A stretch of DNA of 42,145 nt from Halalkalirubrum salinum. GTDB taxonomy: Archaea > Halobacteriota > Halobacteria > Halobacteriales > Haloferacaceae. The stretch is taken from positions 1-42,145 of the forward strand of contig NZ_SRSG01000041.1 in NCBI RefSeq assembly GCF_005543295.1, given 5' to 3'. Positions 1 through 42,145 of this stretch are shown here, in pieces. Made by a program: the position numbers and the translations under genes. The notes under the pieces were generated by a model. That model saw nothing but the letters and a program-made list of their open reading frames with translations. It did not search any database and was not told the DNA's origin. Positions within the stretch are counted from its first letter, which is position 1. Each line of letters begins with the position of its first letter.

Positions 1-39
1 CGCTATAGTTCGGTCAAGTTCTTCTACAGCCAGTACCCC

Positions 40-417
40 TCAGTAAAATTTCACAAATAGGGTCTCCAGATTCACACTTCGCTTGGAAGTACGCTCGTCA
101 TAAAGGTACGCGTCATAAGCGATCGTCCCGTCCTCGACGAGTTCGACCATCCGATCGTAGGAGTCGTCGGGATACTCCTCGTTCGCGTTGGGGTTGATTC
201 CGACGATCGCCGCGTCGTCGTACTCGGCGGCCAACTCGTTGAGAAGATCGAACTTCGCCTTCGCGTAGGGGCAATGATTGCACGTAAAGACAATGAGCAA
301 CGCATCAGATTCTTCGAAGGAGTTCAGCGAATACTGCTTACCATCGGTCCCAAGCAGATCAAAATCCGGTGCGACATCGCCGCGATCGAGTTCGGATTCG
401 GATTCTTTCAGTACCAT
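40..417 (-). pseudogene. Truncated thioredoxin-like (AhpC/TSA-type redoxin) gene
   Basis: The 125 residues from the ATG at 417 match the N-terminal two thirds of the haloarchaeal redoxin family: an APDFDLLGTDG entry motif, then the CNHCPYA redox-active segment and a VGINPN strand. Family members as I remember them run to about 180 residues and continue past the YDAYLYDE segment into a conserved cis-Pro region. Here that part is replaced by unrelated residues and a stop. It would have been a cytoplasmic thiol-disulfide or peroxide-linked oxidoreductase. An in-frame reading continues upstream to 573, but it runs through a 39-base tandem repeat and is not credible as protein. The last 39 bases of the window edge encode nothing recognisable. 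Deletion or recombination at the 3' end is the likely cause. Confidence 0.6.
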
Positions 418-471
418 GATCGTTGGTTCGGTTGCGGTACAAATAAACGCTCTTTCCGACGATGGGTTCGC

Positions 472-548
472 GTTGATATATCGGCGCCGTATTGTATAGC
501 CGCTCATCGCGTTGATATATCGGCGCCGTATTGTATTGCCGCTCACAA
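472..548. repeat. 39-base tandem repeat, two copies
   Basis: Two nearly identical 39-base units (472-510 and 511-548, the second incomplete) start with GTTGATATATCGGCGCCGTA. They lie between the divergent redoxin remnant and the Lrp gene. The unit contains a TATA-like ATATAT core and a GGCGCC palindrome, so duplication may have altered promoter architecture. Confidence 0.85.
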
Positions 549-614
549 TAAGCCATGAGGTATATTCACTCACAATGAGGAACTACTTTGCCCCGTGACC
601 CATCACTGTCCAGT

Positions 615-1103
615 ATGGCTGCGAAACGCGAACTGCTTGACGTGTTGTCGACAGACGCCAGAGAAAGCGTCGACGACCTCGCTCGACAGTTGGACGTCGA
701 CCCGGAAACTGTCGAGCAACTGATCGCCGAACTCGAGGCTGAGGGTGTCATCCACGGCTACCAGGCAGTCATCGACTGGGACAGTATCAATGACAGCCAC
801 GTCTCGGCATTCGTCGAGCTGAACGTCGAACTCGATCGAGAGACGGGCTACGAGGAGATCGCCGATCGAATCGTGAAGTTTCCGACCGTACAGTCGCTGC
901 GCCTGGTTTCTGGGGATTACGATTTCGCTATCGAAGTCACCGGTGAGTCGATGCAGTCGGTCTCGCGGTTCATTTCCGAACAGATCGCCCCAATTCCTGA
1001 GGTCACCCAGACGGTGACGCACTTCATCATGGATACCTACAAGGACGGTGGTATGGAGTTTGGTGATCGCGACCGAGACGATCGGCTCTCTGTGTCACCA
1101 TGA
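615..1103 (+). CDS. Lrp/AsnC-family transcriptional regulator
   Basis: A 162-residue protein with an N-terminal winged helix-turn-helix (about residues 1-50, including VDDLARQLDVDPETVEQLIAE) and a C-terminal RAM/AsnC ligand-binding domain (about 60-145, including RLVSGDYDFAIEV). The C-terminus GDRDRDDRLSVSP matches a tail I recall in many haloarchaeal members of this subfamily. I chose the ATG at 615 because the protein similarity starts there; a TTG at 588 is in frame but unlikely. A TATA-like GGTATATTC lies at about 557-566, which would put the transcript start near 588 and leave a short leader. It is followed by an aminotransferase gene, so it probably controls amino-acid metabolism in response to an amino acid. 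Regulator target is inferred, family assignment is firm. Confidence 0.9.
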   Translation: MAAKRELLDVLSTDARESVDDLARQLDVDPETVEQLIAELEAEGVIHGYQAVIDWDSINDSHVSAFVELNVELDRETGYEEIADRIVKFPTVQSLRLVSGDYDFAIEVTGESMQSVSRFISEQIAPIPEVTQTVTHFIMDTYKDGGMEFGDRDRDDRLSVSP

Positions 1104-1165
1104 CCGGCGAGAACCATTCACAGCCTGACACTGGAGTGACTCGCCGATCCAGAGGTGAGGCGTAA
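1100..1165 (+). CDS. Possible 21-codon ORF bridging lrp and the aminotransferase gene
   Basis: This small reading frame begins with an ATG whose last bases overlap the lrp stop (ATGA at 1100-1103). It ends with a TAA whose last base is the first base of the aminotransferase ATG (TAATG at 1163-1167). The product would be 21 residues, MTGENHSQPDTGVTRRSRGE plus A, with no recognised domain. The double overlap suggests translational coupling, but chance or decay of an original direct lrp-aminotransferase overlap could also explain it. Confidence 0.25.
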   Translation: MTGENHSQPDTGVTRRSRGEA

Positions 1166-2304
1166 TGCGAATCGCCGATCGGGTCCGCAGTGTCCCTGAA
1201 TCGGGCATCCGGAAGTTCTTCGAGTTGGCCGAAGAGCGCGACGATGTAATCTCACTCGGTGTCGGTGAGCCGGACTTTTCGGCACCGTGGGCTGCACGGA
1301 CCGCGGCGATCGATTCGCTCGAACGCGGACGGACCTCCTACACCTCAAACCTGGGGAAACGCGAACTTCGAGAATACATCGCTGAAGACGTCTCAAGGTG
1401 GGGCTTGGAGTATAGTCCTGACGAAGAAATTCTGGTGACAACCGGGGCGAGCGAAGCCGTTGACCTTGCCCTTCGGGCGTTTGTTAATCCCGGCGACACG
1501 GTCGCAGTTCACGAGCCGAGCTACATATCGTACGTGCCGGGCGTCAGGTTCGCCGGTGGCGAGCCGCTTGGGGTGGCAACCTACGCCGAGGACGATTTCG
1601 TGTTGACCGTCGAGTCGCTGCAGAAGTCGGGGGCAGCTGATGCGGACGTGTTGATCCTCTGTTACCCGAACAACCCAACTGGCGCGGTTATGAATGAGCG
1701 GGAGCTCTCCGCCGTCGCGGACTTCTGTGTTGATAACGACATACTGGTGATCGCCGACGAAATCTACGCAGCACTGACGTACGGGCGTGAGCACGTGTCG
1801 ATTGCGACGTTGCCTGGCATGCGCGAGCGGACGATCGTCATCAACGGCTTCTCAAAGGCCTTCGCGATGACCGGATTGCGGCTCGGGTACGCAATGGGGC
1901 CACCGGCGGGAATCGACGCGATGAACCGCGTCCACCAGTATACGATGCTTTCAGCACCCACGACGGCACAGTTCGCGGCGATCGAGGCGCTGCGAAGCTG
2001 TGGTGATGCGGTTGAGGAGATGCGATCGGCATACAACCGTCGCCGGCGGTTCGTTCTGTCGCGCTTTTCAGAGATGGGCCTCGACTGTTTCGAAGCACGT
2101 GGGGCGTTTTACGCCTTTCCCGAGCCGGGCGGTGACGACGAGGCGTTCGCCGAAGATTTGCTTGAATCTCAGGGTGTCGCAGTGGTTCCTGGGAGTGTCT
2201 TTGGAGAAGGCGGCCGCGGCCATCTGCGGGTATCGTACGCCACGGGAATGCGCGACTTGAAAGAAGCGATGAACCGGATGGAGACGTTCTTGACCGATCG
2301 GTAG
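1165..2304 (+). CDS. PLP-dependent class I/II aminotransferase
   Basis: A 379-residue cytoplasmic aminotransferase of the aspartate/aromatic (fold type I) group. Visible features are the N-terminal SGIRKFFELAEE segment, LGVGEPDF, the NNPTGAVM motif, ADEIYAALTY, and the PLP Schiff-base lysine K231 in NGFSKAFAMTGLRLGY. Near the C-terminus RVSYATGM supplies the substrate-carboxylate arginine. Length is normal for the family. It transfers an amino group between an amino acid and 2-oxoglutarate or a similar acceptor; the exact substrate cannot be read from sequence. It lies 61 bases after the lrp gene and is probably co-transcribed and controlled by it. The last three codons including the TAG stop are the first bases of a 32-base tandem repeat. 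Confidence 0.93.
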   Translation: MRIADRVRSVPESGIRKFFELAEERDDVISLGVGEPDFSAPWAARTAAIDSLERGRTSYTSNLGKRELREYIAEDVSRWGLEYSPDEEILVTTGASEAVDLALRAFVNPGDTVAVHEPSYISYVPGVRFAGGEPLGVATYAEDDFVLTVESLQKSGAADADVLILCYPNNPTGAVMNERELSAVADFCVDNDILVIADEIYAALTYGREHVSIATLPGMRERTIVINGFSKAFAMTGLRLGYAMGPPAGIDAMNRVHQYTMLSAPTTAQFAAIEALRSCGDAVEEMRSAYNRRRRFVLSRFSEMGLDCFEARGAFYAFPEPGGDDEAFAEDLLESQGVAVVPGSVFGEGGRGHLRVSYATGMRDLKEAMNRMETFLTDR

Positions 2305-2429
2305 CTTGGACAACAGCGCTTTTCGCCGATCGGTAGCTTGGACAACAGCGCTTTTCGCCGATCGGTAGCTTGGACAACAGCGCTTTTCGCCGATCGGTAG
2401 CTTGGACAACAGCGCTTTTCGCCGATCGG
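2295..2429. repeat. 32-base tandem repeat, four copies plus a partial one
   Basis: Four perfect 32-base units at 2295-2326, 2327-2358, 2359-2390 and 2391-2422 are followed by a 7-base partial unit. The unit begins CGATCGGTAGCTTGGACAAC. The first copy contains the end of the aminotransferase gene with its TAG stop, so the gene's own 3' end has been multiplied downstream. No spacers are present, which excludes CRISPR. Confidence 0.95.
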
Positions 2430-2485
2430 ACGCCACTTACAATCCCGTGTTGAAAGAAACTCGTTTCATCGCATTCGACATTTCC

Positions 2486-2495
2486 AAATATATAA
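2486..2495 (+). promoter_or_regulatory. TATA box of the acyl-CoA dehydrogenase gene
   Basis: AAATATATAA is centred about 29 bases before the ATG at 2520, in an otherwise GC-rich stretch. That spacing fits an archaeal TATA box for a transcript starting at or next to the start codon (leaderless). Confidence 0.6.
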
Positions 2496-2519
2496 TTGTG
2501 TAGATTGTGACCGCTCAGC

Positions 2520-3674
2520 ATGGACTTCGCCTTGTCAGACGAACAGCAGGCACTCCGTGAGGAGGTTGCTCGCTTCGCCGAAAACGAGATCGAACCGGTC
2601 GCCACCGAGTACGACCGCGAAGAAAAATATCCCCACGACGTGATGGACGCCGCCGCGGACATGGGGCTTTTAGCTCCACACATTCCGATCGAGTACGGCG
2701 GAGTCGGCTACTCGACGCTCGAGACTGCGATTTTGACCGAGGAACTGTTCGCGGCCGATCCCGGAATTGGGCTGTGTATCGCAAGCGCTGGCTTCGGTGC
2801 AGAGGCGATCATGGCGTTCGGGACCGACGAACAAAAAGAAAAATATCTCCCGCCGTTGACCAGCGGCGAGTCGGTCATGGGCGCAGCGATCAGCGAGCCA
2901 CACGCCGGCTCGGATGTGAGTTCGGTCTCGACCCGCGCGGAGAAAGACGGCGACGAGTGGGTCATCAACGGCAACAAGATGTGGATCACGAACGGCTCGG
3001 TCGGCGACTACTTCGTCGTCGTCTGTGAGACCGACCCCGACGTCGAGGATCGCTACACCGGCTTTTCACAGATTATTATCGAGAGCGATCGAGACGGATT
3101 TTCTGCTGAGAAGATCACTGGAAAGCTTGGAATTCGCGCGAGTGACACCGCCGAACTCGTCCTCGACGACGTTCGTGTGCCCGAGGAGAACCTCGTTGGC
3201 ACCCGCGGGATGGGCTTTCTGCAGGTCATGCAGTTCTTCGACGAGACCCGAACCGCGGTCGCCGCCCAGGGTGTCGGGATCGCAAAAGGTGCTGCTCAGC
3301 GGGCCCTTGAGTACGCCCAAGAGCGCGAGCAGTTCGGGCGCTCGATCTCGGAGTTCCAGGCGATCCAGCACAAACTCGCCGATATGTACACCCGGACTGA
3401 AGCGGCACGGGGGCTGACGTACAAGTCTGCCTGGAGTGTCGATGCGGACTCCGATGACGTGACAACGCTCGCTTCGATGGCCAAAGAGTACGCCTCCCGG
3501 GTCGCAACAGCCGTTGCTGACGAGGCCGTACAGATCCACGGCGGAGCGGGCTACGTCGACGACTTCGACGTCGGGCGGTTCTATCGAGATGCGAAGATCA
3601 CCCAGATCTACGAAGGGACAACCGAGATTCAAAAGAACATCATCGCCAGAGAGCTCCTCGGCAAGGGTATGTGA
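2520..3674 (+). CDS. Acyl-CoA dehydrogenase
   Basis: A 384-residue flavoenzyme of the short/medium-chain acyl-CoA dehydrogenase family. It oxidises an acyl-CoA to the 2-enoyl-CoA and passes electrons to electron-transfer flavoprotein. The N-terminal helical domain starts MDFALSDEQQALREEV. The beta-domain signatures AISEPHAGSDVSS and NGNKMWITNG are present. The C-terminal helical domain ends with the signature QIHGGAGY and the YEGTTEIQKNIIAREL segment, in which E365 is at the usual catalytic-base position. The length is typical. A strong TATA box 27-29 bases upstream supports this start and an independent leaderless transcript. Neighbouring amino-acid enzymes suggest a role in branched-chain amino-acid or fatty-acid breakdown, but the chain-length preference cannot be read from the sequence. 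Confidence 0.93.
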   Translation: MDFALSDEQQALREEVARFAENEIEPVATEYDREEKYPHDVMDAAADMGLLAPHIPIEYGGVGYSTLETAILTEELFAADPGIGLCIASAGFGAEAIMAFGTDEQKEKYLPPLTSGESVMGAAISEPHAGSDVSSVSTRAEKDGDEWVINGNKMWITNGSVGDYFVVVCETDPDVEDRYTGFSQIIIESDRDGFSAEKITGKLGIRASDTAELVLDDVRVPEENLVGTRGMGFLQVMQFFDETRTAVAAQGVGIAKGAAQRALEYAQEREQFGRSISEFQAIQHKLADMYTRTEAARGLTYKSAWSVDADSDDVTTLASMAKEYASRVATAVADEAVQIHGGAGYVDDFDVGRFYRDAKITQIYEGTTEIQKNIIARELLGKGM

Positions 3675-3695
3675 CGTAGGGAGGCACATGATCCC

Positions 3696-3749
3696 GATCG
3701 CTCAGGCGACGTGTCGTTCGACGATCGCTCAGGCGACGTGCCGTTCAAT
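3696..3749. repeat. 27-base tandem repeat, two copies
   Basis: Units at 3696-3722 and 3723-3749 share GATCGCTCAGGCGACGTG and differ at a few bases. The second unit contains the stop codon and last codons of the flavin oxidoreductase gene on the minus strand; the first unit is an extra copy just outside it. This repeats the pattern at 2295-2429, where a gene 3' end is duplicated outward. Confidence 0.85.
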
Positions 3750-4895
3750 TAGCTGCTCGCCGCGATCGAACCGATCGCTCGAAAGCCCCGAGATATCCAC
3801 AGTAGATGCCTCGCCATCAATGAGCAACTCCGCGACGACCTGACCGGTTGCCGGCGCGTGCTGAAATCCGTGTCCGGAGAACCCAACCGCGTTGACGAAC
3901 CCTGGCTCGGTTTCCTCGATGATTGGGTGATGGTCTGGCGTCACCGCATATAAGCCTGCCCAGCCACGTTTGAGCTGTGTTTTCGGGCCGAAGTATCCCG
4001 CCACGTCAGCCGCTCGTTCGATCGCGGTTGCCGCCCAGTCGAGATCCATCGACTCGCTGTAGCGGTCTGGATCTGCTTCGGGATCGTCCGCATCGAACTG
4101 GCCGCCGACGATCGCCGCGCCTTCTCGTTCGGGTCGAAAGTACACGCCCGAGTCTAAATCGATCGTCAGCGGGACGGTCTCGCCGATAGGTGTCTCGGGA
4201 GCGGCAACGAGTGCCTGTCGACGCCGTGGAACGACAGGGATCTCCATGTCAGCGAGCGCCGCAATCGCGCTCGCCCAGGGCCCAGCAGCGTTGATGACCG
4301 CGCTCGGTTCGAGACGTTCGGTGCCGCCCGAGGTGCCGATCGTGACGGTCTCGATCCCCGCGTCAGTACGGTCGATCGCGGTCACTTCGGTGTGTGTTCG
4401 GATGTCAACACCGGCCGCTCGGGCGGCGTCTGCGTACCCCTGTAACGCGAGGTATGGATCAGCAAACCCATCACGCCCCGCGTACGTTGCCGATCGGAAT
4501 CGATCGGCGTGCAGCTCAGGGCAGTGCGTAGCTGCGTCCGCTGGCGAGAGCAAGTCGACCGACGCACCCGCTTTCTGTTGCATTGCGACTGTTTCTTCGA
4601 AGCGATCGGCGGTCGTCGCCTCGCGTGCGAGAAAGAGATACCCGACCTGTTTGAAACCGATATCGACGCCGAAGTGTTCTTCGAACGCTTCCCACGTTGG
4701 CAGGCTCGCCAGTGATAATTCGACGTTGATGCGGGTCGAAAATTGGGTTCGAATCCCGCCAGCCGCGCGAGCAGTGCTGCCCGCGCCGAGGCTCGCTTTT
4801 TCACAGACGACGACGTCGCGACCGCGATCGGCGAGCGCGTACGCACACGACAACCCCACAATTCCGCCGCCGATTACAACCACCGGTCCAACCAT
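3729..4895 (-). CDS. DAO-family FAD-dependent oxidoreductase
   Basis: A 388-residue protein of the D-amino-acid oxidase/sarcosine oxidase (DAO) superfamily. The N-terminus holds the dinucleotide-binding signature VVIGGGIVGLSCAYALADRG (about residues 6-25), followed by AAGGIRTQF. Near the C-terminus come GWAGLYAVTPDHHPIIEE and the FSGHGFQHAPATGQ segment that contacts the FAD and substrate. Such enzymes oxidise sarcosine, glycine, proline or D-amino acids; the substrate is not resolved here. Cofactor binding is expected in the cytoplasm, with no signal peptide or membrane segment. The gene is divergent from the ornithine-cyclodeaminase-family gene, with 95 bases between the starts, so the two may share regulation as one amine or imino-acid catabolic unit. 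Confidence 0.88.
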   Translation of the reverse strand: MVGPVVVIGGGIVGLSCAYALADRGRDVVVCEKASLGAGSTARAAGGIRTQFSTRINVELSLASLPTWEAFEEHFGVDIGFKQVGYLFLAREATTADRFEETVAMQQKAGASVDLLSPADAATHCPELHADRFRSATYAGRDGFADPYLALQGYADAARAAGVDIRTHTEVTAIDRTDAGIETVTIGTSGGTERLEPSAVINAAGPWASAIAALADMEIPVVPRRRQALVAAPETPIGETVPLTIDLDSGVYFRPEREGAAIVGGQFDADDPEADPDRYSESMDLDWAATAIERAADVAGYFGPKTQLKRGWAGLYAVTPDHHPIIEETEPGFVNAVGFSGHGFQHAPATGQVVAELLIDGEASTVDISGLSSDRFDRGEQLIERHVA

Positions 4896-4990
4896 GGCTG
4901 TGGGTCACACAGCACAGTCAAAAAGCGATCGGCTCGGGCTCGATCGGGTTGACCGGTGACTATTCGATCGCTCGGGACGACGACACAGGT

Positions 4991-5977
4991 ATGGGCGACT
5001 TCGCTGGTATCCGTATGCTTTCGGACGAAGATGTATCGACAGTGCTCGATCTTGACACGTTGCTCGTAGCGACCCGTGACGCATTGATCGACCAATTTCG
5101 TGGCCGGGTCGTCCGGCCCGATCGGCCGCACTACCCGATCGGTGCGGGATTACGCGGCGAGGACCCTCTTGGAACTGGCCTCGTCATGCCTGCCTACATC
5201 GAAGGGGCGCCCTACGCCGTGACAAAACTTGCGACCGTCCACGAAGGCAATCCTGACCAGGGGCTACCGACAGTACACGCGACAATCGCCGTGACGGACG
5301 CCGAGACCGGCCAGCCCGTTGCCTACATGGACGGCCAGCGGATCACAAACGCTCGCACGGGGTGTATTGGCGGGGTCGCTGCAGACGCCTTCACCGAAGG
5401 TGAACTCACAGTGGGCGTCCTCGGTGCTGGCACACAGGCGCGGTGGCAGACCCGCGCGATCGCAGCCGCTTGTCCAGTCGATCAGGTCCGTATCTACTCG
5501 CCAAGTGACTCTCGCGATCGGTGCGCTGTCGACCTTCGGGGTGAATCAATCGACGCAGTTGCGGTTCATTCACCAGCGGCGGCGGTCTCCGGAGCTGATG
5601 TCGTCGTGACGGCAACGACGAGCACAGAGCCGACGTTCGACGGGGACGACCTCCCTGGGAACGCGCTTGTCGTTGCCATCGGTGCATTCACTCCAGAGAT
5701 GCGCGAGCTCGATCGGCGGACACTAGAGCGAGCATCAGTACGATACGCCGATGTGCCCGAGGAAGCAGTCGAGACGGGAGACATCCCCGCAGCATACGCC
5801 GACGCATTCAAGCCGCTCGGAAGTGCGCTTGCGGGCCAAGACCGGAGTGCACAGTCAGAACCAGGCGACATCATCGTGGTGAAATCTGTCGGAACCGCAG
5901 CACTGGACGCAGCTGCGGCAGCAACCGTCCTTGACGCAGCGATCGACCAAGAGCTTGGACAGATGGTCCCGATGTAG
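4991..5977 (+). CDS. Ornithine cyclodeaminase / mu-crystallin family protein
   Basis: A 328-residue protein of the ornithine cyclodeaminase, alanine dehydrogenase (archaeal type) and mu-crystallin family. It carries ML(S)DEDV at the N-terminus, a conserved substrate-loop region with KLATVHEGNP, and the NAD(P)-binding Rossmann motif VGVLGAGTQARWQ. The late VRYADVPEEAVETGDI and the SVGTAALD segment also fit the family. Members either deaminate ornithine to proline or reduce imino acids such as ketimines or pyruvate plus ammonia. I chose the ATG at 4991; a TTG 42 bases earlier is in frame but adds unconserved residues. It stands divergent from the DAO oxidoreductase, and an imino acid made by that enzyme would be a plausible substrate (inference). 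Confidence 0.88.
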   Translation: MGDFAGIRMLSDEDVSTVLDLDTLLVATRDALIDQFRGRVVRPDRPHYPIGAGLRGEDPLGTGLVMPAYIEGAPYAVTKLATVHEGNPDQGLPTVHATIAVTDAETGQPVAYMDGQRITNARTGCIGGVAADAFTEGELTVGVLGAGTQARWQTRAIAAACPVDQVRIYSPSDSRDRCAVDLRGESIDAVAVHSPAAAVSGADVVVTATTSTEPTFDGDDLPGNALVVAIGAFTPEMRELDRRTLERASVRYADVPEEAVETGDIPAAYADAFKPLGSALAGQDRSAQSEPGDIIVVKSVGTAALDAAAAATVLDAAIDQELGQMVPM

Positions 5978-6027
5978 CTCTCAAGATGATGAAATGACGA
6001 ATACGCCTCGGTAGTGACGATTTATGT

Positions 6028-6633
6028 TTATGATATGTCGGGGTCGGGAGAGCCGTCTCCGTCATCTTCGGACTCAAACTCGCGGAACATATTTACGAAA
6101 TCGTCGTGTTCGGAGAATGAACCGATCGACTGATCGAGCTCTTCACGAAGTTTGGCAATCCGGCGGGTGAGCTCTTGATACTCCTCGTTGGTTTCGAGTG
6201 TCGTAGTGCCTTTTTCTGACTCTAAGAGCGCTTTTTTCGAAGAGAGGCTGAACAGCTCTTGGACGCCTTTGTCGTATTCATTCCGTGTTAGGAGTTCTGA
6301 GACCGTTTCTTTGAGCCCTTCTCTCGTCACAGGCTTGACCAGGTAATCATCGAAACCCATCGCAATGATGTCAAAGTCCGGCTCGACGGCAGTGACCATC
6401 GCTACCTTGCAGTTAATCCCGCGATCACGGAGCGCAACGAGGACCTCGTCCCCTGAGAGGCCAGGCATTCTTCGATCGAGCAGTACCACGTCGAGATCGT
6501 CATTGAGCTTGTCAAGGGCTTCGCGGCCGCCGTACGCAGTCCGGACATCGTAGTCACCGGTGAGCCAAGCAGCGTACAAATCTGCGAGGTCCGGCTCGTC
6601 CTCAACGATCAACACGACTGGAGCGTCACTCAT
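6028..6633 (-). CDS. Response regulator with C-terminal HalX domain
   Basis: A 201-residue two-component receiver protein. The receiver domain (about 1-115) shows the acidic pair E11/D12, the phospho-acceptor D53 in VVLLDRRMPG, T81 and K100 in YLVKP. The C-terminal part, about 120-190, is the helical HalX domain known from haloarchaeal response regulators, seen here in KKALLESEKGTTTLETNEEY and the following coiled-coil-prone segment. There is no DNA-binding domain of a known type. No histidine kinase gene is in the window, so this is an orphan regulator. An acidic tail (ESEDDGDGSPDPD) ends the protein. Confidence 0.92.
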   Translation of the reverse strand: MSDAPVVLIVEDEPDLADLYAAWLTGDYDVRTAYGGREALDKLNDDLDVVLLDRRMPGLSGDEVLVALRDRGINCKVAMVTAVEPDFDIIAMGFDDYLVKPVTREGLKETVSELLTRNEYDKGVQELFSLSSKKALLESEKGTTTLETNEEYQELTRRIAKLREELDQSIGSFSEHDDFVNMFREFESEDDGDGSPDPDIS

Positions 6634-6713
6634 ATTCCTGGTCTACCTCTCACGTTGTGTCTCATTGTGGCGGGTCAGCGTATAAGAAAATACCTCTTCG
6701 ATCCGACAAAGAC

Positions 6714-6838
6714 TTTGTCATTGTGTTGGTTCGTCCACTTTGTCGTCGTGTTGGTTCGTCCACTTTGTCGTCGTGTTGGTTCGTCCACTTTGTCGTCGTG
6801 TTGGTTCGTCCACTTTGTCGTCGTGTTGGTTCGTCCAG
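6714..6838. repeat. 25-base tandem repeat, five copies
   Basis: Five contiguous 25-base units starting at 6714, 6739, 6764, 6789 and 6814 read TTTGTCGTCGTGTTGGTTCG plus TCCAC, with small changes in the first and last. All reading frames through it look like repeat artefacts. It lies upstream of the response regulator gene and next to the insertion-element remnant. Confidence 0.93.
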
Positions 6839-6877
6839 ACTGATTGTTTTTGTCTGTGCTTACAATGGTTCAAGGAG

Positions 6878-7127
6878 AAAGCCCACGACTTCAGTCGTGG
6901 GATGAATCCGACACCACCCGAAACAACTACCACGGATCGTACCATAGGTTGTGCTGCCGAGTCTGAGGTAAGGATACGCACTCCACACGGAGGTAAATGA
7001 AGCCCGCTATCTCGGTCGGGGGCCGTACTGGCACGGCCCACAACCCCACCGTCGATGAGTGGGGAACCTTCCGCCGTGGGGCACCTGGTCTGTGGCTGGG
7101 AACCCCACGACTTCAGTCGTGGGAGGG
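6878..7127 (+). mobile_element. IS200/IS605-type remnant or MITE (TnpB right-end region)
   Basis: Two identical 20-base perfect hairpins, CCCACGACTTCAGTCGTGGG, occur at 6882-6901 and 7104-7123, in the same orientation. This hairpin is what I recall at the right end of haloarchaeal IS200/IS605/IS1341-type elements. The about 200 bases between them contain short hairpin-forming stretches (for example GGCCGTACTGGCACGGCC near 7021-7038 and CCGCCGTGGGGCACC near 7071) like the region that overlaps the 3' end of tnpB and gives a guide-RNA scaffold. No tnpA or intact tnpB coding sequence is present. The right hairpin ends seven bases before the stop codon of the trmB-like gene. It is probably a non-autonomous derivative. 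Confidence 0.65.
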
Positions 7128-7130
7128 TGT
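6985..7130 (+). ncRNA. Possible reRNA (omega-RNA) scaffold of a lost TnpB
   Basis: The 3' part of the IS605-type remnant has the layout of a TnpB right-end RNA: several stems, then the terminal CCCACGACTTCAGTCGTGGG hairpin. In TnpB systems, and in the sense-overlapping transcripts described for Halobacterium IS1341-type elements, the sequence just after the right end serves as guide. Here that would be the 3' end of the trmB-like gene. Transcription cannot be judged from sequence, and no TnpB is encoded nearby. Confidence 0.35.
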
Positions 7131-8230
7131 CAGGTGTCCATGCGCTCTTCAGCGTCAGTGATATCAGTTACGATCAGCCGGGTCGCCTCGATGTCTTCGA
7201 GTACAGCACCCCACCCTCCGACGCTCGTCGTGTCGCCGTCATTGTCTGTGATATAAATCGCTACCTGTCCGGCCAGCTGCGCCAACGGCACGGGTTTGTT
7301 ATGATTTGACGCACCTGCGTACACCAGATCGGTGACTCGTCCCCGTCTAGAGACTCGCTCGCCAGTCGTCGTGTCGTACCCTTCGACGGTGAGAACCACC
7401 GTCTCACCCGCTGCATACAGCGGCTCGATGTCTCTGAGACACCGTCTAATGTCGGTGTAGATTATCGGTGGCTCCTCAGATCGGACGCTGTATATCTCGT
7501 CCCACGCCTCCCACAAGCAGGTGAGAAAGTACCAGTGGAAAATATACGTGAGCGATCGGTCGTGGATCAACACGCCGTACTCGTTGAGCGAGCCGCGCGT
7601 GGGTGCAAAGCACGCGTCGGTGCGATCGATGAGCGCGATAAACGGCGTCGGCAGCGGTCGGTAGCGCACCTCAGTGGCTGCGTCTGTGAATTGGTCGATC
7701 GATGGTGGCGCAGGGTCACCGCGTGTGTCTGCGTGAAGACTCACCTTCACGATCACGCCCCGATCGACTGCATCCACGAGGATGTCACGGAGCGCATGGA
7801 AATTCGACTCAGAAATCGACAGTTGTACCTCATCTTCGGCGTTGGCAATCCCTTCGGCTGCCCGATCGAACACGGTCTGAAATCGCTTGACAATGCTTAT
7901 TTTGTGTCTGTCAACCGTGGGCGCTTCCCAGCGCGTCTCGATTTCCTCGGCGGCCGATGAGAGCAACTCCGCGCGCGATCGAAGCTCCGAGAGGACGCTC
8001 CCGGGTTCGACTGCCCGGGCGTGTAGGCTGTCTTGTTCGTACGTCTCGACGTATCCTTTGCGTTCGAGATCTCTAATTACATCGTAGATCCGCGCCGTTG
8101 GGACCGTACAACCATCCGCGATTTCGGTTGCGCTAGCTGACCCGAGCTGCAACAGCGTGATGTACGCCTCAGATTGATACTGCGAGAGACCCGCATCCTC
8201 GAGGGCGTCCCGAAGCGTAGCTGTGTCCAT
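7130..8230 (-). CDS. TrmB-family transcriptional regulator
   Basis: A 366-residue regulator. The first 75 residues form a TrmB-type winged helix-turn-helix (LSQYQSEAYITLLQLGSASA, then IADGCTVPTARIYDVIRDLE). The middle (about 110-250) fits the effector-binding region of TrmB proteins, which sense sugars, and the rest is a less conserved C-terminal beta-rich domain seen in TrmB proteins. In haloarchaea a TrmB protein controls the switch between glycolysis and gluconeogenesis; whether this is that orthologue cannot be decided here. The ATG at 8230 lies 27 bases from a TATA-like TAATTAAT at 8254-8261, which supports the start and a leaderless mRNA. Its stop codon abuts the IS605-type hairpin, so the insertion may have changed the last residues. 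Confidence 0.85.
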   Translation of the reverse strand: MDTATLRDALEDAGLSQYQSEAYITLLQLGSASATEIADGCTVPTARIYDVIRDLERKGYVETYEQDSLHARAVEPGSVLSELRSRAELLSSAAEEIETRWEAPTVDRHKISIVKRFQTVFDRAAEGIANAEDEVQLSISESNFHALRDILVDAVDRGVIVKVSLHADTRGDPAPPSIDQFTDAATEVRYRPLPTPFIALIDRTDACFAPTRGSLNEYGVLIHDRSLTYIFHWYFLTCLWEAWDEIYSVRSEEPPIIYTDIRRCLRDIEPLYAAGETVVLTVEGYDTTTGERVSRRGRVTDLVYAGASNHNKPVPLAQLAGQVAIYITDNDGDTTSVGGWGAVLEDIEATRLIVTDITDAEERMDT

Positions 8231-8253
8231 AGCGTGCCATTTGCGGGGCGAGG

Positions 8254-8261
8254 TAATTAAT
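8254..8261 (-). promoter_or_regulatory. TATA-like box of the trmB-like gene
   Basis: TAATTAAT is centred 27 bases upstream of the ATG at 8230. Position and AT content fit an archaeal TATA box for a leaderless transcript. Confidence 0.45.
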
Positions 8262-8314
8262 GACCTGAATGTACATGACTAACCGTATTTCCACTGCGAT
8301 CGATCGTCCTGCCT

Positions 8315-8410
8315 CGAGCGGCTCTTGCGTCGAAATCATTCGTGTTCGAGCAGGTTTTGCGTCGAAATCATTCGTGTTCGAGCAGGTTTTGCGTCGAAAT
8401 CATTCGTGTT
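8315..8410. repeat. 32-base tandem repeat, three copies
   Basis: Units at 8315-8346, 8347-8378 and 8379-8410 read CGAGCAGGTTTTGCGTCGAA and then ATCATTCGTGTT, with few changes in the first. It occupies most of the gap between the trmB-like promoter and the stop codon of the PQQ-propeller gene. Confidence 0.93.
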
Positions 8411-8418
8411 TGACCAGC

Positions 8419-9792
8419 TTACTCGTCGGAAACAAGACAGTACGCGTGTCCAGGCGCGTTGACCGTCTCCTCGTCGTCGTCGTCCCAGTATCCAGAGATG
8501 TCGCCACGCTCGGCGTAGTACAGCCTGCCGTCGTGGATCGCTACTTCGCTCGTCGCGTGTCCGTTACCCCCAACGCGCCAGCGGACGTCACCAGTATCGG
8601 CTTCGAGCGCGTACATATGGGTGTCGTAGGAGCCAACGAGCACCGCGTCAGGTGTGACTGTCAGCGAGCCGATCACGCTCCCGCCGACATTCTGGGACCA
8701 CAGCTGTTCGCCGGTCTCGGTATCGAGCGCGTGGATCTGTCGATCGTCACTACCGACGTAGACCACGCCGGCCTCCGGATCGACACCAGGATTCGACATG
8801 ACGACCTGTCCGGTGTCGAACGTCCACAGCTCCTCGCCGTCTTCGAGAGCCAAACAGTAGAACGTCCCGTCCCACGATCCGACGAACGTCTTGCCCTCGT
8901 ACACTGGTGGTGTCCCTTTGATTTCCCCGTCGGTCTGGAACTCCCAGACTGGTTCGAGTGAGGGGAACTCCCAGCAATAACAGACCCCGTCGTTCGATCC
9001 CGAAACCATGCGCTCGGTTTCTGGATCGATGGCCATCGACGGATGGGGCATCCCGACCGGCCGGTGGTCGCTCTCGAGCGGCGTCCCCGTCTCGGCGTCG
9101 ATCGCCCACATCGCCCCCGACGGCGGATGGTTGTACTCGGCCATGAGATAGAGTACGCCGTCGAGGTACGCCGGACTGGAGCCGATCGCGATCGCCCAAT
9201 CAAGCTCTCGGCGGTGGGTGTGCCACACGTACTCGCCGGTGTGGACGTTGATCGCGTAGAGGTGCCCATCGTAGCCACCGATGTAGGCGACCCCATCGAC
9301 GATCGTCGGCGTCCCGTGAATCCCAAGGTTCGTCGCGCCCGTTTCTGCAACCCAGCGGTGCTCTCCGGTTGTTGAGACTGCGTGGACTCGTCCCGTGTCT
9401 GCAGCGATGATCACGTTTTCGCCGTCCGGCGTCACGATCGGGCTCGATTTGGCGGCGGTGTGGCCGATGTAGTTAACTGGAAGCTGCCAGTTGACCTCGA
9501 CTGCGTCAGGGACCGTTGTATCAGGATAGTAGCCGAGGCGTCGAAGCCCACGCCGAAACATGGTGATCTCTGGATCGTCGGGGTAGGTCCGATCGTACGG
9601 GGGGATCTCGGGGCTAAATTCGTTTTGGGTCTTGTCATAGGTTGGTGTCCCCGGTGGGACCGCTGCACAGCCAGCGAGGGCTGTGGTACCGATCGCGCCT
9701 GCTGCGGCGAGAAACGCTCGTCTGTCTGATCGGACTCGCTGTCCAGACTGCTCGGAGTCGTCTTGAGACCGAGGATGCTCATCGCGCGTCAT
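8419..9792 (-). CDS. Tat-exported PQQ-type beta-propeller lipoprotein
   Basis: A 457-residue protein. The N-terminus has a twin-arginine motif (SDRRAFLAAAG) followed by a hydrophobic stretch and a lipobox LAGC at about residue 41, so it is probably exported folded through Tat and lipid-anchored on the outer face of the membrane. The remainder contains repeated PQQ/quinoprotein-like propeller blades, for example GVAYIGGYDGHLYAINVHTG, VVYVGSDDRQIHALDTETG and AVLVGSYDTHMYALEADTG, each with the W or G...G spacing of the PQQ repeat family. Similar haloarchaeal proteins may be scaffolds or sugar/alcohol-dehydrogenase-like; no catalytic assignment is possible. The acidic, glycine-rich sequence is typical of surface proteins. 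Confidence 0.88.
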   Translation of the reverse strand: MTRDEHPRSQDDSEQSGQRVRSDRRAFLAAAGAIGTTALAGCAAVPPGTPTYDKTQNEFSPEIPPYDRTYPDDPEITMFRRGLRRLGYYPDTTVPDAVEVNWQLPVNYIGHTAAKSSPIVTPDGENVIIAADTGRVHAVSTTGEHRWVAETGATNLGIHGTPTIVDGVAYIGGYDGHLYAINVHTGEYVWHTHRRELDWAIAIGSSPAYLDGVLYLMAEYNHPPSGAMWAIDAETGTPLESDHRPVGMPHPSMAIDPETERMVSGSNDGVCYCWEFPSLEPVWEFQTDGEIKGTPPVYEGKTFVGSWDGTFYCLALEDGEELWTFDTGQVVMSNPGVDPEAGVVYVGSDDRQIHALDTETGEQLWSQNVGGSVIGSLTVTPDAVLVGSYDTHMYALEADTGDVRWRVGGNGHATSEVAIHDGRLYYAERGDISGYWDDDDEETVNAPGHAYCLVSDE

Positions 9793-9866
9793 TCAATACC
9801 AGGCGATTCATTGGGGGGGCGTAAATGCGTCTCGGTCGTTATGGGCGATCCGTTAGGATGCGATCG

Positions 9867-10006
9867 TGGTTATACCATGTGGATTGTGGTTATACCATGT
9901 GGATTGTGGTTGGCCCGTTTGGATTGTGGTTGGCCTGTTTGGATTGTGGTTGGCCCGTTTGGATTGTGGTTGGCCTGTTTGGATCGTGGCTGCCCCGTTT
10001 GCGATC
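9867..10006. repeat. 20-base tandem repeat, seven copies
   Basis: Seven units of 20 bases run from 9867 to 10006. The first two carry TGGTTATACCATGTGGATTG and the others alternate between TGGTTGGCCCGTTTGGATTG and a variant with a T at the tenth base, and the last is degenerate. Alternating variants suggest that a 40-base pair was duplicated. It lies between the divergent PQQ-propeller gene and the small membrane-protein gene. Confidence 0.93.
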
Positions 10007-10050
10007 AGAGTTGACTCCGTGATAGTCCCGATTTCGAGGGGTTCAGGCAA

Positions 10051-10059
10051 CATATATGC
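10051..10059 (+). promoter_or_regulatory. TATA-like box of the small membrane-protein gene
   Basis: CATATATGC is centred 27 bases before the ATG at 10082. This supports that start rather than an upstream in-frame start inside the 20-base repeats. Confidence 0.45.
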
Positions 10060-10081
10060 GTGTGAAGACATAACAAAGCAT

Positions 10082-10354
10082 ATGTCCGATACAACGGACG
10101 TTGACGAAGTTAGTGGAATAGCACAGGAGCTTGATGATAACGGTATCGGCCCAGTGGTGTTGGCGTCGGTTGGGTCGGTCATGCTCGCGCTGTATTACTA
10201 CTATGTGAAAGGAGACGAACAGCGTGGACAGTTCGTCGGGTTGTGGCCCTCGTCGATCCTCGCGCTTGCGACGTACATTAAGTTGACTGAAATAAAGAAC
10301 GTGCTTGACGATCACGTGAGCGAAGATCCGCACGGCTCGGAGGACGAGTCGTAA
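10082..10354 (+). CDS. Small conserved haloarchaeal membrane protein
   Basis: A 90-residue protein with an acidic N-terminus and two hydrophobic segments, about residues 22-38 (VVLASVGSVMLALYYYYV) and 49-64 (VGLWPSSILALATYI), separated by a short charged loop (KGDEQRGQF). The C-terminus is acidic. It resembles small hypothetical membrane proteins I recall from other haloarchaea, but no function is known to me. The start at 10082 is supported by the TATA box 27 bases upstream; the longer reading frame from 9866 is translated from repeat DNA. The next gene starts 38 bases downstream in the same direction, so the two may be co-transcribed. Confidence 0.75.
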   Translation: MSDTTDVDEVSGIAQELDDNGIGPVVLASVGSVMLALYYYYVKGDEQRGQFVGLWPSSILALATYIKLTEIKNVLDDHVSEDPHGSEDES

Positions 10355-10392
10355 ACGACACTTCCAGCACACCCGCCACGTCGAAACCACCC

Positions 10393-10815
10393 ATGTCAAA
10401 TCGGATGCTTTCGGAGGCTGCTACTGATCAGTTGGTGAGCGTATGCCGAACGGCCGTCGGCGACGAACTTCGTAGCGTGACGTACTTTACTGAAGATACA
10501 GTCGAACAGCTGTATTTGCGTGACGATCTCGAACGAAGCGCCGATCTCGTTGGATTCGCTGACCACGAGCGATCGGGTTTTCACTCCCAGGCGTACTACT
10601 GCAACACCCAGCTCGGGTCGTACGAGGCGACGATCCGCATGTTCGAAAACGGATTTTTGACCCGCGTGATTGACGAGGGCGATGATGATGAGTTCAGTCA
10701 GGGGGTCTGGATCACCACCGATTCGATGTCGATCGATCGGTTCGAGGAGTTGACGGTTGGGCTGCGATCGGCGCTTGAGGAGGTCCGGAACGGAATTGAA
10801 GCTCGCCAGGAGTAA
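10393..10815 (+). CDS. Conserved haloarchaeal hypothetical protein
   Basis: A 140-residue acidic, soluble protein with no signal peptide or membrane segment. It looks like the uncharacterised haloarchaeal family with a DELRSVTYF(T)EDTVEQLYLRDDLE segment near the N-terminus and DRFEELTVGLRSALE near the C-terminus (possibly DUF7522; assigned from memory). The predicted fold is alpha/beta. Function unknown. It follows the small membrane-protein gene in the same direction. A 1074-base non-coding region with origin-like boxes follows. Confidence 0.75.
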   Translation: MSNRMLSEAATDQLVSVCRTAVGDELRSVTYFTEDTVEQLYLRDDLERSADLVGFADHERSGFHSQAYYCNTQLGSYEATIRMFENGFLTRVIDEGDDDEFSQGVWITTDSMSIDRFEELTVGLRSALEEVRNGIEARQE

Positions 10816-11098
10816 TTTCGGATTTGTGATGGGAGCTGTAGGTTGGCTCGATCGGTGGATGCGGAATCCCTGCAGAACACAATACGGATGCGTTGGATTT
10901 GTATACACCCCTCATTTCGTCTGTTCTCAGTTGTGGCAAGGATCGATCGTCGCGGTATCAGCAGACTCACAACAGCAATCAAATACATCCGAGCGTACAC
11001 GCAGTCGAAAATGAACGCCCAAATCATGGCCCGTGATCAGGATATCCCTGTTTTCGAACCAGAAACTACCTCTAAAAGCTCAAAGCGAGTATCTTGAA

Positions 11099-11170
11099 GA
11101 CAAGCTAGCCACCTCGACGTTGGAGACAAGTCCGCCACCGCGACGTTGGAGACAAGTCCGCCACCTCGAC
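11099..11170. repeat. 26-base tandem repeat, nearly three copies
   Basis: Units at 11099-11124, 11125-11150 and a partial 11151-11170 share GACAAGTCCGCCACCTCGAC followed by GTTGGA. The first unit has three changes. It lies in the non-coding region downstream of the orc1 gene. Confidence 0.85.
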
Positions 11171-11527
11171 GAGTCTCGATCTCGCCGTCACGTATCGTGA
11201 ATCAGTACGGGCACAGACATACGCATCCACAACTGAAGTGATCGAGTACAAAAGCGACTCACGCCGCAACAGTCAATGGACTTCGATCTGTACACCACTG
11301 TTTCGATCGTTCCTCAAATAAGTGGCCGAATCCATACACACACCGTGTTCGAAATGAAATCCACCACAATATGGGTACTATCGAGCGACATTCACACACC
11401 GTCTTCGAAATGAATTTGTTCGATCCGTGTGTTTTGTTGCAGATCGATCCTTGTGTAATCCGGTCACGGTTCCGTTGGATGGATCTTTTCTTTCGTAAGC
11501 CGATCGAGGAAGTTTTTCTCGCAGTTC

Positions 11528-11635
11528 GATCGGCGAATGGTTCGGTCGCAGTTTGATCGGCGAATGGTTCGGTCGCAGTTTGATCGACGAATGGTTCGGT
11601 CGCAGTTTGATCGACGAATGGTCTAGTCACAGTCC
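11528..11635. repeat. 27-base tandem repeat, four copies
   Basis: Units at 11528-11554, 11555-11581, 11582-11608 and 11609-11635 read GATCGGCGAATGGTTCGGTC and then GCAGTTT, with a degenerate copy at 11502-11527. On the minus strand the 27-base length yields a 9-residue pattern, but nothing suggests translation. Confidence 0.9.
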
Positions 11636-11889
11636 GATCGACGACTCTTTGCCATCAATAGTGGTCGGGACCTGAAAACACAGACACACCTCATTTCGTC
11701 TGTTTTCGACTCAAAAGCTCGTGGGTGCTGCCGATCACTGTGTGTTTGGTCTCTCTCTGCGACGTGAGACACAGTACGTTTCGTCTGTCTTTGCGACGTT
11801 CGGGGTAGTCGGCTTGAGGGAGGTACTGGATCAACCACAGCACTCGTCGCGATCGTCCGCTACGTGGTTGCGACTGGCAATATCAAGTA

Positions 11890-13089
11890 TCACAGGGAAG
11901 CTTCTGCCTCAGTTTCCTGTCTGATCTCGATAACGATTTCCGGATCCAGATCCAGCTGATATTCGTAGTACCGTCCACCGCTTTCGCCGTGATTTCGATC
12001 GTGACGCTGCAAAAATCCGAGCATGTGGAGATCTGAGAGGTGGTTCTGGATACTTTTGAGTGTCGTGAGCGGATCCACGGCGTGTAATTCGGCGACCGAT
12101 TCGTATTGGTCCTTGATTGTTCTCGATCGTGCCGGCGATTCCCCCTGCTTTTCGATGTACGCCACAGTTTCGAGCAGAAGCTGTGCGTGCTGCGTCTGAT
12201 CGTTGATCCGGTTTCGCAACCGACCCCGTTGGACAAGTTCCTGGGCCCGAAGGATGTGTGAGTCGTCGACGTGGTCGTCGTCACAGCGGGTCGCGACTTC
12301 GCCGCCAACGCGAAGGAGGTCGATCGCCTGTCGCGCATTCCCGCGGTCTTTGGCCGCGGTTGCGGCTGCTCTCGCAATGGCCGAGTCGTCACAGGCACCA
12401 TCGACGAACGCCCGATCAGCACGATCTGCGAGGATCGTCTGGAGCTCGCTCGCGTCGTACGGACTAAACGAAATTTCTGTCTCCATCAGGGTGTCTTTCA
12501 CTTTCGGCGACAGTGACTGCCGAAACGTGTAGTTGTTGCTGATACCAATGACGCCGACCTTCGAGTTGGTGATGTGGCCGATCGATCGCGCCCGGGGGAG
12601 CTCATACAGAAGCGTATCGACGTCATCTAAGTGATCGATCTCATCGAAGACGACGAGATGGGTACCGCCAATTCGATCGAGCTGGGCATACAGCTCTTCG
12701 AAGGCGTCGGCCGTCCCGAGACCGCGTTTCGGGAACCCATTCGCGTGCTCGGGTAACAGCCCATTCACTAGCGTTCGAACGACGGTGTACAGTGACTTGC
12801 CGTTGCAGTTCAGCTCGTGTACGTGAAGATCGTCTGCGTCTGGGCGGTTCGTGACTTCGTCTTGGAGTGCTTCCATCATGTACGTCGTGACTGCGGTCTT
12901 ACCGAGTCCAGCTTTTCCGTACAGCATGACGTTCTGTGGTGTACGACCGAAGAGTACGTCCTGGAGCGCATGGCGGTACTGATCGATCTCCTCGTCGCGT
13001 TCGAGGATCTGATCAGGCTGATGATCCTCCGAAAGAACTTCTTTAGAGACAAATATCGATCGCTCCATATCACTGAATGGCCCAGCCAT
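11890..13089 (-). CDS. orc1: Orc1/Cdc6 replication initiator, first copy
   Basis: A 399-residue archaeal origin-recognition protein. The AAA+ domain has Walker A GKAGLGKT (about residues 58-65), Walker B LVVFDEIDHLDD, the sensor-1 region IGISNNYTFRQSL and the lid with sensor-2-like arginine in GNARQAIDLLRVGGE. The C-terminal winged helix (about 300-390) with SIQNHLSDLHMLGFLQRHDR binds origin boxes. It loads the replicative helicase. I chose the ATG at 13089: a TATA box ATATTTAAA (13111-13119) is centred 27 bases upstream. An ATG nine codons later is also possible. Copies of a distinct box motif on both sides, at 10905-11792 and 13195-13670, make it a likely origin-linked initiator. Confidence 0.93.
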   Translation of the reverse strand: MAGPFSDMERSIFVSKEVLSEDHQPDQILERDEEIDQYRHALQDVLFGRTPQNVMLYGKAGLGKTAVTTYMMEALQDEVTNRPDADDLHVHELNCNGKSLYTVVRTLVNGLLPEHANGFPKRGLGTADAFEELYAQLDRIGGTHLVVFDEIDHLDDVDTLLYELPRARSIGHITNSKVGVIGISNNYTFRQSLSPKVKDTLMETEISFSPYDASELQTILADRADRAFVDGACDDSAIARAAATAAKDRGNARQAIDLLRVGGEVATRCDDDHVDDSHILRAQELVQRGRLRNRINDQTQHAQLLLETVAYIEKQGESPARSRTIKDQYESVAELHAVDPLTTLKSIQNHLSDLHMLGFLQRHDRNHGESGGRYYEYQLDLDPEIVIEIRQETEAEASL

Positions 13090-13110
13090 GTACAAAACGA
13101 TTCAATGTGG

Positions 13111-13119
13111 ATATTTAAA
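13111..13119 (-). promoter_or_regulatory. TATA box of the first orc gene
   Basis: Read on the minus strand, TTTAAATAT is centred 27 bases upstream of the ATG at 13089. The position suits a leaderless transcript and settles the start. Confidence 0.6.
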
Positions 13120-13194
13120 ACCTGCTTTTGTTTGTCTCGTCTGTCTTAGTTATGCGTAAATGGGTATACAGTCAGGTTCACTCTTGACTGCTAG

Positions 13195-13670
13195 AAAGAC
13201 AGACGAAGTGCACTCTCTCTATCGATCAAGATTAGACGTACTGGTTCCCGCTGAAAGCGTACTCGGTTGGGAGACAGACGAAACGTACTCTCTCCGAGGT
13301 TGTGGCTATCGTCGAATAGACCTGTTGGTTTCGACGGGAGGGCCGTGTTGTCACTTTGTGAGTGTGTGATGTCGGTGAAAGCCTACACGCCTCGTTTCGT
13401 CTGTCCCGGCTATTCGGCCCACAGCCAGTCCCTTGTCTCATTTTGGGGTATCCGATCGTCTCTCACCTTCGTGTCTAACTCCTCGCTGGCCCCCACCGGA
13501 ACCGTCGCAGACAGACGAAACGTACTCTCTGTGTGGGATTCTTAGTCTGCGTTTTCTGGACTGTCCTTCGATCGATTTCTGCGAGTCCTTCCTACTAGCT
13601 ACTCGTTCGTACAACCAGTTCAGATACTTGTAATTCCACGACGGAAGAACAGACGAAATGAGGGGTTTGT
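13195..13670. repeat. Origin-recognition-box-like repeats, family 1 (right flank)
   Basis: Five copies of a box with core CAGACGAAA/G occur upstream of the first orc gene: 13195-13219, 13271-13298 and 13509-13537 (CAGACGAAACGTACTCTCTC type, plus strand), 13385-13409 (inverse) and 13647-13670 (ACAGACGAAATGAGGGGTTT type, plus strand). The same core is found inverted at 10905, 11684 and 11771 on the other side of the gene. Dispersed, oriented and partly inverted copies next to orc1/cdc6 are typical of archaeal origin boxes. With the adjacent AT-rich DNA this looks like a replication origin. The rest of the 690-base gap 13090-13780 holds no gene I can recognise. Confidence 0.75.
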
Positions 13671-13780
13671 GGATTGACTAAGAAGGTGGTCAGGTTGTTT
13701 GAGGAGATGTCTGGGACGGTCGTGGTAAAAACGTCAGCCAACAACAGCCGCTCGTAACCGATTCTGACCGATCTGCTGAT

Positions 13781-14668
13781 TCAGGTTTTGAGTTGTGGAA
13801 TACCGTCGTCAATATCGTGCTGTCGATTGCCAGTAAGATACTCACGATAGTAGCCCAAGCCACGGACGCCTGTAAGGAACTTTGAGACCCCGCCAAATGC
13901 GATTCGATCTCTTACCGGGAGGGTTCGCTCGGGACGTTTGATCCCGCTGGGTCTGGGTGGGACGCCAGGCGTGCCGTAGCGATCGGGATGGTATCGCTGG
14001 AGTTGACAGAGACCGCAACCTACCCGAAGATCCTTCTTGACGTGTGCGCGGAGGCTGTTCCTGGTCGGGTGGAACATCGTCACGTTCTTGGCGAACTGGA
14101 GGTCGTACCCCGCCTCGTGGACCCGGTTGCCGAACTCCTTGTCACCACCGGAGACGAGTCGATGGTCAAACAGGCCGACGTCTTCGAAGACCTCCCGGCG
14201 GACGAATAGACAACACGTGGGAGCGAAGTGCTGGTGTTGAATGTACTGTTTTACAGGAAAGCCGGTGTGGTGGTCGTATCGGGCGGGGAGAGTCGGGTTG
14301 TCGGGGAGGGTGAGCTCAACATTAGAGCCCATGTAGTCGGCGTCTGAGGTTTGGAAGGTGTCGAAGGCCGACTCAAGCCAATCCTCAGAGACGGTCATGT
14401 CGGAGTCAACGAACGCGAGAATTTCAGTGTCGGTGTTTCTAATACCTGTGTTACGGGCGGCGTAGGAGGATTGGATATCGCGTTCGTGGACAAGGACGAG
14501 GTTGTCGTGGTACGCTTGGTAGGAACAAATGATTTCTGAGGTGTTGTCGGTAGAGTTGTTGTCGACAACGACGATTCGATAGTCAGAGATGGTTTGATTG
14601 AGAATAGAGTCGAGGGTGGTCTGGATACCTTCAGGATCGTTGTAGACGGGGATGACGATCGAGATCAT
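13781..14668 (-). CDS. Family-2 glycosyltransferase (surface glycan)
   Basis: A 295-residue GT-A fold glycosyltransferase. The N-terminus has SIVIPVYNDPEGIQTTLDSI and VVVDNNSTDNT, followed by the metal-binding DxD-type motif FVDSDMTVSEDW. A GGDKEFGNRVHEAGYDL segment later matches the usual acceptor/base region. It transfers a sugar from a nucleotide-sugar to a lipid-linked or glycan acceptor at the inner face of the membrane; the donor is unknown. The ATG at 14668 follows the stop codon of the upstream glycosyltransferase (TGA at 14671) almost without a gap; a TTG at 14674 is also in frame. The two are paralogues and co-transcribed. Confidence 0.9.
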   Translation of the reverse strand: MISIVIPVYNDPEGIQTTLDSILNQTISDYRIVVVDNNSTDNTSEIICSYQAYHDNLVLVHERDIQSSYAARNTGIRNTDTEILAFVDSDMTVSEDWLESAFDTFQTSDADYMGSNVELTLPDNPTLPARYDHHTGFPVKQYIQHQHFAPTCCLFVRREVFEDVGLFDHRLVSGGDKEFGNRVHEAGYDLQFAKNVTMFHPTRNSLRAHVKKDLRVGCGLCQLQRYHPDRYGTPGVPPRPSGIKRPERTLPVRDRIAFGGVSKFLTGVRGLGYYREYLTGNRQHDIDDGIPQLKT

Positions 14669-14670
14669 CG

Positions 14671-15591
14671 TCAAGATTCCTCGCGTTTCGATCGCCGTTG
14701 TGTGAGTGTTTCTCGAAGCATCCCGTAACTCTGGGTGAGCTTCAGGACGTACTCAAGCAGATAGAACCCAACGAGTGACGGAAGCGAAACATCTTGTCCC
14801 GAGAAACGACGCTGAAGTCGGAACGGACTCGGCGGGAGGTAGTTGATCGGATGCAGCGGATGGGGTCCGGCGAGCTCTGGGTGGTACCGACGCTTCTGTG
14901 CGCGACCACGTCCGATCCGGAGCGCCTTCGATTTGAGCGCATCCCATGACTTTCGGGCGGGGTGATATGCGGTGACGTCATCAGCATATCCCTGTTTGAA
15001 TCCAGCACGGTGGACCCGCTGGCCGAACTCCTTGTCGCCGCCGGACTCGAGGCGATCGTCGAATAATCCGATCTCCTCGAAGACTTCACGTCTGACCGCG
15101 AGGGCGCAGGTCGGGGCGAAGTGTTTGTCCTCGAGGTAAGTTTCGACGGGGAAAGAGAACGACTGTTCGTAGCGTTCCCAGAAATTGGGCCGATCGTCTG
15201 CGATTACTTCGACGTTACAGCCGAGATAGTCGTAATCGTTGGATTCGAGGGCTGTGACCATGTCTTCGATCCAGGTTTTGGGAACCCACATGTCCGCGTC
15301 GAGAAAGAGGAGGACGTCACCAGAAGCGTGTTCGATTCCAGTATTTCTGGCTGCATAGGAAGACTGGATCGCTGTCTCCTCTTGTGGATGTGCGATATTT
15401 GAGTAGTCGGACGCTATCTGGTCAATCGTGTCACCCGTGTTATCAGTCGAGTTGTTGTCTACTGGAATTATTTCATACTCGTCGTATTCATTAGTGATTA
15501 GTGAACGTAGAGTAGTTTGAACGCCCTCTTCGTCGTTGTAGACTGGCAAAATAACTGAAGCCATGAGAAGAGACGAAGAATTATTTTGCAT
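14671..15591 (-). CDS. Family-2 glycosyltransferase, paralogue of its neighbour
   Basis: A 306-residue GT2 enzyme with SVILPVYNDEEGVQTTLRSL, IPVDNNSTDNTGD, the DxD-type FLDADMWVPKTW and the SGGDKEFGQRVHRAGF region. Up to about residue 240 it closely parallels the adjacent enzyme, suggesting tandem duplication, but the C-terminal halves differ (here PPSPFRLQRRFSGQDVSLP). It would add another sugar in the same pathway. The start used is the ATG at 15591; an ATG at 15564 is closer to the beginning of similarity. It is the first gene of this minus-strand pair; a 98-base gap separates it from the upstream sulfatase-like gene. Confidence 0.88.
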   Translation of the reverse strand: MQNNSSSLLMASVILPVYNDEEGVQTTLRSLITNEYDEYEIIPVDNNSTDNTGDTIDQIASDYSNIAHPQEETAIQSSYAARNTGIEHASGDVLLFLDADMWVPKTWIEDMVTALESNDYDYLGCNVEVIADDRPNFWERYEQSFSFPVETYLEDKHFAPTCALAVRREVFEEIGLFDDRLESGGDKEFGQRVHRAGFKQGYADDVTAYHPARKSWDALKSKALRIGRGRAQKRRYHPELAGPHPLHPINYLPPSPFRLQRRFSGQDVSLPSLVGFYLLEYVLKLTQSYGMLRETLTQRRSKREES

Positions 15592-15689
15592 ATAATGTGT
15601 CGTGTTTTCATTTGTTAAATCGAAGATGATAGTGATTTTGGAACCGACCGCTGAATTATCGACTATCGGCTTGTTAACTCTTATAACGA

Positions 15690-16688
15690 TTATAGATATC
15701 CAAGTTGCTTAAGTTGTTGCTCCGCCGTAGTTGATCCAGCCATTGAATCCGGAGCTGGCGCGCTGGGTTCGTACTCCCCAGAATTATGAGCAGTCGCCTT
15801 CGCCCATGGGACACGTCTCATGACTGGAAGTGGACAACCAATAAAGTGCCAATACATACCGAACTCTCCGAACGCTTCTCCGTGATCGGCAGTAATTGCG
15901 ACTGATTCTGCGTCGATATTCTCCAGTAACTTTTCCACTTCATCGAGCACGAAGCGGAGATTATCCAGATATTCATCCCAAACCTCTTGTTTAGAGAGTT
16001 TCCCTGCCCGAAGAGGTTCGAATGGATCTCTTAAATCTGGATCCTCCGCAAGTGGATACGGTGTGTGTGGATACATATAGTGTATTATTAATTTGTTTGC
16101 GTCGGATTCTCGACTCGCTCTAATGGCACGATCGGTCGTATACCGGGGGTGAATTCGTGTCACATCCCCACTTCCGACTATCCATTCGGAAGAGTCTTGA
16201 AAATCTGCTCGCCACAATTCCTCGAGATATTTAAAATCGTCCGTATCGACGACACTGTACTCTGATGGTCCAAATGGAATCGCTGCATTGCCAGTATACC
16301 CATTTTCTTCGAATACCCGCTCTGTGTATCCATTTCCGGTTACGTATGCCGTCTGTTGAATTTTCTCCTGATACTTTTTGTCGAAAGTGTGGTTCAACCA
16401 TTCAAAAGAGGTGCTACCAACAGAAGTAATTGAATCATTAACTGTCAAAAATTTATACTCGTCTTCTACCTCCCGTAGGGCATCAACCCGACATGCATCG
16501 AGAATGATTAGTGTATCCCAGTCACGTTCGAAAATATTCGTTCCAAATGGTCGCCAGCGTGTAAGAGTAAGAAGAAATGCAACATAAATGTAATAAATTG
16601 GCCGAAATATTCGGATGGGGAGGGGCTGGTTGCTTTCGCGTATGTTCGATACGGTTTCAGTTGTCCACTGTTTGAAACTTATGGTCAT
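15690..16688 (-). CDS. Sulfatase-like, membrane-anchored enzyme (first copy)
   Basis: A 332-residue alkaline-phosphatase-superfamily protein. A hydrophobic segment (YYIYVAFLLTLTRW, about 31-46) may anchor it. It has the metal-site motif LIILDACRVDALREV, a SVGSTSFEW segment where a Ser/Thr could be the nucleophile, and a second metal motif ITADHGEAFGEFGMYWH. The sulfatase Cys/Ser-X-Pro-X-Arg signature is not visible, so it is better described as sulfatase-like or phospho-transferase-like. It may move or remove sulfate, phosphate or glycerol-phosphate on surface glycan. The next gene is a paralogue. The region is AT-rich, unlike the rest of the window. Confidence 0.75.
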   Translation of the reverse strand: MTISFKQWTTETVSNIRESNQPLPIRIFRPIYYIYVAFLLTLTRWRPFGTNIFERDWDTLIILDACRVDALREVEDEYKFLTVNDSITSVGSTSFEWLNHTFDKKYQEKIQQTAYVTGNGYTERVFEENGYTGNAAIPFGPSEYSVVDTDDFKYLEELWRADFQDSSEWIVGSGDVTRIHPRYTTDRAIRASRESDANKLIIHYMYPHTPYPLAEDPDLRDPFEPLRAGKLSKQEVWDEYLDNLRFVLDEVEKLLENIDAESVAITADHGEAFGEFGMYWHFIGCPLPVMRRVPWAKATAHNSGEYEPSAPAPDSMAGSTTAEQQLKQLGYL

Positions 16689-16765
16689 TCTTAGAACAGT
16701 TACTACGAATATGACGATGGGGAGTTAAATACGTTTCATAGAAAGATTTTCGCAGAAAAATATCC

Positions 16766-17746
16766 TCACCGGTATCCAAGATCTTTCAGATGTTGTTCTA
16801 AGTCCACCGTTTCATCCGGGTCCGTTTCGAGGCTTGGTTTTCGACTACCGGTATCTACGGCACTAGTTCGGATCCACGGCACTTTCTTAACCACTGGATG
16901 TGGGAATCCTTCTGGATGACCATAAGCGCCAAATTCGCCAAATGCCTCACCGTGGTCCGCGGTGATTACGACGTTTTCCGCGTCAATATTTTGTAAAAGT
17001 TCTCCGACCTCATCCAACGCGAGACGCAGTGTATCACGGTACAGTTCGTAAACTTCGTTTCTATCGGCAGTATTGTTCTCTAGTTGTTCGTATCCTTCCA
17101 TCTCGAGGTCCGTTGCTTCTCTATCCTCAGGCAGAGCACGGCCAATGTACGGTAAATGTGGCTGCATATAATGTACTATCAATCTGTCAAACCCACAAGA
17201 CCGTCCCAGATGAATCGCGCGATCGGTTATCACTCCTGGAAGTACAATACGATATCGTTTATCATGGTTCTGTTTCCATACGAAATCAATATTTGCAAAA
17301 TCTTCAGTATCGACTATCTCCCAACGAGAAAAATCGAATGGAGTTGTATTATTTTTCGGAGGGAAAATTCCTCTTTCAAATAGTTGTGTGGCGTGGCCAT
17401 TACCAGTAATGTAGTGGGTCTGATTAATTTTTTTATCGTAATCTGGTATAAAAGTGTTCACCATCCACTCATCGGACTGACTGCCAACGGACCAAATTGT
17501 CTCAACATCCTCAATGAAATCGTACTCAGGCGCAACCTCGATTAGCGTGTCAACACGACATGCATCAAGGATAATAAGTAAATCCCAATCCCGCTCGTAG
17601 ACATTCGTACCTATCGGAATTCGAGAGGTAACCGCGTACCAAAAAACAAGATACCACGTGTAAATCACATACATTGGTGCTCGAATCGGATTTTCTCGGA
17701 ATCGCTCACCCATCTCTGCAAGCCATTTTTTGACGTGGGTCTGCAT
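16766..17746 (-). CDS. Sulfatase-like, membrane-anchored enzyme (second copy)
   Basis: A 326-residue paralogue of the downstream gene at 15690-16688. It has a hydrophobic stretch (MYVIYTWYLVFWYAVTS), the metal motif LLIILDACRVDTLIEV, SVGSQSDEW as possible nucleophile region, and VVITADHGEAFGEFGAYGHP for the second metal site. Both end with a conserved (H/Q)LK(D/Q)LGY tail. Duplication followed by divergence suggests action on different residues of the same polymer. The active site orientation (inside or outside the cell) is not clear from the single membrane segment. Confidence 0.75.
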   Translation of the reverse strand: MQTHVKKWLAEMGERFRENPIRAPMYVIYTWYLVFWYAVTSRIPIGTNVYERDWDLLIILDACRVDTLIEVAPEYDFIEDVETIWSVGSQSDEWMVNTFIPDYDKKINQTHYITGNGHATQLFERGIFPPKNNTTPFDFSRWEIVDTEDFANIDFVWKQNHDKRYRIVLPGVITDRAIHLGRSCGFDRLIVHYMQPHLPYIGRALPEDREATDLEMEGYEQLENNTADRNEVYELYRDTLRLALDEVGELLQNIDAENVVITADHGEAFGEFGAYGHPEGFPHPVVKKVPWIRTSAVDTGSRKPSLETDPDETVDLEQHLKDLGYR

Positions 17747-17787
17747 GTAATTTTGATAGTAGACCGCATAACAATGAAGTGTCCGAT

Positions 17788-19215
17788 CTACGGTGAAGAA
17801 AAGACCGGTACACGGAACGGGAGATTCTCTTGAACCGTTGTCCTAAATTCCCGAGAGAGAATGAGCAATGTAATAAAGTAAACTATGGCACCTAAGCATA
17901 CGAGTCCAATCACCCGTAGAAGTGAATCACCTAAAAGAATGCGACCACTAAGTACAATTCCCGCCATGATTCCTCCTGCAGTGAACTGTTTTGCTATCTC
18001 GCTAATCGGAATAATAACCTTGGTAATTTTACGTGCGTAATGATATCCCAAAAACAGTCCTAAGCCAGCGGATACAGTTGTAGCTACGGCAGCTCCGTAC
18101 CACCCGTATTGCCAGGTTAGACCGATATTTAATACAGTATTTATTAAGACAAAAATTATATTGATATAGAACGTCAGCTCTGGATGGTTGAGTGCGTTAA
18201 TCGTGGACACGAATTGACTCATGTAGCCATATAGAAGTCGTGCAAAAGTGAGAATGAGAAGGATATAATAGCCAGAATCAAATCCTGGACCATAAATGGT
18301 TAACACAATATCTCCGACGATTGCACCTCCAATGAGTCCCGGTATGACGAACAACCCAGAAAAAGCGAGGCTAACGCGTAGCAGTCCAGCGATCTCTGCC
18401 TCCGAGTCACCCTCAGACGCTTTCTCACTCATTTCTGGAAATAACGTCTGGGAGATGGAGCCACCAAAGGTCGAAAAAAGGGACGCCAAATTCCATGCGA
18501 TCTCATAGACTGCAATGAGGCTGTTGGAGACGAAGACAGCAAGTACGATCGTATCCATTGAGAGAAATGTTCTTCCTTTAACAGAACTGAGCCAAGAGAA
18601 TTGGGCATAGGATCTGAGACGGGTGAATTCTTTCCGAGATGGGACATTATTAGGGATATCAATAAAATAAAAGCCAATGGCAACTGCGACAACAGCGCCC
18701 GCAATGTAACCTACGAAGGCACCTGTAATTCCGAATCCAGTAAGAACAAGAGCCACCTGAACGATACTTCGACTAGTCCATTCTACAGGAACTAAAATAC
18801 TCGAGACATGGACAAGATGCTGACCGTCCAACACCACACGAATAAACTCAATAAATAAATGAGCTAAAAGCATTAAAATCAGAATCCAAGTTGCCTGAAT
18901 TCCCATAAATTTATTTAAGTAAGGGCGTGACAGCCATAGAAATAGTACTAATACGATATATATACACAATTGAGCTAAAGCACCAGCAATGACGTAGTTC
19001 CCCTCATTGACTTCACTAATACGTTTTCTAATGGCCTCCGGGATCCCTAATTTCCCCGCGATTGCAACCCACGACAAAACAGACAAAACAACTACATATA
19101 TTCCATACTGATTTTGTCCAAGCGTTCGTGTCAAAACGATAGTCGCGATAAATCCAGAGACAGACATCACCATACTCGACAAAAAACTCACCATCGTGGT
19201 GCGCCCATATCTCAT
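17788..19215 (-). CDS. Wzx-like polysaccharide/oligosaccharide flippase
   Basis: A 475-residue integral membrane protein with a dozen or more hydrophobic segments, in the MOP/MATE polysaccharide-transporter superfamily. The N-terminal RTLGQNQYGIYVVVLSVLSW pattern is characteristic of the Wzx group (TRTLG...YG). It should flip lipid-linked glycan units from the cytoplasmic to the outer face. It stands as the probable first gene of the minus-strand glycan operon (19215 to 13781): flippase, two sulfatase-like enzymes, two glycosyltransferases. Position at the head of the group is consistent with a strain-specific surface glycan rather than the conserved N-glycan. Base composition is AT-rich. Confidence 0.85.
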   Translation of the reverse strand: MRYGRTTMVSFLSSMVMSVSGFIATIVLTRTLGQNQYGIYVVVLSVLSWVAIAGKLGIPEAIRKRISEVNEGNYVIAGALAQLCIYIVLVLFLWLSRPYLNKFMGIQATWILILMLLAHLFIEFIRVVLDGQHLVHVSSILVPVEWTSRSIVQVALVLTGFGITGAFVGYIAGAVVAVAIGFYFIDIPNNVPSRKEFTRLRSYAQFSWLSSVKGRTFLSMDTIVLAVFVSNSLIAVYEIAWNLASLFSTFGGSISQTLFPEMSEKASEGDSEAEIAGLLRVSLAFSGLFVIPGLIGGAIVGDIVLTIYGPGFDSGYYILLILTFARLLYGYMSQFVSTINALNHPELTFYINIIFVLINTVLNIGLTWQYGWYGAAVATTVSAGLGLFLGYHYARKITKVIIPISEIAKQFTAGGIMAGIVLSGRILLGDSLLRVIGLVCLGAIVYFITLLILSREFRTTVQENLPFRVPVFSSP

Positions 19216-19984
19216 AAGATATCACCCAGGGGATCGCAGATAATGTGAAGATTACGTTGCCACCGTATCAATGTCGCGCTTTGGCCCCGAAAACACAGCT
19301 ATCGTACATCACGAATGGCTGTGCTGAATCGCCATAAGACGGTGAAATCCACTGTCACACCGTTCTCTTATTATAAACGGTACAATCAGAACAATTTCTC
19401 AAGATTAATCGAACCAAGACCGTGCTCACACGGCTAAAGTGACCAGTGCTATCTTTGAGGCTTCAGAGAGCGTAGTGAGTAGCAATTATCATAAGTCATC
19501 GAATAAATGTATTGAAGCATTTGTGTGAAGATCAGCTTGGTACGGCCATTGACGAGGGTCAGAAGGCAATTGAGACTCGTTTCATACCGTGAATCTATTT
19601 CATCAATAATTTGTATTTTAGTCATTCAACCAACATAGTCGCTCAGTACCTTCTCAATTGAGGAATAATAGTTTATTGATCTTTATGTATGTATCTACTG
19701 AAATTAGCAAAAGCGGTACGTTATGGAACAATTTTGGAGAGAAGTACTTCTTCATTAGATACGCAACCAAGGTGACTGATATGTATCGATAGATCATGTG
19801 TAACGACCCTTTGATTTCAGAAACTTGTTGCTTATCTAATACAGAGTGCGGAAAATGGGTTCCATTCTGTTGTCCACTTAGTTTGTTTACATACTTTCCC
19901 GAAGCAGACACTTTCACTACGACTGATGTGATCGACCGATTTTTCAATAAAGCTGTTTATGTATAGGAAGAGTAAATCTCTAAT
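19216..19984. other. Intergenic region without a recognisable gene
   Basis: This 769-base AT-rich gap separates the minus-strand glycan operon from the FkbM gene. I see no RNA gene, CRISPR or complete insertion element. Two short plus-strand frames (about 19685-19800 and 19440-19610) have patchy coding-like character but are interrupted, which may be debris of a lost gene. GTTTATGTAT at 19954-19963, 27 bases before the FkbM start, is a probable TATA box. Confidence 0.5.
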
Positions 19985-20737
19985 ATGAAAGTAGATGCAA
20001 TTAGGGAACATCTCGAGTGGCGATTTCTTCAATTTAAGTATTATACTTCCGGCAAGTTATTAACGAGAACCGTTGGAGGTGAATCAGTCACACTAGGGGT
20101 TGGTTCCTTCCGTGAATTTCTTCGTGCAATTGATTATCAGAATGAAGATTTTGTAATTGAAACCTTACTTTCTAAAATTGAGCCAAACGATGTCTTTTGG
20201 GATATTGGCGCAAATATAGGAACACATTCGTGCTATATCGGACAGAGAGGGAATCAAATTGTGGCGATTGAGCCACATCCTGAAACCGCTTCTAGAGCAC
20301 GTGAGAACATGGAGAGAAATGGTGTTGATGGTGTTGTTTTAGAATATGCTCTGAGTGATGTGGAGGGAACAACTAGCCTTTGTATTCCAGACAAAGATAC
20401 CTATGAGATCGGTACAGGAACATTTACGACCAAATCTGGAGATAAAATGAAAGAAATTGAGAAAGTTACTGCGACAACTGGAGATAATCTTATTGAAGAA
20501 CATGAGTTACCTCTCCCCGATATAATAAAAATTGATGTTGAAGGTGTAGAGCTAGACGTAATTAGGGGATTTAAAACAGGGTTAGAAAATTCACATTCTA
20601 TTTTGGTTGAAATCCACCCACAGCATACAGACATAGAAAATATAAGATCCCTCCTAATTTCGGCAGGATATGAATTAAGAACTCTTAGGCAAAGAAATAA
20701 TGAGATTCACATATTAGGTTCGAAACTTAATAAATAG
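19985..20737 (+). CDS. FkbM-family SAM-dependent methyltransferase
   Basis: A 250-residue methyltransferase. The SAM-binding motif VFWDIGANIGTHSCYIG lies around residue 74-90, followed by VAIEPHPETASRARENMERN. Downstream, IKIDVEGVELDVIRGF and the ILVEIHP segment match the FkbM family signature. Enzymes of this family O-methylate sugars or polyketides. In this setting the likely job is methylation of a sugar in the surface glycan, in the cytoplasm before export. It is preceded by a TATA-like element 27 bases upstream and is convergent with the asparagine-synthase-like gene. The low GC content fits the island. Confidence 0.85.
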   Translation: MKVDAIREHLEWRFLQFKYYTSGKLLTRTVGGESVTLGVGSFREFLRAIDYQNEDFVIETLLSKIEPNDVFWDIGANIGTHSCYIGQRGNQIVAIEPHPETASRARENMERNGVDGVVLEYALSDVEGTTSLCIPDKDTYEIGTGTFTTKSGDKMKEIEKVTATTGDNLIEEHELPLPDIIKIDVEGVELDVIRGFKTGLENSHSILVEIHPQHTDIENIRSLLISAGYELRTLRQRNNEIHILGSKLNK

Positions 20738-20756
20738 ATTCGCTTAACCTAGTTTA

Positions 20757-22373
20757 TTATAATTCAATATCTCCTGTTACAGAAAGTGCGAGTAGTGAAA
20801 AAAATAAGAAAGATTGACCATTATAATTATTTTTTAATTTCTCTTTGGTTGTAATACCATACCTGGGATCTGACTCATACATCTTTCCGAGTTGAAAATA
20901 CTTTGTATAAATATATCTGAATATACTCTCATCCCAAAGTGAGTATAGTTGACGAACGGCCGACTCAATCGGAAGACCACGAATCATATTAGAGATATTA
21001 GCTTTTAAATCATTGTCAGCGACATGGCCTGCTTCCCTGAGACTTACCCCTGCTATTTCGACATATAGTTGTTTAATATATTTCTCATAGAATGATCGAT
21101 GTCGCTTTTTTTCTATCGGGACCTGCCGCCAAAATTCATATAATTCTTTATCTTCCAGAGGCATCCACCACTGATATTTAGAAAATTCAATTGCCCGAAC
21201 ACCATTTACGATTAATTTTGCTCGCCGCTCTTTCAATCGCCATCGTTCAAAAGCCTCCATAAGAGAGCTAGGAGTCCGATCTTCTGTTAGTCCAAGTGTC
21301 TCGGCTACTCTATCCCGGACATCCTCAAATGGAATAGATAGGTGTTCATTATACTTGAAGTGCTGGTCAATAATTGCATTAGTTAATTGATCCAAATTAA
21401 TCTCATCTTGATTTTCAAATGCGACGGGTGTTGCTTTCATTGAATCCAAGCTCGAATGGCCTGGAAGGAATAATGCATTTTCAGGTAAAATGCCTGATTC
21501 TTTTAATCTTCGTATTGGGGGTACATTGGTTGGATGTGGAAGACTACCAATATACGCCGCGCGATTGAAATAATTGTTCCACACATCCGATTCGTAGAAC
21601 TCTTGCCAATCTGAATGAGTCAATTTAGCCGAGTACCATGGAAATCCGAGATTTTCTGCTATACGTTTCGCTATGTCTGTATTCTTTCCCCCTGTGTTTA
21701 TTGTATATGTTATTACATTTTCGTAACCAACACGCTTCAACATTAGTGCAATCAGTCGTGAGTCGTACCCTCCGCTCAGTGGGAGCACAATCGGACGATC
21801 ATTAGCTATTTCAACTATTCTATTAAAAACGGACTTTAGAACTCTGTCAAACTCTTTAGCTAGTTCTTCATATCCATATTCAGGTTTAGTAACAGTGTGT
21901 ACATGATGCTGGTAAAATGAGAACTCATTCTTAGACTTATCAAATACTACAATTTCACCGGACTGAATTTGGTTGATTTCTTTATATAGGGTATGTGATC
22001 CAGTCACGAACCGGGATGTCTTGTACTCTATTCTTGAGATCTCAGACCAAGTCGTTTTAGGTATCTGGTCTATTATCCAACTACAATCATCACTCACCAA
22101 GAGATCTCCATTTTCCTGAGAATAGAATAACGGACCCGTTCGCATACGATCGGCTACGAGAATTGTTTGCTCATCACGATCAATAACTATTCCATAGAAG
22201 CCGATGAATTCGTCTAGCAATTTAGATATTTCTTCTACCCCAGTAGTATTGTTAACTATTCTTCCGAGATCTGAGGAATCAACGTAATCTCCCTCGTAAA
22301 AAACATGGCCACGTACGTAAGTGTCACCAGTCCTCACCCAAATATTATTGTTTAATTCTATTTGTGGATTCAT
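20757..22373 (-). CDS. Asparagine-synthase-like enzyme lacking the N-terminal Cys
   Basis: A 538-residue member of the asparagine-synthase (AsnB-like) group. The N-terminal part resembles the class-II glutaminase fold (GFYGIVIDRDE, then ILVADRMRTGPLFY), but it starts MNPQIE; the nucleophilic Cys2 of glutamine amidotransferases is missing, so it should not hydrolyse glutamine. The synthetase half has the PP-loop PLSGGYDSRL (200-206), which adenylates a carboxylate, then the TINTGGKNTDI segment. A substrate-specific C-terminus follows. In polysaccharide clusters similar enzymes amidate uronic acids using free ammonia; related enzymes also close lasso peptides. I favour amidation or amide-bond formation on a glycan component. 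It is divergent from the PLP-enzyme gene. Confidence 0.8.
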   Translation of the reverse strand: MNPQIELNNNIWVRTGDTYVRGHVFYEGDYVDSSDLGRIVNNTTGVEEISKLLDEFIGFYGIVIDRDEQTILVADRMRTGPLFYSQENGDLLVSDDCSWIIDQIPKTTWSEISRIEYKTSRFVTGSHTLYKEINQIQSGEIVVFDKSKNEFSFYQHHVHTVTKPEYGYEELAKEFDRVLKSVFNRIVEIANDRPIVLPLSGGYDSRLIALMLKRVGYENVITYTINTGGKNTDIAKRIAENLGFPWYSAKLTHSDWQEFYESDVWNNYFNRAAYIGSLPHPTNVPPIRRLKESGILPENALFLPGHSSLDSMKATPVAFENQDEINLDQLTNAIIDQHFKYNEHLSIPFEDVRDRVAETLGLTEDRTPSSLMEAFERWRLKERRAKLIVNGVRAIEFSKYQWWMPLEDKELYEFWRQVPIEKKRHRSFYEKYIKQLYVEIAGVSLREAGHVADNDLKANISNMIRGLPIESAVRQLYSLWDESIFRYIYTKYFQLGKMYESDPRYGITTKEKLKNNYNGQSFLFFSLLALSVTGDIEL

Positions 22374-22549
22374 GAATGAGTCAGTGATATCCTTGTGTTT
22401 ATTCCTATAATAAAAAAACCACTTGATTTAAAATGATTCTATGCTTTGATATAACCGATGAGGAAAGAGCACTTATATTCGGACTCAAATACATACAAAT
22501 TAGTAAGAACGGATGAGAACATCAAGCTCCCAATTGAAAATCCTAGAAC

Positions 22550-23479
22550 ATGAACCCGTATAATATTGACGACCCAGTTTTATCTCTGATCGGTCAAACA
22601 TCTCTCGTCGAACATCCTAAGAATCTCTTAGGCGATCTCCATCTTAAATTGGAAAAAGAAAATCCAACAGGCTCAATGAAAGATAGAATTGGTCTCGGAA
22701 TGATTCTTGAGATGCGAGAGTCTGGTGAGATTTCTGATGGTGACCTTGTCATCGAAGCGTCCTCAGGGAACACTGCCGGAGCTGTTGCACTTGCCGCAAA
22801 TCGACTTGGGCATGATAGTATTATCACAACTCCTGAGAAAACGAGTCCGCAGAAAATGGGATTTGTGAAAGCTTTTGGGTCAGAATTAGTTACGTGTCCT
22901 GACGTCAACTCTGATCATAAAGATCACTATCGAGCGAAAGCACAGCAAATTGCCGATAAACGGGGAGGTATCTTCCTAAATCAATATCATAATCAATTAA
23001 ATCCTAAAGTTCATGAAAAATGGACTGGGCCGGAGCTTTGGAATCAGACAAATAAATTAACTCACATAGTTTGTCCTATGGGAACTGGCGGCACTCTATC
23101 CGGAATTGGTAAATATATTAAAAATCAAGATCCTTCAGTAAATATAATCGGGGTAGACGCTAAAAAATCCAACATTAGTACGTCATTTTATGATAAGGAA
23201 CCAGTCAAATACGATACTAAAATCGAAGGGCTAGGAAAAGGGGGTGAAACTCCAACGATGTGGTTTGATTACATCGATGAAATTATATCAGTAAAAGATG
23301 AAGAGGCCATCCAATGGGCTAAAAAAGCAGCTAGAGAAGATGGGCTGTTGATTGGAACATCCGCCGGAGCGGCATTTAAAATTGCTTATAATATTGCAAA
23401 TGAAAATGAGAATGCTTCTGTAGTCTCCATAGTCTGCGATGGAGGAGAACAGTATTTTGACACTCTTAATTATATGTAA
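22550..23479 (+). CDS. Cysteine-synthase-like PLP enzyme (fold type II)
   Basis: A 309-residue beta-family PLP enzyme. K44 in KENPTGSMKDRIG is the Schiff-base lysine, and ASSGNTAGAVA is the substrate-binding loop. GTGGTLSGIGKY binds the phosphate of PLP. It resembles O-acetylserine sulfhydrylase/cystathionine-beta-synthase enzymes, but members of this fold also make unusual amino acids such as 2,3-diaminopropionate. The C-terminal half has the expected GLLIGTSAGAAFKIA. The gene diverges from the asparagine-synthase-like gene with 176 bases between starts. In this AT-rich island it may supply a specific amino acid to be attached to a glycan by that neighbour; plain cysteine synthesis is an alternative. 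Confidence 0.85.
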   Translation: MNPYNIDDPVLSLIGQTSLVEHPKNLLGDLHLKLEKENPTGSMKDRIGLGMILEMRESGEISDGDLVIEASSGNTAGAVALAANRLGHDSIITTPEKTSPQKMGFVKAFGSELVTCPDVNSDHKDHYRAKAQQIADKRGGIFLNQYHNQLNPKVHEKWTGPELWNQTNKLTHIVCPMGTGGTLSGIGKYIKNQDPSVNIIGVDAKKSNISTSFYDKEPVKYDTKIEGLGKGGETPTMWFDYIDEIISVKDEEAIQWAKKAAREDGLLIGTSAGAAFKIAYNIANENENASVVSIVCDGGEQYFDTLNYM

Positions 23480-23519
23480 AAACTCTTCGAAAATCATATC
23501 AAAATTCAGTAACTATTGT

Positions 23520-23790
23520 GAAGCCCGATATTATTCCTATCTACAACGATTCCACCGGCATCCGATCAATGCTTTATTTGCTTCTCGCCAAACCGCACCT
23601 CCAACGGCTACTGCATTATTTTTGTCGACAGCGACTCCACTATTCGTACTGCTGATTGCGCTCCTTTGTACGACAATGCCCGGATCACCCACTATAATGA
23701 GACGGACATCATCTATAGCTGTAATGCGTAGGTGTGTGAACAGACCCTCGACATTGTACAATCGATCGGTTAAATGGATTTCGTCTATGC
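23520..23790 (+). pseudogene. Possible degraded gene with internal stops
   Basis: One plus-strand frame from about 23530 to 23776 has coding-like composition and a CxxC (residues QCFICFSPNRTSNG). It is broken by a TAG near 23728 that would fit a C-to-T change in a CAG codon, after which VCEQTLDIVQSIG continues in the same frame up to a TAA. No start codon of the usual sort precedes it. A minus-strand frame over the same stretch is also open (23537-23761), so strand is uncertain. Family not recognised. Confidence 0.3.
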
Positions 23791-23851
23791 GTAATCAAGC
23801 CAAAAGCACAATCAGGCTTATCAATAGTTTGATCAGACACACACCACTATT

Positions 23852-25087
23852 TCAATCGTTCTGTCGCTTTCGGAGGCATCGATCGCGCAGAGTTTCGAGA
23901 TCGATCCCGTCGAACGCCTGTACGTCTCCGAGTGCTGAAAAGACGGTGTCAACGCACACAGCCAGCGTGTACTCGTAGAAGATTCCGCCTGCTCGGCCAC
24001 GGTTATGCTCACGCCGATCAAGCACGCCGAGCATCACGAGTTCGTTCAGATGGCTGTGAACACTTCGATCGCTCAGGGGCTCGCGATCGAGCTCCCGGGC
24101 GAACCGCTCGTAGCGGGTATAGATATCCAGCTTTTGTGCTGGAACAGCGCCTTCTACAGTCAACACTGCCATGGTGAAAAGCGTCAGATGGCCGTGGACC
24201 GTAAGATCAAGGAGACTCTGTTCAATCTGTCGTTTCTCCAAGAGCTGTTGACCACGACGTACATCTGCTTCGGTGACTCGTTCACGATCATTGCGCCGGG
24301 CAAGGTCACCAGCCTCGAATAACAAATCAAGCGCTTGGCGTGCACTCCCGCGATCCTGTGCAGCGAACGCGGCGCACAGCGGCACCACCTCAGAATCAAG
24401 GACATCGTCTCGAAAGGCGAGGGCAGACCGCCGCTCCAAGATCGCCTGGAGGTCGGTTGCGTCGTAGGGTGGGAAGTGGATTTCGCGCTCACAGAGAGTG
24501 TCCTCAACTCGGGGGTCAAGGTTCTCGCGGAATTTGAAATCGTTGCTGATTCCGACAATGCCGATCTTCGCATCTTTAAGATATCCGTTTGCGCGTGCAC
24601 GTGGAAGCTGGTACAGAATCGAATCGTCGTCTCCGATCTGGTCGACCTCGTCAAGAACGACGAGTATTGTCCCGCCGAGCGCTTCTAACTCGGAGTACAG
24701 CTTGTTGTACACCTCATTAAGTGGATACCCGGTGGAACTGAGTTGGTTGTTCTTTGTTCGGAGTTGATTCGTCAGTTCGATCGCTACCTGATAGCTTGAG
24801 GTGAGATCCTCACAGTTACAGTAGATTGTCGTTATAGAGAGATCCTCATACTGCTCAGCGTCTCGTTCGAGATGATCAAGTAAGTACCGCGTCGCAGCCG
24901 TTTTACCGACACCAGTTTTCCCGTACAAGAAGATGTTCCGCGGCTGCTTACCATTAATAACCGGTTGGAGATATGCCTTGAACGCATCTAATTCGTCATC
25001 TCGTTCGGTCAGCCGTTTTGGTTGGTAATCCTCTCGGAGTATATCTTCGTCTTCAAAGATCGTCTGATCGCGTTCGAAGATCGGCAT
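23852..25087 (-). CDS. Orc1/Cdc6 replication initiator, second copy
   Basis: A 411-residue origin-recognition protein. The AAA+ domain has Walker A GKTGVGKT (56-63), Walker B LVVLDEVDQIGDDD, sensor-1 GISNDFKFRENLDPRVED, and the lid motif GSARQALDLLFEAGD. The C-terminal winged helix (about 310-400) contains SVHSHLNELVMLGVLDRRE. The first residues SxIFEDEDILREDYQP pattern (here QTIFEDEDILREDYQP) is typical. It is only distantly similar to the first orc in this window and carries its own box family nearby. A TATA-like GATATAAG (25114-25121, minus strand) lies about 30 bases upstream of the ATG at 25087. One box overlaps its stop codon (23836-23863). Confidence 0.93.
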   Translation of the reverse strand: MPIFERDQTIFEDEDILREDYQPKRLTERDDELDAFKAYLQPVINGKQPRNIFLYGKTGVGKTAATRYLLDHLERDAEQYEDLSITTIYCNCEDLTSSYQVAIELTNQLRTKNNQLSSTGYPLNEVYNKLYSELEALGGTILVVLDEVDQIGDDDSILYQLPRARANGYLKDAKIGIVGISNDFKFRENLDPRVEDTLCEREIHFPPYDATDLQAILERRSALAFRDDVLDSEVVPLCAAFAAQDRGSARQALDLLFEAGDLARRNDRERVTEADVRRGQQLLEKRQIEQSLLDLTVHGHLTLFTMAVLTVEGAVPAQKLDIYTRYERFARELDREPLSDRSVHSHLNELVMLGVLDRREHNRGRAGGIFYEYTLAVCVDTVFSALGDVQAFDGIDLETLRDRCLRKRQND

Positions 25088-25177
25088 CTATTCTAAACCA
25101 CCAGCCGAGGATACTTATATCTAGCCTTCAAACGTTTCAATTGTTTCAATCGTTTAGGTATGCGTATCTGTAAACGC

Positions 25178-25388
25178 ACACACCACTGTTTCAGTCGTTA
25201 CTCTCGCGGTGGATGTAGCAAATTAAGAACGATTGAAACAGTGGTGTGTTCTACTCAGTATCAAACTCGATCAAAATGACCTCGAAAACGATTGAAATAG
25301 TGGTGTGTTTCCCATCCTCATGTTCTCGATGAGTTGGCGATCAGAACCCTACACAGACGAATAAAACGATTGAAACGGTGGTGTGTCT
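25178..25388. repeat. Origin-recognition-box-like repeats, family 2
   Basis: Four copies of a box with consensus CGATTGAAACAGTGGTGTGT lie just upstream of the second orc gene: inverse at 25178-25200, direct at 25226-25250, 25285-25310 and 25363-25388. A fifth, inverse, is at 23836-23863 at the other end of the gene. The first two are arranged as an inverted pair around 25 bases. This is the geometry of an archaeal origin. The whole gap 25088-25433 holds no gene. Confidence 0.8.
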
Positions 25389-25433
25389 GTGGGGTAAAGT
25401 ATCTGCCTTCTTGACTGAGATCGCCCTTCCGGC

Positions 25434-26387
25434 CTATGCGATCGACATCTCCGACCCATCCTCATTCGATAACTCCCGCTTCGTCATCCCATATAGATAT
25501 CCAAACCCAACAGCCGCAGTAAACACGAAAATAGCAACTAATTGCTTCACCTTCGAAATTGACGGCTCACGCAACAACTCTTTCAGCCGCAGCGGCACGT
25601 ACGTGAACAACAGATCGAACAGGTACTCGTTTTTATCGCCGCTCGTCTCGGGTGAAATCTGGTCCATGATCCGTTTCGAGTACCCCTGCCAGAACGATCG
25701 CTCAACCAACCACCGGAAGTTGCCTCGATACTCGAACAGCGTGTGGTTCACAACCGCCGCCGTATTGTATAAGACACCCTTCCCAGTCAGATCACGAATC
25801 CGAACGCAGACGGGAGCTTCGTGCGCCTGAATGTGCCGATCGCCCTTTCGGCCCGTGTTCTCATCGTACCCCCCAACAGACAAGAACACGTCCCGTCTGT
25901 ACGAGATGTTTGAGCCGTAGGTATTCCGCAGTTCCTCCATGTGTTCGCCCATGCCGCGTTCGTCGCAGCCGACGAGCCAGTAGAACTCCTCGGGAAAGAA
26001 ATCCGGCTTCCCGCCGACCCAGTTCGGCTTCACGTGTCCGCCCACGGCAACCGCGTCGGTCCGCTCGTACGTTTCGACCAACCGATCGATCCAGTCGGGC
26101 TCTGCGACCCCGTCGTCGTCGATCATCGCGACGATCTCGCCCGACGCCAGCTCCGCGCCCTTCGTCCGCGAGTACGAAATCCCACGATTCTCGTCGTTGT
26201 TGTGGACCACGACGTTCTCAAGATCGCCGAAATCTTCCACCACCCGCTCGTACACCTCCGGATTACCGTCGATCACCAACACGACCTCGATCGGCTCGTA
26301 GGTCTGTGCGAGCGCGCTCTCGACAGCCTCCGTGAACACGTCGTATCGGTCCATCGTATATGTGCAGACGACGACGGAAACGTTCAT
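25434..26387 (-). CDS. aglG: AglG-like glycosyltransferase of N-glycosylation
   Basis: A 317-residue GT2 enzyme. The start MNVSVVVCTYTMDRYDVF, the DDD metal motif in AMIDDDGVAEPDW, and the stretch PDFFPEEFYWLVGCDERG are characteristic of AglG as I recall it from Haloferax volcanii, where it adds a hexuronic acid to the dolichol-phosphate-linked N-glycan. The segment GRKGDRHIQAHEAPVC and the WLVERSFWQGYSKR region also fit. One or two hydrophobic segments near the C-terminus (QLVAIFVFTAAVGFGYLYG) anchor it to the membrane. I moved the start six codons in, to the ATG at 26387. AglB lies 2 kb away, so this forms part of a dispersed agl set. Specificity is inferred from similarity. Confidence 0.85.
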   Translation of the reverse strand: MNVSVVVCTYTMDRYDVFTEAVESALAQTYEPIEVVLVIDGNPEVYERVVEDFGDLENVVVHNNDENRGISYSRTKGAELASGEIVAMIDDDGVAEPDWIDRLVETYERTDAVAVGGHVKPNWVGGKPDFFPEEFYWLVGCDERGMGEHMEELRNTYGSNISYRRDVFLSVGGYDENTGRKGDRHIQAHEAPVCVRIRDLTGKGVLYNTAAVVNHTLFEYRGNFRWLVERSFWQGYSKRIMDQISPETSGDKNEYLFDLLFTYVPLRLKELLREPSISKVKQLVAIFVFTAAVGFGYLYGMTKRELSNEDGSEMSIA

Positions 26388-26595
26388 GCTCGAGCGTTGA
26401 CGCAAACGGCGAATAAGGATTGTGTTTCACCGATGTGCGTTGTGTGTCACCGATATGCCGGCCGTTAGGTCATTGTCGATTCGAAGTGGGCGACACACCC
26501 CACTGGTTCCGCTGTTAACGCGTGTGAGGTAGGTGGTGATCTGTGCCAACAGAATGGTCTCGATCGCTCGACGACGAAAGAATCGACTACTACCA

Positions 26596-27114
26596 CTACG
26601 CCAATGGCGTGAGTAGATCAGTTAACCCACGTCGAACGCTCTCCGTGGACTGTGCAAGCTCATGGAGTTTGTACTTTCCGCCGCGTTTGCCGTGGTTTTT
26701 TTCGATCGAAGAAACGATACCCAGCGTCTCTAGTTCCGAGAGGTACTCACGGATTGCCCGGTTGGATATCGGGTTCGTTCCCTCCTGTGAGCAGATTGAC
26801 TCGTATGCTGGTCTAACCTCACGCGTTCGGGCAGGAGTCTGATCGCGCTCTGCGAGCACGGTTAACGCTAAAAGGACCAGTTTTCCGTGTGTTGGATAGT
26901 TTGCGATCCCCTGTACGACCTGATCTGTCTGTAGTCGCGAGTGCGCCTCTTGGACGTGGTCTTCGGTAACCCGCTCGGCGTTTCGTTCCCTTGCAATGTC
27001 GCCACTCTCAAGAAGCAGATCGAGTGCCTGCCTCGCGTCTCCCGAATCTTTCGCGCCGTCGGCAGTCCACGCGTGGATAAGCTCGAATTTCGTCTCGATT
27101 AACAGCGGAACCAC
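26596..27114 (-). pseudogene. C-terminal fragment of an Orc1/Cdc6 gene
   Basis: 172 residues from a GTG at 27114 match only the end of Orc1/Cdc6 proteins: the lid motif KDSGDARQALDLLLESGDIA and the winged helix with AIREYLSELETLGIVSSIEK. Walker A and Walker B are absent, so it cannot hydrolyse ATP. The piece before the lid (VVPLLIETKFELIHAWTADG) is partly scrambled. Upstream in frame the sequence runs into the neighbouring gene. It is a third orc relic. It could still bind DNA as a stand-alone winged helix, but no promoter supports that. Confidence 0.75.
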
Positions 27115-27134
27115 TGGGGTAGCGGTTCGGCGAG

Positions 27135-27749
27135 TTAGTAGTGAGTTTGCTCAACGATGTTCATGACGTCAGTTCGAAGTTCTTCAGGCGTTGTCCACGT
27201 GTTGAGGTGGCCCTTTTGATCCATGATGTCGAAGAGCGTTGCCATCATGGCATCATATTTTTCATATTCGAGATCGGAGTCGATAGCCAGATCGACGTAG
27301 TCGCGCTTGAATATGAAGGTGGTTTCGAGCGGGGCTTCGCCCAGCTCTAGTTCGTGGCCGCCGTCGTTGTCTTCAGCAATAAGTAGCGTGTAGTCTGTAC
27401 CGATGAGCGTGTAACGGAATTTGAGGTAGAAGTTCGACCAGTGTTCGTTTGTCTCGTCGAGATCGTCGAGCAGAATGGCGCTAGCAGGGAGCGGACTGTC
27501 GTTGATGATGTCACGTGTATCTTCAAGGCGGTCTTTCGGGCCGTCACGGTCGCCTGACGGGGTGTCGTAACTACCGAGAATAAAGTAAATGCTGTCGGAG
27601 ATGGTTTTCAATTCGAGTTCAGTAAAGAGTGAGAGGGCGTTGTCGTGGATCGTTTGAACCGCAGGACCAGTAAGGCCACTATAGATGAAGTCAGCGTCTC
27701 CGAGCCGAGGGGTATCTTGGATATGTGGTGGCGCATCCGTGTTTGCCAT
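27135..27749 (-). CDS. Hypothetical protein paired with a winged-helix regulator
   Basis: A 204-residue acidic soluble protein without signal peptide or membrane segment. Regions such as DADFIYSGLTGPAVQTIHDN and DYVDLAIDSDLEYEKYDAMM resemble a haloarchaeal family found in accessory DNA, as far as I remember, but I know no function. It is divergent from a winged-helix regulator gene (start 27846), with 96 bases between, a layout common for a regulator and its target or a toxin-antitoxin-like pair. The orc fragment follows 20 bases behind its stop codon. Confidence 0.65.
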   Translation of the reverse strand: MANTDAPPHIQDTPRLGDADFIYSGLTGPAVQTIHDNALSLFTELELKTISDSIYFILGSYDTPSGDRDGPKDRLEDTRDIINDSPLPASAILLDDLDETNEHWSNFYLKFRYTLIGTDYTLLIAEDNDGGHELELGEAPLETTFIFKRDYVDLAIDSDLEYEKYDAMMATLFDIMDQKGHLNTWTTPEELRTDVMNIVEQTHY

Positions 27750-27845
27750 GGCTGTGAGAGGTATGATTGGCGGGTTATACGTTGAAGATTATGATTGTCG
27801 ATGACCGTCGCAAAACATATGTGGCTGGGCGTTGAATCTGTGTGT

Positions 27846-28343
27846 ATGTCACAGAATGCTTCCTCGGCTGCAACACGTCCCGGAGGAGAGGGCGGGGCAG
27901 ACCAGTTGGTAGACCATGACGTGGATCCTGATCGTCTCGCTGATCTGCGGGCAATCTTGGTTGAGCCGAAGGCCCGGCTCCTCCAGCAAATTTTAGCCAG
28001 TCCCACGGGAGCACTGAGTGCCGTGGAGTTAGCGGCACGGAACAGGATTACTGAAAGTACGATCCGCGATCATTTGCGTGATCTCAACAATCGAGACTCG
28101 GAGATTGTGGCGGTGCTTGAGGCCGATGCCTCACCAGTTCCCAACGGAATTCCGAGAAAATACTACGCGGTCACTGCGTACGGAATCGACCTGTTGAAAC
28201 AGGTGAACCTCTATGAACAGATCGGGGTTCTCTATGATATGTACGAGGCTGCCGAGTTAGAGCTCCCAGATTGTGATGAGCGATCGGTTACGATCGCTGC
28301 GATCGAAGCGTACGAACACCGGCCGTCGCCGGAGTGGATTTAA
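27846..28343 (+). CDS. Winged-helix transcriptional regulator
   Basis: A 165-residue DNA-binding protein. After a disordered N-terminus (to about residue 30) comes a winged helix-turn-helix: DLRAILVEPKARLLQQILAS, then LSAVELAARNRITESTIRDH as the recognition-helix region and a wing around VLEADASPVPNG. The C-terminal half has YYAVTAYGIDLLKQVNLYEQ, a conserved segment in this haloarchaeal regulator family (related to phage-repressor-like proteins in accessory regions). I chose the ATG at 27846; earlier in-frame starts are unconserved. It probably controls itself and the divergent hypothetical gene. Confidence 0.8.
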   Translation: MSQNASSAATRPGGEGGADQLVDHDVDPDRLADLRAILVEPKARLLQQILASPTGALSAVELAARNRITESTIRDHLRDLNNRDSEIVAVLEADASPVPNGIPRKYYAVTAYGIDLLKQVNLYEQIGVLYDMYEAAELELPDCDERSVTIAAIEAYEHRPSPEWI

Positions 28344-28492
28344 CATCCCACGCATTGTGCTGCATCGATAGTCGCGCAAGTTTGAGCAGTTTGTAAGTTC
28401 GAGCGGTTCTATTTTATTACGTATGACACACCCAGCGAATGCACTCGAGATACCCTGCCACCGATCGCCGCACAGATCACAATATAACAAGG

Positions 28493-28499
28493 CTTATTT
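28493..28499 (+). promoter_or_regulatory. TATA-like box of aglB
   Basis: CTTATTT lies 28 bases before the aglB ATG at 28524 in the context AAGGCTTATTTC. This fits a leaderless transcript and supports the start. Confidence 0.4.
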
Positions 28500-28523
28500 C
28501 CGATTTGCTATTCGTTCAACCCA

Positions 28524-31500
28524 ATGAGTACGCGAAGCGATCGCGACGGGTTGGAGGGATCCGCCCTGGATATCATCGAACGATGGTATCAGATCCCTGT
28601 CCTCGTGGCAATTATGACATTCTCGTTGGCCGTACGGCTACAGAGTTACGAGAACTTCCTGAGTAACGGCGAACCGCTGTTCGGCGGTAACGACCCGTGG
28701 TATCACTACCGAGAGACCTCCTATGTAGTCGAGAACTTCCCGTTCACGATGCCGTTCGATCCGTGGACAAACTATCCCTCTGGACACAACCCTGAGCAGT
28801 TTGGGACGCTTGTCGACCAGATCGTCGGCGGGGCAATCCTCGCCCTGGGACTCGGAGATCCAACGAGCCAACAGGCGGCGATCGTGATGGTAATCGCCGC
28901 GCCCGTGATGGCGACACTCGCACTTATTCCCGCGTACGTCCTCGCGCGCCGGTTCACCGGCAAGTTCCCAGCCCTCATTGGCGTGGGCGTGATCGCCCTC
29001 CTGCCCGGTACGTTCCTCAACTACAGTCTCGCAGGCTTTTACGACCACCACGCGTTCGAGGTGTTCTTCCAGACGATCGCCGTCCTCGCGTTCATCGTTG
29101 CCCTCTCGATTGCCGAGCGCGAAAAACCCATTTGGGAGCTCGTGATCGATCGCGACGTCGAGGCGCTCAAACGCCCGGTTGCCTATAGCGCCCTCGCGGG
29201 CGTCGCAGCGGGACTGTACATGTGGGCGTGGCCGCCGGGCATCCTCCTTGTCGGCTTCACTGGCATCTTCTTCGCGCTGAAGATCACCACCGACGTCTAC
29301 CACAGCGACAGCCCCGAGCCAATCGCGTTCGTCGGCGCCGTCTCACTGACCGTCACCGGCCTTATGATGCTCGTCCCGCTCAACCAGTTCTCGATCGGCG
29401 GTGCGACGAGCTACTCTCTCCTGCAGGTACTGCTCCCGATCGCTGTCGCCGCCGGCTGTGTCTTCCTCGCGTTCCTTGCTCGCGAGTGGGAACAAAGAGA
29501 GCAGACCGAGACTGCCTACGTCGCCACCGTCTTCGGGCTGATCGTCGCGTCGATCATCGTCGTCCGGTTCGCGATTCCGAGCCTCTACCGGACGATCGAG
29601 GGCAACGTCCTGAACATCATCGCGTTCAGCGCCTCTGACACAACTCAGACGATCGGCGAGGCGCAAGCGTTCCTCACGAGCAACCCGAGAGCCAGCCCTT
29701 TCGAGATTATCTTTTACGAATACGGTCTGGCATTCATCACAGCCGTCGCTGCCGCACTATACCTCATCGGCCGCCCACTGTACGCGAGCGACGACACCAG
29801 CGACACCATCTATCTCGTGAGCGGTGTCGCCCTCATCGGCCTCGTCCTCGCTGCATTCCCGACGTTCTCGGGCGCCTTCGAGGCGATCGGGATTAGCTGG
29901 CAGTTGCTCGGACTCGCGATCGCGCTCGCACTACTGATCGGCGCGGCCCTTCGCGTCCAGTACGATGCCGCCACATTCTATCTCCTCACGTGGGCAGGAT
30001 TCATCACCGCCTCGGCGTTCACCCAGACGCGATTCAACTACTATCTGGCGATCGTGGTTGGCATTCTCAACGCGATTTTCATCGCGGAGATCCTCGGCTA
30101 CCTCGATTTCCGCGGCTCACCCCGAGAGGTTATCGACGGCATCGAAGGCTGGCAGGTGATGGCAGTCGTCACCGCATTCTTGCTCATCACCGCGCCGCTC
30201 GTCTTCGCGGTCCCGACGACCGCGTGGGACCGTGGCGCAGAGTCGGCGAACCAACCCGGCGAGGTCGTCGCGTGGGACGACAGCATGGACTTCCTCGAAG
30301 AGGAGACGCCCGCCCCCGGCGAACTCGAAGGTCACGACAACCGAATGGAGTACTACGGCACCTACGACATCCCAGAAGGCGATCACGACTACCCTGAAGG
30401 CGCGTACGGCGTCCAATCCTGGTGGGACTATGGGCACTGGATAACCACCCAGGGCGAGCGGATTCCGAACGCGAACCCGTTCCAGCAGGGCGCGACCGAG
30501 GCAGCGAACTACCTCCTTGCACCGAGTGAGGATCGCGCTGAAACCGCACTAGAGGAAAAGATGGGCGAGACGGGCGAAACGCGCTACGTCATGGTTGACT
30601 GGCAGATGGTTTCGCCGGCTTCGAAATTCAGCGCTCCGGTCGTCTGGTACGATGAGGAGGACATCTCTCAGGGCGACTTCATCCAATCGGCCTATCCACA
30701 GCAGGGCGAGCAGTTCGGCCAGCCGATTTCGTTACGCGAGCAGCGCTACTACGAGAGCCAGATGGTTCGACTCTACGAGTTCCACGGCAGTGCAGTCGAT
30801 CCTTCGCCGATCGTCACCGAGACCCAACAGCAGAACGTCGAGACACAGGCGGGCGACCAGGTGACGATCGACGCGATCGACGCCGAAGATGGAATCCAGG
30901 AGTTCGATAGCGTCGAAGCAGCGCAAGAGTACGCTGATGAAAATCCTGGCGCACAGGTGGGCGGAATTGGGCCGAATCCACAGGAACGCGTTGCGGCCCT
31001 CGAGCACTACCGGCTCGTCAAATCCGCCCAGAGCCCGGCAAGTTTCAGCAACTCAGACTTCCAACAGCAACTCCAACTAATGCAGCAGGCTAACGTCTCC
31101 GAGCAGTACCTCACCCGAACCAGTCCACAGTGGGTCAAGACGTTCGAGCGGGTCCCCGGCGCGACCGTCGAGGGTAGTGGGGCCCCCGCAGGAAGCGAGG
31201 TCACCGCACAGGTACAGATGCGCGATCAGACCACCAATTCGACGTTCCCGTACGTGCAGCACGCGACAGCAGACGAAGACGGGAACTTCGAGATGACGCT
31301 GCCGTACTCGACGACCGGCTACGACGAGTTCGGTCCCGAGAACGGGTACACGAACGTAAGTGTCACCGCTGAAGACGAATACACTTTCACGGCGGTCGAC
31401 GAGGACGCGAACACCTCTGAGAATCCCCTCGCCGGTCAATTGGTTGGCAATGCGGCTGTTGAAGAAGCCCAGGTCGTCGGCGAGGACGACTCGTCGGTGA

Positions 31501-31673
31501 CTGTCGAACTGGAAACGCCCGAAATGGAGACCGAAGGCAACGAGTCTACGAGCGAATCGATCGACGGTGAGAGCGAACTCACCGATTCGGACCGTGAGTC
31601 ACATTCAGACCGTACATTGCAGTCCGCCCATAAGTCGCTCACTGCACCCGCTGAGGTACGGGCGATCGCCTAA
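28524..31673 (+). CDS. aglB: AglB oligosaccharyltransferase (STT3 family)
   Basis: A 1049-residue enzyme that transfers the dolichol-phosphate-linked glycan to Asn of Asn-X-Ser/Thr sites in S-layer glycoprotein and other exported proteins. The N-terminal half has about 13 membrane segments. The first extracytoplasmic loop has the catalytic-metal motif GGNDPWYHYR (54-63). The soluble C-terminal half begins near 570 and has the hallmark WWDYG at 633-637. A beta-rich region with Ser/Thr follows. The last 50 residues are Ser/Glu-rich (ESTSESIDGESELTDSD). Length is normal for haloarchaeal AglB. The next gene, DUF368, starts three bases past the stop, so the two share a transcript. Confidence 0.97.
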   Translation: MSTRSDRDGLEGSALDIIERWYQIPVLVAIMTFSLAVRLQSYENFLSNGEPLFGGNDPWYHYRETSYVVENFPFTMPFDPWTNYPSGHNPEQFGTLVDQIVGGAILALGLGDPTSQQAAIVMVIAAPVMATLALIPAYVLARRFTGKFPALIGVGVIALLPGTFLNYSLAGFYDHHAFEVFFQTIAVLAFIVALSIAEREKPIWELVIDRDVEALKRPVAYSALAGVAAGLYMWAWPPGILLVGFTGIFFALKITTDVYHSDSPEPIAFVGAVSLTVTGLMMLVPLNQFSIGGATSYSLLQVLLPIAVAAGCVFLAFLAREWEQREQTETAYVATVFGLIVASIIVVRFAIPSLYRTIEGNVLNIIAFSASDTTQTIGEAQAFLTSNPRASPFEIIFYEYGLAFITAVAAALYLIGRPLYASDDTSDTIYLVSGVALIGLVLAAFPTFSGAFEAIGISWQLLGLAIALALLIGAALRVQYDAATFYLLTWAGFITASAFTQTRFNYYLAIVVGILNAIFIAEILGYLDFRGSPREVIDGIEGWQVMAVVTAFLLITAPLVFAVPTTAWDRGAESANQPGEVVAWDDSMDFLEEETPAPGELEGHDNRMEYYGTYDIPEGDHDYPEGAYGVQSWWDYGHWITTQGERIPNANPFQQGATEAANYLLAPSEDRAETALEEKMGETGETRYVMVDWQMVSPASKFSAPVVWYDEEDISQGDFIQSAYPQQGEQFGQPISLREQRYYESQMVRLYEFHGSAVDPSPIVTETQQQNVETQAGDQVTIDAIDAEDGIQEFDSVEAAQEYADENPGAQVGGIGPNPQERVAALEHYRLVKSAQSPASFSNSDFQQQLQLMQQANVSEQYLTRTSPQWVKTFERVPGATVEGSGAPAGSEVTAQVQMRDQTTNSTFPYVQHATADEDGNFEMTLPYSTTGYDEFGPENGYTNVSVTAEDEYTFTAVDEDANTSENPLAGQLVGNAAVEEAQVVGEDDSSVTVELETPEMETEGNESTSESIDGESELTDSDRESHSDRTLQSAHKSLTAPAEVRAIA

Positions 31674-31676
31674 TCG

Positions 31677-32621
31677 ATGACCAGCGCCCGCGAACTCCTC
31701 GGAATCTACCTCCGCGGGCTCTGTATGGGCACCGCCGACGCTGTCCCAGGCGTGTCGGGCGGGACAATTGCCCTGATTACCGGCATTTACGAACGACTCA
31801 TTACCGCAATCACTGCGATTTCTCCCTCCCGAATTCTTCGACTGCTCGGGGGCGTGCATCCGTCGGGACGAAAAAGCGCGAAAGCGGCTGCGGTCGAACT
31901 CGATCTCGCATTTTTACTCGCGTTGGGTACGGGGATTGCCACCGCAATTGTCGCCGTACTCAGCCTCGTGTCAACGTTGATTGAGGTTGCGCCGGTGGCC
32001 ACGTTCGGCTTCTTTTTCGGATTGATCGCCGCAAGTGCGATCGTCCTGTATGGGGATGTCGAATTGAACACACACGGCCGTATCGCCGCAGCAATCGCCG
32101 GATTCGTCCTCGCATTTGTGGCGTCGGGTGTCACAGCGAATGCGATTGATCCCTCGGCCACAGTTGTGTTTGTGGCAGGAGCGATCGCCGTGAGCGCGAT
32201 GATCCTCCCGGGAATCTCCGGATCGTTGTTATTGCTACTGCTTGGTCAGTACGCATATATGTCCAACTCGCTGTCGGCATTCGTTGACGGTGCGATCGAA
32301 ACCCTTCGGACGGGTAACCCACAGTCACTCTTCGCGGCGACGCCGCCAGTCATTACGTTCATCCTCGGGGCAATTGTTGGTGTCTTTACGATCGCATATG
32401 CTGTGCGATATGCGCTTGAACACTACCGTGAGGCGACCATTGCATTTCTCGTGAGCCTCATTGTCGGTGCGTTGAGAGCGCCGATCGAACAGGTTGACGG
32501 TCGACTCTTGGCGGCCGGAGAGGCGTGGACACTCACGGCTGTTGGGCTGTTTGCAGGTTTTGGGATACTGGGGGCAATTGTGGTGCTTGCACTCGATCGG
32601 GTCGCCGAAATCGAAGTGTAA
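31677..32621 (+). CDS. DUF368 (PopT-like) polyprenyl-phosphate transporter
   Basis: A 314-residue membrane protein of the DUF368 family. The N-terminal signature GTADAVPGVSGGTIALITGI and the repeated-motif partner ILPGISGSLLLLLLGQY mark the two inverted halves. It has about nine hydrophobic segments. In bacteria DUF368 proteins (PopT) were shown to return undecaprenyl phosphate to the cytoplasmic face. Here the gene is three bases behind aglB, the enzyme that releases dolichyl (pyro)phosphate on the outer face, so recycling of the dolichol carrier is the natural reading. This is inference from family and position. Confidence 0.85.
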   Translation: MTSARELLGIYLRGLCMGTADAVPGVSGGTIALITGIYERLITAITAISPSRILRLLGGVHPSGRKSAKAAAVELDLAFLLALGTGIATAIVAVLSLVSTLIEVAPVATFGFFFGLIAASAIVLYGDVELNTHGRIAAAIAGFVLAFVASGVTANAIDPSATVVFVAGAIAVSAMILPGISGSLLLLLLGQYAYMSNSLSAFVDGAIETLRTGNPQSLFAATPPVITFILGAIVGVFTIAYAVRYALEHYREATIAFLVSLIVGALRAPIEQVDGRLLAAGEAWTLTAVGLFAGFGILGAIVVLALDRVAEIEV

Positions 32622-32627
32622 AACTGA

Positions 32628-32783
32628 TCACTCGCGCGGCACTGCGATATTTCGTACCTGTCCGTTGCAGTTCGGACACCGACCAGGCGAATCTGCACGG
32701 TGTTCGCGGTGACTACACTCAATACATTCGTAGTACCCTTCCGCTGGCGAGTACGGATCGACCTCACTAAAGTTTGTGTCCAT
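32628..32783 (-). CDS. Rubrerythrin-like zinc-ribbon mini-protein
   Basis: A 51-residue protein with two CxxC knuckles: YYECIECSHR near residues 18-26 and GRCPNCNG near 34-41, then the conserved C-terminus VRNIAVPRE. This is the haloarchaeal rubrerythrin-like/small zinc-finger type (DUF7129, from memory). The four cysteines should bind one zinc. The gene is convergent with the DUF368 gene, with only six bases between stop codons. Function unknown. Confidence 0.8.
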   Translation of the reverse strand: MDTNFSEVDPYSPAEGYYECIECSHREHRADSPGRCPNCNGQVRNIAVPRE

Positions 32784-32981
32784 ATACCACGGCAGATTTC
32801 GACACGTATTGAATCTTTATGCCCTAATTCCAACTATATACCTGAGAGTATAAGGTAATAATATTCAGTATATCAAAAAATACGAGAAAATAGAAATCAT
32901 ATGTTAGAAAGTATTGTGGGGGCAGAAACGGGAGAGACTTGGATCGACTGCGGGCCCGATGCGGCCAGTGAGCTAAGACAG

Positions 32982-32990
32982 GTATATTTA
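32982..32990 (+). promoter_or_regulatory. TATA box of the HEWD gene
   Basis: GTATATTTA is centred about 30 bases before the ATG at 33017, in GC-rich surroundings. It supports a leaderless or nearly leaderless transcript of the small gene. Confidence 0.5.
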
Positions 32991-33016
32991 ATTCGATCGC
33001 TGCCGTGTTTTCATGT

Positions 33017-33184
33017 ATGGCCGCCACCTTGCGAACGCCGACCGATCGTGTCTGTGAACGGTGCGGCAGAACCGAGCGGTGGGACGACGAGATCGAATCG
33101 TGGATCGTCAACAAAGAACCAGGTGAAATCTACTGTATCCACGAGTGGGACATTAACGGTTCATTCGCACCGATCGAGAGCTAA
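33017..33184 (+). CDS. HEWD-family mini-protein
   Basis: A 55-residue protein with one CxxC (VCERCGRTERW), a conserved EPGEIYCIHEWDINGSF segment containing the HEWD motif after which the family is named, and a short tail. With the C before IHEWD it may form a small zinc or metal-binding fold. Haloarchaeal genomes carry several such short genes with unknown function. A TATA box lies 30 bases upstream. It faces an otherwise non-coding 230-base stretch. Confidence 0.75.
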   Translation: MAATLRTPTDRVCERCGRTERWDDEIESWIVNKEPGEIYCIHEWDINGSFAPIES

Positions 33185-33234
33185 CTCGATCAGCGAACGC
33201 TGCAGCGCTACGTATTCGATTTTTACCAAACGAG

Positions 33235-33356
33235 ATTTATTTGCTCCCGTAACGATTGCTTCGGGACGCATCGGTCATCTCTTGGCCCCACGGTCACCTG
33301 TGAGATGGGACCATCAAGCCGGCGGCCGTTTGCTGGGAACGTTCAGAAACTGACGC
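33235..33356 (+). ncRNA. Candidate structured RNA
   Basis: Between the HEWD gene and the phosphatase gene is a non-coding stretch rich in pairing: TCCCG...CGGGA at about 33244-33268, and GGTCATCTC...GAGATGGGACC at about 33272-33312 with a loop of about 20 bases. A further small stem TCAGAAACTGA is near 33344-33354. An AT-rich GATTTATTTG lies just upstream (33233-33242). The shape could suit an H/ACA-like or other small RNA, or a bidirectional terminator. Confidence 0.3.
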
Positions 33357-33363
33357 CGACACG

Positions 33364-34038
33364 CTACACCGAGGAGTCGATCGATCGAAGCACCGAAAGC
33401 GTTCCATCGAAGTACGACTCCCCAAGGACGGTATCCGCAGCGGCCTTCGCTCGATCGTCTGCGTTTGCGACTGCGTATGATTCGCCGGCGACCTCGAACA
33501 TGGAGGCGTCGTTCTCGCTGTCGCCGATCGCGACGAACGACGCCACATCAACACCTAGCAGTTCGGCCATTGTCTCCAATCCCACCCCTTTCTCAACGCC
33601 GGGCGTTTTGACGTGAAACGCGTAGCCCGTGTCGACGACCGAGAGGTCAAACTCGGCGGCGACCTCCCGCAGCAGGGCTTCGTCGGCGTCGATCGAAACC
33701 GCGAGTTCGGTCTCTCGCCAGCGGTTCGTTGTGTCGACCGTTCCGTAGCCAACCGCACCACCACGATCGACGAATGCCTCGATCGCCGCGGCTGCCCGAT
33801 CCGGATCGCCAGTGAATCGAAGCGTGTCCTCGCCGTAGACGACCCCGCCGTTTTCGGCGATCACACGCTCTTCGATCCCAATAAAGTGACACAGCGCGAC
33901 AGGGTACGGAAACGACTTCCCTGTCGCCATCACAACTGGGCCGTCCCACCCAGAGAGAGCGTCGAACACCCGCGGATCGATCGTGTGCTCGCTCGTCGTC
34001 AACGTCCCGTCGATATCCAACGCAAGCGGTGGGGCCAT
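33364..34038 (-). CDS. gph: Phosphoglycolate-phosphatase-type HAD hydrolase
   Basis: A 224-residue haloacid-dehalogenase phosphatase of the archaeal phosphoglycolate phosphatase/Cof type. Motif I is LALDIDGTL (D8 nucleophile, D10 acid), motif II is VVMATGKSF, motif III lysine is in PGVEKGVGLE, and motif IV is VAIGDSENDASMF. A cap domain of C2B type lies at about 80-150. It hydrolyses 2-phosphoglycolate or a related sugar phosphate. It is next to, but divergent from, the dha operon. Confidence 0.88.
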   Translation of the reverse strand: MAPPLALDIDGTLTTSEHTIDPRVFDALSGWDGPVVMATGKSFPYPVALCHFIGIEERVIAENGGVVYGEDTLRFTGDPDRAAAAIEAFVDRGGAVGYGTVDTTNRWRETELAVSIDADEALLREVAAEFDLSVVDTGYAFHVKTPGVEKGVGLETMAELLGVDVASFVAIGDSENDASMFEVAGESYAVANADDRAKAAADTVLGESYFDGTLSVLRSIDSSV

Positions 34039-34117
34039 ACCGGTACATCATCTCTGGAAATACAAACGTCATTGGGAATAGAGCTATCTGTGATGAGAGA
34101 CCATATCACGATGGATC

Positions 34118-35113
34118 ATGAAGAAACTGATCAACAATCCAGAAAACGTAGTCGACGAGATGCTCGAGGGGATGCTCGCAGCGTATCCCGATCGCCTCCG
34201 GCGGTTGGACGGCACCGATGTACTCGTCCGGGCGGACGGACCAGTCGACGGGAAGGTCGGCCTCGTCTCTGGGGGCGGCAGTGGCCACGAGCCGACCCAC
34301 GCCGGCTATATTGGCGACGGGATGTTAGACGGCGCTGCCGCAGGGCAGGTGTTCACGTCGCCGACTGCCGATCAACTCAGCGAGATGATCCAGGCGTGTG
34401 ACGCCGGCGAAGGCGTGCTCAACATCGTCAAAAACTACGAGGGCGACGTGATGAACTTCGAGACGGCCGCTGAGATGGCCGACATGGAGGGGATCGAAGT
34501 CGAACAGGTCGTCGTCAACGACGACGTGGCCGTCGAGGATTCGCTGTACACCTCCGGGCGACGTGGGGTCTGTGGAACGATCCTCGTCCACAAGGCCGCT
34601 GGTGCGAAGGCTGCCGCAGGCGGAGATCTCAGCGAGGTCAAAGCCGTCGCCGAGAAGGTGATCGACAACGTTGGGACGATGGGAACTGCGCTCACCTCGT
34701 GTGTCACCCCAGATAAGGGAGAGCCAACCTTCGACCTCGGCGAAGACGAAATCGAACTCGGGATCGGAATCCACGGCGAGCCGGGAACCGAACGGGTCGA
34801 CGTGATGAGCGCCGACGAGATCACCGAAGAGCTGACCCAGAACGTTCTCGAGGATCTGGCTCTCGATGAGGGCCAAGAGGTGATGACGATCGTCAACGGG
34901 ATGGGCGGCACCCCGCTCATGGAGCTGTTCGTCGTCAACCGCAAACTCCAGGAAATTATCGGCGATCACGGCCTCGAGACCTGGGACAGCTGGGTCGGCG
35001 ACTACATGACGTCGCTCGATATGATGGGCTGTTCGATCACTGTCTGTGCGGTCGACGAGGAGCTCAAATCGCTGCTTTCTGCGCCAGTCGATACGCCAGC
35101 CCTCAAGGGTTAG
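34118..35113 (+). CDS. dhaK: Dihydroxyacetone kinase subunit DhaK
   Basis: A 331-residue subunit that binds dihydroxyacetone covalently (hemiaminal) and receives phosphate from DhaL-ADP. H219 in GIGIHGEPG is the binding histidine, and GLVSGGGSGHEPTHAGYIG binds the substrate. The C-terminal NGMGGTPLMELFV region is typical. Length and order agree with PEP-dependent DhaK, not with the fused ATP-type enzyme. The gene leads dhaK-dhaL-dhaM; 84 bases separate it from dhaL. It feeds DHA from glycerol oxidation or from the environment into triose phosphate metabolism. The upstream region contains no clear TATA box. Confidence 0.96.
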   Translation: MKKLINNPENVVDEMLEGMLAAYPDRLRRLDGTDVLVRADGPVDGKVGLVSGGGSGHEPTHAGYIGDGMLDGAAAGQVFTSPTADQLSEMIQACDAGEGVLNIVKNYEGDVMNFETAAEMADMEGIEVEQVVVNDDVAVEDSLYTSGRRGVCGTILVHKAAGAKAAAGGDLSEVKAVAEKVIDNVGTMGTALTSCVTPDKGEPTFDLGEDEIELGIGIHGEPGTERVDVMSADEITEELTQNVLEDLALDEGQEVMTIVNGMGGTPLMELFVVNRKLQEIIGDHGLETWDSWVGDYMTSLDMMGCSITVCAVDEELKSLLSAPVDTPALKG

Positions 35114-35197
35114 AGAGAACCACCCAATCGATTCGACGCATTCGCACCCCACCATGCGGGCGCAAACGATTTACCCCCAACAGCCGAGCCAACAGAT

Positions 35198-35917
35198 ATG
35201 GCAGACGCCGACACGCAGCGCGAGGCTGTGTTGACCGCGATCGACCGTGTGGCCGATCGCCTCGAAGACGAACGATCGTATCTCACCGAACTCGATTCGG
35301 CGATCGGGGACGCAGACCACGGCTCGAACCTCTCGCGAGGGTTCCGTGCGGCCGCCGACGAGGTCGCAGACAGCGATGACGACGTCGGCGAGATCGTCAA
35401 GACGATCGGCGTCACGCTCATCTCGAAGGTCGGTGGCGCCTCAGGCCCGCTGTACGGCGGCTCGATCATGAGCGCGAGCCAGGAACTGGACGACGGACTC
35501 ACCGCTGACACGTCGATCGCGTTCGCGGAGGCGTACCTCCAGAAGGTGCTCGATCGCGGCGACGCGCGTGTAGGCGCGAAGACGATGGTCGACGCGCTGA
35601 CGCCGGCGGTCCACAGCTACAAGAAGTCGATCGAGGTCGACGACCTCCCGCCGCTGACCGCGTTCGCGAAGGCGGTCGAAGCCGCAGAAGCCGGCGTTGC
35701 GTTCACTGTACCGCTTCGCGCTGAAAAGGGCCGCGCGTCGTTTCTGGGGTGGCGATCGGTCGGCCACCAGGATCCTGGCGCGACCTCGACGCTGTTTATT
35801 ATGGAGGAACTCCTCGCCACAGCCGAACAGTACCTTGAGGGCGAGACGGACGTCGATGCAGCTGCGCCGACAGAGCCTGAAGCGGACCCCGACGAGATAG
35901 ACGGAGGCGACGCATGA
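35198..35917 (+). CDS. dhaL: Dihydroxyacetone kinase subunit DhaL (ADP-binding)
   Basis: A 239-residue subunit that carries ADP as a fixed cofactor; phosphorylation by DhaM renews ATP for transfer to DHA. The motif LDSAIGDADHGSNLSRGF (residues 32-49) holds the Mg-binding aspartates D33, D38 and D40. The VGGASGPLYG loop and DARVGAKTMVDAL are the nucleotide-contact regions. The tail adds about 25 acidic residues compared with bacterial DhaL (AAPTEPEADPDEIDGGDA), common in haloarchaea. A TTTAC-like element lies about 27 bases upstream, so it may have its own transcript as well. Its stop overlaps the dhaM start by four bases (ATGA). Confidence 0.95.
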   Translation: MADADTQREAVLTAIDRVADRLEDERSYLTELDSAIGDADHGSNLSRGFRAAADEVADSDDDVGEIVKTIGVTLISKVGGASGPLYGGSIMSASQELDDGLTADTSIAFAEAYLQKVLDRGDARVGAKTMVDALTPAVHSYKKSIEVDDLPPLTAFAKAVEAAEAGVAFTVPLRAEKGRASFLGWRSVGHQDPGATSTLFIMEELLATAEQYLEGETDVDAAAPTEPEADPDEIDGGDA

Positions 35918-36294
35918 TCGGACTCGTTGTGGTCTCACATAGCCAGAAGGCTGCCGAGGGAATCTGTGAGATCGCCGCCCAGATGGGTGGGAAGGCCCCG
36001 ATCGAACCCGCCGGCGGCGACGACGGCGAGATCGGCACTGATACTACGACAATCAAAAACGCGATCGAATCGGCCGATGACGGCCAGGGGGTCGTCGTAC
36101 TCGTCGATCTCGGCAGCGCCGTGATGAACGCCGAGTTGGCGATCGAAATGGGAGACACACAAGCGGTCATCGCGGACGCTCCGGTGCTGGAAGGCGCGCT
36201 CAACGCCGCAGTCGAAGCGACCAACGACGCGGCGACAATGGATTCCGTCGTCGAAAAGGCCGAAGATGCGCGCGAGTATCACAAAGTGAACTGA
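35914..36294 (+). CDS. dhaM: DhaM, PTS EIIA-type phosphocarrier for DHA kinase
   Basis: A 126-residue protein consisting only of the EIIA-mannose-type domain. H9 in GLVVVSHSQKAAEGI is the phosphorylated histidine. The bacterial E. coli DhaM carries extra HPr- and EI-like domains; those are absent, so this short form must take phosphate from the separate HPr encoded at 39344-39613. The VVVLVDLGSAVMNAELA segment is the conserved second half of the fold. It is translationally coupled to dhaL through a four-base overlap. It hands phosphate to ADP bound on DhaL. Confidence 0.95.
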   Translation: MIGLVVVSHSQKAAEGICEIAAQMGGKAPIEPAGGDDGEIGTDTTTIKNAIESADDGQGVVVLVDLGSAVMNAELAIEMGDTQAVIADAPVLEGALNAAVEATNDAATMDSVVEKAEDAREYHKVN

Positions 36295-36310
36295 TTGTCT
36301 CGAAAATACC

Positions 36311-36703
36311 TCACGCGTACGTCTTATCAAACTCACGTTCCCGACGCATGAGCTCCTCGACGCCGTGTTCGAGGATACCGCGACCCATGCCTGTCGGTCG
36401 ATAGTACGTATAGAAACCCTGGCTGTCAGCGGTCCGCCGCTGGCGCTTATCGACGAGTCCGACACTAACCAGTTCGTCGAGATGATAGTGGAAGTTGGAA
36501 GATTCGACATCCACTGCGGCCTTGAGCTTAGCAGCGCTCAGTTCATCGTTGGCGACAAGCGTACGCAGAATTCGAAATCGAGTCGGGTGACCGATCGCCT
36601 GTTGCATCGAGAGGTACTCTTCAAGCGTTAGCCCGCTCTCTTCGGGCAGCGGCGGCTCCGGCTGGCGCACGTCATCTGGTTGATGGCGATCGGCTTCGGA
36701 CAT
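36311..36703 (-). CDS. Winged-helix (ArsR-like) regulator beside the dha operon
   Basis: A 130-residue regulator. The winged helix lies at about 30-110: QAIGHPTRFRILRTLVANDE, then LSAAKLKAAVDVESSNFHYH as recognition helix and HLDELVSVGLVDKRQRR. The C-terminal RGILEHGVEELMRREREFDK is a family tail. I use the ATG at 36703; a GTG at 36736 is in frame and adds MHPNNGAESSQ, and AATATTC at 36758-36764 would fit a leaderless start at that GTG. The gene ends 17 bases past dhaM on the opposite strand and may regulate the dha/pts genes. No binding site is apparent. Confidence 0.8.
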   Translation of the reverse strand: MSEADRHQPDDVRQPEPPLPEESGLTLEEYLSMQQAIGHPTRFRILRTLVANDELSAAKLKAAVDVESSNFHYHLDELVSVGLVDKRQRRTADSQGFYTYYRPTGMGRGILEHGVEELMRREREFDKTYA

Positions 36704-36780
36704 CTGGGAACTCTCTGCTCCATTATTTGGGTGCACTCTACTTAGTCATTCTCAACTAGAATATTCCTGAAAACACCGAT

Positions 36781-36790
36781 ATTTATATAC
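36781..36790 (+). promoter_or_regulatory. TATA box of the 36815 gene
   Basis: ATTTATATAC is centred 29 bases before the ATG at 36815 and is followed by GC-rich sequence. This marks a likely leaderless start. Confidence 0.6.
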
Positions 36791-36814
36791 TGTCGCTCCG
36801 AACAACTGCGTCGA

Positions 36815-37483
36815 ATGCGGCAACGAATTATCGATAACCTCCCTCACCAAGCCGATAATTCAGCCGCTCTCGCGCCAGTCCGTCGGGAACAGTTTCTCGT
36901 CTACCTGATGGGACCATACCGAACATTCGACGTCGACACATTGCTCCCAGCGGATGTCAACGTCGAAACCGATACGCCATCGTTTGCGACGTGGGACGAA
37001 ACCAGCGGCGAGTACGCTGAGGACGAAGTCTTACGCCTTCTCCAAGAGACGCGAGACTGTCTCCGTGAGCGTGGATTCAACGCCTTCCTGGCAATTGACG
37101 TTGGGATTCCGCTTGAAGAGATTGATGCAGCCACCCAGAGTATTGCCTTTGCACAGGCGAGTAACGCAACAATTTTTATTGCGCCACAGGTCGGCGACAA
37201 TCTCGGTGTCGGAATTGAAATCGGAAGTGTCCTCGAGGATCTCTTGTCAACAGCTGAAATGCATGGATCGGCGGCCGACGCGACTCCGCCTGAAGACACA
37301 CGACGAGTAATGGTTGCGACTGAACCATCGGTTCGAAGTGCAATGCTCGGTGCTGTTAACACACGCTGGGATGCGAGCGTTCGGAATTTTACAGATGTCG
37401 AAGACTGCTGTCGACTCTGTGCCCAATTCTGTACCCACATTCAAAACGAGGAACGCTACGGTTCGCTTAGTCTTCTGAACTGA
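36815..37483 (+). CDS. Haloarchaeal hypothetical protein (DUF7509-like)
   Basis: A 222-residue acidic protein, soluble, no signal peptide. Conserved-looking parts are REQFLVYLMGPYRTFDVD near residue 25, RDCLRERGFNAFLAIDVGIP and ASNATIFIAPQVGDNLGVG, the pattern of a Rossmann-like/TIR-like or nucleoside-deoxyribosyltransferase-like alpha/beta fold (first strand YLMGPY, then a strand ending in FIAP, then an IEIGS helix). I recall it as a DUF7509-type haloarchaeal family; no activity is established. A clear TATA box lies upstream. It is flanked by the dha and pts genes, but nothing in its sequence ties it to them. Confidence 0.7.
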   Translation: MRQRIIDNLPHQADNSAALAPVRREQFLVYLMGPYRTFDVDTLLPADVNVETDTPSFATWDETSGEYAEDEVLRLLQETRDCLRERGFNAFLAIDVGIPLEEIDAATQSIAFAQASNATIFIAPQVGDNLGVGIEIGSVLEDLLSTAEMHGSAADATPPEDTRRVMVATEPSVRSAMLGAVNTRWDASVRNFTDVEDCCRLCAQFCTHIQNEERYGSLSLLN

Positions 37484-37543
37484 CTGGTCAAAAGTAACTC
37501 AACTGTGCCCTTCTCAATCCCTGGCTAGCTACGTTAATCACTA

Positions 37544-39337
37544 TCACTCAAGACCGATCGCCGATCGCACGTCTGCACGCGTCTCACATGCGACAACATC
37601 AGCGGCGAGCGCTTCGGCTTCCGTCCGATCGATGTCTCGAACGGCTCGTTTGACATCCGGAATCGTCACCGCACTCATACTCAGTTCGTCGATACCAAGC
37701 CCCACCAGCAGCGCCGTGAGTGCTGGATCGCCGGCCATCTCACCGCACATGCTGACCCACGCGTCCCCAGACGCCTGTACCGTTTGATCGATCGCCCGAA
37801 TCACTGCGGGCGCGAGCGGGTCATGATAGTCGTCCATCCGATCGAGGTCGCGCTGCGCGGCCAGCACGTACTGCGTGAGGTCGTTCGTCCCGATACTGAG
37901 GAAGTCGACCCGATCGGCGAACGCGTCTGCGAGCATGACCGAGGCGGGCGTTTCGATCATCACTCCCAACTCGGGAACGGCTGCATCGACACCCTCGGCG
38001 TTCAGCTCCGCAACGATCTCGTGCACCCGATCGATCGCCGCATCCAGTTCCTCGACTGTCGAGACGAGCGGGAACATGACCGCGAGGTGCTCGCCGACGG
38101 CTGACCCGGCGACTCGACACAGCGCGCGCAGTTGTGTCTCGAAGAGCCCAGCGTGTTCTTCAAGTGACAGTCTGATCCCACGCGCGCCGAGGAAGCCGTT
38201 TTCGATGGGATCGAGTCCGAGGTAGTCGATCGGCTTGTCGCCACCGATGTCTGCGGTTCTGACGACGACGTGGCCACCCGCCGCCGCACACCGATCGGCG
38301 AACGCCGCACAGACCTCGTGGTACGCCTCGTACTGTTCGTCTTCGGTGGGTGGCTCTCCGCGATCGAGAAAGAGAAACTCCGTTCGGAACAGTCCAACGC
38401 CGTCTGCACCAGCGTCGATCGCCGGGGCGGCCTCCGTAGGCGATCCGAGGTTTGCGGCCACCTCGATCGACGTTCCGTCAGCGGTCTCGACCGCATCGTG
38501 GATCGCGGCGGCTGCCGTATCCTCACTGTAGGTCTCGATCGTCTCTGCGTCGGGGTCGATCACGATCCGTCCTGACTCGCCGTCGACCGCAACGGTTACA
38601 CCGACGTCGACCTCGAACAGCCCCGCGCCGACGCCGACAACCGCCGGGATACCGAGCGATCGGGCGATGATCGCCGCGTGGGATGTCCGCCCGCCTTTTG
38701 CGGTGACCACCCCGGCGATTGCCTCTGGATCGAGTTGGGCAGTGTCGCTTGGGGTGAGCCGATCGGCGAGTACCACCGTCCCATCGGCGAGCGCCGAGAG
38801 ATCTCTCCGGTCAGCACCCGAAAGAATTCGGAGTAATCGATCACGAACGTCCCGTAGGTCGTCTGCACGCTCGGCCATCATTCCGTCCATTCCCTCGAAC
38901 TGCTCGATCGGCCCCGCAAACGCGTCCCACACGGCTGTCTCGGCGCTCTTGCCCGCTTCGATCGCTTCCTCGACGCTGGATTCGATCGTCGGATCCAACA
39001 GGAACTGTTTGTGCGCGTCGAATACCTCCGCTTCAGACTCGCCGACCCGTTCGGCGGTTCGCTCGCGTTCCACGTCCAGTTCCGCGACCGCCGCCTCAGT
39101 GGCCGCTTCGAAGCGATCGACCTCCGCGGCCGGCGACTCGGACGCCCGCTCGTGGTGGTCGACCGCCGACGACTCGGCTGTCCGCTCGTGGTAGGCTGTA
39201 TCGTTCGATCTGTCGGTGTCGTCAGCGTCGTCAGCATCGTCAGCATCCTCGGCGTCTTCGGACTCGCGATCGACCCAGACAACAGTTCCGACCCCGCGCC
39301 GTGGCGTCGCCCCGACACCCGAAAGGGTTCGTGACAT
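37544..39337 (-). CDS. ptsI: PTS enzyme I (PEP-protein phosphotransferase)
   Basis: A 597-residue cytoplasmic enzyme that takes phosphate from PEP. H220 in GGRTSHAAIIARSLGIPAVV is the phosphorylated histidine; the PEP-binding half has GVGLFRTEFLFLDR, VVRTADIGGDKP, VMIETPASVMLAD and SIGTNDLTQYVLAAQRD, with C in MCGEMAGDP at the PEP site. The N-terminal domain carries an acidic insertion at about residues 24-70 (EDADDADDADDTDRSND and more), which moves the active His 31 residues relative to the E. coli enzyme. It follows ptsH by six bases and is co-transcribed with it. No sugar EIIBC permease is in the window, so its likely client is DhaM. Confidence 0.96.
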   Translation of the reverse strand: MSRTLSGVGATPRRGVGTVVWVDRESEDAEDADDADDADDTDRSNDTAYHERTAESSAVDHHERASESPAAEVDRFEAATEAAVAELDVERERTAERVGESEAEVFDAHKQFLLDPTIESSVEEAIEAGKSAETAVWDAFAGPIEQFEGMDGMMAERADDLRDVRDRLLRILSGADRRDLSALADGTVVLADRLTPSDTAQLDPEAIAGVVTAKGGRTSHAAIIARSLGIPAVVGVGAGLFEVDVGVTVAVDGESGRIVIDPDAETIETYSEDTAAAAIHDAVETADGTSIEVAANLGSPTEAAPAIDAGADGVGLFRTEFLFLDRGEPPTEDEQYEAYHEVCAAFADRCAAAGGHVVVRTADIGGDKPIDYLGLDPIENGFLGARGIRLSLEEHAGLFETQLRALCRVAGSAVGEHLAVMFPLVSTVEELDAAIDRVHEIVAELNAEGVDAAVPELGVMIETPASVMLADAFADRVDFLSIGTNDLTQYVLAAQRDLDRMDDYHDPLAPAVIRAIDQTVQASGDAWVSMCGEMAGDPALTALLVGLGIDELSMSAVTIPDVKRAVRDIDRTEAEALAADVVACETRADVRSAIGLE

Positions 39338-39343
39338 TTGAGG

Positions 39344-39613
39344 TCACTCCTCGACTGTCGTCGAGAGAATGGCTTCCAGCGCGTCGAGTGCGGCCTCGGC
39401 GTCGCTCCCCTCGGCTGTCAACACCACCTCTTCACCGCCTTTGACGCCCAGCCCAGTCACTGCAAGCATGCTGTCGGCTGCGACGGCCGACCGAGAGCCG
39501 TCCGCAGGTGCAACCGTTACTGTTGCGTCGTACGTGCCGGCAGTCTCAACGAACGTTGCGGCTGGCCGCGCGTGCAGGCCGTCTTCGGGAACTACGGTTA
39601 CGACTCGTTCCAT
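39344..39613 (-). CDS. ptsH: PTS phosphocarrier protein HPr
   Basis: An 89-residue HPr. H14 in DGLHARPAATFV is the phosphorylated histidine, and S48 in ADSMLAVTGLGVKGGEEV is at the place of the regulatory serine. The start is the ATG at 39613, which aligns with known HPr; an upstream in-frame codon at 39637 adds an unconserved eight residues. It shuttles phosphate from EI to DhaM. The operon order ptsH-ptsI is on the minus strand, and the fusion transducer lies just upstream, ending 69 bases before. Confidence 0.95.
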   Translation of the reverse strand: MERVVTVVPEDGLHARPAATFVETAGTYDATVTVAPADGSRSAVAADSMLAVTGLGVKGGEEVVLTAEGSDAEAALDALEAILSTTVEE

Positions 39614-39682
39614 ACCCCAAGGATGACGGGAAGACAATTATATGTATACGAGAGCGGTACGGCCGACGAACAACAGCCGTGG

Positions 39683-42145
39683 TCACTCTGCGTAGGATTC
39701 AAGTTGCTGTTCGACTTGCGCGTTGAGACGATCGAGCCCTGCCTCGACGCCCATCGACTCGACGTCAGCATACGCGTTGGCGACGATCGTCCGGACCGTA
39801 TCGAAGGGGCCGATGCGTGCCCCGCGAGTCGCAACGGTCCGATCGCTCGCGAGCAACTGTTCGATTGCGACCTCGTAGCCAGGGTTCGCCTCAAACCAGC
39901 CGTCCCGTCTGAGCGATCGAACGGCATCCTCGTGAACCGGCAGATAGCCAGTTTCGGTGTGCCAGCGGACCTGCTGGGCGGGTTCGGCTAGCCACGCGAG
40001 GAACTCACCTGCGGCGGCCTGTTCGGCGGTCGAGGCAGTCTTGGGAACCCACAGCGAGCCGCCACCGACGACGACGCCGGCACGACCGGCCGCCGCAGGC
40101 AGTGCCGCAACACCCAACGAGAATGGAACCCGATTGCGGATCGATCCGAGCGACGATGCCGAACCGATCAGCATTGCGGCATCGCCTTCAACGAATTGCC
40201 GTTTCGCCTCTCCGCGGGCCTCGATCCCCGGATTCTCATAGAGCTCGGCGTCGTCCATTGCAGTCCACCACTCGTACAGTTTGTGTGCTGCATCGCTGTC
40301 GAAGTACGCCGTCCTCGGGGTTCCTTCGTGGCCGTTGGCTGCGTCAACGATCGGCTGATCGGCAGCTGCGAGCCACTGCTCGACGAACCACGAGTAGTTC
40401 GCGAACGTGATGCCGGTCGGGCAGACACCTGCGTCGACGATCGCCTCACTCGCGTCGACAACTGCATCGTATGTCGCTGGCGGCCTATTGGGATCGAGCC
40501 CTGCGGTCTCGAAGGCGTCGCGATTGTAACACAACACTGGCACCGAGGAGTTGAACGGCATCGAACAGAGCTGTCCGTCGACACGATAGTAATCGGCGAT
40601 CGGATCGAGGTACGCCGCTGTGGATCCAGATGGCAACAGCGACGCAACTGGCGTAAATAGCCCGCTGTCGACCGCGCGGGCGGTACCAATCTCGTATAGT
40701 TGGGCGATTACCGGGCCTTCACCGCGCTCGACGGCGGCAAGCGTCGTCTCAAAAGTGTCACGGTAGCTGCCCTGTGACCGCGGCACGATCGCAACATCCT
40801 CGTGGTCCGCCGTAAATTCCTCAGCGAGCGATTCAACCAAGACCCCTTTATCACCACCCATCGCGTGCCAGAATTCGACCACAGTGTCGACATCTTCTGC
40901 GGCGGTGTTGGCTGTCGTCTCAAATCCAGCTATTGTCCGTTCGAGTGTGTCGATCCGTTCGGTGAGCGTCGTGACGCTCGTGGACGCCTCCGAAACCGAC
41001 GTCGAGTGGTTCGTCATCGTTGTGGAGACTGCTTCAGCGTTCCTTGCAGTGTCGCTCGCTAAGTCGTCGACGTTCTCGACCATACCCGCCGCCTCCTGGA
41101 GGGAGTTCGCTTGGTCGTCAGTTGCCTCGCTGATCTCTTGAACGCCACCGTTTGTTTCTTCGATCTCGGCGGCAATCTCGTCGAACGTTTCGGCTGCTTG
41201 CTCGACCGTTTCTGCACCCGATTCGACCTGCACTGCGGTTTCTCGCATCTCACTGAGCGTCTGGCTGGTCTCAGTTTTGACCGCGTCAACCGATTGTTCG
41301 ATTGCCGTTGCTGCTTCCTCGGCATCTTCAGCTAGTGATTTGACCTCTTCGGCTACGACCGCAAACCCCTCACCAGCCTCACCCGCGCGGGCAGCCTCGA
41401 TCGAGGCGTTCAACGCGAGGATATTCGTCTGGCCAGCGACCTCGGTAATAAATGCAGCGCTCTCTTCGATCGCGTCGACCCGCTCGTTGAGTGATTCGAT
41501 CGATTCGAGCACGGTCTCTGTCCGCGTGGTGATCGCCGCCAGTTCCTCGCGGGCGTCTCGTGCGGCTTTCTCTCCACGCTGGCCCTTTTCGAAGACTGCC
41601 TCCGAGGTTGTTGCGACCTCCTCGGCGGAGGATGCGATCTCCTCTGTGGCTGCAGAAAGCCCTCTGATTTCAGCACTGAGCGCTGAAATCATCTGCTGTT
41701 GCTCGGTCACATCGCCGGTGATGGCTTCGGTCGATCGTGCGGCCTCCCGGCTGGCCTCGGTAATCGACTCCATTCGATCATCGACTTGCGTTGTTGCACC
41801 AATCACCTGTGCTCCGACGCCAGAGACGTCGTTGACGGTCGATTCGTACGCACTCACGAGGTCGTTAAACGCCTCAGCGGCAGCCACCGCTTGCGCATCG
41901 GCAGTACCGAGATCTGCTCGAACGGTTAGATCACCATCGGCGGCGGCACGGAGCTTTTCGGTCAGCGTCTCGAGCGCTTTGGAGTCGATCTCAGCTGGCT
42001 CTTCGATCGTCTCGGATGTGTGAACATCTCTGATCGGTTTGGTTGTGTTAGAATCTTCAGTCGGTTTGGTTGTGTCAGAATCTTCAGTCGGTTTGGTTGT
42101 GTCAGAATCTTCAGTCGGTTTGGTTGTGTCAGAATCTTCAGTCGG
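39683..42145 (-). CDS. Chemotaxis transducer fused to a UgpB-like solute-binding domain (partial)
   Basis: The frame is open at the right edge of the window, so the N-terminus is missing; 820 residues are visible. Order: four [18 protein letters not shown] repeats (1-36); a HAMP-like helix pair, [20 protein letters not shown] (about 55-74); the methyl-accepting signalling coiled coil (about 90-410) with hairpin tip [20 protein letters not shown] at 237-256; then from about residue 420 a family-1 solute-binding domain. The latter follows the E. coli glycerol-3-phosphate binding protein UgpB from memory: [55 protein letters not shown] and [10 protein letters not shown]. No lipobox or membrane segment is visible, so the binding domain should lie in the cytoplasm. 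It may report glycerol phosphate status to CheA/CheW. Confidence 0.85.
42035..42142. repeat. 27-base tandem repeat inside the transducer gene, four copies
   Basis: Units at 42035-42061, 42062-42088, 42089-42115 and 42116-42142 are identical but for one base in the first. In the minus-strand reading frame each encodes PTEDSDTTK (the variant PTEDSNTTK in the first), and the repeat probably goes on beyond the window. It forms a flexible acidic Thr/Ser-rich linker in the protein. Confidence 0.95.

Follow-up and report, generated by a model that had tools for sequence, protein, structure and literature searches.

A haloarchaeal chemoreceptor family with an internal UgpB-type binding domain: candidate sensors of glycerol phosphate

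Introduction

Nutrient-binding proteins of the UgpB kind normally work outside the cell. UgpB, the binding protein of the UgpBAEC transporter (CUT1 family; structures 4aq4 and 9lff), contacts the phosphate of its ligand through Tyr64, Ser143, Ser266 and Tyr342 and the hydroxyls through Glu88, Gly303 and Arg393, while Trp188 and Trp191 serve as a clamp (PMC12718374). UgpB of Phaeobacter binds both G1P and G3P in one pocket, and the two Trp residues have been tied to these small ligands and not to glycerophosphocholine, which is larger (PMC12718374).

Binding proteins also take part in haloarchaeal chemotaxis. In BasT/BasB and CosT/CosB of Halobacterium salinarum a separate external binding protein is paired with a transducer that has two membrane helices (PMC3579733). 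Car (Htr11), of the same species, is a cytoplasmic arginine transducer (cited in PMC3579733). PacP of Pectobacterium is a chemoreceptor for phosphorylated C3 compounds, including G3P, and senses them outside through a periplasmic sCache_2 domain (PMC12395807); chemoreceptors of the TlpD type are cytoplasmic in bacteria (PMC6715182).

Here we describe a gene at one end of a 42,145-bp stretch of Halalkalirubrum salinum DNA (the window), which is the whole of contig C46. Its binding domain is predicted to fold like UgpB (TM up to 0.91) and keeps eight of the nine ligand contacts, but lies behind an MCP domain, has neither an export signal nor adjoining permeases, and carries Asn or Thr (among its relatives) in place of Trp188. 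It resembles BasT and CosT as a putative case of binding-protein-based chemotaxis, and differs in that the binding domain is internal and part of the same chain, with no external transducer domain. Car, like most relatives of the window fusion, is a haloarchaeal transducer without membrane helices, and its ligand, arginine, is also metabolised; the ligands differ, and in this comparison, made by description and not by sequence, PMC3579733 mentions no binding-protein domain in Car. The TlpD type is likewise a cytosolic MCP, with a different sensor module and ligand, and the window fusion has no Pfam match to the sCache_2 domain of PacP. Among open-licence papers we found no described MCP-UgpB fusion, no UgpB-type domain as an internal chemoreceptor sensor and no haloarchaeal glycerol receptor. 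Periplasmic G3P receptors (PacP) and cytoplasmic arginine receptors (Car) are already known.

Results

A signalling domain and a binding domain in one reading frame

The fusion frame consists of 820 open codons and has no 5' end within the window (Table 1). Pfam places MCPsignal (PF00015) at residues 194-362 (E = 1e-37) and SBP_bac_8 at residues 440-756 (E = 5e-42), and in the AlphaFold model of the whole frame a HAMP-like helix leads into a long helical hairpin (residues 84-406, turn near residue 254) and then into the binding domain. The Pfam HAMP model has no match in the window fusion; relatives score weakly, just under the cut-off. A consensus-like methylation site (a motif match) precedes the hairpin tip by 50-100 residues in all 53 fusions tested. 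A reading of the window made from sequence only had placed a HAMP-like segment, an MCP hairpin and a binding domain in a single frame, and the intact reading frame, Pfam and AlphaFold bear this out. That the two halves were brought together by a frameshift or an assembly error is ruled out: the same domain order occurs at some 100 loci, and within large single contigs (contig C1 of genome G045, 3.3 Mb, and Haloarcula rara CP119785).

Table 1. Features of the window at and around the fusion gene (residues are those of the fusion frame).
Feature	Position	Strand	Basis or remark
27-bp tandem repeat, (PTEDSDTTK)n linker, assembly break point	42034..42145	-	same repeat opens contig C6
Chemoreceptor/UgpB fusion gene	39683..42145	-	5' end absent from window, rest on contig C6
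HAMP-like segment, residues 55-109	41819..41983	-	AlphaFold helix 55-69, connector, helix from 84
MCP coiled-coil hairpin, residues 84-406	40928..41896	-	Pfam MCPsignal 194-362 and AlphaFold
Methylation-site-like motifs (two), residues 164-180	41606..41656	-	pattern in 53/53 fusions tested
Conserved tip (presumed CheA/CheW contact), residues 233-265	41351..41449	-	sequence conservation
UgpB-type solute-binding domain, C-terminal, residues 420-820	39686..40888	-	PDB and structure matches, pocket residues
ptsH (haloarchaeal HPr)	39344..39637	-	45 bp downstream of fusion
ptsI (enzyme I)	37544..39337	-	Pfam
dhaK-dhaL-dhaM, PTS-dependent dihydroxyacetone kinase	34118..36294	+	domain matches
HAD-family phosphatase	33364..34038	-	conserved at locus

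The missing N-terminus was traced to contig C6. We join C46 to C6 on the basis of the repeat that they share and of the matching gene order in Natronocalculus and Halohasta; as each repeat unit (27 bp) spans exactly nine codons, the junction stays in frame. On C6 the fusion lies on the minus strand, with a start ATG at about C6:542, and the complete protein would have about 970 aa, varying with repeat number. It begins MSNRSQLAWVIHRHLNDDVW and continues with two hydrophobic stretches, IATAASTGILVSAAATATT and LASTIALSGLFGLFS, followed by the acidic repeat linker.

Distribution and origin

Homologues were sought at two levels, the window's family (170 genomes) and its order (392 genomes). Strong matches fell into two groups: long frames, mostly of about 800-1050 aa, with 46-71% identity, and ordinary binding proteins, mostly of about 440-550 aa, with identity of 48% or less. 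The fusion family comprises 105 rows and 69 distinct sequences. Among named genomes (best 80 of 172 matches) fusions occur in Haloferacaceae, Haloarculaceae and Natrialbaceae, and the bacterial UgpB matches listed there include none; the same domain order is thus found in other haloarchaea, in three families. When 87 binding domains were placed on a tree, the fusions grouped in a single clade (SH-aLRT 99). The family is old and of single origin, and the tree lends no support to several fusion events.

A sister species of the same genus (G006; L082:9813-10020) has lost the fusion: a remnant of a few dozen C-terminal codons stands between the AAA gene and ptsH, and the glp-AAA-pts-dha order is whole. 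Since this genome deleted the fusion yet kept its neighbours, the fusion is dispensable. In another genome (G165, L081) the gene appears broken, as two separate pieces and an internal stop, which would be a further loss.

The ligand pocket is that of UgpB

The binding half matches UgpB of Escherichia coli (4aq4, E = 8e-61) and of Phaeobacter (9lff, E = 5e-60) over the full domain. AlphaFold models the isolated domain with a pLDDT of 82, and the top Foldseek matches of this model are UgpB structures (6x84, 9lff and 4aq4; TM 0.80-0.91), so that domain search and structure prediction agree on a solute-binding fold. The blocks that the sequence-only reading had recognised as shared with UgpB were located at residues 425 (FWHAMGG), 529, 662 and 733. 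Against the NCBIfam UgpB equivalog the fusion scores 241 bits (residues 416-795), under the 411-bit cut-off, as does exported haloarchaeal UgpB, with 218 bits.

In the window fusion the residues that correspond to the UgpB contacts are Tyr461, Glu485, Ser534, Asn583 (Trp in UgpB), Trp586, Ser662, Gly695, Tyr734 and Arg785, and eight of the nine are invariant across the 69 distinct sequences. Against a background in which 54 of 386 columns are UgpB-like and at least 98% conserved, this has a hypergeometric p of 7e-7; a degenerate domain with a structural role only is ruled out by such invariance. The exception is the position of Trp188, with Asn in 57 sequences and Thr in 12, and affinity or ligand may therefore differ from that of UgpB. 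As exported haloarchaeal UgpBs also have Asn here, the loss is probably older than the fusion.

One subfamily of the exported haloarchaeal homologues (L094-L098, L014) has Ser at Glu88 and Gln, Ser or Gly at Arg393, which suggests a different ligand for these proteins; both positions can thus change along with the ligand.

Cellular location

The fusions of Halorubrum, Haloferax, Haloarculaceae and Natrialbaceae are without a membrane-type segment near the N-terminus, and no Tat or Sec export signal was found in any fusion whose N-terminus was seen. By comparison, all 18 exported haloarchaeal UgpB homologues examined carry a Tat lipoprotein signal (RR...C lipobox). From this difference we place the binding domain of the fusions in the cytoplasm, as had been argued from domain order, and reject an external binding domain. 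A stretch resembling a Tat lipobox (RRTRLLLGVLGAC) in one Halonotius N-terminus was dismissed, being absent from relatives.

The window's own clade (Natronocalculus, Halohasta, Halonotius) has one strong and one weaker N-terminal hydrophobic stretch, by hydropathy only. Their outer flanks are basic, there is almost no charge between them, and no external domain separates them, a pattern that fits a short hairpin with both ends inside. The description of the protein as a soluble transducer therefore holds for most relatives, but needs amending for this clade.

Gene neighbourhood

Beyond the fusion N-terminus, contig C6 encodes a Cdc6/ORC-like ATPase, a glycerol transporter candidate, glpK and glpA; with these genes on C6 and the pts and dha genes on C46, the fusion sits between a glycerol cluster and ptsHI-dhaKLM. 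The order in the window's clade is glpK> transporter> AAA> FUS> ptsH>, where FUS is the fusion. In Haloarcula and Halomicrobium it is glpA< FUS> glpK> transporter>, and the fusion directly separates glpA, which is divergent, from glpK, which runs in the same direction and begins about 60-130 bp further on. In Haloferax mucosum the distance to glpK is about 2.3 kb. By no means all fusions are linked to glycerol genes: linkage holds for 20 of 48 tree members and requires three changes on the tree. The 28 that are not near glycerol genes include the fusions of Halorubrum, of Haloferax other than H. mucosum, of Natrialbaceae and of Halapricum; for unlinked loci, greedy ORF calling of neighbours performed poorly in these high-GC genomes.

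The sequence-only reading had stressed neighbours that make DHA-phosphate. The genes ptsH, ptsI and dhaKLM do adjoin the fusion in the window, in Natronocalculus and in Halohasta, but such a neighbourhood occurs in a few genera only and not at the fusions of Haloarcula, Halorubrum and Natrialbaceae, whereas the link to glpK, glpA and the transporter is stronger, wider and conserved in two arrangements. In Halonotius and relatives (L049-L053) ptsH is retained beside the fusion, and the locus lacks ptsI and dhaKLM.

No permease or ABC ATPase gene lies beside the fusion, the neighbours being pts, dha and glp genes. The genome also encodes a separate, exported UgpB (on C3), first in an operon with two permease genes, an ATPase gene and a gene for a glycerophosphodiester phosphodiesterase, and this company points to glycerol phosphates as the ligand class. 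A second glycerophosphodiester phosphodiesterase, with a signal like that of twin-arginine lipoproteins, is encoded elsewhere at L013:12306-13127, near the ugp operon of that genome.

A family of predicted haloarchaeal glycerol transporters is encoded beside glycerol kinase (PMC3102087). The gene that separates glpK from the AAA gene (L009:2065-3114) encodes a membrane protein that has no Pfam or NCBIfam match and is, by position, a candidate member of that family. The Cdc6/ORC-like AAA ATPase (L009:767-1942) scores well under the cut-offs for replication proteins; at almost every glp locus seen it adjoins the transporter candidate, and it may regulate the glycerol cluster.

Proposed mode of action and alternatives

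The fusion is probably a cytoplasmic chemoreceptor for some glycerol phosphate, and we think it fairly likely that it serves as a chemotaxis transducer with an internalised domain of the UgpB type as its sensor. The link to glpK and glpA is stronger and more widely conserved than that to ptsHI-dhaKLM, and therefore, of the ligands named by the sequence-only reading (internal G3P, a glycerophosphodiester or DHA-phosphate), G3P or some other glycerol phosphate has more support than DHA-phosphate. On balance we favour G3P as the physiological ligand, reporting glycerol. Haloarchaea with the fusion would then probably locate glycerol through the internal glycerol phosphate made from it.

Glycerol would enter the cell and be converted by glycerol kinase to sn-glycerol-3-phosphate, which would close the C-terminal binding domain. 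This domain would follow directly on the C-terminal helix, at that end of the bundle which faces away from the CheA-binding tip; its closure would shift the attached end and so alter CheA activity at the far tip, and the cell would swim up glycerol gradients, a metabolism-dependent taxis. In the window's clade the hydrophobic hairpin would act as a membrane tether that leaves both functional domains inside, most relatives being soluble. The history to which we give somewhat better than even odds is a single early fusion in haloarchaea, which set an ABC-type binding protein behind a signalling domain and turned it into a cytoplasmic sensor of the glycerol kinase product. Exported binding proteins usually have affinities that are micromolar or better, and such an affinity, if kept, could saturate the domain in the cytoplasm.

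Archaea use G1P for their lipids. As UgpB accepts either G1P or G3P (PMC12718374), the fusion need not be selective for a catabolic signal, and the same architecture might instead sense G1P from lipid synthesis, or a glycerophosphodiester, and report lipid or phosphate status. The single pocket for both phosphates in Phaeobacter, the loss of Trp188 from a pair tied to the small ligands rather than glycerophosphocholine (PMC12718374) and the more than half of fusions that do not adjoin glycerol genes would all accord with this. We nevertheless judge it unlikely, given that the placement by glpK and glpA is conserved in two families and two arrangements, and that the hydroxyl-contacting Glu88, Gly303 and Arg393 are retained.

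A further question is whether the signalling half drives swimming at all. MCP outputs can vary and sequence does not show to which pathway a receptor is assigned, so that a Che-type pathway acting, for example, on gene regulation or cell shape could be the target. This is improbable. The hairpin tip, residues 233-265 of which we take from established MCP knowledge to be the CheA/CheW contact, is conserved in a 32-row alignment. CheA is encoded in the window's genome (G000:C8:7310-7480) and, within the window's family, in 44 of 45 genomes with the fusion against 88 of 125 without it (p = 4e-5, uncorrected for shared ancestry), in nearly all cases by one gene per genome.

That the receptor senses DHA-phosphate from the PTS-dependent DhaKLM kinase next door, as the window, Natronocalculus and Halohasta might suggest, is very improbable: that neighbourhood is missing from the Haloarcula, Halorubrum and Natrialbaceae fusions and reduced to ptsH in Halonotius, and the pocket retained is that of glycerol-phosphate binders. 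Least credible of all, to the point of being negligible, is an inverted topology with the binding domain exported, an idea prompted by the strong hydrophobic segment of the window's clade, which might be taken for a signal anchor, since most orthologues lack hydrophobic segments altogether, export would carry the CheA-binding tip outside as well, and the second stretch with its terminal Arg/Lys flank fits a hairpin; nor did hydropathy put the C-terminus outside.

The preferred reading, internal sensing of G3P, makes the fusion a concrete and testable receptor candidate in which ligand binding and signalling share one chain and the fold of an exported binding protein is re-used as an internal metabolite sensor; Haloarcula and Haloferax, two of the genera with the fusion, are tractable in the laboratory. 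If this reading is true, what guides glycerol taxis is metabolic flux rather than the glycerol outside.

Other genes of the window

The interval between dhaM and ptsI (36311-37483) holds an HTH gene and a DUF7509 gene, which were seen in this position in the window's genus alone. A further region (13781-31673) encodes, amid glycosyltransferases, a full Cdc6/Orc1 protein (23852-25087), together with an AglB-type oligosaccharyltransferase (28524-31673).
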